Shown here: positions 1 to 64,000 of the stretch, piece by piece
How positions within the stretch are numbered: position 1 is the stretch's first letter
How the letters are laid out: each line of letters opens with the position of its first letter
Source of the DNA: Verrucomicrobiia bacterium DG1235
GTDB taxonomy: Bacteria > Verrucomicrobiota > Verrucomicrobiia > Opitutales > Opitutaceae
Length of the DNA stretch: 64,000 nucleotides
Reading direction: 5' to 3'
Assembly (NCBI GenBank): GCA_000155695.1
Contig: DS990593.1
Span: forward strand, 40,131-104,130
Notes under the pieces: generated by a model
Databases searched by the model: none
The model's input: the letters and a program-made list of their open reading frames with translations, nothing else
What the model was told of the DNA's origin: nothing
Program-made: the position numbers and the translations under genes

Positions 1-1633
1 TGACGGCGCAGCGGGCGGCGAGGCTTTGCTCGAGGCGGAGCAGGTAGTGGTCGATCTCGGGGCCTTTGACTTGGGTGTTGGCTGGAGCGGCGGGCGCGAG
101 GTCGAGCTCGGCTTCGCGGGCGAGGGTGGCGTAGATGTCGGCGAGGACGTCTGGGGCGATGTTGTGGAAGCCGTTTTCGGGGAGTGGGTAGTCGGACTCC
201 CAGAGGACTTTGGCGTCGATGGTGCGGATGAGGCGGAGCTGCAGGGTCCAGTTTTCGCCTTGGGCGATGAGGTGGGAGTCGATGGCGTAGTCGGCGGCGC
301 TGGCGGGTCCGGCGGACATGCGGGCGAGGTTTGAGATTGCGTCGGGCGCGGTTTGTCCAGTGGTGACGACGAGGCCGCCTCCTTCGTTGACGGCCATAGG
401 GATGAGGGCGCGGGATTGGAGAGTAGTTTCGAGGTGGATACGTTCGGCGAGGTAGAGGGGGAGGGCTCGCGTGAAGCGTCCGGAGCTGTTGCTTGGGCCG
501 TTGGTGGCTTTGGCGGGGGCTTGGGGTTGGTCGAGGGAGCACCCGGTGAAGGCGACGAGCGGGGCGTCGGGGAGTTTGGGTGGGAAGTGTGCGGAGATGG
601 GGTGGTCTTGTTTAAGCCAGAGGGGGCCAGGTACGGGGATGACTTGGATTTTGACGGATTCCGGGTCCGGGGCTTCGCGGGTTTCGAAATCGGCTTTGGC
701 GATGACGTCTTCCCAGTGGGCGAGGTGTTCTTGGTAGTCGGGGCGTTGGAGGGATTGGAGCTGGGTGAGGAGGGAGCGGGCGTGGTCGAGCTGGCCGAGG
801 TCGAAATAGGCTTTGATGAGGTTGTTTCCGACTTCGAGGCCGTGTCGTTCGTAGTCGTAGCGCGGGCTGACGAGGGTGACGGCTTCGGGGAGGTGTCCTT
901 GGCGTCCGAGGTCTCCGGCGATTTGCTGTAGCGCGTCGGTGGGTACGGGATCGCCGGCAGCGTCGAGACTTTCTTGATAGAGGGCGAGGGCTTCTTCGAG
1001 CTGGCCTGACTTGAGGGCGGCGCGAGCGACCCAGAGTTGGGCGCGCCAGCTGCCGGGGAGGGCGGCGACGCGTTTGAAGGCGGCAAGGCCTGCGGATTTA
1101 CCGTGCTTTTCCCTTTGGACGACTTCGTACCAGAGCAGGGCGGTGTCTTGGTTGGGGTCGAGCTCGAGGGCGTGCCAGAGGGTTTGCATGGCTTCGTCGT
1201 GGCGGCCGAGGGCTTGTTGGGCTTTGGCGAGGTTGGTGAGGATGACGCCGTTTTCTCCGTGGGCTTGGATGTGGGCTAGGAGGGTTTCCTCGGCGAGGGC
1301 GGGCCGCTCGGTTTGCTGGTAGACGATGGCGAGGGTGGTGGTGCCACGCTCGGGATGGGGATCGATGGCAGCGAGGCGCTTGGCGGCGTCTTCGACTTCG
1401 GCGAAGAGCTTGTCGTTGAAGGCGCTGAGGACGAAGCTGTATAGCTGGTCTGGCTGGTCCCAGGCTTGCTTGAGATTGGGGGCGAGGACCTTGTCGCGCC
1501 ATTCGCTTTTGGCGATCTGCATCTGGCGTCCGTACTGGTCGTAGATGGTGATGAGCTCTGCGTCGCTGGAGACTTGAGGCGCTGGGGTGTCGGGTGACTC
1601 GGGCTTGCCGAAGAGGCGGCGGAAGATGGACAT
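1..1633 (-). CDS. TPR-repeat protein, 3' end outside the window
   Basis: Reading the minus strand from the ATG at 1633 gives an uninterrupted frame of 544 codons that runs off the left edge. It opens MSIFRRLFGKPESPD and has no signal peptide, so it is probably cytoplasmic. Residues about 60-310 are helical TPR-like repeats with the usual Trp/Tyr/Ala spacing (for example LGRHDEAMQTLWHALELDPN). After about residue 345 the character changes to an alpha/beta domain (DAPLVAFTGC, then SAADYAIDSHLIAQGENWTL), which loosely recalls the TolB-N/FlgO-like domains that follow regulatory or cyclase modules. I do not recognise a specific function; a scaffold or regulatory role is a guess. The G-rich open frames on the opposite strand are its shadows. 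No clear Shine-Dalgarno precedes the start. Confidence 0.75.
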   Translation of the reverse strand, partial: MSIFRRLFGKPESPDTPAPQVSSDAELITIYDQYGRQMQIAKSEWRDKVLAPNLKQAWDQPDQLYSFVLSAFNDKLFAEVEDAAKRLAAIDPHPERGTTTLAIVYQQTERPALAEETLLAHIQAHGENGVILTNLAKAQQALGRHDEAMQTLWHALELDPNQDTALLWYEVVQREKHGKSAGLAAFKRVAALPGSWRAQLWVARAALKSGQLEEALALYQESLDAAGDPVPTDALQQIAGDLGRQGHLPEAVTLVSPRYDYERHGLEVGNNLIKAYFDLGQLDHARSLLTQLQSLQRPDYQEHLAHWEDVIAKADFETREAPDPESVKIQVIPVPGPLWLKQDHPISAHFPPKLPDAPLVAFTGCSLDQPQAPAKATNGPSNSSGRFTRALPLYLAERIHLETTLQSRALIPMAVNEGGGLVVTTGQTAPDAISNLARMSAGPASAADYAIDSHLIAQGENWTLQLRLIRTIDAKVLWESDYPLPENGFHNIAPDVLADIYATLAREAELDLAPAAPANTQVKGPEIDHYLLRLEQSLAARCAV

Positions 1634-1795
1634 GGGGCGAGAGTGGAGGGCGATGGATGAGCTGTGAAGGGCGAAGTGGGAAGGATTTCTAGGAGAATTG
1701 TCAGGGAGGCCGTTGACACACTTAGGTGTCGTGAGGTTTGGATGTTGGGTGGTGAGCGCGATGCGGTTTGGGCATCTCGTTCTGGCTTGATTGTG

Positions 1796-1829
1796 AAAAA
1801 GCCCGGACCGTGTGGGCGGGCCGGGCTTG
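1796..1829 (-). terminator. Rho-independent terminator of the giant secreted protein gene
   Basis: On the minus strand the stem AAGCCCGG/CCGGGCTT with a GC-rich inner arm is followed by a T run. It lies 35 bases beyond the stop of the gene ending at 1864. A near copy sits at 7137-7169. Confidence 0.8.
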
Positions 1830-1863
1830 GGAATGGGTGATTGTGCGAGGGTGAATGCCTGGG

Positions 1864-4800
1864 CTAGTTGGCTTCTGCCGCGTCGGATGGCTCGGCGTTG
1901 GGACCTATTTTTATAAACTTAGCTTGTGTTTCCGGTTCGAGTTCGAAGCTGAGATCGGAGGTGTATTTTGTCCAGTCTGTGAGGTTTGAGCTTTGGTAGA
2001 GCGACCAGGTGACGGATATGAGTCCGCCTTTGAGAGCGACCCATTCGCTGTTCACACGATAGTAGAGGTGCGAGATGACTTCTTCGCGGAAGAGACCGAA
2101 GCGATCCGGGTAGAGCTTCACTTCGTTTTGGCCGCTGATAATCGCCTCTTCTAGCTCTTGAGGGGTGTGCAGGGAATAGCTGTCGGGCGATGTAATCACT
2201 TTTTCAATACCTGTAGTCAGGGCGAGCGCTAGGTCGTAGTCGCCTTGGACTTTTTCGGAATAGGTTGGCTCCGAGGCTCCGCCGTTGTTCACGGTGGAGA
2301 CACGATATTGAACTGGAACAGTGATGTGACCTATATCGTGGAAGTAGGTGGCGGGTGGATAGACTTGGGCTATTTCTGTCCATGTAACTCCATCGTCTGC
2401 GCTTGATTCTACGAGATAGAAATTCGTTTCGGGTGATGGTATCCAGAATACGGCATTGTCGCCTTCGCTTGTTTCTTTCGCGACGACGGCGATTGGTTTG
2501 TTTGGAGCTTTTAGGGGGTGTTGAATTATCAGGATATCGTCTAAGTTCCATGGACTAGCGTGGTCGCTATCGTATCCGTTGAGACCAATCCGGATATCCA
2601 GGTCTGTGTTTACCATCTCTTCTGGGATGTCTAGGTAGAAGCGGTTCCATCCGTTTGGCGATGCCAGTTGGGAGCTATTTATTTGGTAGTACCTGAACAG
2701 GTTGGAGGTTCCTCCGAACAGGGATAGTTCGATGTATCCATTGTAGTATGATTCAGTTTTGGTGAATTTAACTGAGAACGCGATGGTTCCGCCGTTCGAC
2801 ATTTTTTTGCTTGGAGATATATAGGCATCGTAGAGCTTGTTTGGCACTAGAAACTTGTTTCCGTCTTCGGTTGTGACAAGGCCATCTAGCTTTTCGAACC
2901 GGTCGTCTGGAATATCTGCTTCGAAGTTCTCTTCGAAGAGGGTCTCGGTCTCTTTTACGGTAATGAGTTTTGGTTCGGATTGGGGGGACTTGCCCGCTTC
3001 GTTCTCTGCAATGGCGTAGTATAGATAGCCTTCGCCTAGGCTGACGTCTTCGTCGAGGAAGAGGCGAGAGTCGCTTGATTCGAAGATGAGCTCTGGATCG
3101 CTTTCGAGGAACTTTCTTCGATAGACGGAGAGGGAGTCTGTCGAGCCGCTAGCGAAACTGTAGACCTGGACGTGGTCGTTCTCTGTCTGACCGATTAGAA
3201 TCGTCGGCACGGATGGTGGCAGAAGCTTGTTTGTGGTGGCCTCGACAGGGGTGCTTGGCGGTCCTTCGCCTTTCGGGTTGATTGAGACTGAACGGTATAG
3301 GTAGCGCGTGTTTTGAGTTAGACCTGTGTCTATGACTTCGTTTTCAACTATACTGATAGTATCGACTTCTATCCATTGATCCGGCTCGGAGCCGAGCGCG
3401 CGTTCGATGCGTACCTTTTCTGTATTCGAGTGGCCGCCGTTTATGTAAACTCGAATAGAGTTAGTATCGATTACGTTGGTGCTCAAGCTGGGTGAAGTTG
3501 GCAGTCCATAGTCTATGCCTGCTGCGATGGTTTCGCTGATGGCGGTTCTGCCATAGGAACCAAGGGCGGAAATCCTATAGAAGTAGAGTTGGTCTGAGTA
3601 GATATTGTAGCCGTCGATCCACTGTAGCGTGCTTTTAGATACTGTTTTGATATTGGACCAGTATCTGGAGTTTGTACTTTTTTGGATTTCGTATGCGTAA
3701 GCGTTTTCGGCAGCGTCCCAATTGAGCCTGATCTCGCTGTCTTCGGTGATTTCGGCGCTTAGGTTGCTTGGGGCGGTCGGCTCTAGTTTGGTGATTTCCA
3801 GGATATCCGAGTACTGGCTTTCGAGCTCTCCGTTTACTGCCTTGACGCGGTATTGGTAGGTGTTGTCCGAGGATGCGTTGTTGTCTTGGTAGTAGGTTTG
3901 GTTTGCAGGGAGCTCGGCGAGATCTTCCCAATCTCCGCCGTTTGTTCGGCGTTCGAGCTTGTATCCGTTTTCTCCTCCCACGTCTTGCCAGTTGACTGAT
4001 ATTTCGTTGTTGGCTGGATAGGACAGGACTGGGGCGATCGGCTTAGCGAGCGTGTCGGGTGGCGCTACGTTTAGGTCTGTCTTAAGGAGCTCTATTTTTG
4101 GTTCTGTATAGGACGATTGCGTAACGACGACGATGGTGTCTTCCGGTCCTTCGACGAGTTTCTGGATACTGTTCTGCACTGTCTTGACCGCTTCTTCTTC
4201 GTAGGTCGTTTCGTTCCATTTTTGTAATTCGCGGTCGGAGGAGGTGAAGAGATTTCCTCCGACCCAAACTCCGGAAACCAGGTAGCGGTTTAGGCTAAGG
4301 AGTTGTCCTTGGGTGTTGACGGAGTAGATAGAGCCATCGCTCAAAAGGAGGAGGGATTTCTCGAAGTATTCGGCGATCAGATTGCCGGAATTGTATACAT
4401 CGCTGACAAGGCTACTTTCTTTAAGCTGATGATTTTCGTCAAGCTCGGTGGCGTAGATGTAGCTGTCTTTCCAGTAGAAGCGTTGTGAAAATTCATCCCA
4501 CCAAAATTGTTCGTTTGAATCTGGATACATGATTCGGTCGGAGTCGTATTCTCCTCCTACGTTGTCGTATACATTCTGATTGTAGTAGTCGCTCGCGATG
4601 ATGTATCCAGAATTTGAACTGATAAAGCGAATGTCGCCGGTGAGCACCGCGAAGGGGATTTCGCTGTAGTTCACGCCGGATAGGCTTATGAAACTAACCG
4701 TTCCATCTCTGTAGCCGACGAGAATGGCGTTTCTCGAATCAGATATGTGAACGGCAGTAGGAGCATCTTTAAGGGGGATCGATTCGATCCAATTCTGTTC

Positions 4801-7017
4801 GACGAGGTCGTAGCGGTAGATGGCTGCGGTATTTCTAAAGCTAAGGTAGAGAGTTCCTGCACTGTCGGCTTCTGCCCATGTCAGGTTGCCTTTGATGTCT
4901 TCGAGAGCGAGGGGGGGCAAGTCGTTGGGAGTGATCGAGGTGTCGACAAGAATCGTATTTGAATAGGGAGATGAGAGATCGCCGTTTTTCGCGAGGACTC
5001 GGTAGCTGTATTCGGAGTTTAGGATTAGACCGTTGTCGACGAAGCTGGTGGATTCTGCGTCTGCGATGTTCGCAATCGTTTCCCATGTGGCTCCACTATC
5101 TTCTGAGCGCTCAAGTGCGTATGTTTCCGCGCCTGATACATAGGACCATTCCAGTCGTGTAGAGGTGCCGACGATCTTATCGAGATGTAGAAGAGGAGTG
5201 GAAAGCGTGGATGGCGCTATGATACTGTAGGAAGTATCTAGTTTTTTGATACGAATTTGGCCGGAGTCGGCTTGGGTGATCAACAAAAGGTGGTCGTCTG
5301 GAGTTCCGGCGAGTCCGACAGGTTGTTGAGAGAAGCTGTAGCTTGTCGCGTTTTCTTCGTAGGTCGGTAGATCCCAGTTTTTGATACTGCCTCCCTGTGC
5401 AGTGTGTAGCCGACCGTTTATCCAAGTCGCCCCAAATATCGGGTCGGGTACGGTGGTGACGGTTCCTTGCTCGTCAGACTTTAGGAGGTAGCCGTTTGCT
5501 GTAAGGATAAGGCCTTGAGTGGGGTGGGAGTAGAGGGGGGCTTGTTGGCCGGAGAGAGAGGAATGTGAGAAGGTGTAGTCTGTTAGTTTTCCGTCGGTGC
5601 CGATGCCGCCTGAATGAACTCTATTATAATTTCCTTGGCTGGTGTAGACGATGCGTCGGGTGCTTTCGTTCCAGACTGCGGACTGATCCCGACTTCCGTG
5701 GCTGGTGGAATCTACGTCGGTGCCGCTGTCATTATAAATGTGATACGATTGAGAGTTCCCTTCGTATTGGTCGACGAATAGATAGTCGCCTGTTCTGACG
5801 ATGAGGCCGACGGGATGGCCTACGTTTTTGAAGAGGGTCTCGGTCAAGGTGTCCGAGGTGGTGTCAAAGTAGGTGATTTCGCCGGACTCGTATCCTACGT
5901 AGATTCGATTTTGATTCTCGGCAAATGATAGGGTATTGGGGCTGGATTTGAGTGGTAGGTTTTCCAGCCATGCCTGGGTGCCGCTATCCCAACGAAACAG
6001 AATTCCGAAAGTGCGGTGCGACAGGTAGAGGATGCCGTTTTGGTCTATGATAATGTCGTCAGGAGAAAATGACAGAGTCGAGGGATCGATGGGAGCGGTT
6101 GGGTCGTCGACGGATAGGGTGTCATAGGAAATGGCTTCCACTGATATGCCGTTTTCGCTTTCGTCGCTGGGATAGAACGCGAAAACGAACTCCGTGCTAT
6201 GATGCACGAAATGCGCTTCTGGCTTATTCTCTAAGCTAGTCCGTCCTGTTTCCTGATAGGCAACCGAGTAAGCAATGACTTCGCCTTCTGTTGCGATGAC
6301 AGGGAGTGTGTCCTCGACGAAATCTATGTGGATAATGTTTGATTCCAATTGCGCGATTTTTTCGCGTTGGGATGAGTTGTATACAGTTCCCGAATACGCG
6401 ACGTAGCGGCTTCCATTTGGCCATTGGTATATTCGCTGGCCAAAGTTGTCGGAAAAGTAGAGAGCCGCAGCGGAGGCGGCAAATGTTCCGTTGTCGTCGT
6501 AGTCCAGTTCTGCGATTCGGCTGTAGTTGTTGGCGGCGAACAGTCGGTTTCGTTCGGGATCTATTTCGAAATCGTGGGACCAGTGATAGCTAGTAGTGTT
6601 GAAGCTGTCGATTTTGGCTAGAGTGGATCGATTGAAGCTGTCGACGCTGATAGAGTTGCTGGAGTAGTCCGCGAAGAGAATGTTTCCGTCTAGCTTAATG
6701 CTTCGAACGTTGTTGCTTATGTTCGCGATATGGGTTTCGCCTGAACCGTCTTTGTTGTAACGGTAGAGGGCTTTGCCGTAGGCGATGTAGAGAAATGAAT
6801 CGTCGGTTGCGAAGGCGGAGGGCGTTTTCGAGAGAGTGATGGAGGAATCCCAAGCCTGGCTCTGAAAGTTGTAGATTTCGATGCGCGGGTTTAGGGCATG
6901 GAGGAAGTAGGCCTTGTCATCGAAGCGACTCGAATCGACCCAATTGGGAGCAGCGTTTAGGGAAGCGAGTCCCGTGTTTGCGAGGAGGAGAAGGAGGGAG
7001 ATGAGTAAAGGGCGCAT
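1864..7017 (-). CDS. Giant secreted beta-propeller / fibronectin type III protein
   Basis: The 1717-residue product starts with a signal peptide (MRPLLISLLLLLANTGLA, cut near SLNAAP). Two long beta-rich segments (about residues 27-600 and 700-990) look like propeller blades. Each carries a similar blade, one with AWLENLPLKSSPNT and one with NWIESIPLKDAPTA, so the propeller part seems internally duplicated. About five or six FN3 domains follow or separate them, marked by repeated Y.LERS.D.G..W and Y.YRV.A motifs. A lectin-like beta-sandwich (about 1350-1500, around GYIELSLFGGTSN) precedes the last FN3. The end contains YQSSNLTDWTKY, a segment seen in many verrucomicrobial secreted proteins. 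There is no VPDSG or PEP tail and no transmembrane anchor, so it is predicted to be released or held at the cell surface. Ligand and role are unknown. The gene stands alone between two terminators. Confidence 0.85.
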   Translation of the reverse strand: MRPLLISLLLLLANTGLASLNAAPNWVDSSRFDDKAYFLHALNPRIEIYNFQSQAWDSSITLSKTPSAFATDDSFLYIAYGKALYRYNKDGSGETHIANISNNVRSIKLDGNILFADYSSNSISVDSFNRSTLAKIDSFNTTSYHWSHDFEIDPERNRLFAANNYSRIAELDYDDNGTFAASAAALYFSDNFGQRIYQWPNGSRYVAYSGTVYNSSQREKIAQLESNIIHIDFVEDTLPVIATEGEVIAYSVAYQETGRTSLENKPEAHFVHHSTEFVFAFYPSDESENGISVEAISYDTLSVDDPTAPIDPSTLSFSPDDIIIDQNGILYLSHRTFGILFRWDSGTQAWLENLPLKSSPNTLSFAENQNRIYVGYESGEITYFDTTSDTLTETLFKNVGHPVGLIVRTGDYLFVDQYEGNSQSYHIYNDSGTDVDSTSHGSRDQSAVWNESTRRIVYTSQGNYNRVHSGGIGTDGKLTDYTFSHSSLSGQQAPLYSHPTQGLILTANGYLLKSDEQGTVTTVPDPIFGATWINGRLHTAQGGSIKNWDLPTYEENATSYSFSQQPVGLAGTPDDHLLLITQADSGQIRIKKLDTSYSIIAPSTLSTPLLHLDKIVGTSTRLEWSYVSGAETYALERSEDSGATWETIANIADAESTSFVDNGLILNSEYSYRVLAKNGDLSSPYSNTILVDTSITPNDLPPLALEDIKGNLTWAEADSAGTLYLSFRNTAAIYRYDLVEQNWIESIPLKDAPTAVHISDSRNAILVGYRDGTVSFISLSGVNYSEIPFAVLTGDIRFISSNSGYIIASDYYNQNVYDNVGGEYDSDRIMYPDSNEQFWWDEFSQRFYWKDSYIYATELDENHQLKESSLVSDVYNSGNLIAEYFEKSLLLLSDGSIYSVNTQGQLLSLNRYLVSGVWVGGNLFTSSDRELQKWNETTYEEEAVKTVQNSIQKLVEGPEDTIVVVTQSSYTEPKIELLKTDLNVAPPDTLAKPIAPVLSYPANNEISVNWQDVGGENGYKLERRTNGGDWEDLAELPANQTYYQDNNASSDNTYQYRVKAVNGELESQYSDILEITKLEPTAPSNLSAEITEDSEIRLNWDAAENAYAYEIQKSTNSRYWSNIKTVSKSTLQWIDGYNIYSDQLYFYRISALGSYGRTAISETIAAGIDYGLPTSPSLSTNVIDTNSIRVYINGGHSNTEKVRIERALGSEPDQWIEVDTISIVENEVIDTGLTQNTRYLYRSVSINPKGEGPPSTPVEATTNKLLPPSVPTILIGQTENDHVQVYSFASGSTDSLSVYRRKFLESDPELIFESSDSRLFLDEDVSLGEGYLYYAIAENEAGKSPQSEPKLITVKETETLFEENFEADIPDDRFEKLDGLVTTEDGNKFLVPNKLYDAYISPSKKMSNGGTIAFSVKFTKTESYYNGYIELSLFGGTSNLFRYYQINSSQLASPNGWNRFYLDIPEEMVNTDLDIRIGLNGYDSDHASPWNLDDILIIQHPLKAPNKPIAVVAKETSEGDNAVFWIPSPETNFYLVESSADDGVTWTEIAQVYPPATYFHDIGHITVPVQYRVSTVNNGGASEPTYSEKVQGDYDLALALTTGIEKVITSPDSYSLHTPQELEEAIISGQNEVKLYPDRFGLFREEVISHLYYRVNSEWVALKGGLISVTWSLYQSSNLTDWTKYTSDLSFELEPETQAKFIKIGPNAEPSDAAEAN

Positions 7018-7136
7018 GTATAGGGGAGCTTTAGATAAGGAGATTCGTACCTTTACTTAAATTCCACGTCAAGAAGAGCCTAGGGATGATTTGCTATGTA
7101 AAGGGGGGCTTGATTGGTGGATAAGGGATTCGACAC

Positions 7137-7169
7137 GAAAAAGCCCGGACCGCTTGGGCGGGCCGGGCA
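7137..7169 (-). terminator. Terminator of htpG
   Basis: On the minus strand GCCCGG...CCGGGC with an inner CCGC/GCGG arm is followed by TTTTTCG. It lies just past the htpG stop. The sequence closely matches the terminator at 1796-1829. Confidence 0.8.
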
Positions 7170-7216
7170 TGAGAATTGGGTTTTGTGAGGCGCGGGTCAG
7201 CGCCCACGCTCTACCT

Positions 7217-9064
7217 TTATTTGGTGGCTGCTTGCTCGAGGATCTCGTACATACGGGTGATCATTTCCTTGGGGTCTTCTAGGAGACCGGCGGCTACCAT
7301 GGCGTTGTCGAAGGTTTGCTGGGCGATGAGCTTGGCGAGGTCTTCGTTGCTGGCGCGCTGCGTATTCAGATTCTTGATCAGCTCGTGGCGCGGGTTGATC
7401 TCGAAGAGGACTTCGACGGGCATTGGAGAGTCTTGTCCCATCTGCTTCATCATGCGGCGCATCTGGCTGGACATGGCGTCGGGCGAGAGGGCCATGACGG
7501 GACTGTCGACGAGGCGGGTGGAGACTTTGACTTCCTTGACGCGGTCGCCGATGGAGGTCTTGAGCCACTCGCAGAGGGACTTGGCGTCGTCTTCGGAGAG
7601 AGCTTCGCCTTTGGGAGTGGGGGCGTCGTCGAGCTTGAGGTCGCCTTGGTCGGCGGATACGAGCGTCTTTTCCTCGAACTGGTTGAGGTTGGACATGACG
7701 TATTCGTCGATGGGCTCATAGAGGAAGAGCACTTCGAGGCCGCGGGACTTGAGGCCTTCGAGGTAGGGGCCGGACTCGATGGACTCGCGGTTTTGGCCGA
7801 GGATGTAGTAGATCTCCTTTTGCTCTTCCTTCATGCGGGAAACGTAGTCGGCGAGGCTGGTGGTCTTGCCCTTTTCGGTGACGGAGGACTCGAAGTAGAG
7901 GAGCTTGGCGATGTCGTCGCGGTAGGTGAAGTCGGTGGCGACGCCTTCCTTGAGGAAGACTCCGAAGTTCTTGAAGAACTCCGCGTATTGCTCGGGGCGT
8001 TTCTTGGCTTCTTCGCCGAGGAATTTGAGGTAGCGCTTGGTGATGACTCGGCTGATCTTCTGAGTGAGGCCGTTGTCCTGCATAGTCTCGCGCGAGATGT
8101 TGAGCGGGAGGTCGGCGGAGTCGATGACGCCTTTGACGTAGCGGAGCCACTCTGGGAGGAGGCCTTCCGGCTTGGCGTCGATGAGGACCTTGCGGCAGTG
8201 GAGGGCGACGCCGGGATCGATACGGCCGTAGCCGAAGCGTTCGGTGTTGGTCTTGGGTGTGAAGAGCAGGGCTTTGATATCGAGCGGGGCGTCTGCGGAG
8301 AAGTGCAGTCGGTAGTGGGGCTCGTCGTGGGCGTTGGCCTGGAACTTGTAGAATTCTGTGTATTCTTCGTCTTTGATTTCGTTTTTGGAGCGGAGCCAGA
8401 GTGCGTCGACGGTGTTGATCTTCTCGTCGTTGAGCTTGATTGGGAATTGGACGAAAGAGGAGTAGCGCTTGACGATTTCCTTGATGGTGTCGGCCTTGGC
8501 GTACTGCTTGAAGTCGTCCGCGAGCTCGATGACGATCTTGGCGCCGCGTTTCTGAGTTTCGGTTTCCTCGATCTCGTAGGCTCCGACGCCGTCGGATGTC
8601 CAGCAATGCGAGGGGGTGTCCTTGCGCCAGGACTGGGTGTAGACCTTGACTTCCTTGGCGACCATGAAGGCCGAGTAGAAGCCAACGCCGAATTGGCCGA
8701 TGAGGTCTGCGTTTTTCTCGCCGCCCGACTTGAGGGCTTCGAGGAACTGCTTGGAGCCCGAGTGGGCGATGGTGCCGAGGTTTTCGACGAGCTCGTCGCG
8801 GGTGAGGCCGATGCCGTAGTCCTGGATCGTGAGGGTGCCGGCCTCTTCGTCGGTCGAGATGTTGATCTCGAGTTCGAGAGAGTCGTCCTGAATTTCGCTC
8901 TCGGTGATCTTGAGGTGGCGCAGCTTTTCCAAGGCGTCGGAAGCATTGGAAATAAGCTCGCGAACGAAGATCTCCTTTTCGGTGTAGAGGCTGTGGATGA
9001 CGATATCCAGCAGTTGCTTGATCTCAGCTTTGAATTCGTGCTTTTCGATGTTTTGTGCGCTCAT
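7217..9064 (-). CDS. htpG: Molecular chaperone HtpG (bacterial Hsp90)
   Basis: The 615-residue protein has the expected Hsp90 length and order: an N-terminal GHKL ATPase domain with ELISNASDALEKLRH (36-50), the DYGIGLTRDEL Bergerat-fold loop and LIGQFGVGFYSAFMV (near 120); a middle domain with LPLNISRETMQDN; and a C-terminal dimerisation domain ending AGLLEDPKEMITRMYEILEQ. It folds client proteins in the cytoplasm in an ATP-driven clamp cycle. It is a single-gene unit, with a terminator right after it and a divergent gene starting at 9205. Third-codon GC is high, so large false frames appear on the opposite strand. Confidence 0.98.
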   Translation of the reverse strand: MSAQNIEKHEFKAEIKQLLDIVIHSLYTEKEIFVRELISNASDALEKLRHLKITESEIQDDSLELEINISTDEEAGTLTIQDYGIGLTRDELVENLGTIAHSGSKQFLEALKSGGEKNADLIGQFGVGFYSAFMVAKEVKVYTQSWRKDTPSHCWTSDGVGAYEIEETETQKRGAKIVIELADDFKQYAKADTIKEIVKRYSSFVQFPIKLNDEKINTVDALWLRSKNEIKDEEYTEFYKFQANAHDEPHYRLHFSADAPLDIKALLFTPKTNTERFGYGRIDPGVALHCRKVLIDAKPEGLLPEWLRYVKGVIDSADLPLNISRETMQDNGLTQKISRVITKRYLKFLGEEAKKRPEQYAEFFKNFGVFLKEGVATDFTYRDDIAKLLYFESSVTEKGKTTSLADYVSRMKEEQKEIYYILGQNRESIESGPYLEGLKSRGLEVLFLYEPIDEYVMSNLNQFEEKTLVSADQGDLKLDDAPTPKGEALSEDDAKSLCEWLKTSIGDRVKEVKVSTRLVDSPVMALSPDAMSSQMRRMMKQMGQDSPMPVEVLFEINPRHELIKNLNTQRASNEDLAKLIAQQTFDNAMVAAGLLEDPKEMITRMYEILEQAATK

Positions 9065-9204
9065 GGTTGTTTAATTAAAATTAGGGGCTAAATGCGTTAT
9101 GCGCCCTTGAGATGCATTCAAGCAGTAATTTGTTTCCGCCTTTGGCGCATGCGCGGTTTGGATTTTGTCGTTGTGTGCTGCAATGCGGGTTCGTCCGCTG
9201 ATTT

Positions 9205-9465
9205 ATGAAAGCGTTAGGGACTAGAATTGCGGCGGTAGGAGTGATGTTGCTCGGCCTGCTCACTTGGATTTACGGAGGGGCTCAGATTGGCTTCTACAAG
9301 ACCTATTACTCGGTGCAGCGTGTCGACGAGATAACCGAGCTCGAATACCAGGAGCGTGTTGAAGCGTTTCTTCCGGGAATCGAGACGCTGGTGATCGCTT
9401 TCGCGGCATTTGTGGTCCTTTTGTCCGCTAGCGTAATTTTAGAGAGACGATCCGAAAATGCGTGA
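9205..9465 (+). CDS. Small two-helix membrane protein
   Basis: This 86-residue protein of unknown function has two predicted membrane helices, about residues 5-27 (IAAVGVMLLGLLTWIYGG) and 58-78 (LVIAFAAFVVLLSASVIL). They are joined by a charged stretch, EITELEYQERVEA. It lies 33 bases upstream of the YceI gene on the same strand and may be co-transcribed with it. The gene is divergent from htpG, with 140 bases between the two starts. Codon use matches its neighbours, which supports a real gene. Confidence 0.7.
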   Translation: MKALGTRIAAVGVMLLGLLTWIYGGAQIGFYKTYYSVQRVDEITELEYQERVEAFLPGIETLVIAFAAFVVLLSASVILERRSENA

Positions 9466-9498
9466 ATCTTTGAATTCCTTAACCATCAAGAAACTATT

Positions 9499-10113
9499 AT
9501 GAAACAAGCTATCCTCAGTCTACTTGCCACTGCCACTATCGTATTCGCCCCGCTTGCGAGCGCGATCGACTTCGATTTGAAGGATCCGAAAGGGGTCAAC
9601 AATATCGTCTTCCTGCTGGACGCTCCTTTGGAGTCGATCAACGGAACTGCGACTGGAATCTCCGGGAACGTGTCCTTTGATCCGGCAGCGCCCGAGTCCA
9701 CGAGCGGCAAGCTTGTGGTAGCGGTTGAGTCGATGTCGGTGGCCAATCCGAAGATGGTTGAGCACATCATGGGCGCTCGTTGGATGGATGCGGCTAAGCA
9801 CCCGGAGATCGTGTACGAGCTGAACGGCTTGAGCGACGTGAAGAAGTCCGGAAACAAGGTTTCCGGAACCGCGAACGGGACGATGACGATCAAGGGAGTG
9901 AGCAAGGAGCTGGCAATTCCAGTGAGTTTGTCCTATCTCGAAGGGAAGCTGGCGGACCGTCAGCGCACGCCGGGAGACATACTGGTGATTCGCTCCTCGT
10001 TTTCGATCAGCCGCAGCGACTTCGACGTAAACGCGGGTCAGCAGGAGGATAAGGTGGCGGACGAGATCGAGCTTCGCCTCAGCCTAGCGGGAATCGCCCC
10101 GAAGAAGTCTTAG
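9499..10113 (+). CDS. YceI family periplasmic lipid-binding-like protein
   Basis: The 204-residue product has a Sec signal peptide (MKQAILSLLATATIVFAPLASA, cut near residue 22). The mature part is a YceI-type lipocalin-like beta-barrel: ESTSGKLVVAVESMSVANPK, then the conserved MDAAKHPEIVYE block, a central GTMTIKGVSKELAIPV strand pair, and FSISRSDFDVN. Members bind isoprenoid-like hydrophobic molecules in the periplasm; the ligand here is not evident. It follows a small membrane protein by 33 bases. The 3' end faces cheV, with a shared hairpin between them. Confidence 0.9.
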   Translation: MKQAILSLLATATIVFAPLASAIDFDLKDPKGVNNIVFLLDAPLESINGTATGISGNVSFDPAAPESTSGKLVVAVESMSVANPKMVEHIMGARWMDAAKHPEIVYELNGLSDVKKSGNKVSGTANGTMTIKGVSKELAIPVSLSYLEGKLADRQRTPGDILVIRSSFSISRSDFDVNAGQQEDKVADEIELRLSLAGIAPKKS

Positions 10114-10167
10114 GGACTGTCTTGCGCAGCGATGAGCTCGTTTAGCTCTGCGCTTGTAAATTGAATA

Positions 10168-10195
10168 CGCCCGTTGCCTGTGGAGGCAGCGGGCG
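10168..10195. terminator. Hairpin between the converging yceI and cheV genes
   Basis: An 11-bp stem (CGCCCGTTGCC / GGCAGCGGGCG, one G-U pair) encloses a 6-base loop. The T runs on either side are weak. Its position between two converging stops suggests a bidirectional terminator. Confidence 0.55.
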
Positions 10196-10226
10196 TTGCG
10201 CGTTTATGAAAAGTGTCGTTGGCGGC

Positions 10227-11222
10227 TCACTCGAGGAGGTCGCCGATGTTTTCTTCGCCGTGCACGATGAGGCGGTCGATGATATTGACGATGAGGCTGA
10301 CCTTGGGCTTGGTGCCCCAGCCGTTCGCTCCGACTGCCTTGCACTTGGTGATCATCTGATCGTTGATCAGGGAGGAGAAGACGATGACCGGCGTTTCGAG
10401 AGCGAGGTCTTTCTTGACGGTTTTACAGAAGGTGAGTCCGTCCATAACCGGCATTTCGATGTCGGTGAGGATGAGATCGTAATAGTCCGAGAAGGGCTTG
10501 CCGGTTTCCTTGGAGTCGTTTTGCGCGGCGACGACTTGGTCGAGGGCCTCCTTGCCGTTGGTGGCGAGAGTGACGTTGGTAAATCCGACTTCCTGCAATT
10601 GGTTGTGCACCATTTTGCGGATCATGGCGGAGTCTTCCGCGAAGAGGATTTTGATATGGTCGCGCGGCTTGAACTCCTGCTCGATTTTCTCGAGTTTGGA
10701 ATGGTCGATGGACATGCCTAGGCGCGGGTTGATGAGCGTGAGAATGTATTCGAGATCGAGGATGAGAACGAGTCGGTCTTCGAGACGGATGATGCCGTTT
10801 ACGTATGGATTTTCCTGGGCGAAGTTGGAGCTGATCGGCTCGAAGCTCTGCCAGGAGACGCGGTGGATGCGTTCTGCTCCGTCGATGGCGAAGGCGACGA
10901 TCTGGTCGTTGAACTGGGTGACGAGCATGAGGGCGCGGCTCGGGTCCGGAGCCTCGTCGTAGATGCCGAGGATGGCTCGCAGGTCGATGACCATGATGGG
11001 CTGTCCGCGGAAGGTGATGCTGCCGAGCACGCCGTTTGGCGGACAGTCTGCGCGGGTGATGGTGAGCTGCTCGCGCTGGATAATCTGGTTCACTTTCGCT
11101 ACGTTTACTCCGTAGTGCTGGCCAGCCAGATTGAATTCGAAGACTTCAACTTCGTTGGTTCCAACTTCGAGAAGGATATCGGACTTGTTGCTAGCGGGCG
11201 AAAGGGTGCTTTGCTGTGACAT
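10227..11222 (-). CDS. cheV: Chemotaxis protein CheV (CheW-receiver fusion)
   Basis: The 331-residue protein joins a CheW-like coupling domain (about 25-165; LAGQHYGVNVAKVNQI, FRGQPIMVIDLR) to a CheY-type receiver (about 190-320). The receiver has acidic Asp197, phospho-acceptor Asp254 in LILTDIEMPVMDG and the conserved Lys306. This is the CheV architecture: it couples chemoreceptors to the CheA kinase, and phosphorylation of the receiver tunes the response. No che, fli or receptor genes are near it in this window, so its partners lie elsewhere. It appears to be transcribed alone. Confidence 0.9.
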   Translation of the reverse strand: MSQQSTLSPASNKSDILLEVGTNEVEVFEFNLAGQHYGVNVAKVNQIIQREQLTITRADCPPNGVLGSITFRGQPIMVIDLRAILGIYDEAPDPSRALMLVTQFNDQIVAFAIDGAERIHRVSWQSFEPISSNFAQENPYVNGIIRLEDRLVLILDLEYILTLINPRLGMSIDHSKLEKIEQEFKPRDHIKILFAEDSAMIRKMVHNQLQEVGFTNVTLATNGKEALDQVVAAQNDSKETGKPFSDYYDLILTDIEMPVMDGLTFCKTVKKDLALETPVIVFSSLINDQMITKCKAVGANGWGTKPKVSLIVNIIDRLIVHGEENIGDLLE

Positions 11223-11424
11223 GTGCGGTCGGTCTATTCGTTGCTTTGTTTGCCTCGAGAGTGGCGCTTGAGGAGAAACGAGAGCGTAGGGTGGGTACGC
11301 TCTGCTCCAGTTAATCGGAGACCTTGGAGAAATTCTTGAGACGACTTCTGTATATTTTGGTTAAAAAACCTTAAGCCTTTGATGGGTGCGAACGCCTAGA
11401 GGCAGTTTTTAGGAAGGCACGAAA

Positions 11425-11450
11425 AAACCCGCTCCTCTCGGTGCGGGTTT
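11425..11450 (-). terminator. Terminator of the metPS-like operon
   Basis: An 8-bp stem (AAACCCGC/GTGCGGGTTT on the plus strand) is followed on the minus strand by a six-T run. It lies 33 bases past the stop of the small-subunit gene. Confidence 0.85.
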
Positions 11451-11482
11451 GTTTCGGGAAGTCGCTGCATCTCAGCGGCTTG

Positions 11483-11629
11483 CTACTTTTTGTCGGGAGT
11501 GTCGATTTCGAACCCGTGCATTTTTTCCTCCTCGCCCTCTGTAGTGAGCACTTTCCAGATGCACCATGAGAAGAGGGTGCTAACGGAAAGGGTGGAAACG
11601 AGCATGATAATCCAGCCGCCTAGTGTCAT
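11483..11629 (-). CDS. MetS-like small subunit of the Na+/amino-acid symporter
   Basis: This 48-residue protein begins [20 protein letters not shown]. It has one membrane helix (about 4-26) and a charged tail ([18 protein letters not shown]). Its ATG overlaps the stop of the large transporter gene in an ATGA arrangement, so the two are translationally coupled. Size, single helix and position match the small subunit (MetS) of the Corynebacterium MetPS methionine/alanine importer, where both subunits are needed for uptake. The longer upstream frame reads through an Arg-rich shadow and is not the real start. The substrate is unproven. Confidence 0.8.
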
Positions 11630-13374
11630 TTGGAGCTCTCCTTGCTTGAGGTTTTTTCGAAGTTGCCGCACGCGGTCAGTAGGACGATGAGGCCGGTAGT
11701 GAGGGCGATGAGTCCGACGCTGTACCATGCGACCGCGTTTGGCTCGATGAAGAGATCCTTGATGTAGGCGCTGTAGGAGCGCTCACCTCCAGTGAAGCTG
11801 AAGCCCAGTACGCCATTGTAGACCCAAGCTCCGAAAATGATGATGAGGAAGGCCGGGCTGAGCCATTTCATGATGAATTTGAAGATGCTTGGAATTCGTA
11901 TTGCCGCTCCTCTATGGGCGATTTCGAATCCCCGATCGATGCCGATGACCCATCCGAAGACGATAATCTGAACGGTGGCGAGCACGACCATGAGCAGATT
12001 GGTGACCCAGAAGTCGATGGTGTCGAGGGCTTTGACGTCGGCGCTAAAGTAGACGACGAAGGCGCAGCCAGCGGCGGTGAGAAACCCGAGGAAGGCGACC
12101 GACTGCTTGCGATTGATGTTGAGGGCTTCCTCGAGGAAGGCGATTCCCGGCTGCAGCATGGAAAGCGAGCTGGTGACGGCGGCGAGGAAGAGGAGGAAGA
12201 AGAAGGCGAAGCCGAAGAATTGCCCGCCCGGCATTTCCGAGAAGACCATGGGGAGAACATTGAATCCGAGGCCGAAGGTTCCCATGCCGGCGACTCCAGC
12301 GACTCCGAGGAAGGCGTAGCCGGCGGGCAGGGTGGTGAGGCCGCCGAGTGTAACCTCGCAGAACTCGTTGGTGCTCGTGGCGGCTAATCCGCTGAGAACG
12401 ACGTCGTCCTTTTTCTTGAGGTAGCTCGAGTAGGTGATGATGACGCCGAAGCCGACTGAAAGGGAGAAGAAGATTTGTCCGGCAGCGGCGAGCCAGAGCT
12501 GGGGGTTGGCGAGCTGCGACCACATGGTGAGGATGCGTAGCTCGAGCTTGGGGTCGGCTGCGGCTCGCTCCTCGGCGGCCTTGATCATGCGCGGCCCGAC
12601 CATTTCGCCATCGGCGAGTGGTATCCATTTTTCGGAGCCGCCCGCTTCGTCGGCGACGAGCTCGTGGAGAACGGCCTTGTTGGGATTCCACATGAAGCCG
12701 AGGCCATTGTAGACGCTGTTTTCGGGATGCTCCGCGACAGGAGCTCCGAGCGTGAGAACTCGGATGAGAATGATGACAGCCAGCACCAGGAGAGTCGGCA
12801 TGGCGTATTTGCAGAAGAGTTCGATGCCCTTTGAGAGACCTCGGTAGATCAGGAAGAAATTGAGGGTGAAGACGATGACGAGGAATCCGCCGACTCTGGT
12901 CCAGCCGAAGCCAAGGGCACTGCCGTTTTCGGCGATGCCGATGAAGCCTTGCCAGAAGGCGCTGGCGTCTTTGACAGCTTCGAAATTCATGGAGCCACGG
13001 GCGAAATTGACCGCGTATCCCAAGCACCATGCCTCGATATAGACGTAGTACATGTAAATGACGACCGGGATGACGACGCCGATGACGCCAAGGTAGCGGA
13101 AGCGTTTCTGACCGGTCACGAAGCCGAGAATGCCCGGGCTGGAGTTGAAGCCCGCTTGGCCCCCTTTACGGCCGATAGCCCACTCGGCCCAGCAAATCGG
13201 GAGGCCGATGATGATGAGGGCCACGAAGTAGGCGATCATGAAGGCGCCTCCTCCGTATTGCGCGGCTTGTCCAGGGAATCTCAGGAAGTTGCCGAGACCG
13301 ACGGCGCTTCCGGCGACGGCGAGGATTATTCCGAGTCGTGAATTCCACGACTCTTTGGGGGCATGGGACGTCAT
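11626..13374 (-). CDS. Sodium-dependent transporter, neurotransmitter:sodium symporter (SNF/NSS) family
   Basis: The 582-residue inner-membrane protein carries the NSS signature in its first helix ([25 protein letters not shown]), where the unwound region binds Na+ and substrate. About eleven to twelve hydrophobic helices follow. Between about residues 215 and 280 there is an enlarged hydrophilic loop ([16 protein letters not shown]), placed like the extracellular loop of related transporters. The co-encoded MetS-like subunit suggests uptake of a neutral amino acid such as methionine or alanine, coupled to Na+. Na+ coupling would suit a marine organism. It is divergent from the LptF/G gene. 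Confidence 0.9.
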
Positions 13375-13480
13375 TAGCTTCGGTTTTGTAAAGCCACGCT
13401 AATGAAACGCCAGTCAAAACCTGATGTCAAAACCCGCTGGACTTCGTGGACGCCGCTCGCAGTGTCACTGGTCAATCCGC

Positions 13481-14593
13481 ATGTTCAGCGTCGCCGACAG
13501 ATATGTTTTTACAGAATGGCTCAAGGCCTTCGCGCTCGTTTTGAGTTCGATGTTCGGGCTGTTGATTCTGTTTGAGATCCAAGACAGTTTCACGGATCTG
13601 GTAAGTTATGATGCGACTGGCGGGCAGATTCTTTTCTACTACGCGATTCTCGCACCGAGCTTTCTTACGGTGACGCTGCCGGCGTCGATCCTTGTATCCA
13701 TTCTTTACGCGCTCGGGCAGCTGCATCGGGCGAACGAGTTCGTGGCCTTGCGGGCGGCGGGGATGAGCGTGTTTCGGGTGACGCGCTCGATCTGGCTGGC
13801 GAGCCTGCTGATTTCGGGGGGGCTTTGGTATCTTAATTCCAGCTTGATTCCGTGGTCGGTCGAGCAGTCGAACCAGCTGATCACGACGCTGCGTCAGGAC
13901 AGCGAGGCGAAGATTTTGGACAGCGACGAAATTGGGGTGGTCGAGGGGCTCGCCTTCGATAATCGCAGGGAAAACCGGATGTGGTTCATCAATCGATACA
14001 GCGAATACAAGAGCCAGGCCTTTGGCATTTCGGTTTCGATCATGGATGAGGAGCGTCGCGAGGTGCGCCGAGTGATGGCCCGCTATGGCTACTTTGACGA
14101 GGATCTCGGATACTGGACTCTGTTTGACGGTCGGGAGCGTCTCAACGATCCGGATACGGGTCGCGAGCGTTGGCCTCCTTTCGAACGGTTGGATGCAAAG
14201 GATCTTACGGATGACCCGACTTTGATGCTTCTGTTCGGGAAGCGTCCGAAGGATCTGTCGTTTTTCCAGCTAAGGCGAATCACCGATAGTTTCACCCAGG
14301 AGGACAATCCCAACGTGCTGGCCTACGAGGTGCGCTTGCAGGCTTTAATGGCGAGCGCGGCCAGTTGTCTGATCGTGGCAGGGATCGCGATTCCGTTCGC
14401 GGTTTCCGGGGTTCGCACCAATCCGGCGGTCGGCGTGACGAAGTCGATTGGCCTGTTTTTCGTTTTCTACATTTTCACGAGCGTGCTGAACGCCTTTGGG
14501 CGGGAGGGTGCGCTGTCGCCTGAAATGGCGGCGTGGATCCCAATGGTCGCGATGATTCTGCTCGCTTATGTTCTGATGCGGCGAGTGCGTTAG
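13481..14593 (+). CDS. LptF/LptG family lipopolysaccharide export permease
   Basis: The protein is a YjgP/YjgQ-type permease: an N-terminal block of membrane helices starting [20 protein letters not shown], a large periplasmic beta-jellyroll domain (about 105-270), and three C-terminal helices ([19 protein letters not shown] onwards). In the Lpt system two such subunits with the LptB ATPase extract LPS from the inner membrane. Which of LptF or LptG this is cannot be told from one gene. I chose the ATG at 13481 because family members have only a few residues before the DRY segment. An upstream ATG at 13424 would add 19 residues. The asnS gene follows after 55 bases. Confidence 0.88.
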
Positions 14594-14648
14594 CTGGCTT
14601 GCGTTCCCCACTTGCATCCTGTTCGGAAATCGCTCCATATGGAGTCTT

Positions 14649-16034
14649 ATGACGCGACAGTTGATTGCTGATTTGATGAAGAGTGAAACGGGGCTGGATT
14701 CGGTTGTGATCCAGGGTTGGGTGCGGACGCGCCGCGATTCCAAGACTTTCTTCTTTCTAGAGATTAACGACGGCTCCTGCCTGAAGTCCATGCAGGCCGT
14801 GGTGAATGAAGACGCGGCGGGTTACGCTGATTCGAAGGGGATCGCTACCGGGGCTTCGGTTACGGTAAAGGGCCGGCTTGTCGCTTCGCAGGGGAAGGGG
14901 CAGAAATGGGAGATCCAGGCGGACTCGGTGGAGCTGGTCGGTAGCGCGGACGAGACCTTTCCGCTGCAGAAGAAGCGTCACTCCAACGAGTACCTTCGAG
15001 AGATTGCCCATTTGCGGCCTCGCACGAATTTTTACGGAGCTGTATTCAGAATCCGGAGCAAGCTGGCATTTGCCATTCATCGCTTCTTTAACGACAGGCA
15101 GTTTTTCTATGTGCATACGCCGATTGTGACGGCCAGTGACTGCGAGGGAGCGGGGGAGTTGTTTCGCGTTTCGACATTGGATCCGAAGAACCCGCCTCTA
15201 GGCGAGGGTGGAGAGATCGACTCGAGCAAGGATTTCTTCGGACGCTCGACGTACTTGACGGTGAGCGGGCAGCTTGAGGGCGAGACTTATGCGAGCGCTC
15301 TGGGCAATATCTATACTTTCGGGCCGACTTTTCGGGCGGAGAATTCGAATACGTCTCGTCACGCGAGCGAGTTTTGGATGATCGAGCCGGAGATGGCGTT
15401 TTGTGACCTGGCAGCGGATATGGACTTGGCGGAGGAATTCGTGAAGTCGGTGATCAAAGAAGTCATGGAAAGCTGCGCGGACGATTTGGAGCTGTTTTTC
15501 AATTTCATCGACAAGGAGTTGCGTCAGCGTCTGGAGTTCGTGCTCTCGCGACCCTTCCAGCGCGTGACCTATACGGAGGCGGTTGAGATTTTGCAGGCGT
15601 GCGGCAAGAAGTTTGAGAACAAGGTGGAGTGGGGGGTGAACCTGCAGTCCGAGCACGAGCGTTACCTGACCGAGGAGCATTTTAAGAGTCCGGTTACGGT
15701 CTATGACTATCCGAAAGAGTTGAAGCCCTTCTATATGCGGGCGAACGATGATGGCAAAACGGTGGCCGCCATGGACGTGCTGGTGCCTGGCATCGGCGAA
15801 ATCGTGGGCGGGAGCCAGCGCGAGGAGCGTCTGGAGCTTTTGCTCGAGAACATGAAGAAGCACGGCATTTCCGAGAAGGACTACTGGTGGTATGTGGATC
15901 TCCGCCGCTATGGCAGCATGCCGCATGCGGGCTTTGGTCTCGGGTTTGAGCGTTTGTTGATGTTCATCACCGGCGTGGGCAACATCCGTGACGTGATTCC
16001 GTATCCGCGCGTGCCGGGCCACGCGGAGTTTTAG
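14649..16034 (+). CDS. asnS: Asparaginyl-tRNA synthetase
   Basis: The 461-residue class II synthetase has an N-terminal OB-fold anticodon-binding domain ([20 protein letters not shown]) and a catalytic domain with motif 2 ([20 protein letters not shown]) and motif 3 ([16 protein letters not shown]). It charges tRNA-Asn in the cytoplasm. The [10 protein letters not shown] insertion before the active site is typical of bacterial AsnRS and separates it from AspRS. The psd gene starts 3 bases after its stop, so the two are almost certainly co-transcribed. Confidence 0.97.
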
Positions 16035-16037
16035 GCG

Positions 16038-16934
16038 ATGTCAGAAATTAGATTCTACAACCGGTATTCAGGACGGGAAGAGGTCGAGGAGGTCTACGGG
16101 GAATCGTTTGTCCGCTGGACCTACGAGACTACGATGGGAAGGATCGGGCTTTGGCTTTTGGCAAAGCGGGCGGCGTTTTCGCATTGGTATGGCTGGCGCA
16201 TGAATCGGGCGTCGAGCGTTTCGAAGATTCGTCCGTTTATCGAGGAGTACGGTCTCGACGAGGACGAGTTTCTCGAGGGAGTGGAGTCGTATTCGAATTT
16301 CAACGACTTCTTTTATCGCAAGCTCAAGGCGTCGGCTCGACCTTTGGTTGAGGAGGAAGGGATGGTGGCTTTGCCAGCGGATGCTCGGCATCTAGGCGTT
16401 TCGAATCTTGGCGAGGTAGAGGGACTTTTTGCGAAAGGGCAGTTTTTCGACATCCAGGCTTTGGTGGGCAGTGTTTCGCTGGCTGACAATTATCGACGTG
16501 GCGCGGCGGTGGTTTCTCGGCTCTGCCCGGTGGACTATCATCGTTTCCATTCTCCGGTGGCCGGTAAGATCGTAGAACAGCGTTTGATCAATGGTCCCTT
16601 GAACAGCGTGAGTCCGATCGCGCTTCGTAGGTCGATGGACTACCTTTGGGAGAATAAGCGTGTGCTGACGGTGATCGATACGCCGGATTTAGGCCGGGTT
16701 TCTTTTCTGGCTATCGGGGCGACTTGCGTTGGCTCGATTCTCATGACGGCCGAGGAAGGGAATGTGGTGGAGAAGGGTGGCGAGCTCGGGTACTTCGCGT
16801 TTGGGGGATCGTGCGTGATAACGATTTTCGAGAGGGGGCGGGTGGAGCTGGCGGAGGATCTCCGGGATAACGGAGGGCGCCAGATCGAGGTGTACGCGAA
16901 GGTCGGCGATCTGCTTGGGCGGGCGATTCGCTAA
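16038..16934 (+). CDS. psd: Phosphatidylserine decarboxylase proenzyme
   Basis: The 298-residue protein makes phosphatidylethanolamine from phosphatidylserine at the inner membrane. Diagnostic features are SYSNFNDFFYRKLK, the ADARHLG segment, VDYHRFHSPV, and the self-cleavage site FGGSCV, where Ser258 would become the pyruvoyl group. The usual residue after that Ser is Thr; here it is Cys, a mild change. Length fits the longer (about 300-residue) psd subgroup. It lies 3 bases behind asnS and ahead of a tRNA gene on the opposite strand. Confidence 0.95.
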   Translation: MSEIRFYNRYSGREEVEEVYGESFVRWTYETTMGRIGLWLLAKRAAFSHWYGWRMNRASSVSKIRPFIEEYGLDEDEFLEGVESYSNFNDFFYRKLKASARPLVEEEGMVALPADARHLGVSNLGEVEGLFAKGQFFDIQALVGSVSLADNYRRGAAVVSRLCPVDYHRFHSPVAGKIVEQRLINGPLNSVSPIALRRSMDYLWENKRVLTVIDTPDLGRVSFLAIGATCVGSILMTAEEGNVVEKGGELGYFAFGGSCVITIFERGRVELAEDLRDNGGRQIEVYAKVGDLLGRAIR

Positions 16935-16974
16935 GCGAGTGCGGCGGATGCTTCCATTGAGTCCTTCTCAAAAA

Positions 16975-17059
16975 TGGTGCCCAGGACAGGAGTCGAACCT
17001 GCACATCTCTCGATACTAGAGCCTAAATCTAGCGCGTCTGCCAATTCCGCCACCTGGGC
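16975..17059 (-). tRNA. tRNA-Leu (anticodon UAG)
   Basis: Read on the minus strand, an 85-base cloverleaf includes an encoded CCA end. The acceptor stem GCCCAGG pairs with CCTGGGC. The anticodon stem CTAGA/TCTAG encloses loop TTTAGGC with anticodon TAG. A long variable arm follows, as in class II tRNAs, and the T loop reads GTTCGACTC. It reads leucine CUA/CUN codons. The whole 16935-17307 interval contains nothing else convincing. Confidence 0.97.
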
Positions 17060-17307
17060 AAGCTTAGGAAAGTCGCAGAAGAAGACGCGCATTTTCATGG
17101 AAATCAACCCTTTAATTTGGAGGAATTGCAGAAGTTTAGACGCTTGTGTAGGTGGAAGATATTAATGTTGATCCGAAAACTCGCTTCTCTCAGAACCGAG
17201 ACTCTGTTGCGTTGTCCATGGATCAGCTCTTCGGCGTCTGCCCTAGCTAAGGTTCCGTTGATTGGACCAAACCCGATTTCAAAAACCCGATTTTACAGAA
17301 ACAGTTT

Positions 17308-18624
17308 ATGCGTTCGTTCATGCTCCTCGTCGTGTGCCTGCTTGGCGCAAAGTCCTATGCAGGAGGCGTCCTTGACGGCAAAATGCCTGAGGATCTTATG
17401 CCAGAATTGAGGGAGGTGATCGCATCTGCGCTGGAAAACTCGAATGCTATGCTGGATCGGGAGTATATCGAGAGGGAAGCGGACGGTCGACGAATTGTTT
17501 CGCGTTCGGTCATGCTTCCGTCATTCGCGTCAAATATAGCGTTTCGCCAAGAGAAGGACGAGGACGATGCGGACAAGGAGGGCTTTGAGGAACGAACGGT
17601 TTACAACGTGGCTTTGACTCAGCCGCTTTATCACTGGGGGGCGCTTCGTTCCGAGAAGCAGATAGGGGATTTGCAGTACGAGATTGAGAAGTTGAATACG
17701 CGGAATTCGGTCAGTTCGGTTGTGGCGAAAGTGAGGCGCGACTATATGAGATTGGTGATCGCCAAGCAAAAGCTAGATCGCAGCGGAATCGATCTAGAGG
17801 AGGCGGAAGATAAGCTGGAGTTTCAGTTGGGGCAGGTAGAAGCGGGAATCGCGAGCGAGGTTTCGATTTTGCCTTATCGGCTTGCGGTTCAGCGCGAGGA
17901 GCTCGCGCAGCTTAAGGAACTTGGTGACTGGGAGTATCAACTGGCTGAGCTTGCGTCTTATGTATCCATGGATCCGGTACGAATTGAGAGTCTGCTCGTT
18001 GACGAGATCCCCGAAATTGAGTCTCTTGAATCGGCTTTGTCTCAGACGTTGGAGGCTTATTATGATACTGCTTTGGAGAATGACGACGACTTGAGAAAAC
18101 TGGGGCTTGATATCGAAATTGAGCGTCGTCGGCTGAAGATACAGGACAAGTCCCTACGGCCGAAGGTGAATGCTCAACTGGGCTTGAGCTCGAACGCCCT
18201 AGACCTCGACGGGACAAGACGGGAGCAGAGTTACTCCTACTTTGGCTTAAGCGTTGCTTGGAGGATTTTCGATGGATTTCAGAAGAAAGGGCGGACCCAG
18301 GAAACCTTGAGTCGTTTGACTCGCAAGGAGCGGGCGAAGTCGCTTGCGGTGGAGAGCAAGGTGCGTCGCTACGATTATTTGGGGACTCGCCTGGAAATCG
18401 CGGGACGCGCCCTAGCGATTGAGGAAAGAGTGCTGGAGTCTGTTTCAGGTCGTTTGGAATGGATCACAAAATCGGTTGAGGAGGGTAGTTTACCGGCGAC
18501 TGATTTGGACAAGGCGCGTAAGGATTTCGACGCGACTTTGCTGAAGACGCAATCGGCGCGGATCGACTACCTTTCGGCCCTTTCGGAGTTTGCGATTGAG
18601 CTTGGGTTCGGTAGTTCGAACTAG
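17308..18624 (+). CDS. TolC family outer membrane channel protein
   Basis: The 438-residue protein has a signal peptide (MRSFMLLVVCLLGAKSYAGG) and the alternating helical-hairpin and beta-strand pattern of OEP/TolC proteins in two halves. Examples are YNVALTQPLYHWGALRSEKQI in the first half and YSYFGLSVAWRIFDGFQKKG in the second. Trimers form an outer-membrane barrel with a periplasmic tunnel for type I secretion or drug efflux. An adaptor gene follows after 30 bases. No inner-membrane pump gene is adjacent, so the pair probably serves a transporter encoded elsewhere. Confidence 0.9.
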   Translation: MRSFMLLVVCLLGAKSYAGGVLDGKMPEDLMPELREVIASALENSNAMLDREYIEREADGRRIVSRSVMLPSFASNIAFRQEKDEDDADKEGFEERTVYNVALTQPLYHWGALRSEKQIGDLQYEIEKLNTRNSVSSVVAKVRRDYMRLVIAKQKLDRSGIDLEEAEDKLEFQLGQVEAGIASEVSILPYRLAVQREELAQLKELGDWEYQLAELASYVSMDPVRIESLLVDEIPEIESLESALSQTLEAYYDTALENDDDLRKLGLDIEIERRRLKIQDKSLRPKVNAQLGLSSNALDLDGTRREQSYSYFGLSVAWRIFDGFQKKGRTQETLSRLTRKERAKSLAVESKVRRYDYLGTRLEIAGRALAIEERVLESVSGRLEWITKSVEEGSLPATDLDKARKDFDATLLKTQSARIDYLSALSEFAIELGFGSSN

Positions 18625-18654
18625 AGGTATGACTATTTTGGATACGAATTTATT

Positions 18655-19770
18655 ATGAAGCCAGGTTTTTTTATTAAGCTTTTTCTAGTTCTTGCGGCGA
18701 TAGGCGCCGGAGGATTTTATTTCGTGAGTTCGCTGCAGCCGATGGCTTTAGTTGCGACGGCGAAGCGACATGTGGCGGTGCGCTCGGTTCCCGGAACCAT
18801 TCAGGTGGTGGCCGAACGGGAGATGTTGATTCGGAGCGATCTCCAGGGACGTGTCCTGGAATCGAATCTCGAACTGGGCGCCAAGGTAAGCGAGGGTGAT
18901 GTCCTGATATCGCTCGACTTGGGCGATATCGAAATTGGGATCGAGAAGGTGAAGATCGAGATCGAGGCGGCGGAACTGATTCTCGAGCAAGGTTCGAGTC
19001 GTCAATTCGATTTGGTAACGGTGAAGGAACGATTGGCTGACGCGAAGCGCCGCTTCGAGGCCGGGATCGCGAGCAAGTCCGAGTTCGAGGCGCGTCAGCG
19101 TGACTTGACGGAAGTGGAGCAGGCGATTGAAGCTGAGCTCAACGCGAAGGAGGTGCGTATCGCCCAGTACAAGAACGAGCTGAAGCTTCTCGAGCGCAAC
19201 AAGGAGAAGATGTCCATTCGCGCTCCTATGGATGGAGTGGTGACGGAGGTGCTTGCGTATCGCGGCGACTTGATCGCCGGCGGTCAGGAGGTTGCGAAGA
19301 TAATTTCTGTCGATCGCATCGTTGAGGTGAAGGTGAGCGAGGAGAATTTCTCGGGGATCGAGCTAGGGCAGATCGCTCGCGTGAAGTTCCTTGGGTATGG
19401 TGATACGACTTTTGACGCGAGCGTTTCGAAAACCTTGCCGGTGGCGGATCCGTTGACGCAGCGCTATACGGTGCATTTGGAGGTTGATATCGAGGTCGAG
19501 CGACTTTTCCCGGGACTGACTGGAGAGGCGACGATCACGCTCGACGAGCGGGATAGGGCTTTAATCATTCCTGGGTCTGCGATCATCGGCGACCGGGTTT
19601 TCGTTGTGGAGAATGGCGAAGTTTCGATGAAGCAAATCGAAAAGGGCTTCGGAAGCATGACCAATGTAGAAATCCTTTCCGGACTTGAGGAAGGAGATCA
19701 GGTGATCGTGAGCAACCTCGACATGTACAAGGTGGGAGATCGCGTGCGTACCGAAGAAATGATTTTCTAG
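18655..19770 (+). CDS. Periplasmic adaptor (HlyD/MacA/RND membrane fusion) protein
   Basis: The 371-residue protein has an N-terminal signal-anchor helix (FFIKLFLVLAAIGAGGFYF), then a split lipoyl domain (LIRSDLQGRVLESNLELGAKV and IRAPMDGVVTEVLAYRGD) enclosing a helical hairpin (about 100-185). A beta-barrel and a membrane-proximal domain (GLEEGDQVIVSNLDMYKVGD) follow. Adaptors bridge an inner-membrane ABC or RND pump to TolC. It lies 30 bases after the tolC-like gene. Its stop overlaps the convergent nucleotidyltransferase gene by 4 bases, so no pump can follow in the same unit. Confidence 0.9.
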   Translation: MKPGFFIKLFLVLAAIGAGGFYFVSSLQPMALVATAKRHVAVRSVPGTIQVVAEREMLIRSDLQGRVLESNLELGAKVSEGDVLISLDLGDIEIGIEKVKIEIEAAELILEQGSSRQFDLVTVKERLADAKRRFEAGIASKSEFEARQRDLTEVEQAIEAELNAKEVRIAQYKNELKLLERNKEKMSIRAPMDGVVTEVLAYRGDLIAGGQEVAKIISVDRIVEVKVSEENFSGIELGQIARVKFLGYGDTTFDASVSKTLPVADPLTQRYTVHLEVDIEVERLFPGLTGEATITLDERDRALIIPGSAIIGDRVFVVENGEVSMKQIEKGFGSMTNVEILSGLEEGDQVIVSNLDMYKVGDRVRTEEMIF

Positions 19771-20663
19771 TAGGCTCCGCTTGAGCAGAGCGCGGCGACC
19801 GCTTCGCGGACGGAGGGAAGGTCTTCGCGGTAGGTGACGCCGAGCCAGCGGGAATCGCATGGCAAGGCGAGGGCGCGCGCGGAGCTTTCGCGGATGAGTT
19901 GATCGACAGCTGCGGGCAGGTAGAACTCGGATTTTGCCTCGGTGCCGTGTTCTTCGAGGAATGCTTTGAAAAGCGGCTCGAGTTTGGCGGCCCAACCGGC
20001 GGGGAAGCCCCAGCAGTTTAGGGAAACGAGCGTGTCTGGAGGGAGCAAGCGTTCCTCGCCAGCGGCGTTGCGGGCGTGAATTGACTTGTCGGCGCGGTAG
20101 CCGATGTCGGTATGCTCTTCGATGGACAGAAGGGTGTTGTCTTCGTCGGTCTGGCAGACGCCGCGCGATACGGTTCCGTGGGCGGAGAGGGTGTTGGAGA
20201 GTCGGTAGCCTACGAGGCCGTAGGTCGCGGATTCGGACTGCAGGCTCGAGTCGGCGAGAAAGGTGGCGAGGGATTGGAAGGCTTCGGCTCCGTAGAAGTC
20301 GTCCGCGTTTATGACTGCGAATGGGGCGTCCAGATGTTCTCGGGCGGCGTAAACGGCGTGGCCCGTGCCCCACGGTTTTTGGCGGTTTTCGATATTGGAT
20401 ACGGAAATGGGCGTATCCATTTTTTCCTGAAAGGCGTAGGCGAGCTCGATTTTGTCCGAGTACTTGCTTTCGGTCAGCTTTCGGAAATCCGCTTCCATTT
20501 CCTCACGGATGACGAAGACGATTTTTCCGAAACCGGCTCTGCAGGCGTCGAAGACCGAGTAGTCGAGGATCCACTCTCCGTTGGGACCGACTGGCTCCAT
20601 TTGTTTGAGGCCGCCGAATCGGCTTCCCATTCCAGCTGCGAGTACGAGCAAGGTAGGTTGCAT
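19767..20663 (-). CDS. Sugar-phosphate nucleotidyltransferase-like protein
   Basis: The 298-residue protein starts MQPTLLVLAAGMGSRFGG, the nucleotide-binding loop of the NTP_transferase GT-A fold, followed by KQMEPVGPNGEWILDYS. FAVINADDFYGAEAF contains the metal-binding Asp pair. It probably transfers an NMP to a sugar phosphate or a similar small substrate; the exact substrate is not visible. I chose ATG 20663 over a TTG 36 bases upstream because the family loop begins right after this Met. The 3' end overlaps the adaptor gene by 4 bases, tail to tail. Confidence 0.85.
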   Translation of the reverse strand: MQPTLLVLAAGMGSRFGGLKQMEPVGPNGEWILDYSVFDACRAGFGKIVFVIREEMEADFRKLTESKYSDKIELAYAFQEKMDTPISVSNIENRQKPWGTGHAVYAAREHLDAPFAVINADDFYGAEAFQSLATFLADSSLQSESATYGLVGYRLSNTLSAHGTVSRGVCQTDEDNTLLSIEEHTDIGYRADKSIHARNAAGEERLLPPDTLVSLNCWGFPAGWAAKLEPLFKAFLEEHGTEAKSEFYLPAAVDQLIRESSARALALPCDSRWLGVTYREDLPSVREAVAALCSSGAY

Positions 20664-20704
20664 GGAGGAGTTGTGTGTTTGCTGAGGGTTCGCTGGCAAC
20701 AGAA

Positions 20705-20731
20705 AATGGGCGACTCGACGAGTCGCCCATT
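20705..20731 (-). terminator. Terminator of the four-domain TonB-like gene
   Basis: A perfect 13-base inverted repeat (AATGGGCGACTCG / CGAGTCGCCCATT) has one central base, followed on the minus strand by TTTTCTG. It lies 29 bases past the stop of the gene ending at 20760. Confidence 0.85.
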
Positions 20732-20759
20732 GGAAGAGATTGTTATGTGTGGCTGTGAC

Positions 20760-21983
20760 CTAGCTTCGCTCGTTGAAGACGAAGGGTACGATAACGGAGG
20801 ACGGCACGTTTTCGCCGTCGCGGATGGCGGGCTTGAAGGACCAGCTTTGGGCGGCTTCGACAGTCGGCGCGATGAGCTCGTCGTGGGAGCTCTTGGTGCA
20901 GGACGCGCTGAGTACGTTGCCTTGGGCGTCGAGGCTGAGGCGTACCTTTACGAAGCCTTGAACCTTGGCGAGAGCCTTTGGAAGCTCTGGAGCCCGGGAG
21001 CGCTTAACGGTAGGCATGCTGTCGACGGGGAGGTCGGCGGTGAGGATTCCACCATTGAAGCTGAATGGCTGGATGACCTTGGAGGCGACTGCTACTCCGT
21101 CTTTGATCGCGGGCTTGAACTTCCACTGAAGGGCTGCTTCGCGAGCGGCGGTGGAGAGGGCGTCATTGGTTGACTCCAATACGTCAACATCAGCTACGTA
21201 ACCGTGGCTATCGACGGTGATAGCCAGCTTGGCCTCGCCGCGTTCCTTGCGGATTTCACGTGGGAGCTCTGGAGTGGGTTGACGTAGGGCGATAGGCGCC
21301 TTGTCAACGGGCGTCTTCGCTGCGGCGACGACAGCGTCGTGGCTCTTGCCATCTCCATTGAAGCGGAAGGGGATGATGATCTTGGACGCGACGGCCTCAC
21401 CTGATTTGATGGCAGGCTTGAAGCTCCATTTCTGGAGAGCTTCCGAGGCGGTTGCTTCGAGCTCGCCGTGTGTTGAGCTTTTGACAGAAATCTCGTTGAC
21501 TTGGCCATCGGCGTCGAGGCTGGCCTGGAGGACGACTTCACCTGTAATGTTCTTGAGATCGTCTGTGAGATCCGGCTTTACGGAGTTCTTAACGATTGGG
21601 TGCGTGTCTTCTGGAGCCTTCTTGGTATCAAGCACGATGGAGCCTTGATTGAAGTAGAATGGCTGAATCGCCTTCGAAGGGATGGCGACTCCGTCCTCTT
21701 GAGCTGGAGCGAAAGTCCATTGGTGAATCGCTGCGATTGTTGCTTCGTTTAGATGAGCATTGGTCGAGCTTTCGATGTTGGCGTCGGTTACGAATCCGTA
21801 CTCGTTGATGTCAACGAGAACGCTAATTTCGCCTGCTGCGTCGCTTAGAGCGTCAGAAAGGTGTGGCGCTACTGTTTTCTTAGGTGTGGGAACCGTAGTG
21901 GCTGCGCTGGCTACGAGTGGTAGCGCGATTGCAGCGAGGATGCTGAGGATACCCAGATTTGATGAGTGATGTGAGCTTTTCAT
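20760..21983 (-). CDS. Periplasmic protein with four tandem TonB C-terminal domains
   Basis: The 407-residue product has a cleavable signal peptide (LSILAAIALPLVASAATT, cut near residue 28). Four repeats of about 75-90 residues follow (about 38-112, 136-209, 238-310, 332-405). Each ends with W.F.PA...G..V.S..I.PF.FN and contains the strand G.V.......S...L, which is the TonB C-terminal fold. True TonB has one such domain, a Pro-rich spacer and an uncleaved N-terminal helix bound to ExbB/ExbD. Here there is no spacer and no retained anchor, so energy transduction is unlikely. It may bind TonB-dependent receptors or cell-wall material. The gene is monocistronic with a strong terminator. Other repeat-built proteins could be mislabelled TonB; the fold call is firm, the role is not. 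Confidence 0.85.
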   Translation of the reverse strand: MKSSHHSSNLGILSILAAIALPLVASAATTVPTPKKTVAPHLSDALSDAAGEISVLVDINEYGFVTDANIESSTNAHLNEATIAAIHQWTFAPAQEDGVAIPSKAIQPFYFNQGSIVLDTKKAPEDTHPIVKNSVKPDLTDDLKNITGEVVLQASLDADGQVNEISVKSSTHGELEATASEALQKWSFKPAIKSGEAVASKIIIPFRFNGDGKSHDAVVAAAKTPVDKAPIALRQPTPELPREIRKERGEAKLAITVDSHGYVADVDVLESTNDALSTAAREAALQWKFKPAIKDGVAVASKVIQPFSFNGGILTADLPVDSMPTVKRSRAPELPKALAKVQGFVKVRLSLDAQGNVLSASCTKSSHDELIAPTVEAAQSWSFKPAIRDGENVPSSVIVPFVFNERS

Positions 21984-22111
21984 GTGTTGTTAGTGCACAC
22001 TTGTTACGGCACTGGACACCACAGCCTTGAAGCCCATTATCCCTCAGCGGGGGGACGAATTGAGACTACGCCTGTTGAGGCGTTCAAAGTTCTTGAACTA
22101 GGAATTGTACC

Positions 22112-23914
22112 CTAGTTTGGCTTTTGCGCTAGTTTAGCGAGAGCGAAGAGTGAGCGGAACTTTTCTGGGTGTTCTGCTGCGAGATGGGGAATGGGAGAAA
22201 GGGCAGCTTCGATCAATGCGCTCGCTTCGGGAAGACTGTCGGCACTTTGAAGCTCGATAAGGTTTTCGAGGTGGATTGCGGCTGCGCTGGGGAGGGGGGC
22301 GTCGTGGTAGTTCGCGAGTGAGATGCCTTCGATCCCGCTTGGTGAAACAAGTGGATTATTTGCAAGGAACCGTTTGTCGCTTTGCCAAATCGAATACAGT
22401 TTTTTTGCTGTATTCAGAAAATCGTTACTTCCGATAGCTTTGTGCAGATCAAGGGCAGCCGCTGCGAGGTAGGCGTAGTCTAGGCTGGAGGCGCTGCGGG
22501 TTTTGCGATCGGAGTTGTAGAGCTTTTTGTCTGCCTGATCGAAAGCTGAGCTTAGGATGCTGTCGTAGATGCTTCGAGCGAGCTTGAGGTAGGTCTTGTT
22601 TCCTGTGGCGGCGCTGGCCTTGGCTAGAGAACTGACGAGAAGCGCGTTTGTGGCAGTGTATCCAGTATCGTCAGACAGGGGGCTTGGCTTGTCGGCTCGC
22701 TTTTTCTGAAGTTTGTTTCGTAGCTTGTCGAAGCTCGGGGACAGAATGTCGGGGTTGTTGGCGAAGGGAACGTTGAGTCCTTCGTAGATCCCGAGGATAT
22801 CGGTGTTCGGGTCTAGATTTCCTTCCGCCATGAGGCCCCAAGCTTCTGCAGCTTCGGCTGGCAGGCTGGAGAGTTGCGCGTCGTCGATCAGATAGTAGCT
22901 GCCTTCTACCATGTCTGGCGTTTCGCCAGTTGCGAAGCTGTCTAGGTACTGGATCGAGAGACCGTTCGATTTGAGAAGGTCTCGTTTTATGAACGAAACG
23001 GTGAGGCGGATCAGGTTTTCGTATTCGGATTTTGGATCGAGCTCATTCAGTTTGGACAGGGCCTTGAGCATGAGAGCTTGTTCGATGGTGGATTTTTGGA
23101 AAAGGGGGAGCTTCCAGTCCGTATCGTTTGAGCCTATGAAAAAGCCGCCTGATATGCTGTCGAATCCGGCTCCGCTGGAAATTCTCGAGACGATTTGCTG
23201 CATCGCGTTTTGGAGTTCCTCGGCTCTTGTCGCTTCGAGTTCGGAGAGAATGCGGGAGTAGTTGTAGAGATCGGCAGCGGGGAGGGATGGGGCTTCCTCG
23301 GCTTCGAATGCAGTCGCTGGAAAGGCGGTTTCGCTTGCTTGGAGTTCTTCGAGAGAGAGTGATTGGGTCGTGAGGCTTTTGGCGAGGCGTTCTTTGGCAG
23401 GGCCGAGGTACTCGTCGCGTCGGGTTTGCCATTGTTCGGCTACGTTGCGAGCGAGGCTGAGGAATCCTTGGCCGCCCCAGTCGTCTGTTGGAGGAAAATA
23501 GCTGCCTCCATTGAGCGGAGCGAGTTCCGTATTTGTCCAGAGACAGGTTGGCCAGTCGTTTGCTTCGAAGTGTTCGTAGGCGATGAGTCCGAGCAGGGAG
23601 GCGAATTCCGGCTGTTCGTTGACGTCGATGAGAACGGGTACGGCGGTGTCGTTTAGGGTGCTTGCGATGGTCTTGTTCTGAAAGGTTTCTGACAGCATAG
23701 CTCGAGCGAGGCTGTTTCCGTAGTGGGCGACGAAGAAGAAGAGCGGCTTGTCGGACGATTTCGCCTCGGCGAGTGTCTCAGGGCTCCAGTGGCGCCATTG
23801 CACAGTGTCGGATTCGTGAGCGGTCCAGAGGGAGGAGTTGGCGTGCAGGCGGGCGCTGAAAGCGAGGGATGCAATTGCGAACAGGAAGAAGACAAAGGGG
23901 CGTAGGGTTGTCAT
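22112..23914 (-). CDS. YyaL/DUF255-type thioredoxin and six-hairpin protein, CxxC lost
   Basis: From ATG 23914 the 600-residue protein has a signal peptide (MTTLRPFVFFLFAIASLAFSARLHA). The N-terminal part follows the DUF255 thioredoxin-like pattern: KPLFFF, then LSETFQNKTIASTLND, VLIDVNEQPEFA, and NGGSYFPP. The remainder is alpha/alpha barrel-like (DTGYTATNALLVSSLAKAS, YNSDRKTRSASSLDYAYLA). Family members usually carry CHWCHVM after the first strand. Here that stretch reads AHYGNSLARAM with no cysteines, so thiol redox chemistry is not possible. Export is also unusual for the family. The function is unknown. A TTG at 23950 would place extra residues before the signal peptide and is less likely. 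Confidence 0.8.
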   Translation of the reverse strand: MTTLRPFVFFLFAIASLAFSARLHANSSLWTAHESDTVQWRHWSPETLAEAKSSDKPLFFFVAHYGNSLARAMLSETFQNKTIASTLNDTAVPVLIDVNEQPEFASLLGLIAYEHFEANDWPTCLWTNTELAPLNGGSYFPPTDDWGGQGFLSLARNVAEQWQTRRDEYLGPAKERLAKSLTTQSLSLEELQASETAFPATAFEAEEAPSLPAADLYNYSRILSELEATRAEELQNAMQQIVSRISSGAGFDSISGGFFIGSNDTDWKLPLFQKSTIEQALMLKALSKLNELDPKSEYENLIRLTVSFIKRDLLKSNGLSIQYLDSFATGETPDMVEGSYYLIDDAQLSSLPAEAAEAWGLMAEGNLDPNTDILGIYEGLNVPFANNPDILSPSFDKLRNKLQKKRADKPSPLSDDTGYTATNALLVSSLAKASAATGNKTYLKLARSIYDSILSSAFDQADKKLYNSDRKTRSASSLDYAYLAAAALDLHKAIGSNDFLNTAKKLYSIWQSDKRFLANNPLVSPSGIEGISLANYHDAPLPSAAAIHLENLIELQSADSLPEASALIEAALSPIPHLAAEHPEKFRSLFALAKLAQKPN

Positions 23915-24070
23915 GGTTTCTAGAACAAATCGGTTAGAGGTGGGTCGCAAGATCTCTATTGCGCAAACCTGTAGAATTGGCGTGGATTTGTGGGTTGCTG
24001 TGGCGCTGAAGGCAAAGCTTGATGTCGTGCAGTCCGCCTTCGATAGTTTTGGCGCTGAGAGAAAAGTTTT

Positions 24071-24451
24071 ATGGAATCGAAATATTTAGGTAAGACCGTC
24101 CAACAGCCGATCGACGAGCTCGACACTTTCGAAGCTCCCGAGGGGGTTACGACGGTCACGATGACTTCGGACGAGCTCACGAGTTCCTGTCCTATCACGG
24201 GACAACCGGATTTTTACAACGTTTCGATCGAGTACGCCCCGAAGGAGCTGTGCATCGAAAGCAAGAGCCTGAAGCTTTTTCTTTGGGGATTTCGGGACAA
24301 GGCGATGTTCGCTGAGAAAATCGCGGCCGTGATCTGTGATCGGGTGGTGCAGGATATTTCTCCTAGGCGTTGTCGGGTCATGACTTTCCAGAAGGCTCGT
24401 GGAGGAATCGAGATCGAGTCGGTAGCGGAATTTCCGCGGGCAACTGATTAG
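24071..24451 (+). CDS. queF: NADPH-dependent 7-cyano-7-deazaguanine reductase QueF
   Basis: The 126-residue short (type I) QueF reduces the nitrile of preQ0 to the amine preQ1 with NADPH, a step in queuosine tRNA modification. The catalytic Cys40 sits in SSCPITGQPDFYN with Asp47 close by. The family motif is seen as CIESKSLKLFLWGFRD. It is divergent from the yyaL-like gene, with 156 bases between the starts. The rhomboid-like gene follows after 12 bases and may be co-transcribed. Other queuosine genes are not in the window. Confidence 0.96.
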   Translation: MESKYLGKTVQQPIDELDTFEAPEGVTTVTMTSDELTSSCPITGQPDFYNVSIEYAPKELCIESKSLKLFLWGFRDKAMFAEKIAAVICDRVVQDISPRRCRVMTFQKARGGIEIESVAEFPRATD

Positions 24452-24463
24452 CGTCGAGTCGGG

Positions 24464-25246
24464 ATGAGGTTTTTAGACAAGTTGGAGAGGAAGTTTGGGT
24501 TTCTCGCGATACATGGGCTGACGAATTACATTGTTGTTGGTCAAGCAATTACCTTTTTGCTAGTCGCGACTTTAAGGCCGGAGGTAGCCGGTCGCGTCCT
24601 TGAATTGATGGAGTTTCGCTTAGTCGACTTTTTGAGGGGGCATATTTGGAATCCGTTCAGTTTCATTCTCATACCGAAGAATTTCAGTCTAATATGGATA
24701 TTCTTTACGCTTTCGATTCTTCACATGATGGGAACTGCTTTGGAGCAGCATTGGGGGGCTTTTCGTTATAATTTGTATATTCTCGTCGGCATCGTAGCGG
24801 TTGTTTTCAGCGGAATAACTTTTCCTTACCATTCTGTTTCTAGTTATTTTTTGCTAACATCGGTATTTTTGGCGTTCTCCTATCTTTATCCGAACATTGA
24901 ATTGAATCTATTTTTCGTCTTACCAGTGAAGATGAAGTGGCTTGGATTACTCTCTGTGGTGTTAGCTATTATGTTCTTTTTCGAAGGAAATGCAGCCGTT
25001 AAGTTGGAAATAGTCGCCTCCCTCATCAACTTCCCGATTTTCTTTGGAGCGGATATCGTGCGTGGGTTTCGCTCGAAGCAGCGGGTTCGAGAAATGAAGT
25101 CCGCCAAGCGAAAATTGGACGCGGAGCCTTTTCACACTTGCGCGGTGTGTGGCGCGACGGACCTGACTCATCCGGAACGTGACTTCAGGTATCGAGACGA
25201 TGGAGCGATTTGTTCGGATTGCTTGGGCGAAGTGTCTGAGGACTGA
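24464..25246 (+). CDS. Rhomboid-like membrane protein without catalytic residues, with C-terminal zinc ribbon
   Basis: The 260-residue protein has about six hydrophobic helices in rhomboid-like order (HGLTNYIVVGQAITFLLVA, FFTLSILHMMGTALEQHWG). The segment LYPNIELNLFFVLPVKMKW closely matches LYPDREIQLLLFFVLPIRV in the active rhomboid at 28.5 kb. The GxSx motif and the later His of active rhomboids are absent at the aligned positions, so it should be proteolytically inactive. The cytoplasmic tail has CAVCGATD...CSDC, a probable zinc ribbon. It follows queF by 12 bases. The role is unknown; rhomboid pseudoproteases elsewhere bind or route client membrane proteins. Confidence 0.75.
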   Translation: MRFLDKLERKFGFLAIHGLTNYIVVGQAITFLLVATLRPEVAGRVLELMEFRLVDFLRGHIWNPFSFILIPKNFSLIWIFFTLSILHMMGTALEQHWGAFRYNLYILVGIVAVVFSGITFPYHSVSSYFLLTSVFLAFSYLYPNIELNLFFVLPVKMKWLGLLSVVLAIMFFFEGNAAVKLEIVASLINFPIFFGADIVRGFRSKQRVREMKSAKRKLDAEPFHTCAVCGATDLTHPERDFRYRDDGAICSDCLGEVSED

Positions 25247-25573
25247 CCGAGGCGCGTCGCAAGGTTTTGGCAATCAGACGCTAGCGTGGCTCTAATGGTC
25301 GTGATGCGACACCGGTATAATACCTGATTCGACTAAGGTGGAAAATATCTACTGTTGACTAAGGGTCTCGGGGCGTCTTAGTAAAAACACTGTAAAGTAA
25401 TCTCCTACATCAAGGCCAAGCGAGTCGCTCCGTATTTGACGGTCGCTCGTGAAGTCACACTCGATGGCTTTAAATGCGTATCGGTGCTAAACTGAGGGAT
25501 CTATTGAGGTCGCCTTTTGTCGGTTTAGCCAGAAGCGTACTTTTTGGCCGGAACGAAAACAGAATCCAACTAA
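25247..25573. other. Intergenic region upstream of the LuxR-type gene
   Basis: This 327-base stretch has no convincing reading frame on either strand. It has TTGAC-like hexamers but no spacing I would defend as a promoter. It presumably holds the promoter of the short LuxR-type regulator. Confidence 0.4.
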
Positions 25574-25849
25574 GTGAAACCGAACCAACTATCCGAAACC
25601 GCCACGAAACTTAGTCCGGGATCCGTTCCCGGCGCCGAGCAGCTTGAGCGGCTCACGAAACGTGAGAAGCAAGTGCTCTTTTGGATCGTCGAAGGGAAGA
25701 CCAACGGCGATATCGGCCGCATCCTCGAAATCAGTCCTCGAACGGTCGAAAAGCACTGCGAAAGCATATTCCGTAAGCTTGGGATTGAGAATCGCTATGC
25801 TGCGATCGTCTTTGCTCTGACGAGCAACTGGGCTCTCAAGCCTGAGTAG
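25574..25849 (+). CDS. Stand-alone LuxR-family helix-turn-helix regulator
   Basis: The 91-residue protein starts at a GTG and consists almost entirely of a LuxR/GerE DNA-binding domain: LTKREKQVLFWIVEGKTNGD, then IGRILEISPRTVEKHCESIF and RKLGIENRYAA. No receiver or ligand-binding domain precedes it, so it resembles GerE-type small regulators. It would bind DNA as a dimer. Targets and signal are unknown. The start is uncertain, but the first 25 residues are not conserved domain and could be shorter. Confidence 0.85.
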   Translation: MKPNQLSETATKLSPGSVPGAEQLERLTKREKQVLFWIVEGKTNGDIGRILEISPRTVEKHCESIFRKLGIENRYAAIVFALTSNWALKPE

Positions 25850-25977
25850 AGGCTCGAGCGCGCGACGCGCCTTCGACTGGTCCCTCGGGTCGGTGAGCCA
25901 TTGCTTTTCTCGCTAGGAGGGGACGGTCTTCTTTTCGGGGACGATTGCTTCTGATTGAACGCAGGTGGAGGAGGAAA

Positions 25978-26014
25978 AAGAAAAGCCGCTGCCTCGAATG
26001 AGGAGCGGCTTTCT
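25978..26014 (-). terminator. Terminator of prc (possibly bidirectional)
   Basis: Stem AAAGCCGCT/AGCGGCTTT with an inner CCTC/GAGG arm and a GAAT loop; on the minus strand it runs into TTTTCTTTTT. It lies 26 bases past the prc stop. Confidence 0.85.
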
Positions 26015-26039
26015 TGTACTTTGAATTTGTTTCGACTCT

Positions 26040-28376
26040 CTAGTTGAGCAGTCTTTCGAAGCGCGACTTCGATGCGATTGGAAGTGCGGGCTGGCTCCAA
26101 TCGACCGGATTGGGCGAAACGCCGATGGCGTCAGTCATGATGCGAAGCGTTTCGCGGAGCTGAATGTCGAACTCTGGGAGTTCTTCCTCTTCTTCTTCCT
26201 TGGTCTCGGTCGAGCCGTCACTCGTTTCGGATGGCGAAACGCTTGCTATTTCCTGATCGGTTCCACCTTCGACAGCAGTTGGCAGGGCAGCGGTTTCTGG
26301 TTCGGGAGTCTCGTTTTCGAGCTCCTTCTCCTCGGCTTCGCGTTTTGCTTCTTCGCGCATTACGCTGTCGAGTTTGATCTCGGTGAAGTCGTAATTGTTT
26401 TCAGCGAGGAGGCGTTGTTCGTCTTTTATGGAATCGAGGAATTTTTCGTCGGCTTCCATCATTACCTTCCTCTGTTCCAGATTCAGGGAGATCTGCTTCC
26501 GGTCTTCGCGCTCGGCAAACCAGTCGAGACGCTTTTGTAGGAAGTCAAACTCTTCGAGCGAATTCGCTCGTTCTTCGCTGCTGGTGATAAGGGTTTCGAG
26601 AAGGCTATTTTTCAGAGTCATTTCCACAAAGCGTTGGACCGGCTTGATGTAGTCCCAGGACAGGGCGTGCGGAAGGTCGGCTTCGCCAACTGCGGTGACT
26701 TCTTCCATGGAGTGTAGTTGAATATCGGGCACAACACCTTTGCGTTGCGTGGAAAAACCGTTTGGCAGGTAGAACTTCCGAATGGTGAGCTTGGCGGCTC
26801 CGGCTCGATCGTTTGCGACGTCTTTCCGAAGTACGTACTGGTCGAGAGAGAAGACTTGCTGGACGGTGCCTTTTCCGTGCGTGGAAGTGTTGCCGATCGT
26901 GATGGATCGGCCGTAGTTCTGAAGGGCCCCGGCGAGAATTTCCGAGGCGGAAGCGCTGTAGCGGGAAGTGAGAACGGCAAGGGGGCCGCTGTAGGCTACC
27001 TTCGGGTCACGGTCCATGTGGGATATGACGTATCCACTTTTTTCGCGTACTTGCACGACGGGACCGCGGCGGATGAATAGCCCGGTCATGCGGATGGCCT
27101 CGTCGAGTAGGCCTCCGCCATTTCGACGAAGGTCGAGGACGATACCTTGCACGCCGGCCTCTTTCATTTTTAAGACGAGCTCTTCCACGTCGGCGGTTAC
27201 GCTTGTCGTGTAGCGTTGGCCGTTTTCGATGTATTCGTCGCCGCCGTAGAAGGTTGGGATTTCGATCACGCCGATAGGGCTGACATTTCCGTTTTCGTCT
27301 GGAACGTCGAATATTTTTCCTGTGGTGCGGCTGGAGTTGATGTGAACTTCGTCACGGACAATTATGACGTCTTCGCGTACCGAATCGTCGGTCGCGTCGT
27401 TTGGAATGATGGTGAGGGTGACTTTGGAGCCTTTTTCGCCGCGGATCTGATCGACGATTTTGCGGAGTCCCATTCCGATGATGTCTACGGGCTCTTCGCC
27501 CTCTTGGGCGACGGCGACGATACGGTCGTTCGGCTTGAGCTTTTTGCTGCGAATGGCGGGGGCTCCCGGAACGAGCTCGCGGATGACGCAGTAGCCGTCT
27601 TCCTCGCTGAGCATGGCTCCGATGCCGATAAGCTTGAGTCTCATGCTGATGTTGAAGTCTTCCAGCGTGTCCGACGAGAGGAAGCTCGAGTGCGGGTCGA
27701 ACATCTTGGTCAGGCTTGTGAGAAAGATCTCCTGAACGTCCTTGGAGCCGAATTCGTGTAGGCTTCGCAGGACTCGCTTGTAGCGTTTGGCGATGCGTTC
27801 TTTCGCCTCTTCTTGAGTCTTGTCGTTGAGGATTTCCTGCAGGAGCTCGTACTTGATGCGGAGGCGCCAAAGCTCGTTGGCTTCTTCTTCGCTGGAGGGC
27901 CATGGGCTTTCGCTGCGATCGTAGACGAAGTATTCGTCGGTATCGAATGACCAGTCGTTTTCGAGTTGTTCGAGCACCCAGTCGACGCGGGCTAGAGCGC
28001 GGTCGCGGTAAAGTGAGTAGATTTCGAAGGCGACGTTCAGTTCGCCCTGATAACGGAGCTTGAAGCCAAGCGTTTCGCCATACTTCTCGATGAACTGCTG
28101 CTCGTGTTCTTCGAGGAGGTAGAGCTTGTTGTAGTCGAGATCCTTCATGAACTTGGTGACGAGCTCGGCAAAGGTTTCTTTTGAAATCTCGGCGCTTTCA
28201 AAGTGCATGGTCTCGAGCATTTCAACGATCAGCCTCGCCTCGTTTTGCATGAGGGGGCTGCTAGAAAGTTCAGGAAGCTCGCCGATTGCAATCTCGTCAA
28301 TGGCGGTGACTGCCAAGGACAGCGAGGTAAGGAATATGCCCAGGAGGGCTACGGCGGCGGTTAGGCGCTTGGTCAT
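26040..28376 (-). CDS. prc: Carboxy-terminal processing protease (Prc/Tsp, peptidase S41)
   Basis: The 778-residue protein has an N-terminal signal sequence (LTAAVALLGIFLTSLSLAVTA), an alpha-helical lid region, a PDZ domain (about 245-325; VPGAPAIRSKKLKPNDRIVA) and an S41 protease domain. The protease domain has the SASASE nucleophile motif (474-479) and Lys502 in STHGKGTVQQVF, which form the Ser-Lys dyad. A helical C-terminal extension (about 560-700) matches the Prc/Tsp architecture rather than the shorter CtpA. An acidic, Glu/Thr-rich segment (about 690-740) precedes the end. Prc trims or degrades periplasmic proteins from nonpolar C-termini and controls cell-wall hydrolases. Confidence 0.95.
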   Translation of the reverse strand: MTKRLTAAVALLGIFLTSLSLAVTAIDEIAIGELPELSSSPLMQNEARLIVEMLETMHFESAEISKETFAELVTKFMKDLDYNKLYLLEEHEQQFIEKYGETLGFKLRYQGELNVAFEIYSLYRDRALARVDWVLEQLENDWSFDTDEYFVYDRSESPWPSSEEEANELWRLRIKYELLQEILNDKTQEEAKERIAKRYKRVLRSLHEFGSKDVQEIFLTSLTKMFDPHSSFLSSDTLEDFNISMRLKLIGIGAMLSEEDGYCVIRELVPGAPAIRSKKLKPNDRIVAVAQEGEEPVDIIGMGLRKIVDQIRGEKGSKVTLTIIPNDATDDSVREDVIIVRDEVHINSSRTTGKIFDVPDENGNVSPIGVIEIPTFYGGDEYIENGQRYTTSVTADVEELVLKMKEAGVQGIVLDLRRNGGGLLDEAIRMTGLFIRRGPVVQVREKSGYVISHMDRDPKVAYSGPLAVLTSRYSASASEILAGALQNYGRSITIGNTSTHGKGTVQQVFSLDQYVLRKDVANDRAGAAKLTIRKFYLPNGFSTQRKGVVPDIQLHSMEEVTAVGEADLPHALSWDYIKPVQRFVEMTLKNSLLETLITSSEERANSLEEFDFLQKRLDWFAEREDRKQISLNLEQRKVMMEADEKFLDSIKDEQRLLAENNYDFTEIKLDSVMREEAKREAEEKELENETPEPETAALPTAVEGGTDQEIASVSPSETSDGSTETKEEEEEELPEFDIQLRETLRIMTDAIGVSPNPVDWSQPALPIASKSRFERLLN

Positions 28377-28528
28377 AGGGTTCTGGTTCGAGTTGTCTTA
28401 GTCGGCGAGGGGTGGACTCTGTCGTCCCGTCGTTTCCCACCGAAAGGGGGTTGTTGGAAAAGTTACTTTTAGTGAATGTCTACGAAAGTCGCCAGAATTT
28501 GCCAGCGAGTATTGTTGCTTGGTCTGAC

Positions 28529-29422
28529 TTATCGTTTACGTAGCAGATCTCGCGCTTCGTCTAAGATTTGTTTCTCGTTTGCTGAAAGAGATCCGAATCC
28601 TTTGCTGTTGATTTTATCCAAAATGCGGTCGACCTCGCCTTTGAGGTCCTTGGTTTCTTTGGAGACGTTAACGCGATAGCTGTAGCCGGCGGAGCTTTTT
28701 GCGGTCTTGGATCGCTTAAAGAGGCCGGCGAAGGAAAGCGAAATGGTGCCTGAATTGTCGTGAGGATTCGGCAGGTAGACGTACTTATAGTAGAGGTAGC
28801 CTGCGAGCATGCCGCCTAAGTGGGCGGAGTGGGCGATGGCCGCGCCTCGAGCGGCGAAGAGTTCCTGGAAGAAGAGCCCGAGAACGGAAATCGCCAGCAT
28901 CACGTAGGCGAGGTAGCGCGGTTTGACGCGTATGGGGAGCACGAAGAAGAGCAGAAGTTGGATCTCGCGGTCTGGGTAGAGGCAGGCGAAGAAGGTGAGC
29001 AGGGCGAATACGGCGGCGGATGCTCCGATGACCGATCCTGCGCCGGACTGAAAACTAGCTACGAACCAAAGAATGGCTCCGACGAACGAGGCGCCGAAAT
29101 AGAGCTGGAGGAATCGGCTTTGCCCCAAGACAGGAAGCACGGCTCGTCCAAGAAAGAAGACCCCTAGCATGTTTCCGATGAGGTGGAGTGGCAGGCCGTT
29201 TGAGACTTTGTGCAGGAAGGAGTAGGTGATGGGGGTCCAAATCATCCCGCTTTGCAGCGAGTCGGAGTGAAAGGCGAAGAAGTTGCCGATGTAGCCAGGG
29301 CCGCCTTCACGATCGAAGATGTTTTGCAGTACAAATACGGCAATGTTGGCTCCGATGATCCAAATGAGGGTTTTCTTCGCTTTTTCCTCAAAGCTGGTGG
29401 TCATGTAGGATCTGTCGTACAT
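28529..29422 (-). CDS. Rhomboid family intramembrane serine protease
   Basis: From ATG 29422 the 297-residue protein has six membrane helices. They carry the rhomboid catalytic Ser135 in VIGASAAVFALL and His201 in AHSAHLGGMLAG, plus the HLIGNMLGVFFLG segment of helix 2. It cleaves transmembrane substrates within the membrane. The soluble C-terminal tail (about 225-297) is basic and ends NEKQILDEARDLLRKR, a helical segment common in bacterial rhomboids of this type. A TTG one codon upstream is possible. It lies about 150 bases upstream of prc on the same strand. Confidence 0.93.
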   Translation of the reverse strand: MYDRSYMTTSFEEKAKKTLIWIIGANIAVFVLQNIFDREGGPGYIGNFFAFHSDSLQSGMIWTPITYSFLHKVSNGLPLHLIGNMLGVFFLGRAVLPVLGQSRFLQLYFGASFVGAILWFVASFQSGAGSVIGASAAVFALLTFFACLYPDREIQLLLFFVLPIRVKPRYLAYVMLAISVLGLFFQELFAARGAAIAHSAHLGGMLAGYLYYKYVYLPNPHDNSGTISLSFAGLFKRSKTAKSSAGYSYRVNVSKETKDLKGEVDRILDKINSKGFGSLSANEKQILDEARDLLRKR

Positions 29423-29588
29423 CAAGTTGTTGGGTAGGCCGGTCTAAAGTCGCTGCTTTTCTGTTTATTTCAAGGGAAGACGTTTCGATTAAATCGCGCT
29501 ATTGCGCCCGAGCCTTAGAAATATCTCTGCTCGGGTGAAGTTAGTAGAGATTTAGGCAAGCGGATGGACCGCCCGACTAAGACTAAGT

Positions 29589-30692
29589 TCAGTTGTTGAA
29601 GCGGAAAAGCGCGACATCTCCATCCTTGAAGTGGTATTCTTTTCCTTCGAGGCGATATTTGCCGGCGTCGCGGGCTGCGGAAACGCTGCCGAGAGAGGAA
29701 AGGTCTAGGTAGGAGACGATCTCGGCCTTGATGAAGCCTTTTTCGAAATCGGTATGGATCACTCCAGCGCACTGGGGAGCGGTCATGCCGTCCTCGAAGG
29801 TCCAGGCTCGAACTTCTTTCTCGCCGGCGGTGAAGTATGTTTTGAGGCCGAGAAGGGAATAGGTTTCGCGAATGAGCAGCGATACCCCTGAGTCTTCGAC
29901 GCCGAGATCGGCGAGAAATTCGCCGGCCTCTTCTGGAGGAAGGTCGATGAGCTCGGACTCAATTTGGGCGGATATGACAACGCAGCCTGCGTCGTGAGCA
30001 GTTTTCGCGTAGTCGCGGACTTTGGTGACGAATGGATTGGATTCGGCGTCTGCGAGATCGTCCTCCATCACGTTTGCCGCGTAGATGACGGCCTTGGACG
30101 AGAGAAGGTGGAGTCCGCGAAGGATTTCTTGCTCCTCCTTGCTCATTTCAAGCGTGTTGGCAGGCTTGCCTTCGTTGAAGTGGGGGAGGAGGCGCTCAAT
30201 CAGCTCGACGGTGGCGGCAGCTTCCTTGTCGCCGGAACGGACTTTTTTGACGAGCTTCTCTTTCTGGCGCTCGACGGATTCCAGGTCCGAGAGAATGAGT
30301 TCTGTATTGATGACCTCGATGTCGCGAATGGGGTCGACGTCGCCCATGCTGTGCACGATGTCGTCGTTTTCGAAGCAGCGAACCACTTGGACGATGGCGT
30401 CCGTTTCGCGAATGTTGGCGAGGAACTTGTTGCCTAGGCCCTCGCCCTTGCTGGCTCCGGCGACGAGTCCGGCGATGTCGACGAATTCGATGGCGGCGGG
30501 GATGACCACGTTTGTGCCGGCTATCTCTTGGAGTACCTGCAGGCGGGCATCCGGCACGTTGACGACTCCCACGTTGGGGTCGATGGTGCAGAATGGATAG
30601 TTCGCCGACTCCGCCTTGCGTGTGCGAGTGAGCGCGTTGAACAATGTGGACTTGCCAACATTAGGGAGACCGACGATACCAGCTTTCAGCAT
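29589..30692 (-). CDS. ychF: Redox-regulated ATPase/GTPase YchF (OBG family)
   Basis: The 367-residue protein starts MLKAGIVGLPNVGKSTLFNA (Walker A at residues 6-14). It has DIAGLVAGASKGEGLGNKFL in the G3 region, a coiled-coil insertion, and a C-terminal TGS-like domain with VRAWTFEDGMTAPQCAGVIH and LEGKEYHFKDGDVALFRFN. YchF hydrolyses ATP better than GTP and associates with ribosomes. The TTG at 30731 would add 13 non-conserved residues and was not used. The gene is divergent from rpsP with 93 bases between starts. Confidence 0.96.
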   Translation of the reverse strand: MLKAGIVGLPNVGKSTLFNALTRTRKAESANYPFCTIDPNVGVVNVPDARLQVLQEIAGTNVVIPAAIEFVDIAGLVAGASKGEGLGNKFLANIRETDAIVQVVRCFENDDIVHSMGDVDPIRDIEVINTELILSDLESVERQKEKLVKKVRSGDKEAAATVELIERLLPHFNEGKPANTLEMSKEEQEILRGLHLLSSKAVIYAANVMEDDLADAESNPFVTKVRDYAKTAHDAGCVVISAQIESELIDLPPEEAGEFLADLGVEDSGVSLLIRETYSLLGLKTYFTAGEKEVRAWTFEDGMTAPQCAGVIHTDFEKGFIKAEIVSYLDLSSLGSVSAARDAGKYRLEGKEYHFKDGDVALFRFNN

Positions 30693-30785
30693 AAGGGCGG
30701 AAAGACCATTGAATTGGTTGTTGCTTGACAAGATTCATTTTTGATTAATCTTCGCCACCTTTTCCAATTTCTAGGACACTCAAAG

Positions 30786-31055
30786 ATGGCACTTAAGATC
30801 AAACTTCAACGCGCAGGCGCAACACACGAACCAGTCTACCGAGTAGTGGTAGCGGAAGCACGCGGACGCCGCGACGGTCGCTTCGTTGAAAAGCTCGGTA
30901 CTTACCTGCCGAAGCAGAAGGACGCAGCTAAGCAGCTCGAGCTCGATGTAGCTCGCGCCGAGTACTGGATGTCAGTAGGCGCTCAGCCAACCGACACTTC
31001 TAATTCGCTGATCAAGCGCGCTCGCAAAGAGCAGGCAGCATCTGCCGAAGCGTAA
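30786..31055 (+). CDS. rpsP: 30S ribosomal protein S16
   Basis: The 89-residue protein begins MALKIKLQRAGATHEPVYRV and contains VAEARGRRDGRFVEKLGTY, the S16 signature. It is an early-binding protein of the 30S subunit. The ATG at 30786 is the conserved start; the longer frame from 30741 is spurious. A terminator follows directly, separating it from trmD, and the usual rimM gene between the two is missing here. Confidence 0.97.
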   Translation: MALKIKLQRAGATHEPVYRVVVAEARGRRDGRFVEKLGTYLPKQKDAAKQLELDVARAEYWMSVGAQPTDTSNSLIKRARKEQAASAEA

Positions 31056-31091
31056 GGCTGAGGGCTTGTCCCGAAAGCTTCGTATTTCTAG

Positions 31092-31124
31092 GCCCGGCTT
31101 CTTCGGAATCGCCGGGTTTTTTAT
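31092..31124 (+). terminator. Terminator after rpsP
   Basis: Stem CCCGGC/GCCGGG with a TTCTTCGGAATC loop that can form an inner UUCG hairpin, followed by six Ts. It lies 37 bases past the rpsP stop. Confidence 0.9.
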
Positions 31125-31186
31125 TTCCAGGCTCGAAGTAGCAACACTATATAATAGCGGCTAGGGTTTCGCCGCTCCTCCGTTTC

Positions 31187-31864
31187 ATGAAGATCGATGT
31201 TTTGACCTTGTTTCCTCAGATGCTCGATGGGTTTTTGTCCGAGAGCATGATTGGACGCGGGGTGACAAACGGGATTCTCGAGGTGGACGTGCATAATTTG
31301 CGCGACTGGTCGAAGGGGAAGCACAACCAAGTCGATGATCGGCCGTTTGGAGGGGGCGCTGGAATGGTGCTGATGCCCGAGCCGCTTTTTGACGCGATCG
31401 AGGAGATTCAGACGCCGCAGACGCACAGGATCTACCTGGCTCCGGATGGAGATCCGCTTACGCCGGAGTTGGCTCGGAATTTGGCGAAGAAGGAGCGGTT
31501 ACTGCTTGTTAGCGGTCACTACGAGGGAATCGACGATCGCGTACGCGAAAACTTGATCGATCAGGAGGTCAGTATCGGGGATTATGTGCTGACGAACGGG
31601 ACGCTTGCGGCGGCGGTTTTGATCGACTGTTTAAGCCGGTTTTTGCCCGGATTTTTAGGGGAAGAAAAGTCATTGACTAACGAAAGCTTCCAAGACAACT
31701 TGCTCGACTTTCCACAATTCACGCGCCCAGCGGTGTTCAGAAACATGCCAATTCCGGAGGTTCTACTCTCTGGAAATCATGCGGAAATCGACAAGTGGCG
31801 GCAGCGAGAGCGGGAAGAGAGAACGCGAAAACGCAGACCAGATTTATTAGAGGATTCACCATGA
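31187..31864 (+). CDS. trmD: tRNA (guanine37-N1)-methyltransferase
   Basis: The 225-residue SPOUT-class enzyme methylates G37 of tRNAs with a G36 using S-adenosylmethionine. Features are MKIDVLTLFPQMLDGFLSES at the start, VDDRPFGGGAGMVLMPEPLF, the trefoil-knot region LVSGHYEGIDDRV, and YVLTNGTLAAAVLIDCLSRF. Its last codons overlap the rplS start in an ATGA arrangement, so the two are translationally coupled. The protein ends in a basic Arg-rich tail. Confidence 0.97.
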   Translation: MKIDVLTLFPQMLDGFLSESMIGRGVTNGILEVDVHNLRDWSKGKHNQVDDRPFGGGAGMVLMPEPLFDAIEEIQTPQTHRIYLAPDGDPLTPELARNLAKKERLLLVSGHYEGIDDRVRENLIDQEVSIGDYVLTNGTLAAAVLIDCLSRFLPGFLGEEKSLTNESFQDNLLDFPQFTRPAVFRNMPIPEVLLSGNHAEIDKWRQREREERTRKRRPDLLEDSP

Positions 31865-32226
31865 ACGCAGTAGTTAACGAAGTAACAAAACAGCATCTCA
31901 AGGCGGACGTAGCCCCATTCAAGGTAGGCGACGGCGTCAAGGTCCACACTCGCGTGGTGGAAGGCGACAAAGAGCGTATCCAGATTTTCGCTGGCATCGT
32001 AATCGCTCGCAAGGGATCTGGCATCAACAAGACCTTCACGGTTCGTCGTATTTCCTATGGCGAAGGCGTTGAGAAGGTTTTTCCGGTTCACAGCCCGCTC
32101 GTTGACAAGATCGAAATCGACAAGGAGTCCAAGACGATGCGCGCTCGCATGTACTACCTCCGTGACCTCATCGGCAAGAAAGCGATGCAGGTTAAGGAAA
32201 AGCGTCTCGCCAAGGGCAAGCACTAG
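31861..32226 (+). CDS. rplS: 50S ribosomal protein L19
   Basis: The 121-residue L19 contains FKVGDGVKVHTRVVEGDKER, IQIFAGIVIARKGSG and FTVRRISYGEGVEKVFPVHS, diagnostic of the family. It contacts the subunit interface. Start ATG 31861 overlaps the trmD stop and has an AGAGG ribosome-binding site 8 bases upstream. A strong terminator follows. Confidence 0.97.
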   Translation: MNAVVNEVTKQHLKADVAPFKVGDGVKVHTRVVEGDKERIQIFAGIVIARKGSGINKTFTVRRISYGEGVEKVFPVHSPLVDKIEIDKESKTMRARMYYLRDLIGKKAMQVKEKRLAKGKH

Positions 32227-32253
32227 TCCGATTCGCGGAAATTATTTTAGGAA

Positions 32254-32283
32254 GGCCGTCTCTTACCGAGACGGCTTTTTTTG
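32254..32283 (+). terminator. Terminator after rplS
   Basis: 8-bp stem GCCGTCTC/GAGACGGC, loop of five bases, then seven Ts. Confidence 0.92.
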
Positions 32284-32502
32284 TGTCGAGAAATAGAGCT
32301 GATATCGACATCCGAAGAGTAAAACGGTCTCATTATTAGACTGGTTCGGGTTTGCCTTGAGAGCTGTTCATTCGACGGGCAACGTCGGGCCTCAGTTCAA
32401 CGGTTCAAGAGATCTTTGTGACCTTGAGACTTGAAACGAAGCAGTGGGCGCGGATGCTCATGGCCTCTCATTTTTGAAAAGAATTACCCTCTGATTTTTA
32501 CT

Positions 32503-34476
32503 ATGAACAAAGAACTCCTCCAAAAAGCCGCTACTCAAGCGCGTGGACTTGCGATCGACGCAGTTCACGCCTGTTCCTCCGGGCATCTCGGACTTCCGCT
32601 CGGAGCCGCCGAAATCGGTTCCGTCCTTTTTGGCGACGCGCTGAGTATTAATCCAGATGAACCTCGTTGGGTGAACCGCGATCGGTTCGTGCTCTCGGCG
32701 GGACACGGAAGCATGTTCATCTACAGCTGGCTTCACTTGGCTGGCTTCGATCTTCCGCTGGAGGAAGTTAAGAATTTCCGTCAACTCCACTCGAAGACTC
32801 CGGGCCATCCCGAGTATATGGAGACTCCAGGCGTGGAAGCGACATCCGGTCCTCTCGGTCAAGGCGTAGGCAATGGTGTCGGTTTCGCCATTTCTGGAAA
32901 AATGGCGGCGGCTCGCTTCAATACAGCTGAGCATGCGATTATCGATAGTCACATCGTCGTGCTAGCGGGCGATGGTTGCTTGCAGGAAGGCGTCGCTCAG
33001 GAAGCTTCCGCCCTAGCGGGGCACCTTAAGCTCGATAACCTCATCCTTTTCTACGATTCCAATGACGTGACCCTTGATGCCATGGCTGAAAAGAGCCAGA
33101 GCGAGGACACGGCTAAGCGCTACGAAGCGATGGGCTGGAACGTAGTAACCGTTGATGGGCACGATCTCGAAGCGGTTTCTTCGGCTTATGCGGCTGCGAA
33201 GGCTGCGACTGGCAAGCCGCAGTTTATTATATGCAAGACTGAGATTGGCCGTGGTATTCCCGAGGTCGCTGGAACGAGCGCGGGACACGGCGAGGGTGGG
33301 GCGAAATTCGCCGAGGCCGCCCGCAAGGGGCTTGGTCTGCCGGAAGAGACTTTCCACGTTTCCGAAGACGTTCGCGAATATTTCGAGGGTAAGAAGGCTG
33401 AGCGTGTGGCTGCCTATGGGGCGTGGCTTGAAACTTACACGGCTTGGAAGGTTGCGAACCCAGAGTTGGCGGCTCAGCTCGAAGCGGGCGCGAGCGCTCC
33501 GGTAGATGTCGACGAGCTTTTTGCGGCGATCCCGGTTACTGCCGAGGATACGAAAGCTGCGACTCGTGGCTCTGGTTCTTCGGTGCTTCAGCCAATTGCG
33601 AAGGCGCGTCCGGAGTTGATTTCTGGGAGCGCGGATTTGCATGGCTCCACCAAGAATTACATCAAAGACGGCGGTGATTTCCTTCCCGGTAGTGAGACCG
33701 GTCGCAATCTGCTCTTCGGTATTCGCGAGCATGCGATGGGCGCGTTGATGAACGGTATCGCGTATGACGGGATTTTCCGAGCGTCGGGAGCGACTTTCAT
33801 GGTCTTCGCTGACTATTGCCGCCCATCGATTCGTTTGGCGGCCTTGGCTGGTCTGCCAACCATCTACATCTTCACGCACGATTCTGTCGGAGTAGGCGAG
33901 GATGGTCCAACGCACCAGCCTGTTGAAACGGTGTCCGGTCTGCGGGTGATTCCAAATCTCGACGTGATTCGTCCGGGGGATGCGGAAGAGACCGCGGGGG
34001 CATTTGTCGCGGCGATGGAACGCATGAGCGGTCCGACGATGCTTTCGCTTACGCGCCAGAATATCCCGAATATAAATACGGTTTCAGCAGATGTGCGTCG
34101 AAAGGGAGTTCTCAAGGGTGGCTACGTCATCAAGAAGGAAACGGCCGCTCTGGAAACTATAATTATCGCGACCGGTTCAGAGCTGCAGCACGCGGTCAAG
34201 GCGGCTGAAGAGCTTGGTGCTGGAACGCGTGTCGTTTCGATGCCGTCGATGTTGCGTTTCGATTCGCAGAGCGCGGATTATCGCGAATCGGTTCTGCCGA
34301 AGTCCTGCACGAAGCGCATCGCCATCGAAGCTGGCGTTTCGGCGCTTTGGTACAAATACGTCGGCCTTGAAGGCAAGGTTATTGGAATCGACCGTTTTGG
34401 CATCAGCGCTCCAGGCGATACAGTGATGGCCGAGCTAGGGATCACTCCTGAGTCAATTGTGGCGGCTGCCAAATAA
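32503..34476 (+). CDS. tkt: Transketolase
   Basis: The 657-residue enzyme moves two-carbon ketol units in the pentose phosphate pathway using thiamine diphosphate. Visible features are [19 protein letters not shown], the ThDP-binding [19 protein letters not shown]...YDSNDVTLD segment, the middle domain with the acidic [20 protein letters not shown] (catalytic Glu in IREH), and [19 protein letters not shown]-terminal Rossmann-like domain closes it. ATG 32503 is the conserved start; a longer frame from 32431 adds non-homologous residues. It is a single-gene unit ending in a terminator. Confidence 0.96.
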
Positions 34477-34498
34477 GGACTCAAGAGCAAGTAATTTG

Positions 34499-34534
34499 GA
34501 GGCCTCGGGGACGAAGAGTTCTCGAGGCCTTTTT
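34499..34534 (+). terminator. Terminator after tkt
   Basis: 8-bp stem AGGCCTCG/CGAGGCCT with a 15-base loop, followed by TTTTTG. Confidence 0.85.
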
Positions 34535-34695
34535 GCGGCTCTGAGATCCTTCTTGTAAGGGTATCCACTACAATCGGTGTAAAGCTTTCTCCACAAGTTC
34601 GCTGCAAGCTCTTACTCTAGGGCTTTCTGCTTGTGTGAGTGATTTAAGTTGAGTGGGATTGCGCCGTTCCCTAACCGACTCGTTTGAAATAAATT

Positions 34696-35322
34696 ATGAA
34701 TTACCAATCACCTGCAGCGTGGGGCTCGGCTGTTATGCGGCGGCGCTCTCTCAGTCAATTTTCCCTTCTTTTTCTACTTTTTTTGGCCTCGATTCTCAGG
34801 GTCTCTGGTCAGAGTGAAGAACAGCCACTAGAAAAGTTCATTCTGCAAGCAGAGGATCAGCTCCGGATCACTTTCCCGGGCGCCCCGGAGTTGGATGCGA
34901 ACATTCAGGTGCGACGTGACGGTGTCATTTCCGTGCCCATAATTGGGGAAATCGTGGCTGCCGGCAAAACGCCTACTGAGCTAGAGAATTTACTAGCCGA
35001 TAAATTTGAGAACCAGCTCGTATCAAATGAAGTGATGGTAGTGGTCCTCGAGTCCTATTTCACTTATTATTTGGAAGGTGAAGTCCGAAGTCCTGGTATC
35101 ATTAGGTCCTTTCGTCAATTGTCTGTCTTGGAGGCGATTATCGCGGCGGGCGGCATAAACAAAGTCACTGGAAAGATGAAGTCTGTAGTCGTGATACGTC
35201 GAAAGGGCGACAAGTACCAGCATTTCGAATTGGACCTCGCGGCAATCATTGACGGCAAGAAGGACGGGGCTTTTGTGCTCGATTCGCACGATATCGTTTC
35301 TGTCCCGCAGAGAGTCTGGTAG
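34696..35322 (+). CDS. Polysaccharide export protein (Wza-like, Poly_export plus SLBB)
   Basis: The 208-residue protein has an N-terminal signal sequence (SLSQFSLLFLLFLASILRVSG) without an obvious lipobox. The polysaccharide export motif follows: FILQAEDQLRITFPGAPELD and VRRDGVISVPIIGEIVAAGK. One SLBB domain (YLEGEVRSPGIIRSFRQLSV) comes next, ending DSHDIVSVPQRVW. It would form the outer-membrane/periplasmic exit ring for exopolysaccharide. It is shorter than E. coli Wza, having one SLBB domain and no C-terminal amphipathic helix. It begins the polysaccharide gene section and lies 37 bases before a dTDP-sugar reductase-like gene. Confidence 0.88.
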   Translation: MNYQSPAAWGSAVMRRRSLSQFSLLFLLFLASILRVSGQSEEQPLEKFILQAEDQLRITFPGAPELDANIQVRRDGVISVPIIGEIVAAGKTPTELENLLADKFENQLVSNEVMVVVLESYFTYYLEGEVRSPGIIRSFRQLSVLEAIIAAGGINKVTGKMKSVVVIRRKGDKYQHFELDLAAIIDGKKDGAFVLDSHDIVSVPQRVW

Positions 35323-35359
35323 TTTTTTCTTTTATATCTAATCCAGTATATACTCAGTC

Positions 35360-36280
35360 ATGATCGTACTTGTAGGATCCACCGGCTATGTCGGTACCGC
35401 ATTTCGCCAACTCCTAGAAAAAAAGGGAGTTGAATTCAAAACGCTCAGTGGTCGCGCCGTGGCCAACGGTTCTCAGCAGGAGTTTTCCGATGCTTTGAAG
35501 GGTTTGGGCGCAAAGTTCCTTATCAATTGCGCCGGCTACACGGGGAAACCGAATGTCGATGCCTGCGAGCTAGACAAAGGCAATTGTTTGGATGGAAACG
35601 CTGTATTGCCGGGATTGATACGCGAGGTTTGCTCTGATCTTTCGATTGGCTGGGGGCATGTTTCGAGCGGTTGCATCTTCGGAGGTGAGCGCCCAGGTGG
35701 CGGCGGATGGTGTGAAGACGACGCTCCAAATTTTTCGTTTCGCAAGCCTCCTTGCTCTTTTTACAGTGGCACTAAGGCGCTCGGGGAGGAAGTTCTAGGC
35801 TACCGCGAAGTTGATCGTGGCGAAGGCGAATGGCCAGCTTGGGAGCATGAAGGAACGCCTGAGGGTTATGTATGGAGATTGCGGATACCGTTCAATCATA
35901 TTGATAATCCGAGAAACTATCTAACGAAGGTGCAAACCTACGCGACTCTTCTTGAGGCGACGAATTCCCTAAGTCAGCTGGAAGACTTTGTCACCGCCTG
36001 TTTCGAGTGTTTCGAGAAGGAGGTTCCTTACGGCATCTACAACGTTACCAATCCGGGAGCAGTCACTACGTCGCAAGTCGTTGATCTGATTAAAAAGTCG
36101 GGAGTGAACAACAAGGATTTTCAGTTTTTCGCTGACGAAGCGGATTTCATGTCGAAGGCAGCCAAGACACCTCGCTCAAATTGCGTGCTGGATGACAGTA
36201 AGTTAAAGAACGCCGGAGTTTTAATGCGAACGGCTGAAGAAGCTCTCGAATGGTCGCTCGCTCATTGGAAAAAGGCTTAG
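35360..36280 (+). CDS. NAD(P)-dependent sugar-nucleotide reductase/epimerase, RfbD-like
   Basis: The 306-residue extended SDR protein has an N-terminal Rossmann motif (VLVGSTGYVGTAFRQLLEKK) and the catalytic YSGTKALGEEVLG (YxxxK). The order of segments (LINCAGYTGKPNVDACE, HVSSGCIFGG) resembles dTDP-4-dehydrorhamnose reductase. The assignment is tentative: the GGERPGGGGWCEDD insert is unusual, and no rfbC epimerase is in the window. It lies directly before rfbB and rfbA, which fits work on a dTDP-hexose. Confidence 0.75.
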   Translation: MIVLVGSTGYVGTAFRQLLEKKGVEFKTLSGRAVANGSQQEFSDALKGLGAKFLINCAGYTGKPNVDACELDKGNCLDGNAVLPGLIREVCSDLSIGWGHVSSGCIFGGERPGGGGWCEDDAPNFSFRKPPCSFYSGTKALGEEVLGYREVDRGEGEWPAWEHEGTPEGYVWRLRIPFNHIDNPRNYLTKVQTYATLLEATNSLSQLEDFVTACFECFEKEVPYGIYNVTNPGAVTTSQVVDLIKKSGVNNKDFQFFADEADFMSKAAKTPRSNCVLDDSKLKNAGVLMRTAEEALEWSLAHWKKA

Positions 36281-36328
36281 CTGAAGCCGAAAAACCTCCT
36301 AGTCCTCATATTTCTAATACAATCCCTC

Positions 36329-36355
36329 TTTGCGATTTCTGCGTCCTTAGCGGTT
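36329..36355 (-). repeat. Degenerate GCGAAA-type intergenic repeat, reverse copy
   Basis: On the minus strand it reads AACCGCTAAGGACGCAGAAA followed by TCGCAAAG. It has the AACCGC-TAA-G-CGC-GAAA pattern shared with the copies at 37493, 37911, 38855, 42527 and 42611. Confidence 0.6.
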
Positions 36356-36373
36356 CAAATCCTATAAATTAAT

Positions 36374-37480
36374 ATGAACTCAATTCTCGTTACTGGTGGT
36401 TGTGGCTTCATCGGCTCCAACTTCGTTCGCGTTCTTCTTCGAGATGATGCGAAACTGCTCAAGGCGAAAGGCTTTGATAAAATTATTAACGTTGATTCGC
36501 TTACCTACGCCGGAAATCCAGCTAATTTAAGCGACCTGGAGAAATCTGACGCGTATGTTTTTTCGCATAGCAGTATACTCGATCAGGATACAATAGCCTC
36601 TTTGATCAAGGAGCACAGCGTTTCTGCGATTGTACACTTTGCGGCCGAGAGTCATGTAGATCGTTCCATAGACACGCCCGAGCCGTTTGTGGAAACGAAT
36701 GTAACGGGTACGCTTCGCATGTTGGAAGCGGCTCGGCATCACTGGGCGAAGCTCGAAGGAGCGGAAAAGGAAGCGTTTCGTTTTCTTCACGTATCCACCG
36801 ATGAGGTGTTCGGTACGCTGGGTCCGAATGATCCGGCGTTTTGTGAAACGACACCGTACGCGCCGAATAGTCCCTATTCAGCGTCGAAGGCTTCCAGCGA
36901 CTTTTTGGTGCGCGCTTATTTCCACACTTACGGTTTCCCGGTAGTCACAACGAATTGTTCGAACAACTACGGGCCCTTCCAGTTTCCTGAGAAACTGATT
37001 CCGCTTGTTACGCTTAATGCCTTAGAGGCAAAGTCGCTTCCGATTTATGGGGACGGCAAACAAATCCGAGACTGGTTGTTTGTGGAAGATCATTGCACCG
37101 GTATTCTGGCGGCTCTGGAAAAGGGAGCGTTGGGCGAGACCTATTGTATTGGCGGTCGCAGCGAAATGGAGAATATCCAGATCGTTAAGCGTATCTGCTC
37201 CTTGCTAGACGAATTGGCTCCAATCTCTGAAAACGAAAACGCGAAAAAAGCAGGTATCGAAAGATACGAAGACTTGATTACCTACGTAAAGGATAGGCCT
37301 GGTCATGATCGCCGCTATGCAATCAATTGCGAGCGCAGCGAGAAGGAGTGCGGCTGGGTGCCAGCTGAAACATTTGATAGCGGAATCCGAAAAACCGTTC
37401 AGTGGTACTTGGATAACCAGGACTGGTGTCGCGATATCGCTGAGAAAAAGTACGCCCGGGAGCGCTTGGGGAATTCTTAA
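36374..37480 (+). CDS. rfbB: dTDP-glucose 4,6-dehydratase
   Basis: The 368-residue extended SDR enzyme converts dTDP-glucose to dTDP-4-keto-6-deoxyglucose. It has SILVTGGCGFIGSNFVRVLL (NAD binding), HFAAESHVDRSIDTPEPFVE, LHVSTDEVFGTLG with the dehydratase Asp-Glu pair, and PYSASKASSDFLVRAY (YxxxK). It contains an INVDSLTYAGNPANLSDLE segment typical of RmlB. The product could feed rhamnose or, with the WecE-like enzyme at 58 kb, 4-amino-4,6-dideoxygalactose. A GxxExxY gene separates it from rfbA. Confidence 0.96.
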   Translation: MNSILVTGGCGFIGSNFVRVLLRDDAKLLKAKGFDKIINVDSLTYAGNPANLSDLEKSDAYVFSHSSILDQDTIASLIKEHSVSAIVHFAAESHVDRSIDTPEPFVETNVTGTLRMLEAARHHWAKLEGAEKEAFRFLHVSTDEVFGTLGPNDPAFCETTPYAPNSPYSASKASSDFLVRAYFHTYGFPVVTTNCSNNYGPFQFPEKLIPLVTLNALEAKSLPIYGDGKQIRDWLFVEDHCTGILAALEKGALGETYCIGGRSEMENIQIVKRICSLLDELAPISENENAKKAGIERYEDLITYVKDRPGHDRRYAINCERSEKECGWVPAETFDSGIRKTVQWYLDNQDWCRDIAEKKYARERLGNS

Positions 37481-37492
37481 GGGGCTGTTTTT

Positions 37493-37521
37493 ACCGCGAA
37501 ATACGCTAAAGACCGCGAAAA
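37493..37521 (+). repeat. Left inverted repeat flanking the GxxExxY gene
   Basis: This 29-base element (ACCGCGAAATACGCTAAAGA then CCGCGAAAA) abuts the GxxExxY start codon. Its reverse complement matches 24 of 29 bases of the element at 37911-37939. Confidence 0.75.
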
Positions 37522-37949
37522 TGGCTGAGTTGATATTAAAAGATGAATGCTACCGAGTGGTTGGTGCTTGTTTTGAGGTTTATAAAGAAAAGGGAAATGG
37601 TTTTCACGAGGCAGTTTATCAAGAATGCCTTGAGATTGAATTTGAGTTGAGTGCGGTTCCTTCTGTTGCTCAATTGCCCTTGAGTCTTGAATACAAAGGT
37701 AAATTACTTTCTCAAAAGTACATACCTGATTTTCTGTGCTTCGATCAGATTGTTTTGGAAATCAAGGCAGTGAAAGCTCTCTTTGATGATCATCGCGCAC
37801 AGTTAATAAACTACCTTCGAGCGACAGGAAAGCCTTTGGGTTTACTCGTCAATTTCGCCTCTTTTCCGAAACTAGAATGGGAGAGGATAGCTTATACGAC
37901 CCGAATCTGGTTTTCGCGATTTTTCGCGTATCTAGCGGTTAGAAACTAA
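37521..37949 (+). CDS. GxxExxY protein (PD-(D/E)XK nuclease-like)
   Basis: The 142-residue protein carries the family motif [17 protein letters not shown] (G..E..Y) and a PD-(D/E)XK-like core: [20 protein letters not shown] with Asp and Glu-x-Lys. [22 protein letters not shown] follows, also typical. Its biochemical function is unknown. The ATG at 37521 overlaps the left repeat by one base, and the last coding segment ([10 protein letters not shown]) is itself written by the right inverted repeat. Position inside an rfbB-rfbA pair and the flanking repeats suggest an inserted element. Codon use is AT-richer than its neighbours. Confidence 0.85.
37911..37940 (-). repeat. Right inverted repeat flanking the GxxExxY gene
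   Basis: The reverse complement reads AACCGCTAGATACGCGAAAA then ATCGCGAAAA. It pairs with the element at 37493 across a 389-base interior and lies inside the 3' end of the coding sequence. Confidence 0.75.
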
Positions 37950-37963
37950 AACAATTAATTATA

Positions 37964-38842
37964 ATGTCTTCAAAACCTAGAAAAGGAATCGTTCTGGCCG
38001 GTGGGTCGGGAACACGTCTATATCCTTGTACGATTGCAGTATCCAAGCAGTTGATGCCGATCTATGATAAGCCCATGATTTATTACCCTGTTTCCTTGCT
38101 GATGCTTGCGGGAATTAAGGATATATTGATCATTTCTACTCCTCAGGATACGCCACTTTTTGAGCGCCTTCTTGGTGATGGCTCAGCGTTTGGAGTTAAC
38201 TTCAGTTATGAAGTTCAGCCCAGTCCTGACGGTTTGGCTCAGGCTTTTCTCATTGGTGAAGAGTTTTTGGATGGCGCTCCTGCTGCACTCGTTCTGGGAG
38301 ATAACCTTTTTTATGGGCATGAGTTGGTTCGCACCTTAAAGTCAGCCGACTCTCGTAGAGAGGGCGCAACTATTTTTGGATACAACGTGGCGGATCCGAC
38401 TGCCTACGGTGTTGTCGAATTCTCCCCTGATGGAAAAGTGCTTTCGATCGAAGAGAAGCCTGAGAATCCAAAATCCAACTACGCGGTTCCTGGACTCTAT
38501 TTTTACGACGAGCGAGTAGTGGAGTTTGCGAAGCAGATAAAGCCATCGCCGAGAGGCGAGCTGGAGATTACTGATCTGAATCGGGTGTACCTTGAGAATG
38601 GTGATTTGAGTGTGGAGCTTTTGGGCCGAGGAACGGCTTGGCTGGATACGGGTACTCACAAGAATCTAATGGAGGCAGGTCAATTCGTGCAGGTTATCGA
38701 GGAACGTCAAGGGCTCAAGATGGCTTGTTTGGAGGGGATCGGGTTCGAAAATGGTTGGTTGAAGCGGTCTCAATTGGAGGAGCGTATTCAGTTTTTGGGG
38801 AAAACAACTTACGCGACCTACCTCCGGAAAATGCTGAAATAG
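37964..38842 (+). CDS. rfbA: Glucose-1-phosphate thymidylyltransferase
   Basis: The 292-residue enzyme makes dTDP-glucose from dTTP and glucose-1-phosphate. It has [20 protein letters not shown] (nucleotide loop), [33 protein letters not shown] with the metal Asp, and FDxx-type [20 protein letters not shown]. Length matches RmlA. It is 14 bases downstream of the GxxExxY gene and supplies substrate to RfbB. Confidence 0.97.
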
Positions 38843-38854
38843 CGTTTGTTTTCT

Positions 38855-38998
38855 AAACGCGAAGTTCACAAGGGACGCGGAGTTCGGTGGAATTTTAGAT
38901 TATAAAACTGGAGAGTTTAAAACCTTAAGGTCGCGAAGGATTCGGCTAGGGGAATTGGGAAGAGTCTGTGGTTTTGCTGCGAAGGGCACGAAGAAAGC
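38855..38998 (+). repeat. Cluster of three degenerate GCGAAG repeats downstream of rfbA
   Basis: Three short decayed elements sit here: near 38855 (AAACGCGAAGTTCACAAGGG), near 38920 (AAACCTTAAGGTCGCGAAGG) and near 38974 (TTGCTGCGAAGGGCACGAAG). All resemble the AACCGC/GCGAAA repeats around the GxxExxY gene. Nothing coding is seen. Confidence 0.55.
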
Positions 38999-39004
38999 TT
39001 TTAT

Positions 39005-39042
39005 CGAAAAAAGGCCCGGGTTGTACCCCGGGTCTCTTTTTT
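39005..39042. terminator. Bidirectional terminator between rfbA and glmS
   Basis: Stem GGCCCGGG/CCCGGGTC with a 6-base loop, flanked by A and T runs on both sides. It can end glmS transcripts on the minus strand and rfbA read-through on the plus strand. Confidence 0.85.
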
Positions 39043-39079
39043 AGTAAGTGTTTGCCGCTTGTGGAAGTCTGAGCGATAA

Positions 39080-40930
39080 TCACTCGACCGTAACGCTCTT
39101 TGCGAGATTGCGGGGCTTGTCTACATCTTTTCCAAGTTCTACGGCGATATAGTAGCTTATCAATTGAAGCGGTATCGTCATCAATATCGGCCGGACACAG
39201 TTGTGGGCTTTGGGCACGATTATCAGTTCGTCCGCCAGGGAGGAAGGAATGTCGTGCGAATCGGTAATGATAATGACTTTTCCTTTGCGTGCTTTGACTT
39301 CTTGCACGCTGGATAGGTTTTTTTTCAGAGTTTCGTCGTCTGGAACGATGACGATGCTTGGGCAGTCTTCCGATATGAGGGCGATCGGTCCGTGCTTCAT
39401 TTCTGCGGATGGATAACCTTCCGCGTGTATGTAGCTGATCTCCTTTAACTTTAAGGCGCCTTCGAGGGCGATGGGAAACATCTCCAAGCGTCCGAGGAAT
39501 AGGAAGTCGTGATAATGGGCGAATTTCTTGGCGATGGCCTTTATCGAATCCGACAATTCGAGCGTTTGCTTTATCAGGTTTGGCAGCTCCTTGATCGCGT
39601 CCACCATTTTGCAGCCATCCGCGTAGGAGAGGTCCCTAGTGCGACCGAAGTAGATGGAGAGCATGGAGAGAATGAGAAGCTGTGAGGTGAACGCCTTGGT
39701 CGAGGCGACGCCGATTTCAGGGCCGGAGTGCTGGTAGATGCCGCCATCGTTTTCGCGAGCGATGGTGGAACCGACGTTGTTTATAATTCCAATAACGTGG
39801 TAGCCTTTGCGTTGAGCTTCTCTCTGAGCCTCGAGGGTGTCGATGGTTTCGCCACTTTGGCTGATGACGATAACCAAAGTGTTTTTGTCCATGGGAGCGT
39901 TGCGATAGCGAAATTCGCTGGCGTATTCGACCTCTACCGGGATACGGGCGTATTTTTCGATAAGATACTCGCCTACGAGGCCAGCGTGCCAAGCGGTGCC
40001 GCACGCGACAATTGTGATGCGGTCAATATGGCGGATGGCTTGGCGGGAGAGGTTAAGACCGCCAAACTTGCTGATGCCTTCTTCCATGTCCAGGCGGCCG
40101 CGGAAAGCGTTCTCTAGGGCGCTCGGCTGATCGTGAATTTCTTTGAGCATATAGTGCTCGAAATCTCCGAGATTCGCGTCTTCGTCTTTCCAGGAAATCG
40201 TGCTGATTTCTGGTACGACCTCAGTCTCCTCGAAGGTCGTGATGTTGAAATTGTCATGGTTGAGGGTGACGATCTGGTTATCGTCGAGGTAGACTACCTC
40301 TCGCGTCCGGGCGCGTATGGCGCTGGCGTCGCTAGCGAGCATCATTTCGTTTTTTCCGACCCCTAGTATGAGGGGGCTTCCTTTTCTCGCGCCGAATAGT
40401 GAGTCAGGGAGATCGGAGCAGAGGATGGCCAGTCCGTAGGTGCCTTCGACGCTGGCGAGGCTGGTTCGGATCGCTTTGTTGACGCTCTTGACGCTGATTT
40501 CTTCGCTCTGCTGCTCGAGGTTGTAGGCGATGAGGTTCGAGAGCACCTCGGAATCGGTTTCGTTTTCGAAGGTAACGCCTTTGGCTAAGAGGGAGGTTTT
40601 CAGCTGTTGGTAGTTTTCGATGACGCCGTTGTGAACGAGAAAGATCTTCTTGTTCCAAGAGGCGTGTGGGTGCGTGTTGGGCTCCGTGACGCCTCCGTGG
40701 GTTGCCCAGCGTGTGTGGCTGATGCCGAGTCCCGAATCCTCAGGTTCTGTGGTGAGGGCGGCGGCAAGGTTCGCGACTTTACCCACTCGTCGGGTGGCCT
40801 TAATCGAGCCGTCTTTTTGGCGGATTGCTAGTCCGGCTGAATCGTAGCCACGATATTCGAGACGTTTGAGTCCGTTGAGAAGTATAGGGGTCGCGTTATC
40901 ATGACCGATGTATCCGACTATTCCGCACAT
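39080..40930 (-). CDS. glmS: Glutamine--fructose-6-phosphate aminotransferase (isomerising)
   Basis: The 616-residue enzyme makes glucosamine-6-phosphate, the first step to UDP-GlcNAc. The N-terminal glutaminase has Cys2 (MCGIVGYIGHDNATPILLNG), RLEYRGYDSAGLAI and THPHASWNKKIFLVHNGVIEN. Two SIS domains follow (IVACGTAWHAGLVGEYLIEK; FLGRLEMFPIALEGALKLKE), and the end is PRNLAKSVTVE. No glmS ribozyme signature was recognised upstream. It supplies amino sugars for peptidoglycan and for the surface glycans encoded around it. Confidence 0.97.
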   Translation of the reverse strand: MCGIVGYIGHDNATPILLNGLKRLEYRGYDSAGLAIRQKDGSIKATRRVGKVANLAAALTTEPEDSGLGISHTRWATHGGVTEPNTHPHASWNKKIFLVHNGVIENYQQLKTSLLAKGVTFENETDSEVLSNLIAYNLEQQSEEISVKSVNKAIRTSLASVEGTYGLAILCSDLPDSLFGARKGSPLILGVGKNEMMLASDASAIRARTREVVYLDDNQIVTLNHDNFNITTFEETEVVPEISTISWKDEDANLGDFEHYMLKEIHDQPSALENAFRGRLDMEEGISKFGGLNLSRQAIRHIDRITIVACGTAWHAGLVGEYLIEKYARIPVEVEYASEFRYRNAPMDKNTLVIVISQSGETIDTLEAQREAQRKGYHVIGIINNVGSTIARENDGGIYQHSGPEIGVASTKAFTSQLLILSMLSIYFGRTRDLSYADGCKMVDAIKELPNLIKQTLELSDSIKAIAKKFAHYHDFLFLGRLEMFPIALEGALKLKEISYIHAEGYPSAEMKHGPIALISEDCPSIVIVPDDETLKKNLSSVQEVKARKGKVIIITDSHDIPSSLADELIIVPKAHNCVRPILMTIPLQLISYYIAVELGKDVDKPRNLAKSVTVE

Positions 40931-41046
40931 AGTTTAAAATCAAAGCTCTAGTTCGAATTTGGGATGCAATTTGTTTGCGTCCCAATTCGGGGTTTAGGGC
41001 CGAGATTTCAGGGAGTGACGGAGGAAAAGTCGAGTACAGCTTCTCG

Positions 41047-42402
41047 CTAACGCTTGATGCCGAGTCGATCGATCAGTTCGTAGAAGGTCGGTCGGCTGAT
41101 ACCTAGTTCGGCTGCTGCTGCGGTGACCTTGCCTTTGTGCTTTTTGAGGGCAGCCTCGATCATCTCTTTCTCTAGGGATTCGCGAGCCTCTTTGAGAGTC
41201 GTTCCAGACGGAATCGCTCGGGTGCTAGGAAGCTGCAGATCTTCGGGGTTCACCTTGTTTCCCTCGCTCATGATTGCGGCGCGGCGTACTCGATTCTGCA
41301 GTTCTCTTACATTACCTGTCCAAGGGTAGGAACGAATGCCTTTTAGGGCGCTGGCACTGAAGCTCAGGTTAGAGTTTCCTGCCTCTGCGGCGAATCGCTT
41401 GAGAAAGCTCGTGGCTATAAATTCGATATCCTCGCCTCGATCGCGTAAAGGAGGAAGATTGAGTTCGACGACTGAAAGCCTAAAATAGAAATCCTCGCGA
41501 AAGGAACCGTCGGCCATGCCTTTTTTCAGGTCCGCGTTAGTGGCCGCTACGATTCGGGCTTTGACAGGGATTTGCTCCCTTCCTCCAACGCGCTCGATAT
41601 AGCTTTCCTGCAAGAATCGGAGTAGCTTCACCTGGACGTTGAGCGGAACTTCGCCGATTTCGTCGAGGAAGAGGGTTCCGCCGTTTGCTTGTTCGATTTT
41701 GCCGATTCGTTTCCCGTCCGCGCCGGTGAAAGATCCTTTTTCGTGTCCGAAGAGTTCGCTTTCGAGGAGTGATTCCGGGATAGCGCTGCAGTTTATCGCG
41801 ACGAACGGGCCGTCTACTTGGCTGGAGCGATTATGAATGGCGCTTGCCACCATTTCCTTGCCGGTGCCGCTTTCGCCGAGAATCATTACGGGAGCATCGC
41901 TTGTCGCGACTTTGCGAATAAGGCCGAAGACCTTTTGCATGGGTTCGCTTGTTCCGAGCATGCCTTCGAATGCGTCTTCGTTGAGCTTTCTTTGCATAGC
42001 GACGTAGTCGCGTTCCAAGTCCGCTACGTAGTAGCAACGTTTTAGAACAAGCTGGAGCTCTTCGGTATCCACCGGTTTTGACATGAAGTCGTAGGCGCCG
42101 CGTCCTATCGCCTCGAGCGCGTTGTCACGTTCTCCTTGTCCGGAAATAATAATGACCTTGGTCGCGGGCGAGATTTGAACGATCTCTGCGAGGGTGTTCA
42201 TACCTTCGTCGATGAGGTTGGGTCGAGGCGGTAAGCCGAGGTCGAGCAGTACGACGGGAGGCGAGTTTTCTTTGAATGCTTGGAGGGCGCCTTCGCGGTT
42301 GCCCGCTTGGAAAATTTCGTAGTCCGTACCGAGCGACCAACGCATTTGGGTACGGATTTCTTCGTCGTCATCGACGATCAAGAGCTTGGGTTTCGGCGGC
42401 AT
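41047..42402 (-). CDS. prsR: Sigma-54-dependent response regulator PrsR (PEP-CTERM-type)
   Basis: The 451-residue protein has a receiver domain with phospho-acceptor Asp54 (VVLLDLGLPPRPN), a sigma-54 AAA+ domain with Walker A GESGTGKE (176-183), the sigma-54 contact loop as GSFTGA (223-228; usually GAFTGA) and Walker B FLDEIG. It ends in a Fis-type helix-turn-helix (KVTAAAAELGISRPTFYELI). The long DLGLPPRPNLIDEGM loop after the phosphorylation site is typical of the PEP-CTERM-associated regulator PrsR. It would receive phosphate from the PrsK-like kinase 1.5 kb away and switch on sigma-54 promoters, such as those proposed before the VPDSG-CTERM genes. Known relatives in Zoogloea control PEP-CTERM genes with RpoN. 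Confidence 0.9.
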   Translation of the reverse strand: MPPKPKLLIVDDDEEIRTQMRWSLGTDYEIFQAGNREGALQAFKENSPPVVLLDLGLPPRPNLIDEGMNTLAEIVQISPATKVIIISGQGERDNALEAIGRGAYDFMSKPVDTEELQLVLKRCYYVADLERDYVAMQRKLNEDAFEGMLGTSEPMQKVFGLIRKVATSDAPVMILGESGTGKEMVASAIHNRSSQVDGPFVAINCSAIPESLLESELFGHEKGSFTGADGKRIGKIEQANGGTLFLDEIGEVPLNVQVKLLRFLQESYIERVGGREQIPVKARIVAATNADLKKGMADGSFREDFYFRLSVVELNLPPLRDRGEDIEFIATSFLKRFAAEAGNSNLSFSASALKGIRSYPWTGNVRELQNRVRRAAIMSEGNKVNPEDLQLPSTRAIPSGTTLKEARESLEKEMIEAALKKHKGKVTAAAAELGISRPTFYELIDRLGIKR

Positions 42403-42526
42403 GTTCGAAAGAGGAATTTTGTGTCAGGTTTTCTTACAGTATCTGCCTAACAATCGGAATATGAAGCTTTTTCTGAAGTTGAGTAGGGGAAGAATTAGTG
42501 AGTTTATGACGAGGAGTGGTTCGTCT

Positions 42527-42556
42527 ACCGCGAAAGACGCTAAAGGGCGCGAAAGA
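42527..42556 (+). repeat. GCGAAA-type repeat, well-preserved copy
   Basis: ACCGCGAAAGACGCTAAAGG then GCGCGAAA matches the left repeat of the GxxExxY gene at nearly all positions, 5 kb away. Two weaker copies follow at 42611 and 42655. Confidence 0.7.
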
Positions 42557-42733
42557 GTTGGGATGTGGTGATCCTAGGGGGTGTGAATGGAGTGATCCGG
42601 CTCTGGGGATTTAACCGCTAAGGTCGCGAAGGGATCCTGCAATGTGGGGTTCGAACGGCTAAGTTCACTGCGGGCGCGAAGGTGGTTTGAGGTTGGATTA
42701 TCGCGACCGAGGTCGCTTCCCACAAGGATTTTG

Positions 42734-42830
42734 GGGTTTGGCTCTGGGTTGTGGATTTTGGATTTCGAATTTTGGGTTTGGGATCTTTTTCTGGGTTCTG
42801 GATTTCTCGAATGCTCTAGATTTTGGATGT
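42734..42830. repeat. Degenerate G/T-rich tandem repeat
   Basis: Imperfect units based on TTTTGGGTTTGGGAT and GGATTTTGGATTTCGAATTT fill about 100 bases. No unit is exact. It abuts the terminator at 42831. Confidence 0.6.
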
Positions 42831-42862
42831 AAAAAGCCCGCCGTTTCGAAAACGGCGGGCTG
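42831..42862 (-). terminator. Terminator of the VPDQS protein gene
   Basis: 12-bp stem AGCCCGCCGTTT/AAACGGCGGGCT, 3-base loop, then TTTTT on the minus strand. It lies 27 bases past the stop at 42889. Confidence 0.92.
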
Positions 42863-42888
42863 TAAGTTCTTTGGTTGGGAGTGTCAGA

Positions 42889-43566
42889 TCAGGTACGTCT
42901 TGATTTGATTTTCCGATTTAGGACTAGGACGAGGAGAAATACGGTGCCGAATAGGCTGAAGGTGGAGCTTTGATCCGGAACCGAACTTGCGGTCAATTTC
43001 TGACCGGTATTTACGCTTCCCTTGGTGTTTTGAATGGGGCCGGTCCAGGTCCCTTTACCAGCAAATCCTAAAAATTGGAGGCTTTCTTGGTCGGTGTTTG
43101 AAGATGATTCTTGCACCCCAATATCAACGCTAGTGATAGGAGCGGGTAGTATACCGAAATTAGTGCTGAGGACTCCTTCGTAGCTTATGAATTGAAGGAT
43201 CGAAGTGCCGATCTTTAGGGCGAGACCGTCGTTGGGACCGTTTTGTATCCCTGAGATATCAACAGTACCGAATCCGAATCCATTGGTTATGTTGCTAATG
43301 ACTAAACCACTTAGGTCGCTGTTATCGCTGTACGTAACATTGCCTGAACTAGACGTTTCGACTCGAATTAGCTCCAAGCCTGACAAGGAGGCTCCTGATT
43401 TTACGGCGAGTTCGACGAATTCCTCTTTGTCAGCGCCGGAGTTATCATAATGGATCTCATTGATCCAAACGTCTTTGATGGAGATGGCGTGGAGGGATGA
43501 TGAAGCCAGAACAGCTAGGATAGTGGCGAGACGCAGCTTCGCCACGAGGTGGTTGTGCCTTTTCAT
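42889..43566 (-). CDS. Exported lamin-tail-like protein with variant VPDQS C-terminal sorting signal
   Basis: The 225-residue protein has a signal peptide (LRLATILAVLASSSLHA). Then comes IKDVWINEIHYDNSGADKEE with EEFVELAVKSG, the opening of a lamin-tail (LTD-like) beta-sandwich. The C-terminus has VPDQS (196-200), a hydrophobic stretch STFSLFGTVFLLVLVLN and a basic end RKIKSRRT. This is the three-part layout of VPDSG-CTERM proteins, but the fourth residue is Gln rather than Ser. It sits between prsR and prsK, inside the exosortase locus, and is probably a substrate of the exosortase encoded at 49.3 kb. It has its own terminator. Confidence 0.8.
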   Translation of the reverse strand: MKRHNHLVAKLRLATILAVLASSSLHAISIKDVWINEIHYDNSGADKEEFVELAVKSGASLSGLELIRVETSSSGNVTYSDNSDLSGLVISNITNGFGFGTVDISGIQNGPNDGLALKIGTSILQFISYEGVLSTNFGILPAPITSVDIGVQESSSNTDQESLQFLGFAGKGTWTGPIQNTKGSVNTGQKLTASSVPDQSSTFSLFGTVFLLVLVLNRKIKSRRT

Positions 43567-43912
43567 AGTTAGAGGAGGATTTGGATTATCGTTAGGATGC
43601 GATTCTTAACGAATCGGTCATCGGGCGGATGGGGAATTGTCCGCCAATATTGGGATATACAACCTAATGGTCAAGTATTACCTTTAGGTATGAAATAGCA
43701 CTTATACTTGTAGTGGTCTGGTTGAATCTGTGCTGATATCTGTTTTTCACGATTTGGAGCTGTGGCAGCGGCCCCGCAGTTCTCGTAATCTGCGCGAAGC
43801 GATTCAAGGAGGAGATCGATTCAGGCTCGTAGGGTGAATCGGGAGGGTAGAGGTTCCTTCTGTCTGATAGCCAAGGGCTTAGTACGAGCGACGGGGGCTT
43901 TGGCTCGACTGA
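43567..43912. other. Intergenic region between the VPDQS gene and prsK
   Basis: No gene is seen in these 346 bases. A hairpin GGCGGA/TCCGCC lies at 43624-43645. A longer dyad CAAGTAT...ATACTTG has arms at 43672-43678 and 43704-43710. I found no sigma-54 pattern on the minus strand before the VPDQS gene. Confidence 0.45.
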
Positions 43913-46015
43913 CTAAGCTAAGGGTAGGCGAATCGAGAAGGTGGATCCGTGATTTTCTCTGCTCACTACGGTTATCGAACCACCGTGGGCTTCAACTATC
44001 ATCTTGCTTTGAAAAATACCTATACCGAGACCGCTTTTCTTAGTGGTCTTGAAGGGGCGAAAGAGAGAGGAACGAATAAACTCGTCGCTCATCCCACAGC
44101 CGCTGTCGGTCACGTTCAGAACTGCGTGCGACCCATCTCGTTCTGTTCTCAGTGCGATTTTTCCATCTTCGTCGATTGCCTCGCAGGCGTTGATGACGAG
44201 GTTGAGGATCACGCTCTTAAGCTTGATTTTGTCAGCTCTGATTTGGAGGTCATCACTCAGGGAGCTTTCAAACTGAACGTGACTCGGCTGTTCCCACTCT
44301 TTGATTGCGTGGTTTGCGAGCTCGGAGAGGTCTAGCTTTTGAGGTGAAATCTCAAGCTCGTGCCGGACCTGGCTTAATCGGTTGATCAGGTTCGTGATGC
44401 GTTCGCTGGTATTGCCGAGTCCTCTCAAGGCATCTGCTCGAAATTCGGGGTTGTCCCAATGCTTCGGCATATTCTTGAGCATCAGGTTCAAGGTTGAGAC
44501 GGCGTTTTTGAGATCGTGCACGAAGAAAGTCGCCATCGTCTGAAAGGCTTCGATCTCATTGGATTCTTCAAGTTTTCTCGTGAGAGCGGCGCTGAGAAGG
44601 CTGGCGGCAACGTGATCACTTATGCAGCTCAGTGTATCGAATTCCTGTTGGGTGAATTTTAAGGTGTTTGTCCTGTCTCCGAGCACCATAAATCCAACGA
44701 CCCGCTCCTGCCCGGTGAGCGGAACGAGAATCCGATTTCCGCCTTTTGGGAATCGGCTTGTATTTGAAGCAACAATGGTCTTGGTCCAGCTCTCTTTTTG
44801 CTTGTCTAGATTGATAGGAGCGGGGTGGGCGAGTAGCTCTTCGGGAATGCTTCCAGCTTCGATGTGGGTCGCTTCTGAATCCAGATTTTGGTCGGTCTTC
44901 TGATCGGAGGATGCCGCGAGCAGAAACTGGGTGTTGCTGGGTTCGAGGAGCCAGATGCTTGTGAGCTTAGTGTCGAAGAGGTTGGAGAGTAGTTTTGTTG
45001 TTGAAAGGCAGATGTCCTTTTCTCGAACGCTTTGAGACGTGGCATTGGTCACCTTTAGCCAAAGCGTTCGATAGTCATAAAGGGGACGTTGGAAGTTTCT
45101 ACTGACGAAGCGGCGAACGATTTGGCGAGCGCGGTCGGATTGAACGAGGAGTACGAGTCCGACGAGCGCGATCAGGATGAGAAAGGTCTGGATTGCGAAG
45201 GCCTGATCGCCTCCCAAGTGTCCAATTACTTTTGAGAGTACTCCGACGATGATCAGGTAGGCGCCGGCGAGCGATATAACAACAGAGCCGCTGATAATTG
45301 ATTGCGAGGGGTATAGATCTATTTCGAAACTTCCTCTTCTAAGGAGTGACCGACCGACAAGTAAGCAACAGATAAGCAGTGCAGCGGCGTTCACTGACTC
45401 TAGATTTTGGTCAATCTCTTGAGCCAATACAATTTGACTACTGGTAAAGAATCGCGCGGCGAAAAGGGTTCCCATGCCAAAAAGCATGAATTTGATTTTC
45501 CAGCGAAGGGTGCCGACGGATGCTCGATAGGTTCGTTCCAGGCCTACCAGGGCGCCAATCATCGAAAGCAAAAATACTATATGCAGGAAAAACCCAGCCC
45601 ACTCAAGATGCACGCTCCATTGGAAGGGCAACAGTGGATCCTTCGTTAGCCGAGCAAGATGATCGGGAGCCAATAGAACGAGGAGAATTGGTACTATAAA
45701 AGCTAATACAATTATAGGAAGTCGCTTGCCGATCTTTTCCTTAACGTTGCCTCGCGAATAGGTGGCGGCGAATAGAAGCCAGAGTCCTGGCAGAAATGCG
45801 CTTGCTACAAACCTCCAGCGAATCAGTTGGGCGATTTCGAGGGGTTGATTGGCTCGAATTGCAAGTCCTGTCAATAATTGCTCTACTGCGAGGGCCAGCA
45901 TCCCCAGTGAGAAACTCCATTGGGGTAGGGTGTGACGTTTGCTGAAGGGGGCGAAGGCTACGAATACCGCCGCCAAAGCAGCGCTGGTGTATGAGAACAG
46001 CTCGGGTAGGTTCAA
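43913..46015 (-). CDS. prsK: PrsK-like membrane histidine kinase (PEP-CTERM system)
   Basis: The 700-residue sensor kinase has an N-terminal half with about eight to ten membrane helices (residues 1-295), a GAF-like domain (about 325-475; CLSTTKLLSNLFDTKLTSIW) and a kinase core. The core has the phospho-acceptor His500 in FFVHDLKNAVSTLNL and an HATPase domain (NLVINACEAIDEDG, VTDSGCGMSDEF, GLGIGIFQSKMIVEAHGGS). The large membrane sensor plus GAF is the PrsK layout. The start is a TTG; no better in-frame ATG precedes the first helix. It lies 51 bases downstream of prsT and should signal to PrsR. The stimulus is unknown. Confidence 0.9.
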   Translation of the reverse strand: MNLPELFSYTSAALAAVFVAFAPFSKRHTLPQWSFSLGMLALAVEQLLTGLAIRANQPLEIAQLIRWRFVASAFLPGLWLLFAATYSRGNVKEKIGKRLPIIVLAFIVPILLVLLAPDHLARLTKDPLLPFQWSVHLEWAGFFLHIVFLLSMIGALVGLERTYRASVGTLRWKIKFMLFGMGTLFAARFFTSSQIVLAQEIDQNLESVNAAALLICCLLVGRSLLRRGSFEIDLYPSQSIISGSVVISLAGAYLIIVGVLSKVIGHLGGDQAFAIQTFLILIALVGLVLLVQSDRARQIVRRFVSRNFQRPLYDYRTLWLKVTNATSQSVREKDICLSTTKLLSNLFDTKLTSIWLLEPSNTQFLLAASSDQKTDQNLDSEATHIEAGSIPEELLAHPAPINLDKQKESWTKTIVASNTSRFPKGGNRILVPLTGQERVVGFMVLGDRTNTLKFTQQEFDTLSCISDHVAASLLSAALTRKLEESNEIEAFQTMATFFVHDLKNAVSTLNLMLKNMPKHWDNPEFRADALRGLGNTSERITNLINRLSQVRHELEISPQKLDLSELANHAIKEWEQPSHVQFESSLSDDLQIRADKIKLKSVILNLVINACEAIDEDGKIALRTERDGSHAVLNVTDSGCGMSDEFIRSSLFRPFKTTKKSGLGIGIFQSKMIVEAHGGSITVVSRENHGSTFSIRLPLA

Positions 46016-46066
46016 AGTATATAGTGAGGTTGTTGTCTCCGCAAAAAACGCGAAGATGCTTTGTCT

Positions 46067-49000
46067 CTACATTTCGGAGTTTATTCTTTGCAGGGCAGTG
46101 TTGGCGCTTTCGCTGAATTTCGATGGGAGCCCGTTCTCTATCGCCTCAGTGAGTAATGCTTTGGCTTGCTCCAGTTTGCCCGTCTCGACAAGAGACATGC
46201 CGTAGTAGTATGTCCAAATAGGAGACGTTCGCTGACCTTCTGGAATTAATACAAATTGCTGAACCGATCTATCGTACTGTTTTAAGATGTATTGAGCGAT
46301 GGCTTGTACAGCGATGACTCTCGGCGTGTTTCCGATCGCCGATCGGCTCTCTCTGGCAAGTCGGTATGCTTTAGCCGCTGTCTGTTCAGAATCTAGAAGC
46401 AGGGAGGCGAGCTCTAGTTTGGCCTGAGCTTGTTCCGGATAGTCCTTTATTATTTCCTCATAGGCGACTACAGCCGGGGATGAGTTTTCAGATCCTCCCA
46501 TTGATTTCGCTCTTACTAGACGAGCGACTAAATCGTTCGGGTTTAGTTGCTGATCAACATCTGGCGTGGCGCTCGATTTTAATGCCAAAAGCCCTGAGCT
46601 TACGTTTTGCGCGTCCTCCTTTTTAGTGCCCCCATTGAAAAGGTTGACGGCTTTGGTGGCCGAATCAATGGCATCATCTAGTTGTCCAACTGCTATCTTA
46701 GCTCGCGCAGATTCTAGTCGTACGTCGGCGTTATTAGGGAGTTGACGTTCCACTTGGCTGAAAAGGCTGGCTGCCCAAGTGTAGTCCCTCGCTTGATAGG
46801 CGACTTTCGCCTGGGCGTAGGTGACTTCAATATCGTTGGGCCTTTGTATCTCAGCCGATTTCGTCAGTTCGATCGCTTCCTCTGTCGAGCCAGTCTCTGA
46901 CAGCGCCAGGGCGAGGTTTAGCTGAGCGAGCAAATTCGTCGGATAGTCTCCAAGGGTTTTGCGGAACTGTGATATGGCGGCCTGGCTATCGCCTTTTTCT
47001 CGGTTGATGATTCCAAGTTTGACGGTTGCGATGGGGTCGTTGTTTGCGCTCGATTCTTCGAGGATACTCAGGGTTTCATCGCTTGGATTGGAGGTGTCTA
47101 TTTCGAGTATTTTTAGTTTATGCAGGGCGTCTTCGCGTCCATTATATTGATCCTCGCCTGCGGTTGCGACTCTGAGAGTTCTTTGGGCGTCGTCGATTTC
47201 TCCAAGCGCGTAGGATGCCGCTCCTACGTGATAATTGACTTCTGCATTGTCGGTTAATCGTGAGAGTGAATCGAGTAGAAGAGCCTTGGCGCGAACAAAT
47301 TCTTTCCGCTGATACAATATCCAGCCTAGAGTGTCCGCTGTGAAAGGGCTCGTAGGGGCTACTTTTCTGGCGCTCTCTGCGAGTTCTAGCGCTTTGTCTG
47401 TTGGCCCGTCTTCAATTGAAATGAGATATGCTAGGTTGTTTAAGGCCGCCAAATTCTGTGGAGCAAGGTTGAGTATTTTTCCATAGGATTCCCTTGCTTC
47501 CTTATAATTTCTTTCTGCCTCGTAGAGACTTGCGAGGCTGGTAAGTGTTGTTATGTCCTCGGGATTGTTTTCGAGTATAATATTAAGATGCTCGAGGGCT
47601 TCGTCTGTTCGGTTTAGCGATAGGTAAAAGCGGCTTAATAGTGTATGAGCTATTCGGTTTTCAGAATCTAGTTCGATAGCCTGTTTGAAGGAATCCTCTG
47701 CTTCGTCTCGTCTTCCCATGGCATTGAGAATTTGAGCTTTTATCACGTGTAGAATACTTGTGTCGGGCGCGAGCTGGAGTGAGTCGCTGATACGTTGAAG
47801 AGCGGACTCGTAACTTCTTTCGCTTAAGTCTAAAGCGGTCAATTGCTCGACTGATTGGAGGTGCAGAGGGTTTGACTTGAGGGCGGACTCGAATGCTCGA
47901 CGGGCTTCGTCTCGATTTCTGCTTCTCAGTTGAGTGATGCCGGAGAGGTAGCTGATGTCAGGTGTGGATTCGGCTTGCGAATCGATCTCTTCGTAAAGGG
48001 CAAGGGCTGCGTCATAGTTACCTTGTCTATTGTAGGCTTCTGCTAGCAGCAGTTTCGCCTCAGAAGATTCAGGACGATTGGCGACAAGGTTCCTCAGAGT
48101 AATGATTGCTCCGCTAAAGTCTCCTTCCTCACTCTGCAAGCTTGCCAAGAGGATAGCAGTTTCGATGCTGCCCGGCGCGTTAGCTCCAACGAATTCGAGA
48201 GGGGCTTTGGCCTTCGTTTTCTGGTTGTTCGCGATGTAGGCGAGAGCTAGCTGGTAATTGGCCTTTACGTCCTGAGGGTAGAGCTCAAGCATAGAAGTTA
48301 GTATGGAAATAGCGGCGTCGTAATCTTTGGAGCTTGCTGCAATTACGCCCTTCAGCCTCAAGGCGGTGGGCTCCATGGGATCGAGTTTCAGGACCTCAAG
48401 ATTGAGTTTTTTCGCGTCCTCTATTCGATTTGCTTGAGCGTAGAGTTCGGCAAGCCTTGTTGCGATTGGAATGAAATCGGGAATTTCATCGTTCAAAGCT
48501 TCGAGGTAGGCGAGGGCTTCATCAGGCTTCCCTAGTCTTTTCGCGATGTGGTCGGCGTAGGCTGCTCGTATGCCTGTCCGCTTCGGGGTGTACTCTGCTG
48601 CCTTTTCCAAGGCCTCTGTTGCAGCTTCGAGCTGACCTTGCGACATCGCGATCGTGAATTTGCCGCTATAGGCGGGGCCGAATTCTGGGTTCAGTTCGAG
48701 TGCTTTGTTTAATCTTGTTTCCGCTGATGTTAGCGCTTGGCGCTTAATGTCCAGAAAGGCTCTTGCGGTGAGAACCGCAGGCGACTCTTCCAGCTCTCTC
48801 AGGATCGCGTCCCCCTGCGATAGGTCGGCAAGGCTTTGGATCGAATCGGCTACGATCAGTGGCGCGTTTTCGTTTTTAGGGTCGCGGGCTAAAATCTTGG
48901 CTGCTTCTTGCCTCGCTACATCTGGCCGCCCAGCGATGAGGAGCAGTGACGCATGTTTTACTAGAACGCTTGTGTTTTCAGGGTCCAAGCTTTGAGCGGC

Positions 49001-49264
49001 ATTCAGAAACGGGAAGGCTTCTCTGAAACGTCCTTGGTTAAAGTACAAAATGCCCATGCTCGAAATCGCTTCAGGATTTCGATTGTCGGCCTTTAGCACG
49101 TTTTTGAGTTCGATTTCGGCTGCGGGATAGTTTTCCGCCTCCATGTAGTCGCGGACTTTCAGAAGGGTGCTTTCGACATTTGGCTGTCTCGAGCAAGCTG
49201 CAGCAAGTAGGACAATAACGATTAGAGCGATAGTACCAGATAAGCTAGCTACTGGGCGTTTCAT
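46067..49264 (-). CDS. prsT: PrsT-like TPR-repeat lipoprotein
   Basis: The 1065-residue protein has a signal sequence ending in a lipobox (VLLAAACSRQP, Cys24), so it should be lipid-anchored in the envelope. The rest is a long run of tetratricopeptide repeats (for example ALNPEFGPAYSGKFTIAMSQ, KANYQLALAYIANNQKTKAK, AALNNLAYLISIEDGPTDKA), over twenty by eye. This matches PrsT, the giant TPR lipoprotein encoded beside exosortase, PrsK and PrsR in PEP-CTERM loci. Its role is probably scaffolding of export or glycan assembly, by analogy only. It is 42 bases after the exosortase gene in the same transcription unit. Confidence 0.88.
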   Translation of the reverse strand: MKRPVASLSGTIALIVIVLLAAACSRQPNVESTLLKVRDYMEAENYPAAEIELKNVLKADNRNPEAISSMGILYFNQGRFREAFPFLNAAQSLDPENTSVLVKHASLLLIAGRPDVARQEAAKILARDPKNENAPLIVADSIQSLADLSQGDAILRELEESPAVLTARAFLDIKRQALTSAETRLNKALELNPEFGPAYSGKFTIAMSQGQLEAATEALEKAAEYTPKRTGIRAAYADHIAKRLGKPDEALAYLEALNDEIPDFIPIATRLAELYAQANRIEDAKKLNLEVLKLDPMEPTALRLKGVIAASSKDYDAAISILTSMLELYPQDVKANYQLALAYIANNQKTKAKAPLEFVGANAPGSIETAILLASLQSEEGDFSGAIITLRNLVANRPESSEAKLLLAEAYNRQGNYDAALALYEEIDSQAESTPDISYLSGITQLRSRNRDEARRAFESALKSNPLHLQSVEQLTALDLSERSYESALQRISDSLQLAPDTSILHVIKAQILNAMGRRDEAEDSFKQAIELDSENRIAHTLLSRFYLSLNRTDEALEHLNIILENNPEDITTLTSLASLYEAERNYKEARESYGKILNLAPQNLAALNNLAYLISIEDGPTDKALELAESARKVAPTSPFTADTLGWILYQRKEFVRAKALLLDSLSRLTDNAEVNYHVGAASYALGEIDDAQRTLRVATAGEDQYNGREDALHKLKILEIDTSNPSDETLSILEESSANNDPIATVKLGIINREKGDSQAAISQFRKTLGDYPTNLLAQLNLALALSETGSTEEAIELTKSAEIQRPNDIEVTYAQAKVAYQARDYTWAASLFSQVERQLPNNADVRLESARAKIAVGQLDDAIDSATKAVNLFNGGTKKEDAQNVSSGLLALKSSATPDVDQQLNPNDLVARLVRAKSMGGSENSSPAVVAYEEIIKDYPEQAQAKLELASLLLDSEQTAAKAYRLARESRSAIGNTPRVIAVQAIAQYILKQYDRSVQQFVLIPEGQRTSPIWTYYYGMSLVETGKLEQAKALLTEAIENGLPSKFSESANTALQRINSEM

Positions 49265-49306
49265 CTTGATTTTATTGGTTTGGATAAAGTGTTCTCAGGG
49301 TGAGGG

Positions 49307-50257
49307 TCAGGCTTGGCTCTGGTCTTTGTTACTCGATCTTTCGGATCGCCAGAAAAGGTACAGCAGGGCAAAGAGTGGAATGAGGGTGACTACGAAGAGC
49401 GGTTGCCCGCCTCTGTTGTGAAACCATCCGTGGATTTGTTCGGGACCGTACTGGTAGCAAAGTTGTGCCAGTATTAGGATGCGAATTCCGTTTCTCGCAA
49501 TGCCGAGGGGAATCACTAGGAAGACGATTACCGCTCTCTTCCAAGGCTTTTTAAGAAACAGGTAGGAGCCGACTAGGCTTGTTATAAAAAGTACCAGCGT
49601 CGATCTGATGCCGCTGCACTGCGGCGCTACTTCCATGTCGATAGTGGGCATCTCAAAGATAAGACCTGTTCGAAAGATGGGAACGCCGGAGGTTTTGATG
49701 AGCCAGTACGCAGCATCCGCGGACGCGTGCTGGAAAAAGGTCTGAATCGCGATTTTAACCTCAGGGTGGAAAGGTACTAGAAAGAGAAGTAGGAAAATAG
49801 GGAAGATATTCGTTCTGACCGCATCCCTGCCGGCAAGGGCGACTATGGCGCCGATCAGAAAGCTCACGTATGCTCCCATGGCGAAGAATAGATACGCTTC
49901 GCGTTCGTCTCCCCCGCTTGGGTCGAGTTCTCTTTGGATGAATAGGGTTAAGAGCGCAGCTCCTACTAAAGCTGGAACGATCGCGAGAGATCGAAGGGGA
50001 GAGGAGGCTTTGGTTTGGCCTCGGTTTTCCCAAACGAGGTAAAGTGAAACCACAGGTATTAAAAGCGTGTGCGAGTACAAGTCGCTGCTCATAGCCAGTT
50101 CCCAAAGGTGGAGGAGCTGTTTTCCGAACACTGCAGAGAGTAGGAGGATGGCTCCGATCAAGGTATATGAGAGACGCAGAGGCGGCACTATCTGCTTTTT
50201 CTCGTTTTCAGGGTCCTTGGAACTAGCCTCAGGCGCTTCGGATCGGGGGTGCTTCAT
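49307..50257 (-). CDS. xrtC: Exosortase, probably the VPDSG-CTERM-specific type (XrtC)
   Basis: The 316-residue polytopic membrane protein has the exosortase catalytic set: Cys214 in APQCSGIRST, Arg255 in GIARNGIRI and His280 in HGWFHNRGGQ. About eight membrane helices surround them. Exosortases cleave C-terminal tripartite signals such as PEP-CTERM and VPDSG-CTERM during export. Two proteins with canonical VPDSG tails lie just upstream on the other strand, so the VPDSG-specific class is the natural call; this rests on context. No EpsI-type C-terminal extension is present. It leads the xrt-prsT-prsK unit. The first 25 residues are cytoplasmic and charged. Confidence 0.9.
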   Translation of the reverse strand: MKHPRSEAPEASSKDPENEKKQIVPPLRLSYTLIGAILLLSAVFGKQLLHLWELAMSSDLYSHTLLIPVVSLYLVWENRGQTKASSPLRSLAIVPALVGAALLTLFIQRELDPSGGDEREAYLFFAMGAYVSFLIGAIVALAGRDAVRTNIFPIFLLLFLVPFHPEVKIAIQTFFQHASADAAYWLIKTSGVPIFRTGLIFEMPTIDMEVAPQCSGIRSTLVLFITSLVGSYLFLKKPWKRAVIVFLVIPLGIARNGIRILILAQLCYQYGPEQIHGWFHNRGGQPLFVVTLIPLFALLYLFWRSERSSNKDQSQA

Positions 50258-50642
50258 TTACTAGGGACTGGCGTCGGTATAATTGGATTCTTCAGTACTT
50301 GTCACAGATAGAGCTCAATCTGCCAAGCAATTCGTTGCAGGGCTTTTCATCGCCATTTTCTGCGAAAAGCTCAGCGGAAAACGGAGTAAATCTGATTTTA
50401 TGGGTAATATGCCTCTCTGCTTGGCTCGGGTGTCCACTGTGATTCCGGCAGGAAAGCTTCTCTAAATCCCCTCGAAACTGTCAGAAAACCTTACAATGTC
50501 GGGATTATTGGCTTAATTCGCTCATTATCAGTGCTTTATGAATGGGTGAGTTTGCTAAAGGCACGAGTTGTACGGTTTTACTGACAAAGTACAGGACTAC
50601 ATTTTGCACCTTAGCCAAAGATTTCAAATTTTGTTTCCTATT

Positions 50643-50669
50643 GTAAATATCTGTTAGTTAGGTATTTAC
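50643..50669. promoter_or_regulatory. Candidate activator (PrsR) operator dyad
   Basis: GTAAATA and TATTTAC, exact 7-base arms separated by 13 bases, centred about 55 bases upstream of the proposed -24 element. Binding by PrsR is inference. Confidence 0.4.
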
Positions 50670-50708
50670 TGGTAGCATCGTAATAGTGTCTGAGTAATTC
50701 TCTCTGAG

Positions 50709-50725
50709 TTGGCATACTCAATGCG
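50709..50725 (+). promoter_or_regulatory. Candidate sigma-54 promoter (-24/-12) of the first VPDSG-CTERM gene
   Basis: TTGGCATACTCAATGCG has the required GG-N10-GC spacing and TTGGCA at -24. The -12 side reads ATGC rather than TTGC. The GC lies 44 bases before the ATG at 50769. Confidence 0.6.
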
Positions 50726-50768
50726 TTAGTACAGGTCCAAACACAGAAATTTAAACCTTAGCTCAATT

Positions 50769-51440
50769 ATGAATAAACTAGTAAAAACAATTATCGCGGT
50801 GGCTTCTCTCGGCGTAGCTTCCGTAGCTAGTGCGGCTTTGATTCCAGCAACTGGCACAGTCCACCTTGAAAACACTCCGTATGACGGCGGCACTGGCAGC
50901 TACAACATTGGCGGTGGCGAGTTTGAAGCCACGATCGCAGGCTTTGGCACTTTCTACACCTTCTGTGTAGAGATCAAGCAATCGATCGACCTCCCAGGAG
51001 ACTACGACTACACGACCTCTAACACGGTTGATTCCCAAGTTGACCCAATCTCCAAGGTTACGGCCTATCTCTACGAGCTGTTCGCAAAGGGTTCTCTCTA
51101 CGCTCGTACGCTCAACGCGGCCCATGATGAAATCGCTGGTTTCTTGCAGGCAGCAATTTGGATTCTCGAAGACGAGGATTTCTCCGGCAAAAAGCAAATT
51201 GCCAAGGATAAGTTCTTCAATGTCGCGACCAATCCCTTCATCCTACAGGTAGTTTCTAAGTACGGTACTCTCGCCGGAGCAAAGGCTGACGATGACCAAG
51301 GGAAGGTCAAAGTGCTAAACCTAACGATAGGATCCGACAAGTATCAGGACGTTTTGGTCTACGTTCCAGATTCCGGTACCACATTGGCCCTTCTTGGCCT
51401 TGGATTAGCCGGACTCGCCTTGGCTCGCCGCCGCCGCTAG
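50769..51440 (+). CDS. VPDSG-CTERM sorting domain protein 1 with thioester-like Cys/Gln motifs
   Basis: The 223-residue protein has a signal peptide (IIAVASLGVASVASAAL) and a tail with VPDSG (199-203), a hydrophobic stretch (TLALLGLGLAGLALA) and RRRR: the complete VPDSG-CTERM sorting signal. The core contains AGFGTFYTFCVEIKQS with the only cysteine (Cys66) and EIAGFLQAAIWILEDEDF with Gln127. A Cys in a YTFC-like strand and a Gln in a (T/L)QxAxW helix resemble the internal thioester domains of Gram-positive adhesins; whether a bond forms here is unproven. The protein is probably cut and anchored by the exosortase next door. A sigma-54-like promoter precedes it, a terminator follows, and a paralogue lies just downstream. 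Confidence 0.9.
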   Translation: MNKLVKTIIAVASLGVASVASAALIPATGTVHLENTPYDGGTGSYNIGGGEFEATIAGFGTFYTFCVEIKQSIDLPGDYDYTTSNTVDSQVDPISKVTAYLYELFAKGSLYARTLNAAHDEIAGFLQAAIWILEDEDFSGKKQIAKDKFFNVATNPFILQVVSKYGTLAGAKADDDQGKVKVLNLTIGSDKYQDVLVYVPDSGTTLALLGLGLAGLALARRRR

Positions 51441-51472
51441 TCGGAAAGGATTCGCTACAGTACAGTTTCTCT

Positions 51473-51504
51473 AACCCGGACGCTCTGAAGCGTCCGGGTT
51501 TTTT
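51473..51504 (+). terminator. Terminator of VPDSG-CTERM gene 1
   Basis: 12-bp stem AACCCGGACGCT/AGCGTCCGGGTT with a CTGA loop, ending in a six-T run. Confidence 0.92.
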
Positions 51505-51725
51505 GTGTCCTGCCTCAGTGGCTAAGCTTGATTTTTTTGGAATGGCGCGGGCATGGACCGGAAGGGTCCTTTTTGTAAGGATGTAAGGCGAAGCAGTCGG
51601 AATTTCGGTTCTGCTGCATGGAGTGATTCCTCTATTCTGAACTGTACGATTATTTTTATAAATTATTGTTTATAAGTGTCTTATGATCGTTTTAGGAGGT
51701 TTCTTCGTTTCGGGTGGCGCGGCGG

Positions 51726-51742
51726 TTGGCGCGCTTGCTGCA
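51726..51742 (+). promoter_or_regulatory. Candidate sigma-54 promoter (-24/-12) of the second VPDSG-CTERM gene
   Basis: TTGGCGCGCTTGCTGCA keeps GG-N10-GC and matches the YTGGCACG-N4-TTGCW consensus except at two positions. The GC lies 52 bases before the ATG at 51794, close to the spacing before gene 1. Confidence 0.6.
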
Positions 51743-51793
51743 AAAATGGAGGCGAAACTGAACCTGAAACCTCTTTCGGATCCTAAACAACAC

Positions 51794-52465
51794 ATGAAAA
51801 ACGCAATCAAGACACTCGTAGCCCTGGCTACATTAACATCAGCCACTGCCCTCAACGCGGCACTCATTCCCTCTAGTGGAACTGTGCACATGGAGAATAC
51901 CTCCTACGATGGTGGTGTAGGCAGCTACAACATAGGCGGCGGAGAGTTTGAAGCCACTATTGCTGGCTTTGGTACCTTCTACACCTTCTGTATGGAAATT
52001 GATCAAAGCATCGTCCTTCCTGAAGACTATGACTATTCTCTTTCGAACTCGGTCGATGTGAACGGAGACGTCATTTCCAAGGGCACCGCTTATCTCTTCG
52101 AGCTCTTCACTAAGGGAGCCTTGTATGCTCGCACCCTTGATGCGGCACACGATGAGTTTGCCGGTTTCTTGCAGGCAGCAATCTGGATACTCGAGGACGA
52201 GGACTTCTCTGCTAAAAAGCAAATTGCCAAAGACAAGTTCTTCAATGTCGCTACAAATCCGTTCATCGCAGACGTAGTCGCTAAGTTTGGTTCTCTCCTC
52301 GGCGCAAAGGCCGACGACGATCAGGGTAAGGTCAAGGTGATGAATCTGACTATCGGTGGGACAGAGTATCAGGATGTATTGGTCTATGTGCCAGATTCCG
52401 GTACGACTTTGGTTTTCCTCGGTTTCGGCCTTGCGGGATTGGCGCTGGTTCGCCGCCGCCGTTAG
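51794..52465 (+). CDS. VPDSG-CTERM sorting domain protein 2, paralogue of protein 1
   Basis: The 223-residue protein has the same length as its upstream neighbour and is identical to it at most positions by eye. The signal peptide (TLVALATLTSATALNAAL) and a few loops have diverged. It keeps FYTFCMEI (Cys66), FAGFLQAAIWILEDEDF (Gln127), the KKQIAKDKFFNVATNPFI block, and VPDSG-TTLVFLGFGLAGLALV-RRRR at the end. The pair arose by tandem duplication that seems to have included the sigma-54 promoter. Start ATG 51794 aligns with the start of the paralogue; a frame opening at 51683 would place the promoter inside the gene. Role: exported, exosortase-processed surface or matrix protein. Confidence 0.9.
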   Translation: MKNAIKTLVALATLTSATALNAALIPSSGTVHMENTSYDGGVGSYNIGGGEFEATIAGFGTFYTFCMEIDQSIVLPEDYDYSLSNSVDVNGDVISKGTAYLFELFTKGALYARTLDAAHDEFAGFLQAAIWILEDEDFSAKKQIAKDKFFNVATNPFIADVVAKFGSLLGAKADDDQGKVKVMNLTIGGTEYQDVLVYVPDSGTTLVFLGFGLAGLALVRRRR

Positions 52466-52497
52466 TCAAGAGATCTAGCAAGCAAATACTTTATTCA

Positions 52498-52533
52498 GGC
52501 TCGGACGCTCTCGAAGTGTCCGAGCCTTTTGTT
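52498..52533 (+). terminator. Terminator of VPDSG-CTERM gene 2
   Basis: 12-bp stem GGCTCGGACGCT/AGTGTCCGAGCC with one G-U pair and a CTCGA loop, then TTTTGTTT. Confidence 0.9.
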
Positions 52534-52616
52534 TGACGAGGACAGTTGGCAGCTTTGGTTCGAGATGAACGATATTGATGCTCGATAAACTGGTTTTTAT
52601 CCGATTTTAAGAAGGA

Positions 52617-53429
52617 ATGAATCCCATTGGACGTTTTCAGAGAGCCTGGAAAAGCAAGGTTACCAACCAGCGCCTCTACCGATCGGCCAAAGTGAATGAG
52701 GACGCTGTTTTTATTTTGGGAGCTCCGAAAAGCGGCACGACGGCAATTGCGACATTGTTGAGTATGGCCACGGGAAAATCGCTGACATCTGATTTCAAAA
52801 GGGCGATCGCTAGACCAACTTTGCAGGCGGAGCTAGCCTGTCGCCTTTTGTCTTTCGAAGATTTTGTCGATCTGTATCGGTACGAGTTTTCAAGCGATAT
52901 AGTAAAGGAGCCGTTTCTAAGTTTTCAATTGGATGATCTGGTCGGTCGATTTCCCAACTCTAGGTTTATCGGAATTGTTCGGAATCCTTTTCAAAATATC
53001 CGAAGCATACTCAACCGCCTACAAATACCCGGTACTCTTGCCGATTTGAGCTTTGAGGATTGGAGTGAGCTTCGGAAGGTTCCCGCTTGGAGGATGTCAT
53101 TGCAGTCGGAGCTGCTTGGTTACCCGGCGGCTCATTATATAGACGCGATGGCTTTTCGGTGGCGTCGAGCCTGTGAACTAATGGCGAAACATTCAGATCA
53201 ATGTTTAGTGGTAAAATATGAGGATTTCGTCGACGGGAAGAAGGGATTTGTGGGTAGACTCGCTGACGAGCTAGGGTTTCCGGTAGTCAATGATATTTCA
53301 GCGCAAGTGGATATGCAGTTTCAACCAAAGGGTAGTCGGGACGTAGATCTAAACTCCTTTTTCGGCGATAAAAACTACAGTCGTATCGATTTAATCACGA
53401 AAGAAATACGTCAACAGTTTGGCTACTGA
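52617..53429 (+). CDS. Sulfotransferase family protein
   Basis: The 270-residue protein has the PAPS-binding 5' phosphate loop VFILGAPKSGTTAIATLL (P-loop at 35-42) and a 3' phosphate segment RFIGIVRNPFQNIRSILN (Arg and Ser). It would move sulfate from PAPS to a sugar or other hydroxyl. AAGGA 5 bases before the ATG gives a good ribosome-binding site. It follows the VPDSG genes, after a terminator, and may have its own promoter. It shares only the PAPS motifs with the second sulfotransferase at 55.8 kb. Confidence 0.85.
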   Translation: MNPIGRFQRAWKSKVTNQRLYRSAKVNEDAVFILGAPKSGTTAIATLLSMATGKSLTSDFKRAIARPTLQAELACRLLSFEDFVDLYRYEFSSDIVKEPFLSFQLDDLVGRFPNSRFIGIVRNPFQNIRSILNRLQIPGTLADLSFEDWSELRKVPAWRMSLQSELLGYPAAHYIDAMAFRWRRACELMAKHSDQCLVVKYEDFVDGKKGFVGRLADELGFPVVNDISAQVDMQFQPKGSRDVDLNSFFGDKNYSRIDLITKEIRQQFGY

Positions 53430-53515
53430 ATGGCTGTTGAGAGTTTTCGTGGCCAACGCTTTCGCGAGGTTGCCTCGCTTTCACATAAACTCCGCCCATT
53501 CCATAGGATATGAGT

Positions 53516-54202
53516 TCAGTAGCTTTTCATGTACTTAGGGTAGTCATCTCCAACGCTGAACAACAAGTCCAGTATTGAAACTGCGTGTTCGAAGTCGCCC
53601 GCAATTTGAGGGTACTCTGGATAGCCGCTGTAGTCCATCCATTCCAGCTTTACGCCGTTGGCCTCGAAAAGTTCTTCCTGAATGTAGGATTTAGCTGCTG
53701 GCCCGCAAAGATAGACGTCTGCCTCGAGCTTTTTGCAGAGATCAATTATTCGCTCTTGCTTGCCCTCTATTAAGCTGAATTCGCGGCTATCGTAGATTGG
53801 GGTGTTTATTTTTAGAATGTCGCATATTCCTTCAATAAAATGTCTGTTTATGCGAGATAGTTTGTCTTCTGGGGTGGTCTCGTAGAGGTCTTTGATTCGG
53901 GCTTTAAACTTTTTGAAATAGGGAGCTTTGGAATAGTTGGAACTGATCATACCCCAGTGCTTCTGCTTCCATTTGCTATCAGCAATATGTGTTTCGTCGA
54001 TAGTCTGCTCTGTGTGCTCGAGTTTGACGGGAATAGTCAGCCATTGGCAGGTGCCGTTCAGAGTCTTGATTCGATTGCGGTTACGCCAGTCGCCTTTAGT
54101 GTATTGAACTTCGTCATAGATCACGTATTTGTCCGACATGTTGATCATGTCGAAGTTACCTTTCCAAGGGATATAGTTGGATTGTAGTAGGGCGATTTTC
54201 AT
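53516..54202 (-). CDS. WbqC-like family protein
   Basis: The 228-residue protein begins MKIALLQSNYIPWKGNFDMI and has YVIYDEVQYTKGDWRNRNRI, the WbqC family hallmark; the end includes EWMDYSGYPEYPQ. Members occur in O-antigen and polysaccharide clusters, with a proposed but unproven role in sugar-nucleotide or amino-sugar modification. It lies between a sulfotransferase and a flippase gene and is transcribed with the flippase, 76 bases downstream of it. Confidence 0.88.
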   Translation of the reverse strand: MKIALLQSNYIPWKGNFDMINMSDKYVIYDEVQYTKGDWRNRNRIKTLNGTCQWLTIPVKLEHTEQTIDETHIADSKWKQKHWGMISSNYSKAPYFKKFKARIKDLYETTPEDKLSRINRHFIEGICDILKINTPIYDSREFSLIEGKQERIIDLCKKLEADVYLCGPAAKSYIQEELFEANGVKLEWMDYSGYPEYPQIAGDFEHAVSILDLLFSVGDDYPKYMKSY

Positions 54203-54278
54203 GCGCGGTTGGTTTAAAAGTTTACTTCAGTGGGCGTGAAATGGTTTCACTCGTGAGTTTTTAGCTGTGAGAATGAGT

Positions 54279-55751
54279 TTATTGCGCTGGTTTAGACTCT
54301 GCTGAGTTTCTCCTAAACAAAATTAGCAGCTCCTTATGCTCTTTAGCTCCCAGAGCTAGGGCTAGGGCTGTGTAAGTCAATATGCCCGTGAGCATAGATG
54401 CGGATAGGCGGTGAAAATATGAGAATTCAACTAGCAGATAGTCATGAATGATGATGACAACTGATGCCATGATTACGCTAGAAATGAAATATTTGTATAT
54501 GTTCAAAAGTATTTCTCTTAGCTTTAGATTGATTAGTCCCCCCATGAAGTGGTACAGGATAAAGTAGTTAACTATAGAGGCAATGAGGTAGAATGACGCT
54601 AGTCCTTTTAATTCACCTAGGAGCAATCCGATAAACATCATTATGATTGCAAATGATTTTGTGTAGATTCCAACGTGAAACTGAAGTTTGGTGGCTCCTT
54701 GGCTTAGGAAAATGTTTCCGTTCAATGTAGAAAGTGATTGGATTGCGCCGATTGGAGCGAGTATCTTCAAAATGGGAATTGCTGCTTCCCATTTTTCGCC
54801 CAGTAGTACCATTATAAAAGACTCAGATACGGCTAATAACCCAAACATTGCTGGGAATGTGAGAAATGCAATTAGTCGGGTAATTCTCAAATAGATACGC
54901 TTAATTTTATCCTTATCGTCTTGAATAGCGGAGTATGCGGGAAACATAACGCTGCTAATTACCCTGCTTACGTTAGATATTGGCTTGAGCATTAGTGTGT
55001 ATGCTCTTGTATATATACCTAGTGCAGAATCTCCTAGTATTTTCCCGATTAGCAAATAGTCGGCGTTTCGTCTCCAGTAGTTTAGGATTTCTGTTCCTAC
55101 TAGAGGTAGGGTAAAGTTGAGTAGCTCTTTGATTGAATCTTTTTCGAAAAGAAATGCCGGACGCCATGACGATGACAGCCATAGGAACGCAGCTGTGACG
55201 AGAATTGCTACATAGCTTTGGATTATGATGCTCCAGTAGGAAAAACCTAGGTAGGCGCAGATGATGGCGGCAGTCCCAGCAACCAGTGAGGAGATGTTGG
55301 TTATGAAAGTGATTCGTTTGAAATTCATCTTCCTTCTCAGTAACGCGTTTTGAACCATGGTGAATGATTGAAGGAAAAGGGTCCAAGCGATAGCGATGGT
55401 GACTGAGGTTAGTGAAGGATTGCTGTAGAATTTCGAAACCAGAGGAGCGCACAAGCTCATCGTTACGGACATCAACAGGCTGGCAAAAATATTGATCCAA
55501 AAGACACTGCTTAGATGTTTGTCGGATGTGTTTTTTCTTTGTATTATTGCGCTCGCTAAGCCGAAGTTGACGAAAATATTCGCAAATCCGGTAAGTACCA
55601 CAACCATGCCGACAACTCCAAATTCTTCGGGAGAGAGTCTGCGAGCTAGGATTATGCCGATCACTAGGCTTATTGCCTGAGAGAGGAACTGACTCAATGT
55701 GTTCCATCTTAGGCTTGATGTAGTGATTTTTTTGAATTGGCTGGAGTCCAT
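54279..55751 (-). CDS. Wzx-type lipopolysaccharide/oligosaccharide flippase
   Basis: The 490-residue protein has about 12-14 membrane helices and the MOP/Wzx pattern, starting SLRWNTLSQFLSQAISLVIG and IILARRLSPEEFGVVGMVVV. LLNFTLPLVGTEILNYWRRN and FPAYSAIQDDKDKIKRIYLR mark the centre. It should flip undecaprenyl-linked oligosaccharide units across the inner membrane. The gene is notably AT-rich compared with the housekeeping part of the window, typical of surface-glycan genes acquired by transfer. Confidence 0.9.
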   Translation of the reverse strand: MDSSQFKKITTSSLRWNTLSQFLSQAISLVIGIILARRLSPEEFGVVGMVVVLTGFANIFVNFGLASAIIQRKNTSDKHLSSVFWINIFASLLMSVTMSLCAPLVSKFYSNPSLTSVTIAIAWTLFLQSFTMVQNALLRRKMNFKRITFITNISSLVAGTAAIICAYLGFSYWSIIIQSYVAILVTAAFLWLSSSWRPAFLFEKDSIKELLNFTLPLVGTEILNYWRRNADYLLIGKILGDSALGIYTRAYTLMLKPISNVSRVISSVMFPAYSAIQDDKDKIKRIYLRITRLIAFLTFPAMFGLLAVSESFIMVLLGEKWEAAIPILKILAPIGAIQSLSTLNGNIFLSQGATKLQFHVGIYTKSFAIIMMFIGLLLGELKGLASFYLIASIVNYFILYHFMGGLINLKLREILLNIYKYFISSVIMASVVIIIHDYLLVEFSYFHRLSASMLTGILTYTALALALGAKEHKELLILFRRNSAESKPAQ

Positions 55752-55802
55752 CTATAACATTGTTTCGATAGATTCGTTATAAGCTAGCGTTTTGAATCTT
55801 AC

Positions 55803-56732
55803 CTATTTCTGCTTTAGTCGTAGTGTTGGAGTCACTTTCGCAAGCGATTGGTTGCCGTAACCTGCGTAATTTTTTTGAAGCCAGAGATTGAAGTAATTTC
55901 CGTATTCGTTTGATAGGCTTTTGATTTGGTGGTAGTATTTTTCTTTAATGAAATCTATTATTTCAGGTGGGCAGGTTAGACTTTTTGATTGGTTCGATAT
56001 TTTATTTGGGGTCGAATCAGAGTCATTTATGCTGATGTTTCCATCGCTTATGAAGTCAATGACGTCACGCATCAAGCCATCTGGGTCGGTTTTAATCGCG
56101 TCGAAAAATACGATAAGTATCTGGTTTTTCGGGAAAACCTTAGAAAAGTTACGAATTGTTTTTATGTAGTCTGATCTTTGTTGTTGGGAATCGCTATTAA
56201 TAAAATCGATTACGTTTTTGATTTGGGATGTTGAGTTGTGGAATGTTTTGCTGTCCCTTTGGGAAAATCTGAAATGAGACCACGCCCTGTCTATAGGGTC
56301 TCTGACTATATAGATAATTTTTGCCTTAGGTGACATTGAGTGCATACGCGTTATGTCTTCTGGGTCCAAAATAGCGTAGCTTGGAGTGATTTCTCCTGTG
56401 TATTTTTCAGAATTTTTTAATAGTCTATTGTACCAATTGTCGTTTGGGTTTGTTGTAAAGTAGTAGCGAAGGCAAAAGGATAACTCTTTGAGTTGAGGTA
56501 GTGAATTTTTGAAGTCCTTAAGGGCTTGTTCTCGAACGCGTTTGTTTTTGAACCTTTTTTTGAGTGGAATGCCGATTGGACTCCTGGATGGGTATTTCAA
56601 TGCCTTATCGAAATAATGTAACTCTTTCACGGGAGGTACTAGAAACTCTTCGCGCAAAGAGAGCTGGTCGTGTAGCCATGTTGTTCCAGCTTTTTGCGCC
56701 CCAATGCCCCAAAAATTTATAGATGAATTCAT
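55803..56732 (-). CDS. Sulfotransferase domain protein
   Basis: The 309-residue protein has FWGIGAQKAGTTWLHDQLSL (PAPS 5' loop) and IIYIVRDPIDRAWSHFRFSQ (3' phosphate loop), as in heparan-sulfate-type sulfotransferases. Sulfation of a carbohydrate is likely. It lies 51 bases upstream of the flippase on the same strand. AT-rich codon use matches the flippase and differs from the housekeeping genes. Confidence 0.87.
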   Translation of the reverse strand: MNSSINFWGIGAQKAGTTWLHDQLSLREEFLVPPVKELHYFDKALKYPSRSPIGIPLKKRFKNKRVREQALKDFKNSLPQLKELSFCLRYYFTTNPNDNWYNRLLKNSEKYTGEITPSYAILDPEDITRMHSMSPKAKIIYIVRDPIDRAWSHFRFSQRDSKTFHNSTSQIKNVIDFINSDSQQQRSDYIKTIRNFSKVFPKNQILIVFFDAIKTDPDGLMRDVIDFISDGNISINDSDSTPNKISNQSKSLTCPPEIIDFIKEKYYHQIKSLSNEYGNYFNLWLQKNYAGYGNQSLAKVTPTLRLKQK

Positions 56733-56882
56733 TTGGTATAGCGTTTATGTACGAATTGACTAGTCGTAAGTTTTTTTGAGGGAGGATTCGGGGGAGTTTT
56801 TCTTTGAGTTTGTTATAATATGGAAAGTGTTAGTTGAATCTCTGTGGGCGACGGGACGTGATTCGTTGTTAGGCCAATGGGT

Positions 56883-58064
56883 CTAGAGCTTCATGTTTAG
56901 ATGCTCATCCATTTTCTTGATCGACTTGATGAAGGTCTCTGCTGCATATGCCTGAGATAAGATATTGCGGTTGGTAAGTTTTTCGGTGTCTGAGAGACTT
57001 ACTAGCTGCTTTGGGCTTTTTAGGTCGCGTTCGATAGAGTGTATGATGCACCCCAGTTTTTGGAAATAGAGCAATGCGGGGGAGCGATCGGAGATAAAGA
57101 CGCGCGTGCCGTACCATAGGGCGGTGATGATATTGCCGAGGGCCTGTTGCCTGTAGTGGTTCATGACAACGACGGAACTTTCTGCTATGAGCCGATTGTA
57201 GTCGTCGAGGGGGAGGTATGACTCGATCGATTCGAATGAGGCTCCAAATAGCTCGTTGGCAGACGTTTTAAGCGCGTCGCGGTATGTCGCGTCACCATAG
57301 CTGAGGGGGCATTTTATAGTGCCCTTGAAGCTGAGCTGCTTCAGCAGTTGGAGGGCTTCCAGATGATTGTTTGAAGGTGTGGCGGAGTTTCCGAGTAGGA
57401 TTTGGTGCTTCTTGGGAAGCGTTTCGCAGTTGTCGGTCTTGAAGTCCTCGATGGTGTAGTAGCTGAAGTTTAGCCAAAGGGGTGCGATTTCGAGCGATTT
57501 CTTTATCGCTTCCATCTCGTTGGGCAAGTGGGTGGCGATGCAGTTGATGCGCTGAAACGCCGCGCGTTTGTCGCGGGCTCTCGGATTCTGGGCGCGGTAG
57601 GCGCGGGAGAGTCTGTTTTGCAGGAAGGCTTTGAGCCGCTTCAAGGGGGTGCTGCGTGCATCTCGCGTTTTTTTGGATCTGGGAAGGTCTAGGGTGAGAG
57701 GGCCAATCGTGGATTCTTTGAAGAAGTGTGGGTCGTTGTAGTATTCGGCTCCGAAAAAAAGCCAGTAGGCGGGAAGCTCTGCCGGCAGGTTGTTCGCGAG
57801 GAAAATTTGTGGATGGGAATAGAGGTTGTGGAAGAGCACTGCTCGGTAGGCGGTCTTATCGATGAAGGCGTGCTTCCACCAGGGCGTATCGTGGCTGATA
57901 ACGCGATCTTTGTCGGGTCGCAGCGTTTTAACAAACTCGAGAGAATTTTCTCCGTTGCGTTGCCAAACCCAAAACCGATTTTGTCCAGGAAGAGCTCTTT
58001 CGAAGAGGGAGATTCCCCGGTCGATGAAGCGTTCATCGGCGGCAATGTGGAGGAGGGGTTTCAA
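56883..58064 (-). CDS. WecF-like TDP-Fuc4NAc:lipid II transferase (GT56)
   Basis: The 393-residue protein follows the WecF pattern: an N-terminal PLLHIAADERFIDRGISLFE, then YWLFFGAEYYND, the nucleotide-binding region ILLGNSATPSNNHLEALQLL, and VVVMNHYRQQALGNIITALW. In enterobacteria WecF adds Fuc4NAc from its dTDP donor to the growing lipid-linked common antigen. The WecE-like aminotransferase is the next gene upstream, which supports the same donor here. The start appears to be a TTG at 58064. The acceptor and product in this organism are unknown. Confidence 0.8.
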   Translation of the reverse strand: MKPLLHIAADERFIDRGISLFERALPGQNRFWVWQRNGENSLEFVKTLRPDKDRVISHDTPWWKHAFIDKTAYRAVLFHNLYSHPQIFLANNLPAELPAYWLFFGAEYYNDPHFFKESTIGPLTLDLPRSKKTRDARSTPLKRLKAFLQNRLSRAYRAQNPRARDKRAAFQRINCIATHLPNEMEAIKKSLEIAPLWLNFSYYTIEDFKTDNCETLPKKHQILLGNSATPSNNHLEALQLLKQLSFKGTIKCPLSYGDATYRDALKTSANELFGASFESIESYLPLDDYNRLIAESSVVVMNHYRQQALGNIITALWYGTRVFISDRSPALLYFQKLGCIIHSIERDLKSPKQLVSLSDTEKLTNRNILSQAYAAETFIKSIKKMDEHLNMKL

Positions 58065-58182
58065 AGTGGGAGCAAGGACTGAAGTTTGGACGGGTAAACA
58101 GTGAATTCAGTATCGGCGCTAGAGAAGCGTTCGAACTGTGTTTATGGATTAGGACCTAGGTGTTGTCTTTGCTGATCTGCAT

Positions 58183-59349
58183 TTAGGAAGCGCTTCTTGT
58201 CGAACGGGAATTGGAGGCCGCGGTGCCGCGGATGTGTTTTTCCAGATTGGCGAGGTTCAACTGGTAGAAGATGGGCAGCCGGACTAGGCGTTCTTCAAAC
58301 GCTTCGCTGTTAGGGAGGCTAGGAATGGGGTAGCGCTCCTTGTAGTAGGCGCTTCTGTGTAGGCTTAGGTAGTGGAAAATGGCGTGAATACCGTTGGATT
58401 TCAGGTAGGCTATGAGTCGGTCGCGTTCTGCTGGCGTCTTGCAGACAAGGTAAAACATGTGGGCGTTGTTGGAGGCGTATTCAGGGATCTTAGGCAGATC
58501 GAATTCGAACTCGGGAAGAAGTGATTTTATATTTTGCTCGTACCAGTCCCAGATTTCTTTTCGGCGATTTTGGATATCTTGCAAATTTTCTAGTTGAGCC
58601 CAAAGGAAGGCGGCCAGCATGTCGGAGGCTAGAAAAGACGAGCCGGTGTCCATCCACTGGTATTTGTTTACCTCGCCGCGAAAGAGCTGGGCGCGGTTCG
58701 TGCCTTTTTCCCAGACAACCTCGGCCCGTTCGATGAAAGACGGATCGTTGATGGCGAGCATTCCGCCTTCGCCGCACTGGATATTCTTGGTTTCGTGAAA
58801 AGAGAAGCAGGCGAGGTGTCCGATGGATCCGAGCGGCCTGTCTTTGTAGTAGCTGTCGATGGCTTGGGCGGCGTCCTCGACAACGTAGAGCTTGTGGCGC
58901 TGGGCAATGTCCATCACTACATCCATTTCGCATGCAATGCCTGCGTAGTGCACCACGACGATGGCCTTGGTTTTAGGGGAGACAAGGGCTTCGATGGAAC
59001 TTTCGTCGATGCCGGGGTGGTCCTTCCTGGAGTCGGCGAAAACAATCTTCGCGCCTTGTCTGGCAAAAGCGAGCGCAGAGCTGACGAAGGTGTAGGAGGG
59101 TACGATGACCTCGTCGCCTGGCTCGATGCGAAGCAAGAGGGCGCACATCTCGAGGGCATCAGTGCAGGAGGTGGTGAAGAGGCATTTCTTTATGCCCCAG
59201 CGCTCCTCGAAGAAGTTTTGGCATAGCTTGGTGTAGCGACCGTTTCCCGAGATGTGACCGTGGGACACGCCGAGTCGCATATACTCTACTTCCATGCCTG
59301 AGAGGTACGGCTTGTTGAAGGGGATCTCGAAGTGGGAGGCGGAGGGCAT
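58183..59349 (-). CDS. wecE: WecE-like dTDP-4-amino-4,6-dideoxygalactose transaminase
   Basis: The 388-residue PLP enzyme of the DegT/DnrJ/EryC1 family has IPFNKPYLSGMEVEYM near the start, TTSCTDALEMCALLLRIEPGDE, VVEDAAQAIDSYYKD (Asp159) and SFHETKNIQCGEGGM with the PLP lysine Lys188. These match WecE/RffA, which aminates dTDP-4-keto-6-deoxyglucose made by RfbA and RfbB. The acetyltransferase (WecD) needed to reach Fuc4NAc is not in the window. It is 118 bases upstream of the WecF-like gene on the same strand. Confidence 0.88.
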   Translation of the reverse strand: MPSASHFEIPFNKPYLSGMEVEYMRLGVSHGHISGNGRYTKLCQNFFEERWGIKKCLFTTSCTDALEMCALLLRIEPGDEVIVPSYTFVSSALAFARQGAKIVFADSRKDHPGIDESSIEALVSPKTKAIVVVHYAGIACEMDVVMDIAQRHKLYVVEDAAQAIDSYYKDRPLGSIGHLACFSFHETKNIQCGEGGMLAINDPSFIERAEVVWEKGTNRAQLFRGEVNKYQWMDTGSSFLASDMLAAFLWAQLENLQDIQNRRKEIWDWYEQNIKSLLPEFEFDLPKIPEYASNNAHMFYLVCKTPAERDRLIAYLKSNGIHAIFHYLSLHRSAYYKERYPIPSLPNSEAFEERLVRLPIFYQLNLANLEKHIRGTAASNSRSTRSAS

Positions 59350-59831
59350 GTGTGAAGCGGGCAGTGGATAAGCCAGAAGCGCAGTTGGTACTATCAGGTG
59401 ATATCGGTCCGCAGCGCGAGAAGATTAAGACTATTCCGTTTCTAGCCAATCGCTTGCTGTGGAGTCTTTTAAGGTTGCAGTGCTCTGTCTTGTCTAGGTC
59501 GTACTCGCGTGCTGAAAATTGCTATGATGAGCAAAAGGGTTTTGACTATCAAACAATGTGAATGAACAGACGTTTAACCGTCTGCGGGATTCGCGGTTTC
59601 GGTTAAAGTGATGTGTCCTAACAAAAATGGGCACGGCGTTTTGTTTAACCTAGGGATTTTCTTGGCTTGGTTCTGGGTCGCCTGTCTTTTTCCTGGATTG
59701 TCCGGCGAAATCTTTCCACCTGCAGAGAGCAGGGTAGCCGATAGCTGGCCCTTCGTTCGTGACCCTTAAGTCACGAATTCAGGTCATTGCTAAATTCAAA
59801 ACCAGAAAGCTTTGATTTGAAGGCCTGCGTG
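59350..59831. other. Intergenic region between wecE and gmd
   Basis: These 482 bases hold no convincing gene. A small hairpin CAGACG/CGTCTG lies at 59567-59584. The region separates AT-rich glycan genes from the GC-rich gmd gene. Confidence 0.5.
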
Positions 59832-60845
59832 TCAGGCCAGGGCTTTTTTGATTTTGGCTTCGTTTTGAGCGAGCTGGAGGTCGGCTTCGGTCATGATCTT
59901 GACGAGCTCCTTGAACTTGACCTTGGGCTCCCAGCCGAGCTGCTTCTTGGCCTTGGCGGGGTCGCCGATGAGAAGATCCACCTCGGCGGGGCGCTCGTAG
60001 CGCTTGTCGTACTCGACGTACTTCTCCCAGTCGAGGTCGAGCAGGCCGAAGGTCTCCTCGACGAACTCCTTGATGGTGTGGGTCTCGTTGGTGGCGATGA
60101 CGTAGTCGTCGGGCTGGTCCTGCTGGAGCATCAGCCACATCATCTCGACGTATTCCTTGGCGAAGCCCCAGTCGCGCTTGGCGTCGAGGTTGCCGAGGTA
60201 GAGCTTCTCCTGCAGGCCTTCCTTGATGCGGGTGGCGGCGCGGGTGATCTTGCGGGTGACGAAGGTCTCGCCGCGGCGGGGGGACTCGTGGTTGAAGAGG
60301 ATGCCCGAGCAGGCGAAGAGGTTGTAGGACTCGCGGTAGTTCACGGTGAGCCAGTGGGCGTACATCTTGGCGCAGCCGTAGGGGGAGCGCGGCCAGAAGG
60401 GGGTGTCCTCGGTCTGGGGGACTTCCTGGACCTTGCCGAACATCTCGGAGGAGGAGGCTTGGTAATATTTCGTTTTGTTGACGAGTTTGGCTTCGCGGAT
60501 CGCTTCGAGGATGCGGACCGCGCCGGTGCCGACGACGTCTCCGGTGTACTCTGGCACGTCGAAGGATACGCGGACGTGGGACTGGGCCCCGAGGTTGTAG
60601 ATCTCGTCGGGCTGGAGGTCGTAGAGGAGCTTGACCATCTGGACGGAGTCGGCGAGGTCGCCGTAGTGCAGGAAGAGCTTCACGCCGTTGACGTGGGGGT
60701 CCTGGTAGAGGTGGTCGATGCGGTCTGTGTTGAAGGTGGAGGCGCGGCGGATGACTCCGTGCACTTCGTATCCCTTCGCGAGGAGGAGTTCTGCGAGGTA
60801 GGAACCGTCTTGTCCTGTGATGCCGGTGATGAGGGCTTTTTTCAT
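59832..60845 (-). CDS. gmd: GDP-mannose 4,6-dehydratase
   Basis: The 337-residue SDR enzyme makes GDP-4-keto-6-deoxymannose, the precursor of GDP-fucose and other deoxyhexoses. It has [60 protein letters not shown], and [20 protein letters not shown] (YxxxK). Codon use is extremely GC-rich at third positions compared with the AT-rich neighbours, so it has a different history or is strongly expressed. The long open frames on the opposite strand are artefacts of this bias. A GDP-fucose synthase gene is not in the window. Confidence 0.97.
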
Positions 60846-61266
60846 GGTATATTCAGGTGAGAGTTGGAGGAGAATGGCCGGAGATGGCCTTTAAATCTAG
60901 TGTATTGGCTCTAGTATCGACGGGTATTGGAAACACATTTGAACTTTCTGATGAATTGTTCTCGGCAGTGTTTTGATTTTGTCCGTTTTGTTCGAAAATT
61001 CGGAGGAAGATTGCCTTAGGGAAAGTTCTTCAGCATTTGAAACACTCAACGGTCTCGAAGAAAAATATCGAATCAATCCTTTTCTGAAACGGTCGAATCC
61101 TACGATACAAAGTTTGTTTAGAATGACTATTAAAAGGCTTTGGCATAGATCGTGCGATGTTCAAGGAGTTTTATGCGATCGGGAGAATCCTCAAGGGGTG
61201 GAGCATTGCACCGATAAACTCCCTAGATTTGTTTTCCTTCTTCCAACTTAACGTGACGATTATTTG
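60846..61266. other. Intergenic region between gmd and the acyltransferase
   Basis: In 421 bases I see no supported gene. An open frame from a TTG at 60973 has no recognisable features. The region presumably holds divergent promoters for gmd and the acyltransferase. Confidence 0.45.
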
Positions 61267-62520
61267 ATGACTTCAGCGACAGGGACCGTAACGAATGCTT
61301 CTGTTAACAGGCGGAGTCGGCAGCTTGATTTCCTGCGTGGTATAGCGATTTTACTCGTTTTGATCATTCATATACACCTCGAGATTCCGGACATGCTGAT
61401 TCTTGGGCCATTAATAGAATCTCTTCATAGAATTGGTTGGGTCGGGGTAGATTTGTTCTTCGCGTTGAGCGGTTTTTTGGTTGGCGGGCTCTTGATAACA
61501 GAGTTAAGCACATATGGTACCATTGATCCAAAGCGGTTCCTTGTGCGTCGCGGTTTGAAGATATATCCAGTATATTATCTTTTCTTCGCGTACCTTTTTT
61601 TCATGCCAATGCTGAAAGCTGCTGTCGCCGGGGAGCAATTGGGTTCGGTTTTTAGTGAGTTGTGGCTGAAGTATTGGCCTAATCTTTTATTCTTGAACGG
61701 TTATATTGGAGGGAATCCTATCGGGCACACCTGGTCATTGGCAATTGAAGAGCACTTTTATTTGTTGTTGCCATTTTTCCTTCTGTTTTTCTCTCGTTGG
61801 CTTTCTATCAAGATGATCACGGGCTTGTGCGCAGCGATTCTTGTGCCGGTGGTGGCGTATCGTTTTTATGTCGTCTATGGATCGCAGGTTAAGATTGAGA
61901 TTATGAGGGAAACTCATTTCCAAATCGATGCGTTGTTTGCCGGGGTTGCCATTCGAGGCCTTGCTGAAAGTTGGCCAAAGATTTTCAGTCAATTAGGTCG
62001 CTATCGCTACCTTTTAATTCTGATTGGTTCTTTCAGCTTTTTTTGTATTCCCTATCTAAGCAGAGATGAGAAATTTACTTGGGGATACTTGATTACGACG
62101 ATTGCCTCGGCTGTAGTGTTGATAGGCACTTACCAAATGAAAATAACGGATGTTCCGGCAATGTTTAGAAGGTCAGCGGGCAAGATCGTTTCATTGCTTT
62201 GCTGGGTCGGTACATATTCCTACGCAACGTATATCTGGCATGTGACGTTCTATCGCATTATGGAACGGCAAGTGGAAAATGTGCTCGGATACGAGAAGTC
62301 AGGTCCTTATGCCATGCTGCTGTGGATCGCTTACAGTGTAGGGATTGCCACTCTGTCCGTATTGATAAGCGCATTAATTAGTCGCTTAGTGGAAATTCCA
62401 ATTTTGAAGTTTAGAGATCGATTCTTCCCTTCCCGATCTACGTCAATTCCCCAAATAACTGAAGGACAGGGTGCCCAAAAAAAATCTGTTGAGGACGTCA
62501 CCGAACTTAATAGTAATTGA
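61267..62520 (+). CDS. Acyltransferase family membrane protein (OafA/YrhL-type)
   Basis: The 417-residue protein has about ten membrane helices and the acyltransferase-3 features: RQLDFLRGIAILLVLIIHIH near the N-terminus with the catalytic His region, WVGVDLFFALSGFLVGGLLI, and HTWSLAIEEHFYLLLPFFLL with the conserved H..SL..E pattern. Such proteins add acetyl or other acyl groups to exported glycans. I used the ATG at 61267; a TTG directly before it is less likely. It lies among glycan genes. Confidence 0.9.
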   Translation: MTSATGTVTNASVNRRSRQLDFLRGIAILLVLIIHIHLEIPDMLILGPLIESLHRIGWVGVDLFFALSGFLVGGLLITELSTYGTIDPKRFLVRRGLKIYPVYYLFFAYLFFMPMLKAAVAGEQLGSVFSELWLKYWPNLLFLNGYIGGNPIGHTWSLAIEEHFYLLLPFFLLFFSRWLSIKMITGLCAAILVPVVAYRFYVVYGSQVKIEIMRETHFQIDALFAGVAIRGLAESWPKIFSQLGRYRYLLILIGSFSFFCIPYLSRDEKFTWGYLITTIASAVVLIGTYQMKITDVPAMFRRSAGKIVSLLCWVGTYSYATYIWHVTFYRIMERQVENVLGYEKSGPYAMLLWIAYSVGIATLSVLISALISRLVEIPILKFRDRFFPSRSTSIPQITEGQGAQKKSVEDVTELNSN

Positions 62521-62575
62521 CTGTGCGATGAGCTAACAAGAGTCTATTTGCATACGAAACCTAAAGAAGATTGAA

Positions 62576-63421
62576 ATGTTTAAAAAGTCTCTAGTAATTC
62601 TTTCGCCTAGCGGTCGGCTTGGTAATCGTCTTCAGACGAGTGCGAATGCATTAGCTTTTTGTGAAGAGTACGGCCTTAAGGCGAAGCTTTATTGTCTTTT
62701 CGGTTATGAAGGCAAAATTGCCTGTACTCCTTCTGGAGCGATAGGGCGTTTCCAAGAAAAGATTGGGCGCAATTTTTATTATCTCATAATGCGTTATCCC
62801 TCACTCATGGCCATGTTGGGGATCATTGTTATCAATAGTACAAAGAGGGACCCTGTTTTTTTGACGAATGAGGAAGTGAGGAAGAAAATTCTCGATGCGC
62901 GGGTTACTGTAGTCGTGGGATATTACATTTATACTGACTTCAGTTACTTGGAGAAGCATGGGGACGCTATTCGCAAGAAATTAGCTCCTGTCTTGAAGGA
63001 TTCGGATGTCAAACATATGGAATCTGTCCACGATGGGCAGTTTGGCAAAACTGTTGGGATCCACATAAGGCGAACCGACTATATTGATTACGTGGGTGGT
63101 GAATTTTATTTCGAGATTTCTCACTATGAATCAGTTGCTAGATCTGTAGCCTTAAACGCGGACGAATTGAAAGTCAGATTTGTAATCTGTTCGGACGAGG
63201 AAATATCAGAGACTGCATTTGCTGGGCTTGATTGGGTGCGGGGTCCCGGGTCGATGATGGGTGACCTATATGCGCTTTCTACCTGTGACTACGTAATGGG
63301 CCCTCACTCGACCTTTAATCGTTGGAGTGCCTATCTTGGAAACAAACCTCGCTATCAGATTAGTAAGAAGAGCGAGAACGTGGGTTTTTCTGACTTTGAG
63401 AAAGTGAAAAAACTAGGGTAA
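62576..63421 (+). CDS. GT11-like (alpha-1,2-fucosyltransferase family) glycosyltransferase
   Basis: The 281-residue protein has the HxRRxDY donor-binding motif (VGIHIRRTDYIDYVG, 163-169) and a later MGDLYALSTCDYVMGPHSTF segment, as in family 11 fucosyltransferases. The N-terminus reads LGNRLQTSANALAF in place of the usual GGLGNQMFQYA, so the acceptor may differ. GDP-fucose is a likely donor given the adjacent gmd. It lies 55 bases after the acyltransferase gene, probably co-transcribed. Confidence 0.78.
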   Translation: MFKKSLVILSPSGRLGNRLQTSANALAFCEEYGLKAKLYCLFGYEGKIACTPSGAIGRFQEKIGRNFYYLIMRYPSLMAMLGIIVINSTKRDPVFLTNEEVRKKILDARVTVVVGYYIYTDFSYLEKHGDAIRKKLAPVLKDSDVKHMESVHDGQFGKTVGIHIRRTDYIDYVGGEFYFEISHYESVARSVALNADELKVRFVICSDEEISETAFAGLDWVRGPGSMMGDLYALSTCDYVMGPHSTFNRWSAYLGNKPRYQISKKSENVGFSDFEKVKKLG

Positions 63422-63576
63422 CCTTTTTTCAGGGCGCGAGCATGGCCGAAACGGCGATCATTTCATTTTTCATGTATATGATGCATCGCAGCTGTTGATC
63501 TAGCTTATGCGTATGAAGAGTTGATAGGTATGAGAAAAGATTCTAAATTTTATCGAGACGTGAACGCTCGTGATGT

Positions 63577-64000
63577 TTAATTTTTTAAATTTAGTATGTC
63601 GAACAGTTGTTGTTTTTCCATTTCTAGGGAGAAGTGGTTTTTGATTCTTTCAGATGCTGCTATAGAGAATTTTCGGTACTGCTCTTTGTTTTGAGAAAGA
63701 TTTAGGATGTTCTTAGCCTGTTGAGCTATATCCAAGGGTTCGCATAAGAAACCAGTTTCTCTATCTATTACGCTTTCGGAAATAGCACCTGAAAGAGTAG
63801 ACAACACGGGTAGTCCGTATGACATAGCTTCTATGAAGGTCACGCCGAATGCTTCGTCGCGCAAGGTAAGAGGACCCGTTTGATTGTGAGTGATAAAAGC
63901 GTCGTGGCTCTGGTAAAGCTCTTTTGCTTGAGAAGCGTTTACTTCGCCAGCAAACGATATTCTGTCTTTGTATTTACTCCTGCGAGCTATTAGTTCGCAG
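63577..64000 (-). CDS. Group 1 glycosyltransferase, 5' end outside the window
   Basis: The frame is open to the right window edge. Visible C-terminal residues include DRISFAGEVNASQAKELYQS, the donor-binding EAFGVTFIEAMSYGLPVLST (EX7E motif), and GAISESVIDRETGFLCEP. This is the C-terminal Rossmann domain of a GT-B (GT1/GT4) glycosyltransferase. It ends in a helical NHFSLEMEKQQLFDILNLKN tail. A TTG at 63864 inside the domain is not the start. Context is the surface-glycan cluster. Confidence 0.9.
   Translation of the reverse strand, partial: CELIARRSKYKDRISFAGEVNASQAKELYQSHDAFITHNQTGPLTLRDEAFGVTFIEAMSYGLPVLSTLSGAISESVIDRETGFLCEPLDIAQQAKNILNLSQNKEQYRKFSIAASERIKNHFSLEMEKQQLFDILNLKN

Follow-up and report, generated by a model that had tools for sequence, protein, structure and literature searches.

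An 11-kb island in the 64,000-nucleotide stretch of Verrucomicrobiia bacterium DG1235 DNA analyzed here (the window) holds a complete XrtC/VPDSG-CTERM protein-sorting set within an exopolysaccharide locus, and its sequence makes it highly likely that this whole sorting island is coupled to control of the VPDSG genes by PrsK, PrsR and sigma-54. The component parts are already catalogued, and the XrtC/VPDSG sorting pair was in NCBIfam beforehand; the new part is DNA evidence for a PrsR switch that is predicted to control the VPDSG genes. The bacterium probably uses the island for making and anchoring about 20 tagged surface proteins.

The original prediction had described an exosortase with Cys214, Arg255 and His280, a TPR lipoprotein, a membrane histidine kinase with His500, a sigma-54 regulator with Asp54 and two VPDSG substrates; all of these genes were found where they had been placed (Table 1), and each of the named residues is present. 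The exosortase matches TIGR04151, which NCBIfam labels ‘VPDSG-CTERM-specific’, over its full length (1-306 of 306), giving its class as XrtC. The cut-offs of the models for PrsK, PrsR and PrsT (TIGR02916, TIGR02915 and TIGR02917) were all exceeded; PrsT carries a lipobox-like LLAAAC at its N-terminus, and PrsR combines its receiver with a sigma-54 activator domain and a Fis-type HTH (Pfam). Both predicted substrates exceed the TIGR03778 cut-off, yet the island has three: a VPDSG gene between prsR and prsK had been overlooked. Its product ends in the tail VPDQSSTFSLFGTVFLLVLVLNRKIKSRRT, and in 5 of 15 loci the vicinity of prsK/prsR contains relatives with 34-45% identity. VPDSG-CTERM protein 1 carries a signal peptide, VPDSG, a helix and RRRR, and protein 2 is its paralogue (77% identical). 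For the latter, 51683 is merely the first start codon of the reading frame; the originally favored start at 51794 is the most likely one because the signal peptide begins there and a sigma-54-like site precedes it.

Table 1. Genes, putative promoters and putative regulator boxes of the island (window coordinates)
Feature	Position	Strand	Evidence
prsR, NtrC-type response regulator	41047..42402	-	TIGR02915 586 bits (cut-off 502.6); D54
PrsR-type box TGTCAGGTTTTCTTACA	42422..42438	read on +	exact match to TGTCRG-N5-CTTACA
Third VPDSG-CTERM protein	42889..43566	-	TIGR03778 33.6 bits (cut-off 22), PF18205 36.0 bits
prsK, membrane histidine kinase, GAF, H500	43913..46015	-	TIGR02916 399 bits (cut-off 300); Pfam
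prsT, TPR-repeat lipoprotein	46067..49264	-	TIGR02917 352 bits (cut-off 312)
xrtC, exosortase C	49307..50257	-	TIGR04151 609 bits (cut-off 300); PF09721 174 bits
PrsR-type box TGTCAGAAAACCTTACA	50479..50495		between xrtC and first VPDSG gene; exact match
Sigma-54 -24/-12-like site TGGCATACTCAATGCG	50710..50725	+	8 of 11 consensus positions
VPDSG-CTERM protein 1	50769..51440	+	TIGR03778 41.9 bits (cut-off 22)
Sigma-54-like site TGGCGCGCTTGCTGCA	51727..51742	+	9 of 11 consensus positions
VPDSG-CTERM protein 2	51794..52465	+	TIGR03778 39.7 bits (cut-off 22)

The whole-genome tail search suggested with the original prediction returned 20 VPDSG tails at E<=1e-3 in the 5.78-Mb genome, all over the cut-off of TIGR03778, a model that we take to have been described from about 20 proteins of one verrucomicrobial genome, possibly the present one. 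One of the VPDSG reading frames (L013) is frameshifted and another (L018) runs into N. XrtC is the only exosortase found, alongside one RpoN and one PrsR above cut-off; VPEP tags (TIGR02595) gave no match at E<=1e-3 in a scan in which no control responded. Among 76 genomes, 14 including this one encode an XrtC-type exosortase, by a line of 236 bits or more that was our own choice (the next score is 74.5); the curated TIGR04151 cut-off of 300 is passed by only 8 of the 76. The expected pairing of exosortase class and tag was borne out, with VPDSG tails in all 14 XrtC-type genomes versus 2 of the 62 other relatives; in G031 and G045 tails are present and no XrtC-type exosortase was found. PrsR exceeds its cut-off in 12 of the 14 XrtC-type genomes and in none of the 62 others (Fisher 3e-12), with at most 19 candidates scored per genome; in 13 genomes a separate scoring covered up to 63. 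The gene order xrtC-prsT-prsK-prsR is kept in 7 of 15 neighborhoods examined.

The sigma-54 -24/-12 consensus is TGGCAC-N5-TTGCW, and upstream regions were scored against it. For DG1235 the start codons were picked manually and for relatives by signal-peptide score; for 69 comparison genes with an upstream gap of at least 120 nt, the first start was taken. VPDSG gene 11 of DG1235 (N stretch) was excluded from every promoter count, and 3 of 115 VPDSG matches in relatives, two of them in G015, had no usable start. The two island sites begin 59 nt ahead of the gene for VPDSG protein 1 and 67 nt ahead of the ATG of the gene for protein 2. Genome-wide, sigma-54-like sites precede 12 of 19 VPDSG genes versus 6 of the 69 comparison genes (p 2.6e-6), the 12 including a site at -214 of gene 4 that may be due to chance; the island's third gene is among the seven without a site at this threshold. 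Using the first start for VPDSG genes too gave 10 of 19, and trying every early ATG for the comparison genes gave 9 of 69. Across the twelve PrsR-bearing genomes, sites were found on the forward strand of 68/124 regions, on the reverse strand of 6/124 and in 148/2480 shuffles; a stricter threshold left 45/124, 0/124 and 30/2480, respectively.

A 17-nt box, TGTAA-N7-TTACA, with the variant TGTCRG-N5-CTTACA, is also enriched upstream of VPDSG genes. When 19 upstream regions were subjected to de novo Gibbs sampling, only A-rich and AT-rich stretches of low complexity emerged. Among all 4-mer inverted repeats with gaps of 0-15, GTAA-N7-TTAC ranks first (17/124 regions versus 0.45 expected), and it still does with the DG1235 genome removed (12/105). 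That genome has 20 such places, and five fall in the 300 nt preceding VPDSG genes (0.02 expected). A sigma-54-like site lies within 260 nt beside 5 of 14 examined places, and three of the five are inside reading frames, so a single sigma-54-like neighbor alone proves little. A leave-one-genome-out box matrix matched 48/124 regions versus 6.2; in DG1235, the matrix built from the other genomes found the box at 8/19 VPDSG genes versus 4/68 other genes, and box and sigma-54-like site together at 7/19 versus 0/68. The box mostly lies 85-128 nt upstream of the -24/-12 promoters, and tests for helical phasing of this spacing gave p 0.056 and 0.025.

The variant occurs in 27/140 regions, 3/1400 shuffles and 1/69 other genes, a post hoc count, as TGTCRG-N5-CTTACA was noticed only after inspecting the upstream regions of genomes without detected PrsR. 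The window contains only two matches to it, with 0.23 expected when up to one mismatch is allowed. One of them, some 20 nt ahead of the start codon of prsR, is a candidate autoregulatory site; the position before prsR was examined after the variant had been noticed, although the window site had already stood out as a near match. A box precedes prsR in 6 of the 11 loci covered, and in five there is none (L186 and the second PrsR of G014 were left out); only 2 of 12 loci have one before xrtC. When box and sigma-54 site together were sought in a blind scan that matched at least 115 stretches, PEP-CTERM-like genes stood at 11 of the 80 loci inspected, and the first box form also stands before proteobacterial PEP-CTERM genes. 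Mesorhizobium and Bacteroidales promoters were likewise among the matches listed; the box is not confined to exosortase genes. A candidate cargo protein missed by the tail models, with the tail VPDSSVPIWLSLLVFFALCQVRSQKG, was met through the box.

These data bear on two other readings of the island. It could be a co-inherited cluster whose adjacency is historical only, with the VPDSG genes using ordinary promoters; at the threshold used, no sigma-54-like site was found for 56 of the 124 VPDSG genes. We regard this reading as very improbable in view of the strand specificity of the sites, 45/124 versus 0/124 at the stricter threshold, and of the enrichment of the box over both shuffles and other genes.

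Alternatively, the VPDSG genes could be sigma-54-dependent and activated mainly by another NtrC-type protein, leaving PrsK and PrsR to control, for example, the exopolysaccharide genes. DG1235 does encode further full-length NtrC-type activators, the best scoring 417 bits on the PrsR model. Moreover, in G015, G023, G031 and G045, VPDSG genes are present and no PrsR exceeds the cut-off among at most 19 candidates per genome, and boxes and sigma-54-like sites persist; these are draft genomes, and therefore the absence of PrsR is not certain. Sigma-54-like sites precede 8 of their 16 VPDSG genes (0/5 in G015, 2/2 in G023 and 6/9 in G031 and G045, where three of the nine starts are doubtful). Allowing up to one mismatch in either box form, 7 of the 16 genes have a box, a share no lower than the 32/124 in PrsR-bearing genomes; only the first-form matrix is rarer without PrsR (2/16 versus 48/124, p 0.05). 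Either the island is missing from the drafts or another activator reads the box. Against a different main activator stand the tracking of XrtC by PrsR at the survey depth given above, the encoding of PrsR within the island, the box before prsR itself in 6 of 11 loci, and the same kind of box before proteobacterial PEP-CTERM genes among the matches listed. We consider this alternative unlikely and favor PrsR as the activator.

The original prediction that the PrsK/PrsR circuit serves VPDSG proteins thus gains support from the sigma-54-like sites and the PrsR-type boxes before VPDSG genes and prsR. In the mechanism we propose, the membrane kinase PrsK (H500), activated by a signal, would phosphorylate PrsR (D54). 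PrsR~P would bind the 17-nt box upstream of the -24/-12 promoters and activate transcription of VPDSG genes by sigma-54 RNA polymerase, both within the island and at scattered sites elsewhere in the genome; by binding the box before its own gene it would probably autoregulate. VPDSG preproteins would traverse the inner membrane by their signal peptide and be retained by the helix and basic end at their C-terminus; XrtC (C214/R255/H280) would cut at VPDSG and transfer the protein to an anchor on the cell surface or linked to polysaccharide, and the lipoprotein PrsT would assist. Phosphotransfer, cleavage, anchoring and the role of PrsT are modeled on known families, while the parts, enzyme class, co-occurrence, promoters and box of the scheme are supported at the level of sequence.

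We lean slightly towards a broader proposal, in which PrsK-PrsR-sigma-54 would be a cross-phylum, tag-indifferent module for exosortase cargo: a TGTMRG-N5-CTTACA / TGTAA-N7-TTACA box would mark VPEP genes in Proteobacteria as well as VPDSG genes in the present family, prsR would be self-controlled through it, the box would find cargo that tail models miss, and the island cargo may be covalent thioester adhesins. On the last point, C66 and Q127 of VPDSG protein 1 are invariant among 13 aligned relatives, and the thioester domain PF08341 matches residues 64-140 in one of 13 members scanned, at 15.2 bits (E 0.03), below the gathering score of 22. The predicted structure of protein 1 was unusable (pLDDT 35), and the matches from a PDB profile search were all weak (best E 0.09). 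If the box is shared, the regulon of an XrtC genome could in part be read from its DNA, and cargo with degenerate tags might be easier to find. The island, which packs one regulator, two boxes and two promoters into 11 kb, is a direct setting for bench tests.

Compared with the known XrtC/VPDSG-CTERM pair (TIGR04151, TIGR03778, PF18205), the enzyme and substrates of the island score above the cut-offs and no difference was seen; the NCBIfam and Pfam model names are silent on regulation. In the portions of the literature examined, control of exosortase cargo as a set is described only for proteobacterial PEP-CTERM proteins. The island resembles the PEP-CTERM/EpsH (XrtA) system, as far as described in the available part of Haft et al. 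2006 (PMC1569441), in matching the PrsK, PrsR and PrsT models, in a C-terminal tag that includes a helix and a basic end, in its exopolysaccharide neighborhood and in a 17-nt box that ends in TTACA and lies upstream of a sigma-54 site; it differs in having the exosortase XrtC and the tag VPDSG. Motif 1 of that paper is 17 nt long and ends in TTTACA, and our blind-scan matches at PEP-CTERM-like genes agree with it, among the matches listed. Its mean spacing to the promoter is 63 nt, whereas the box described here mostly lies 85-128 nt before it. In the same part of the paper, DNA motifs are given only in Proteobacteria among the species discussed, and Verrucomicrobium spinosum is listed without PrsK, PrsR and PrsT. 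In floc formation by Zoogloea resiniphila, PrsK-PrsR and RpoN control PEP-CTERM genes according to the available text (PMC9012009), matching what the original prediction had stated, and in that of Aquincola tertiaricarbonis pepA is RpoN1-dependent with a mapped -24/-12 promoter (PMC9850573, in part); those studies concern PEP-CTERM proteins and mutants, in contrast to VPDSG proteins and prediction here. Finally, the Desulfovibrio vulgaris response regulator DVUA0057, which we infer to be PrsR, was predicted to control PEP-CTERM genes, and its five predicted targets were enriched by DAP-chip, as stated in the available part of that report (PMC3333781); there the regulator is plasmid-borne and the cargo of the PEP-CTERM class.

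Every part of the sorting island scores above its curated NCBIfam cut-off (XrtC with 609 bits, PrsT with 352, PrsK with 399, PrsR with 586 and the VPDSG tails with 41.9, 39.7 and 33.6), which confirms the assembly of exosortase, PrsT, PrsK, PrsR and substrates described in the original prediction. The residues named there (C214, R255 and H280 of the exosortase, D54 of the regulator and H500 of the kinase) are at the expected positions, and both listed substrates are present; a third had been overlooked. The DG1235 genome comprises 5.78 Mb in six contigs, of which C5 contains the window.

Features of the sorting island and its surroundings in window coordinates
Feature	Position	Strand	Tail score (bits)
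Exopolysaccharide genes	34696-38842		
prsR, VPDSG gene, prsK, prsT, xrtC	within 41047-52465	minus	
Third substrate (VPDSG gene)	42889-43566	minus	33.6
Two VPDSG genes (proteins 1 and 2)	within 41047-52465 (50769-51440 and 51794-52465)	plus	
Exopolysaccharide genes	52617-62520		

Genes flanking the island encode a polysaccharide export protein, sugar nucleotide functions (one of which we take to be RmlA), a flippase-type protein, two sulfotransferases, a glycosyltransferase and an acyltransferase. Among 15 neighbourhoods from 13 relatives, the complete order xrtC-prsT-prsK-prsR occurs in seven, six of them with glmS or rmlA alongside; in the others a gene is absent, was not detected or sits on a separate contig, and xrtC of the related genome G002 showed no PrsK next to it. 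In 5 of the 15, prsK/prsR have a relative of the third VPDSG protein close by, and at L187, a locus of one relative, two VPDSG genes diverge from xrtC as they do in DG1235.

VPDSG proteins 1 and 2 (50769-52465) are 77% identical and, when aligned with 11 relatives from the surveyed genomes, have C66, Q127, W131 and Q193 among their invariant residues. An invariant Cys and Gln pair is typical of thioester domains. The Pfam thioester domain (TED) falls on residues 64-140 of protein 1 below threshold (E 0.03), with no Pfam match to it in the other 12 aligned proteins; a role as covalent adhesins is a lead, not a result.

The whole-genome search suggested in the original prediction returned 20 VPDSG tails (E ≤ 1e-3) and XrtC as the sole exosortase, along with one RpoN and one PrsR above cut-off, the next activator reaching 417 bits on the PrsR model. 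No PEP-CTERM tail was matched in this genome, using a model that had no positive-control match. A frame shift interrupts one VPDSG gene (L013), and a second (L018) continues into undetermined bases (N). Across 76 genomes of the order, including DG1235, an XrtC-type exosortase (at least 236 bits; next score 74.5) was found in 14. VPDSG tails (E ≤ 1e-4) are present in all 14 compared with 2 of the 62 others, namely G031 (eight tails) and G045 (one tail). With up to 19 candidates scored per genome, a PrsR above cut-off was found in 12 of the 14 genomes, compared with 0 of the 62 (Fisher 3e-12).

Sigma-54 recognizes the consensus TGGCAC-N5-TTGCW. For -24/-12 sites 20-220 nt before start codons we scored agreement with it, with GG and GC obligatory; the comparison set was 69 other genes from the same stretches of the DG1235 genome, each with a gap of 120 nt or more. 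Sites with at least 8/11 agreement precede 12 of 19 VPDSG genes, compared with 6 of 69 other genes (p 2.6e-6) and a shuffle expectation of 0.78 in 19. Because starts had been chosen differently for the two groups, the count was repeated with other start codons: 10/19 VPDSG genes retain a site when the first start codon is used (p 8e-5 against 6/69), and trying every early ATG in the other genes raises them to 9/69 (p 3e-5 against 12/19). In the twelve PrsR-bearing genomes (124 genes, 19 from DG1235 and 105 from relatives), 68 genes have such a site on the forward strand; the reverse strand gives 6, and 2480 shuffles give 148. At 9/11 the numbers are 45, 0 and 30, and these stricter sites lie at a median of 67 nt before the start.

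A second element emerged with no motif supplied. When all words and gaps were tried, GTAA-N7-TTAC was the commonest 4-mer inverted repeat upstream of the DG1235 VPDSG genes (5/19; any repeat reached five in 3 of 200 shuffled sets), and it was again the commonest in the 124 regions (17 compared with 0.45 expected; 12/105 with DG1235 left out). It occurs at 20 places in the DG1235 genome, compared with 48 for the reversed control pattern, and VPDSG genes start within 300 nt downstream of 5 of the 20. With each genome under test left out of the training, a matrix finds the box in 48/124 regions (6.2 expected); regions with a sigma-54-like site have it more often than those lacking one (35/68 compared with 13/56; p 0.0016), and in 25 of 34 box-promoter pairs the box is 85-128 nt ahead of the promoter. 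In DG1235, the matrix from other genomes detects it before 8/19 VPDSG genes and 4/68 other genes, and box and sigma-54-like site together before 7/19 and 0/68. These enrichments, both read from sequence, support the PrsK/PrsR/sigma-54 circuit originally proposed for VPDSG genes.

A second form of the box, TGTCRG-N5-CTTACA, was spotted later and (with up to one mismatch) is found in 27/140 regions, compared with 3/1400 shuffles and 1/69 other genes. In the 64-kb window it has only two places, both exact, one ahead of prsR and one in the stretch from xrtC to the first VPDSG gene. Of 11 loci, 6 have either form in the 500 nt ahead of prsR (five of the six without a sigma-54-like site), which suggests that prsR may be autoregulated through this candidate box; only 2 of 12 loci have either form before xrtC.

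Four related genomes with VPDSG genes and no detected PrsR (G015, G023, G031 and G045) bear on the dependence on this regulator. Sigma-54-like sites precede 8 of their 16 VPDSG genes, and by the same rule either box form precedes 7/16, compared with 32/124 in PrsR-bearing genomes; the first-form matrix finds 2/16. In G031 and G045, where profile scores on the drafts gave neither an XrtC-type exosortase nor a PrsR above cut-off, sites precede 6/9 and boxes 4/9 VPDSG genes (L316-L322). An activator other than PrsR may act in these genomes. All four are drafts, the xrtC contig of G023 (4.7 kb) breaks off within prsT and several G031 VPDSG genes are on short contigs, and therefore the island is possibly missing from the assemblies. 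These genomes are not clean negatives for PrsR dependence.

Of the other 15 places of the first form in DG1235, one is inside prsT. Of the 14 others, all inspected, 11 are within reading frames and three intergenic; five are no more than 260 nt from a sigma-54-like site, three of these within reading frames. A candidate substrate, unreported by any NCBIfam model and by the VPDSG models, lies behind an intergenic box and sigma-54-like site at L197:2043-3793; it looks secreted and has a VPDSS tail (AAVPDSSVPIWLSLLVFFALCQVRSQKG...). Public genomes were also scanned blind for TGTAA-N7-TTACA, a spacing of 45-75 nt and TGGCAC-N5-TTGC; PEP-CTERM-like genes follow box and promoter in 11 of 80 loci among the matches listed. 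All 11 are from alpha- or deltaproteobacteria, assigned partly by record title and for some genera presumptively. A recurrent Mesorhizobium promoter (L205, L217, L223, L225 and others) carries the box 72-74 nt upstream of TGGCAC and precedes the same gene in several species. In Bacteroidales/Bacteroidia (L206, L210, L218, L254, L259, L261, L268, L276 and L280), TGTAA-N7-TTACA is found 74-75 nt upstream of TGGCAC promoters, and the proteins encoded downstream mostly look secreted; three loci have this arrangement twice. A different activator with a similar box is probably at work there. The Mesorhizobium and Bacteroidales matches show that the box also occurs ahead of genes other than those for exosortase cargo.

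The sorting system is of a known kind, and the newly argued part is the predicted VPDSG regulon. The terms 'VPDSG-CTERM' and 'VPDSG' are absent from the open-access literature searched, and no open-access title or abstract start among the matches listed concerns control of VPDSG genes, both weak statements. Bench evidence for the PEP-CTERM version comes from prsK/prsR mutants of Zoogloea (as told in PMC9012009), from the Aquincola pepA promoter, which depends on RpoN1 (PMC9850573), and from Desulfovibrio by DAP-chip (PMC3333781), according to the parts of these sources consulted. In the portions consulted of Haft 2006 (PMC1569441), which names PrsK, PrsR and PrsT, the setting of these proteins is an exopolysaccharide neighbourhood like that of the DG1235 island, and motif 1, of 17 nt with TTTACA at its end, is separated by a spacer of ~63 nt from the sigma-54 motif 2, in Proteobacteria only among the species discussed there. 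Since the blind scan met PEP-CTERM-like genes, the VPDSG box is of the same kind as that motif 1.
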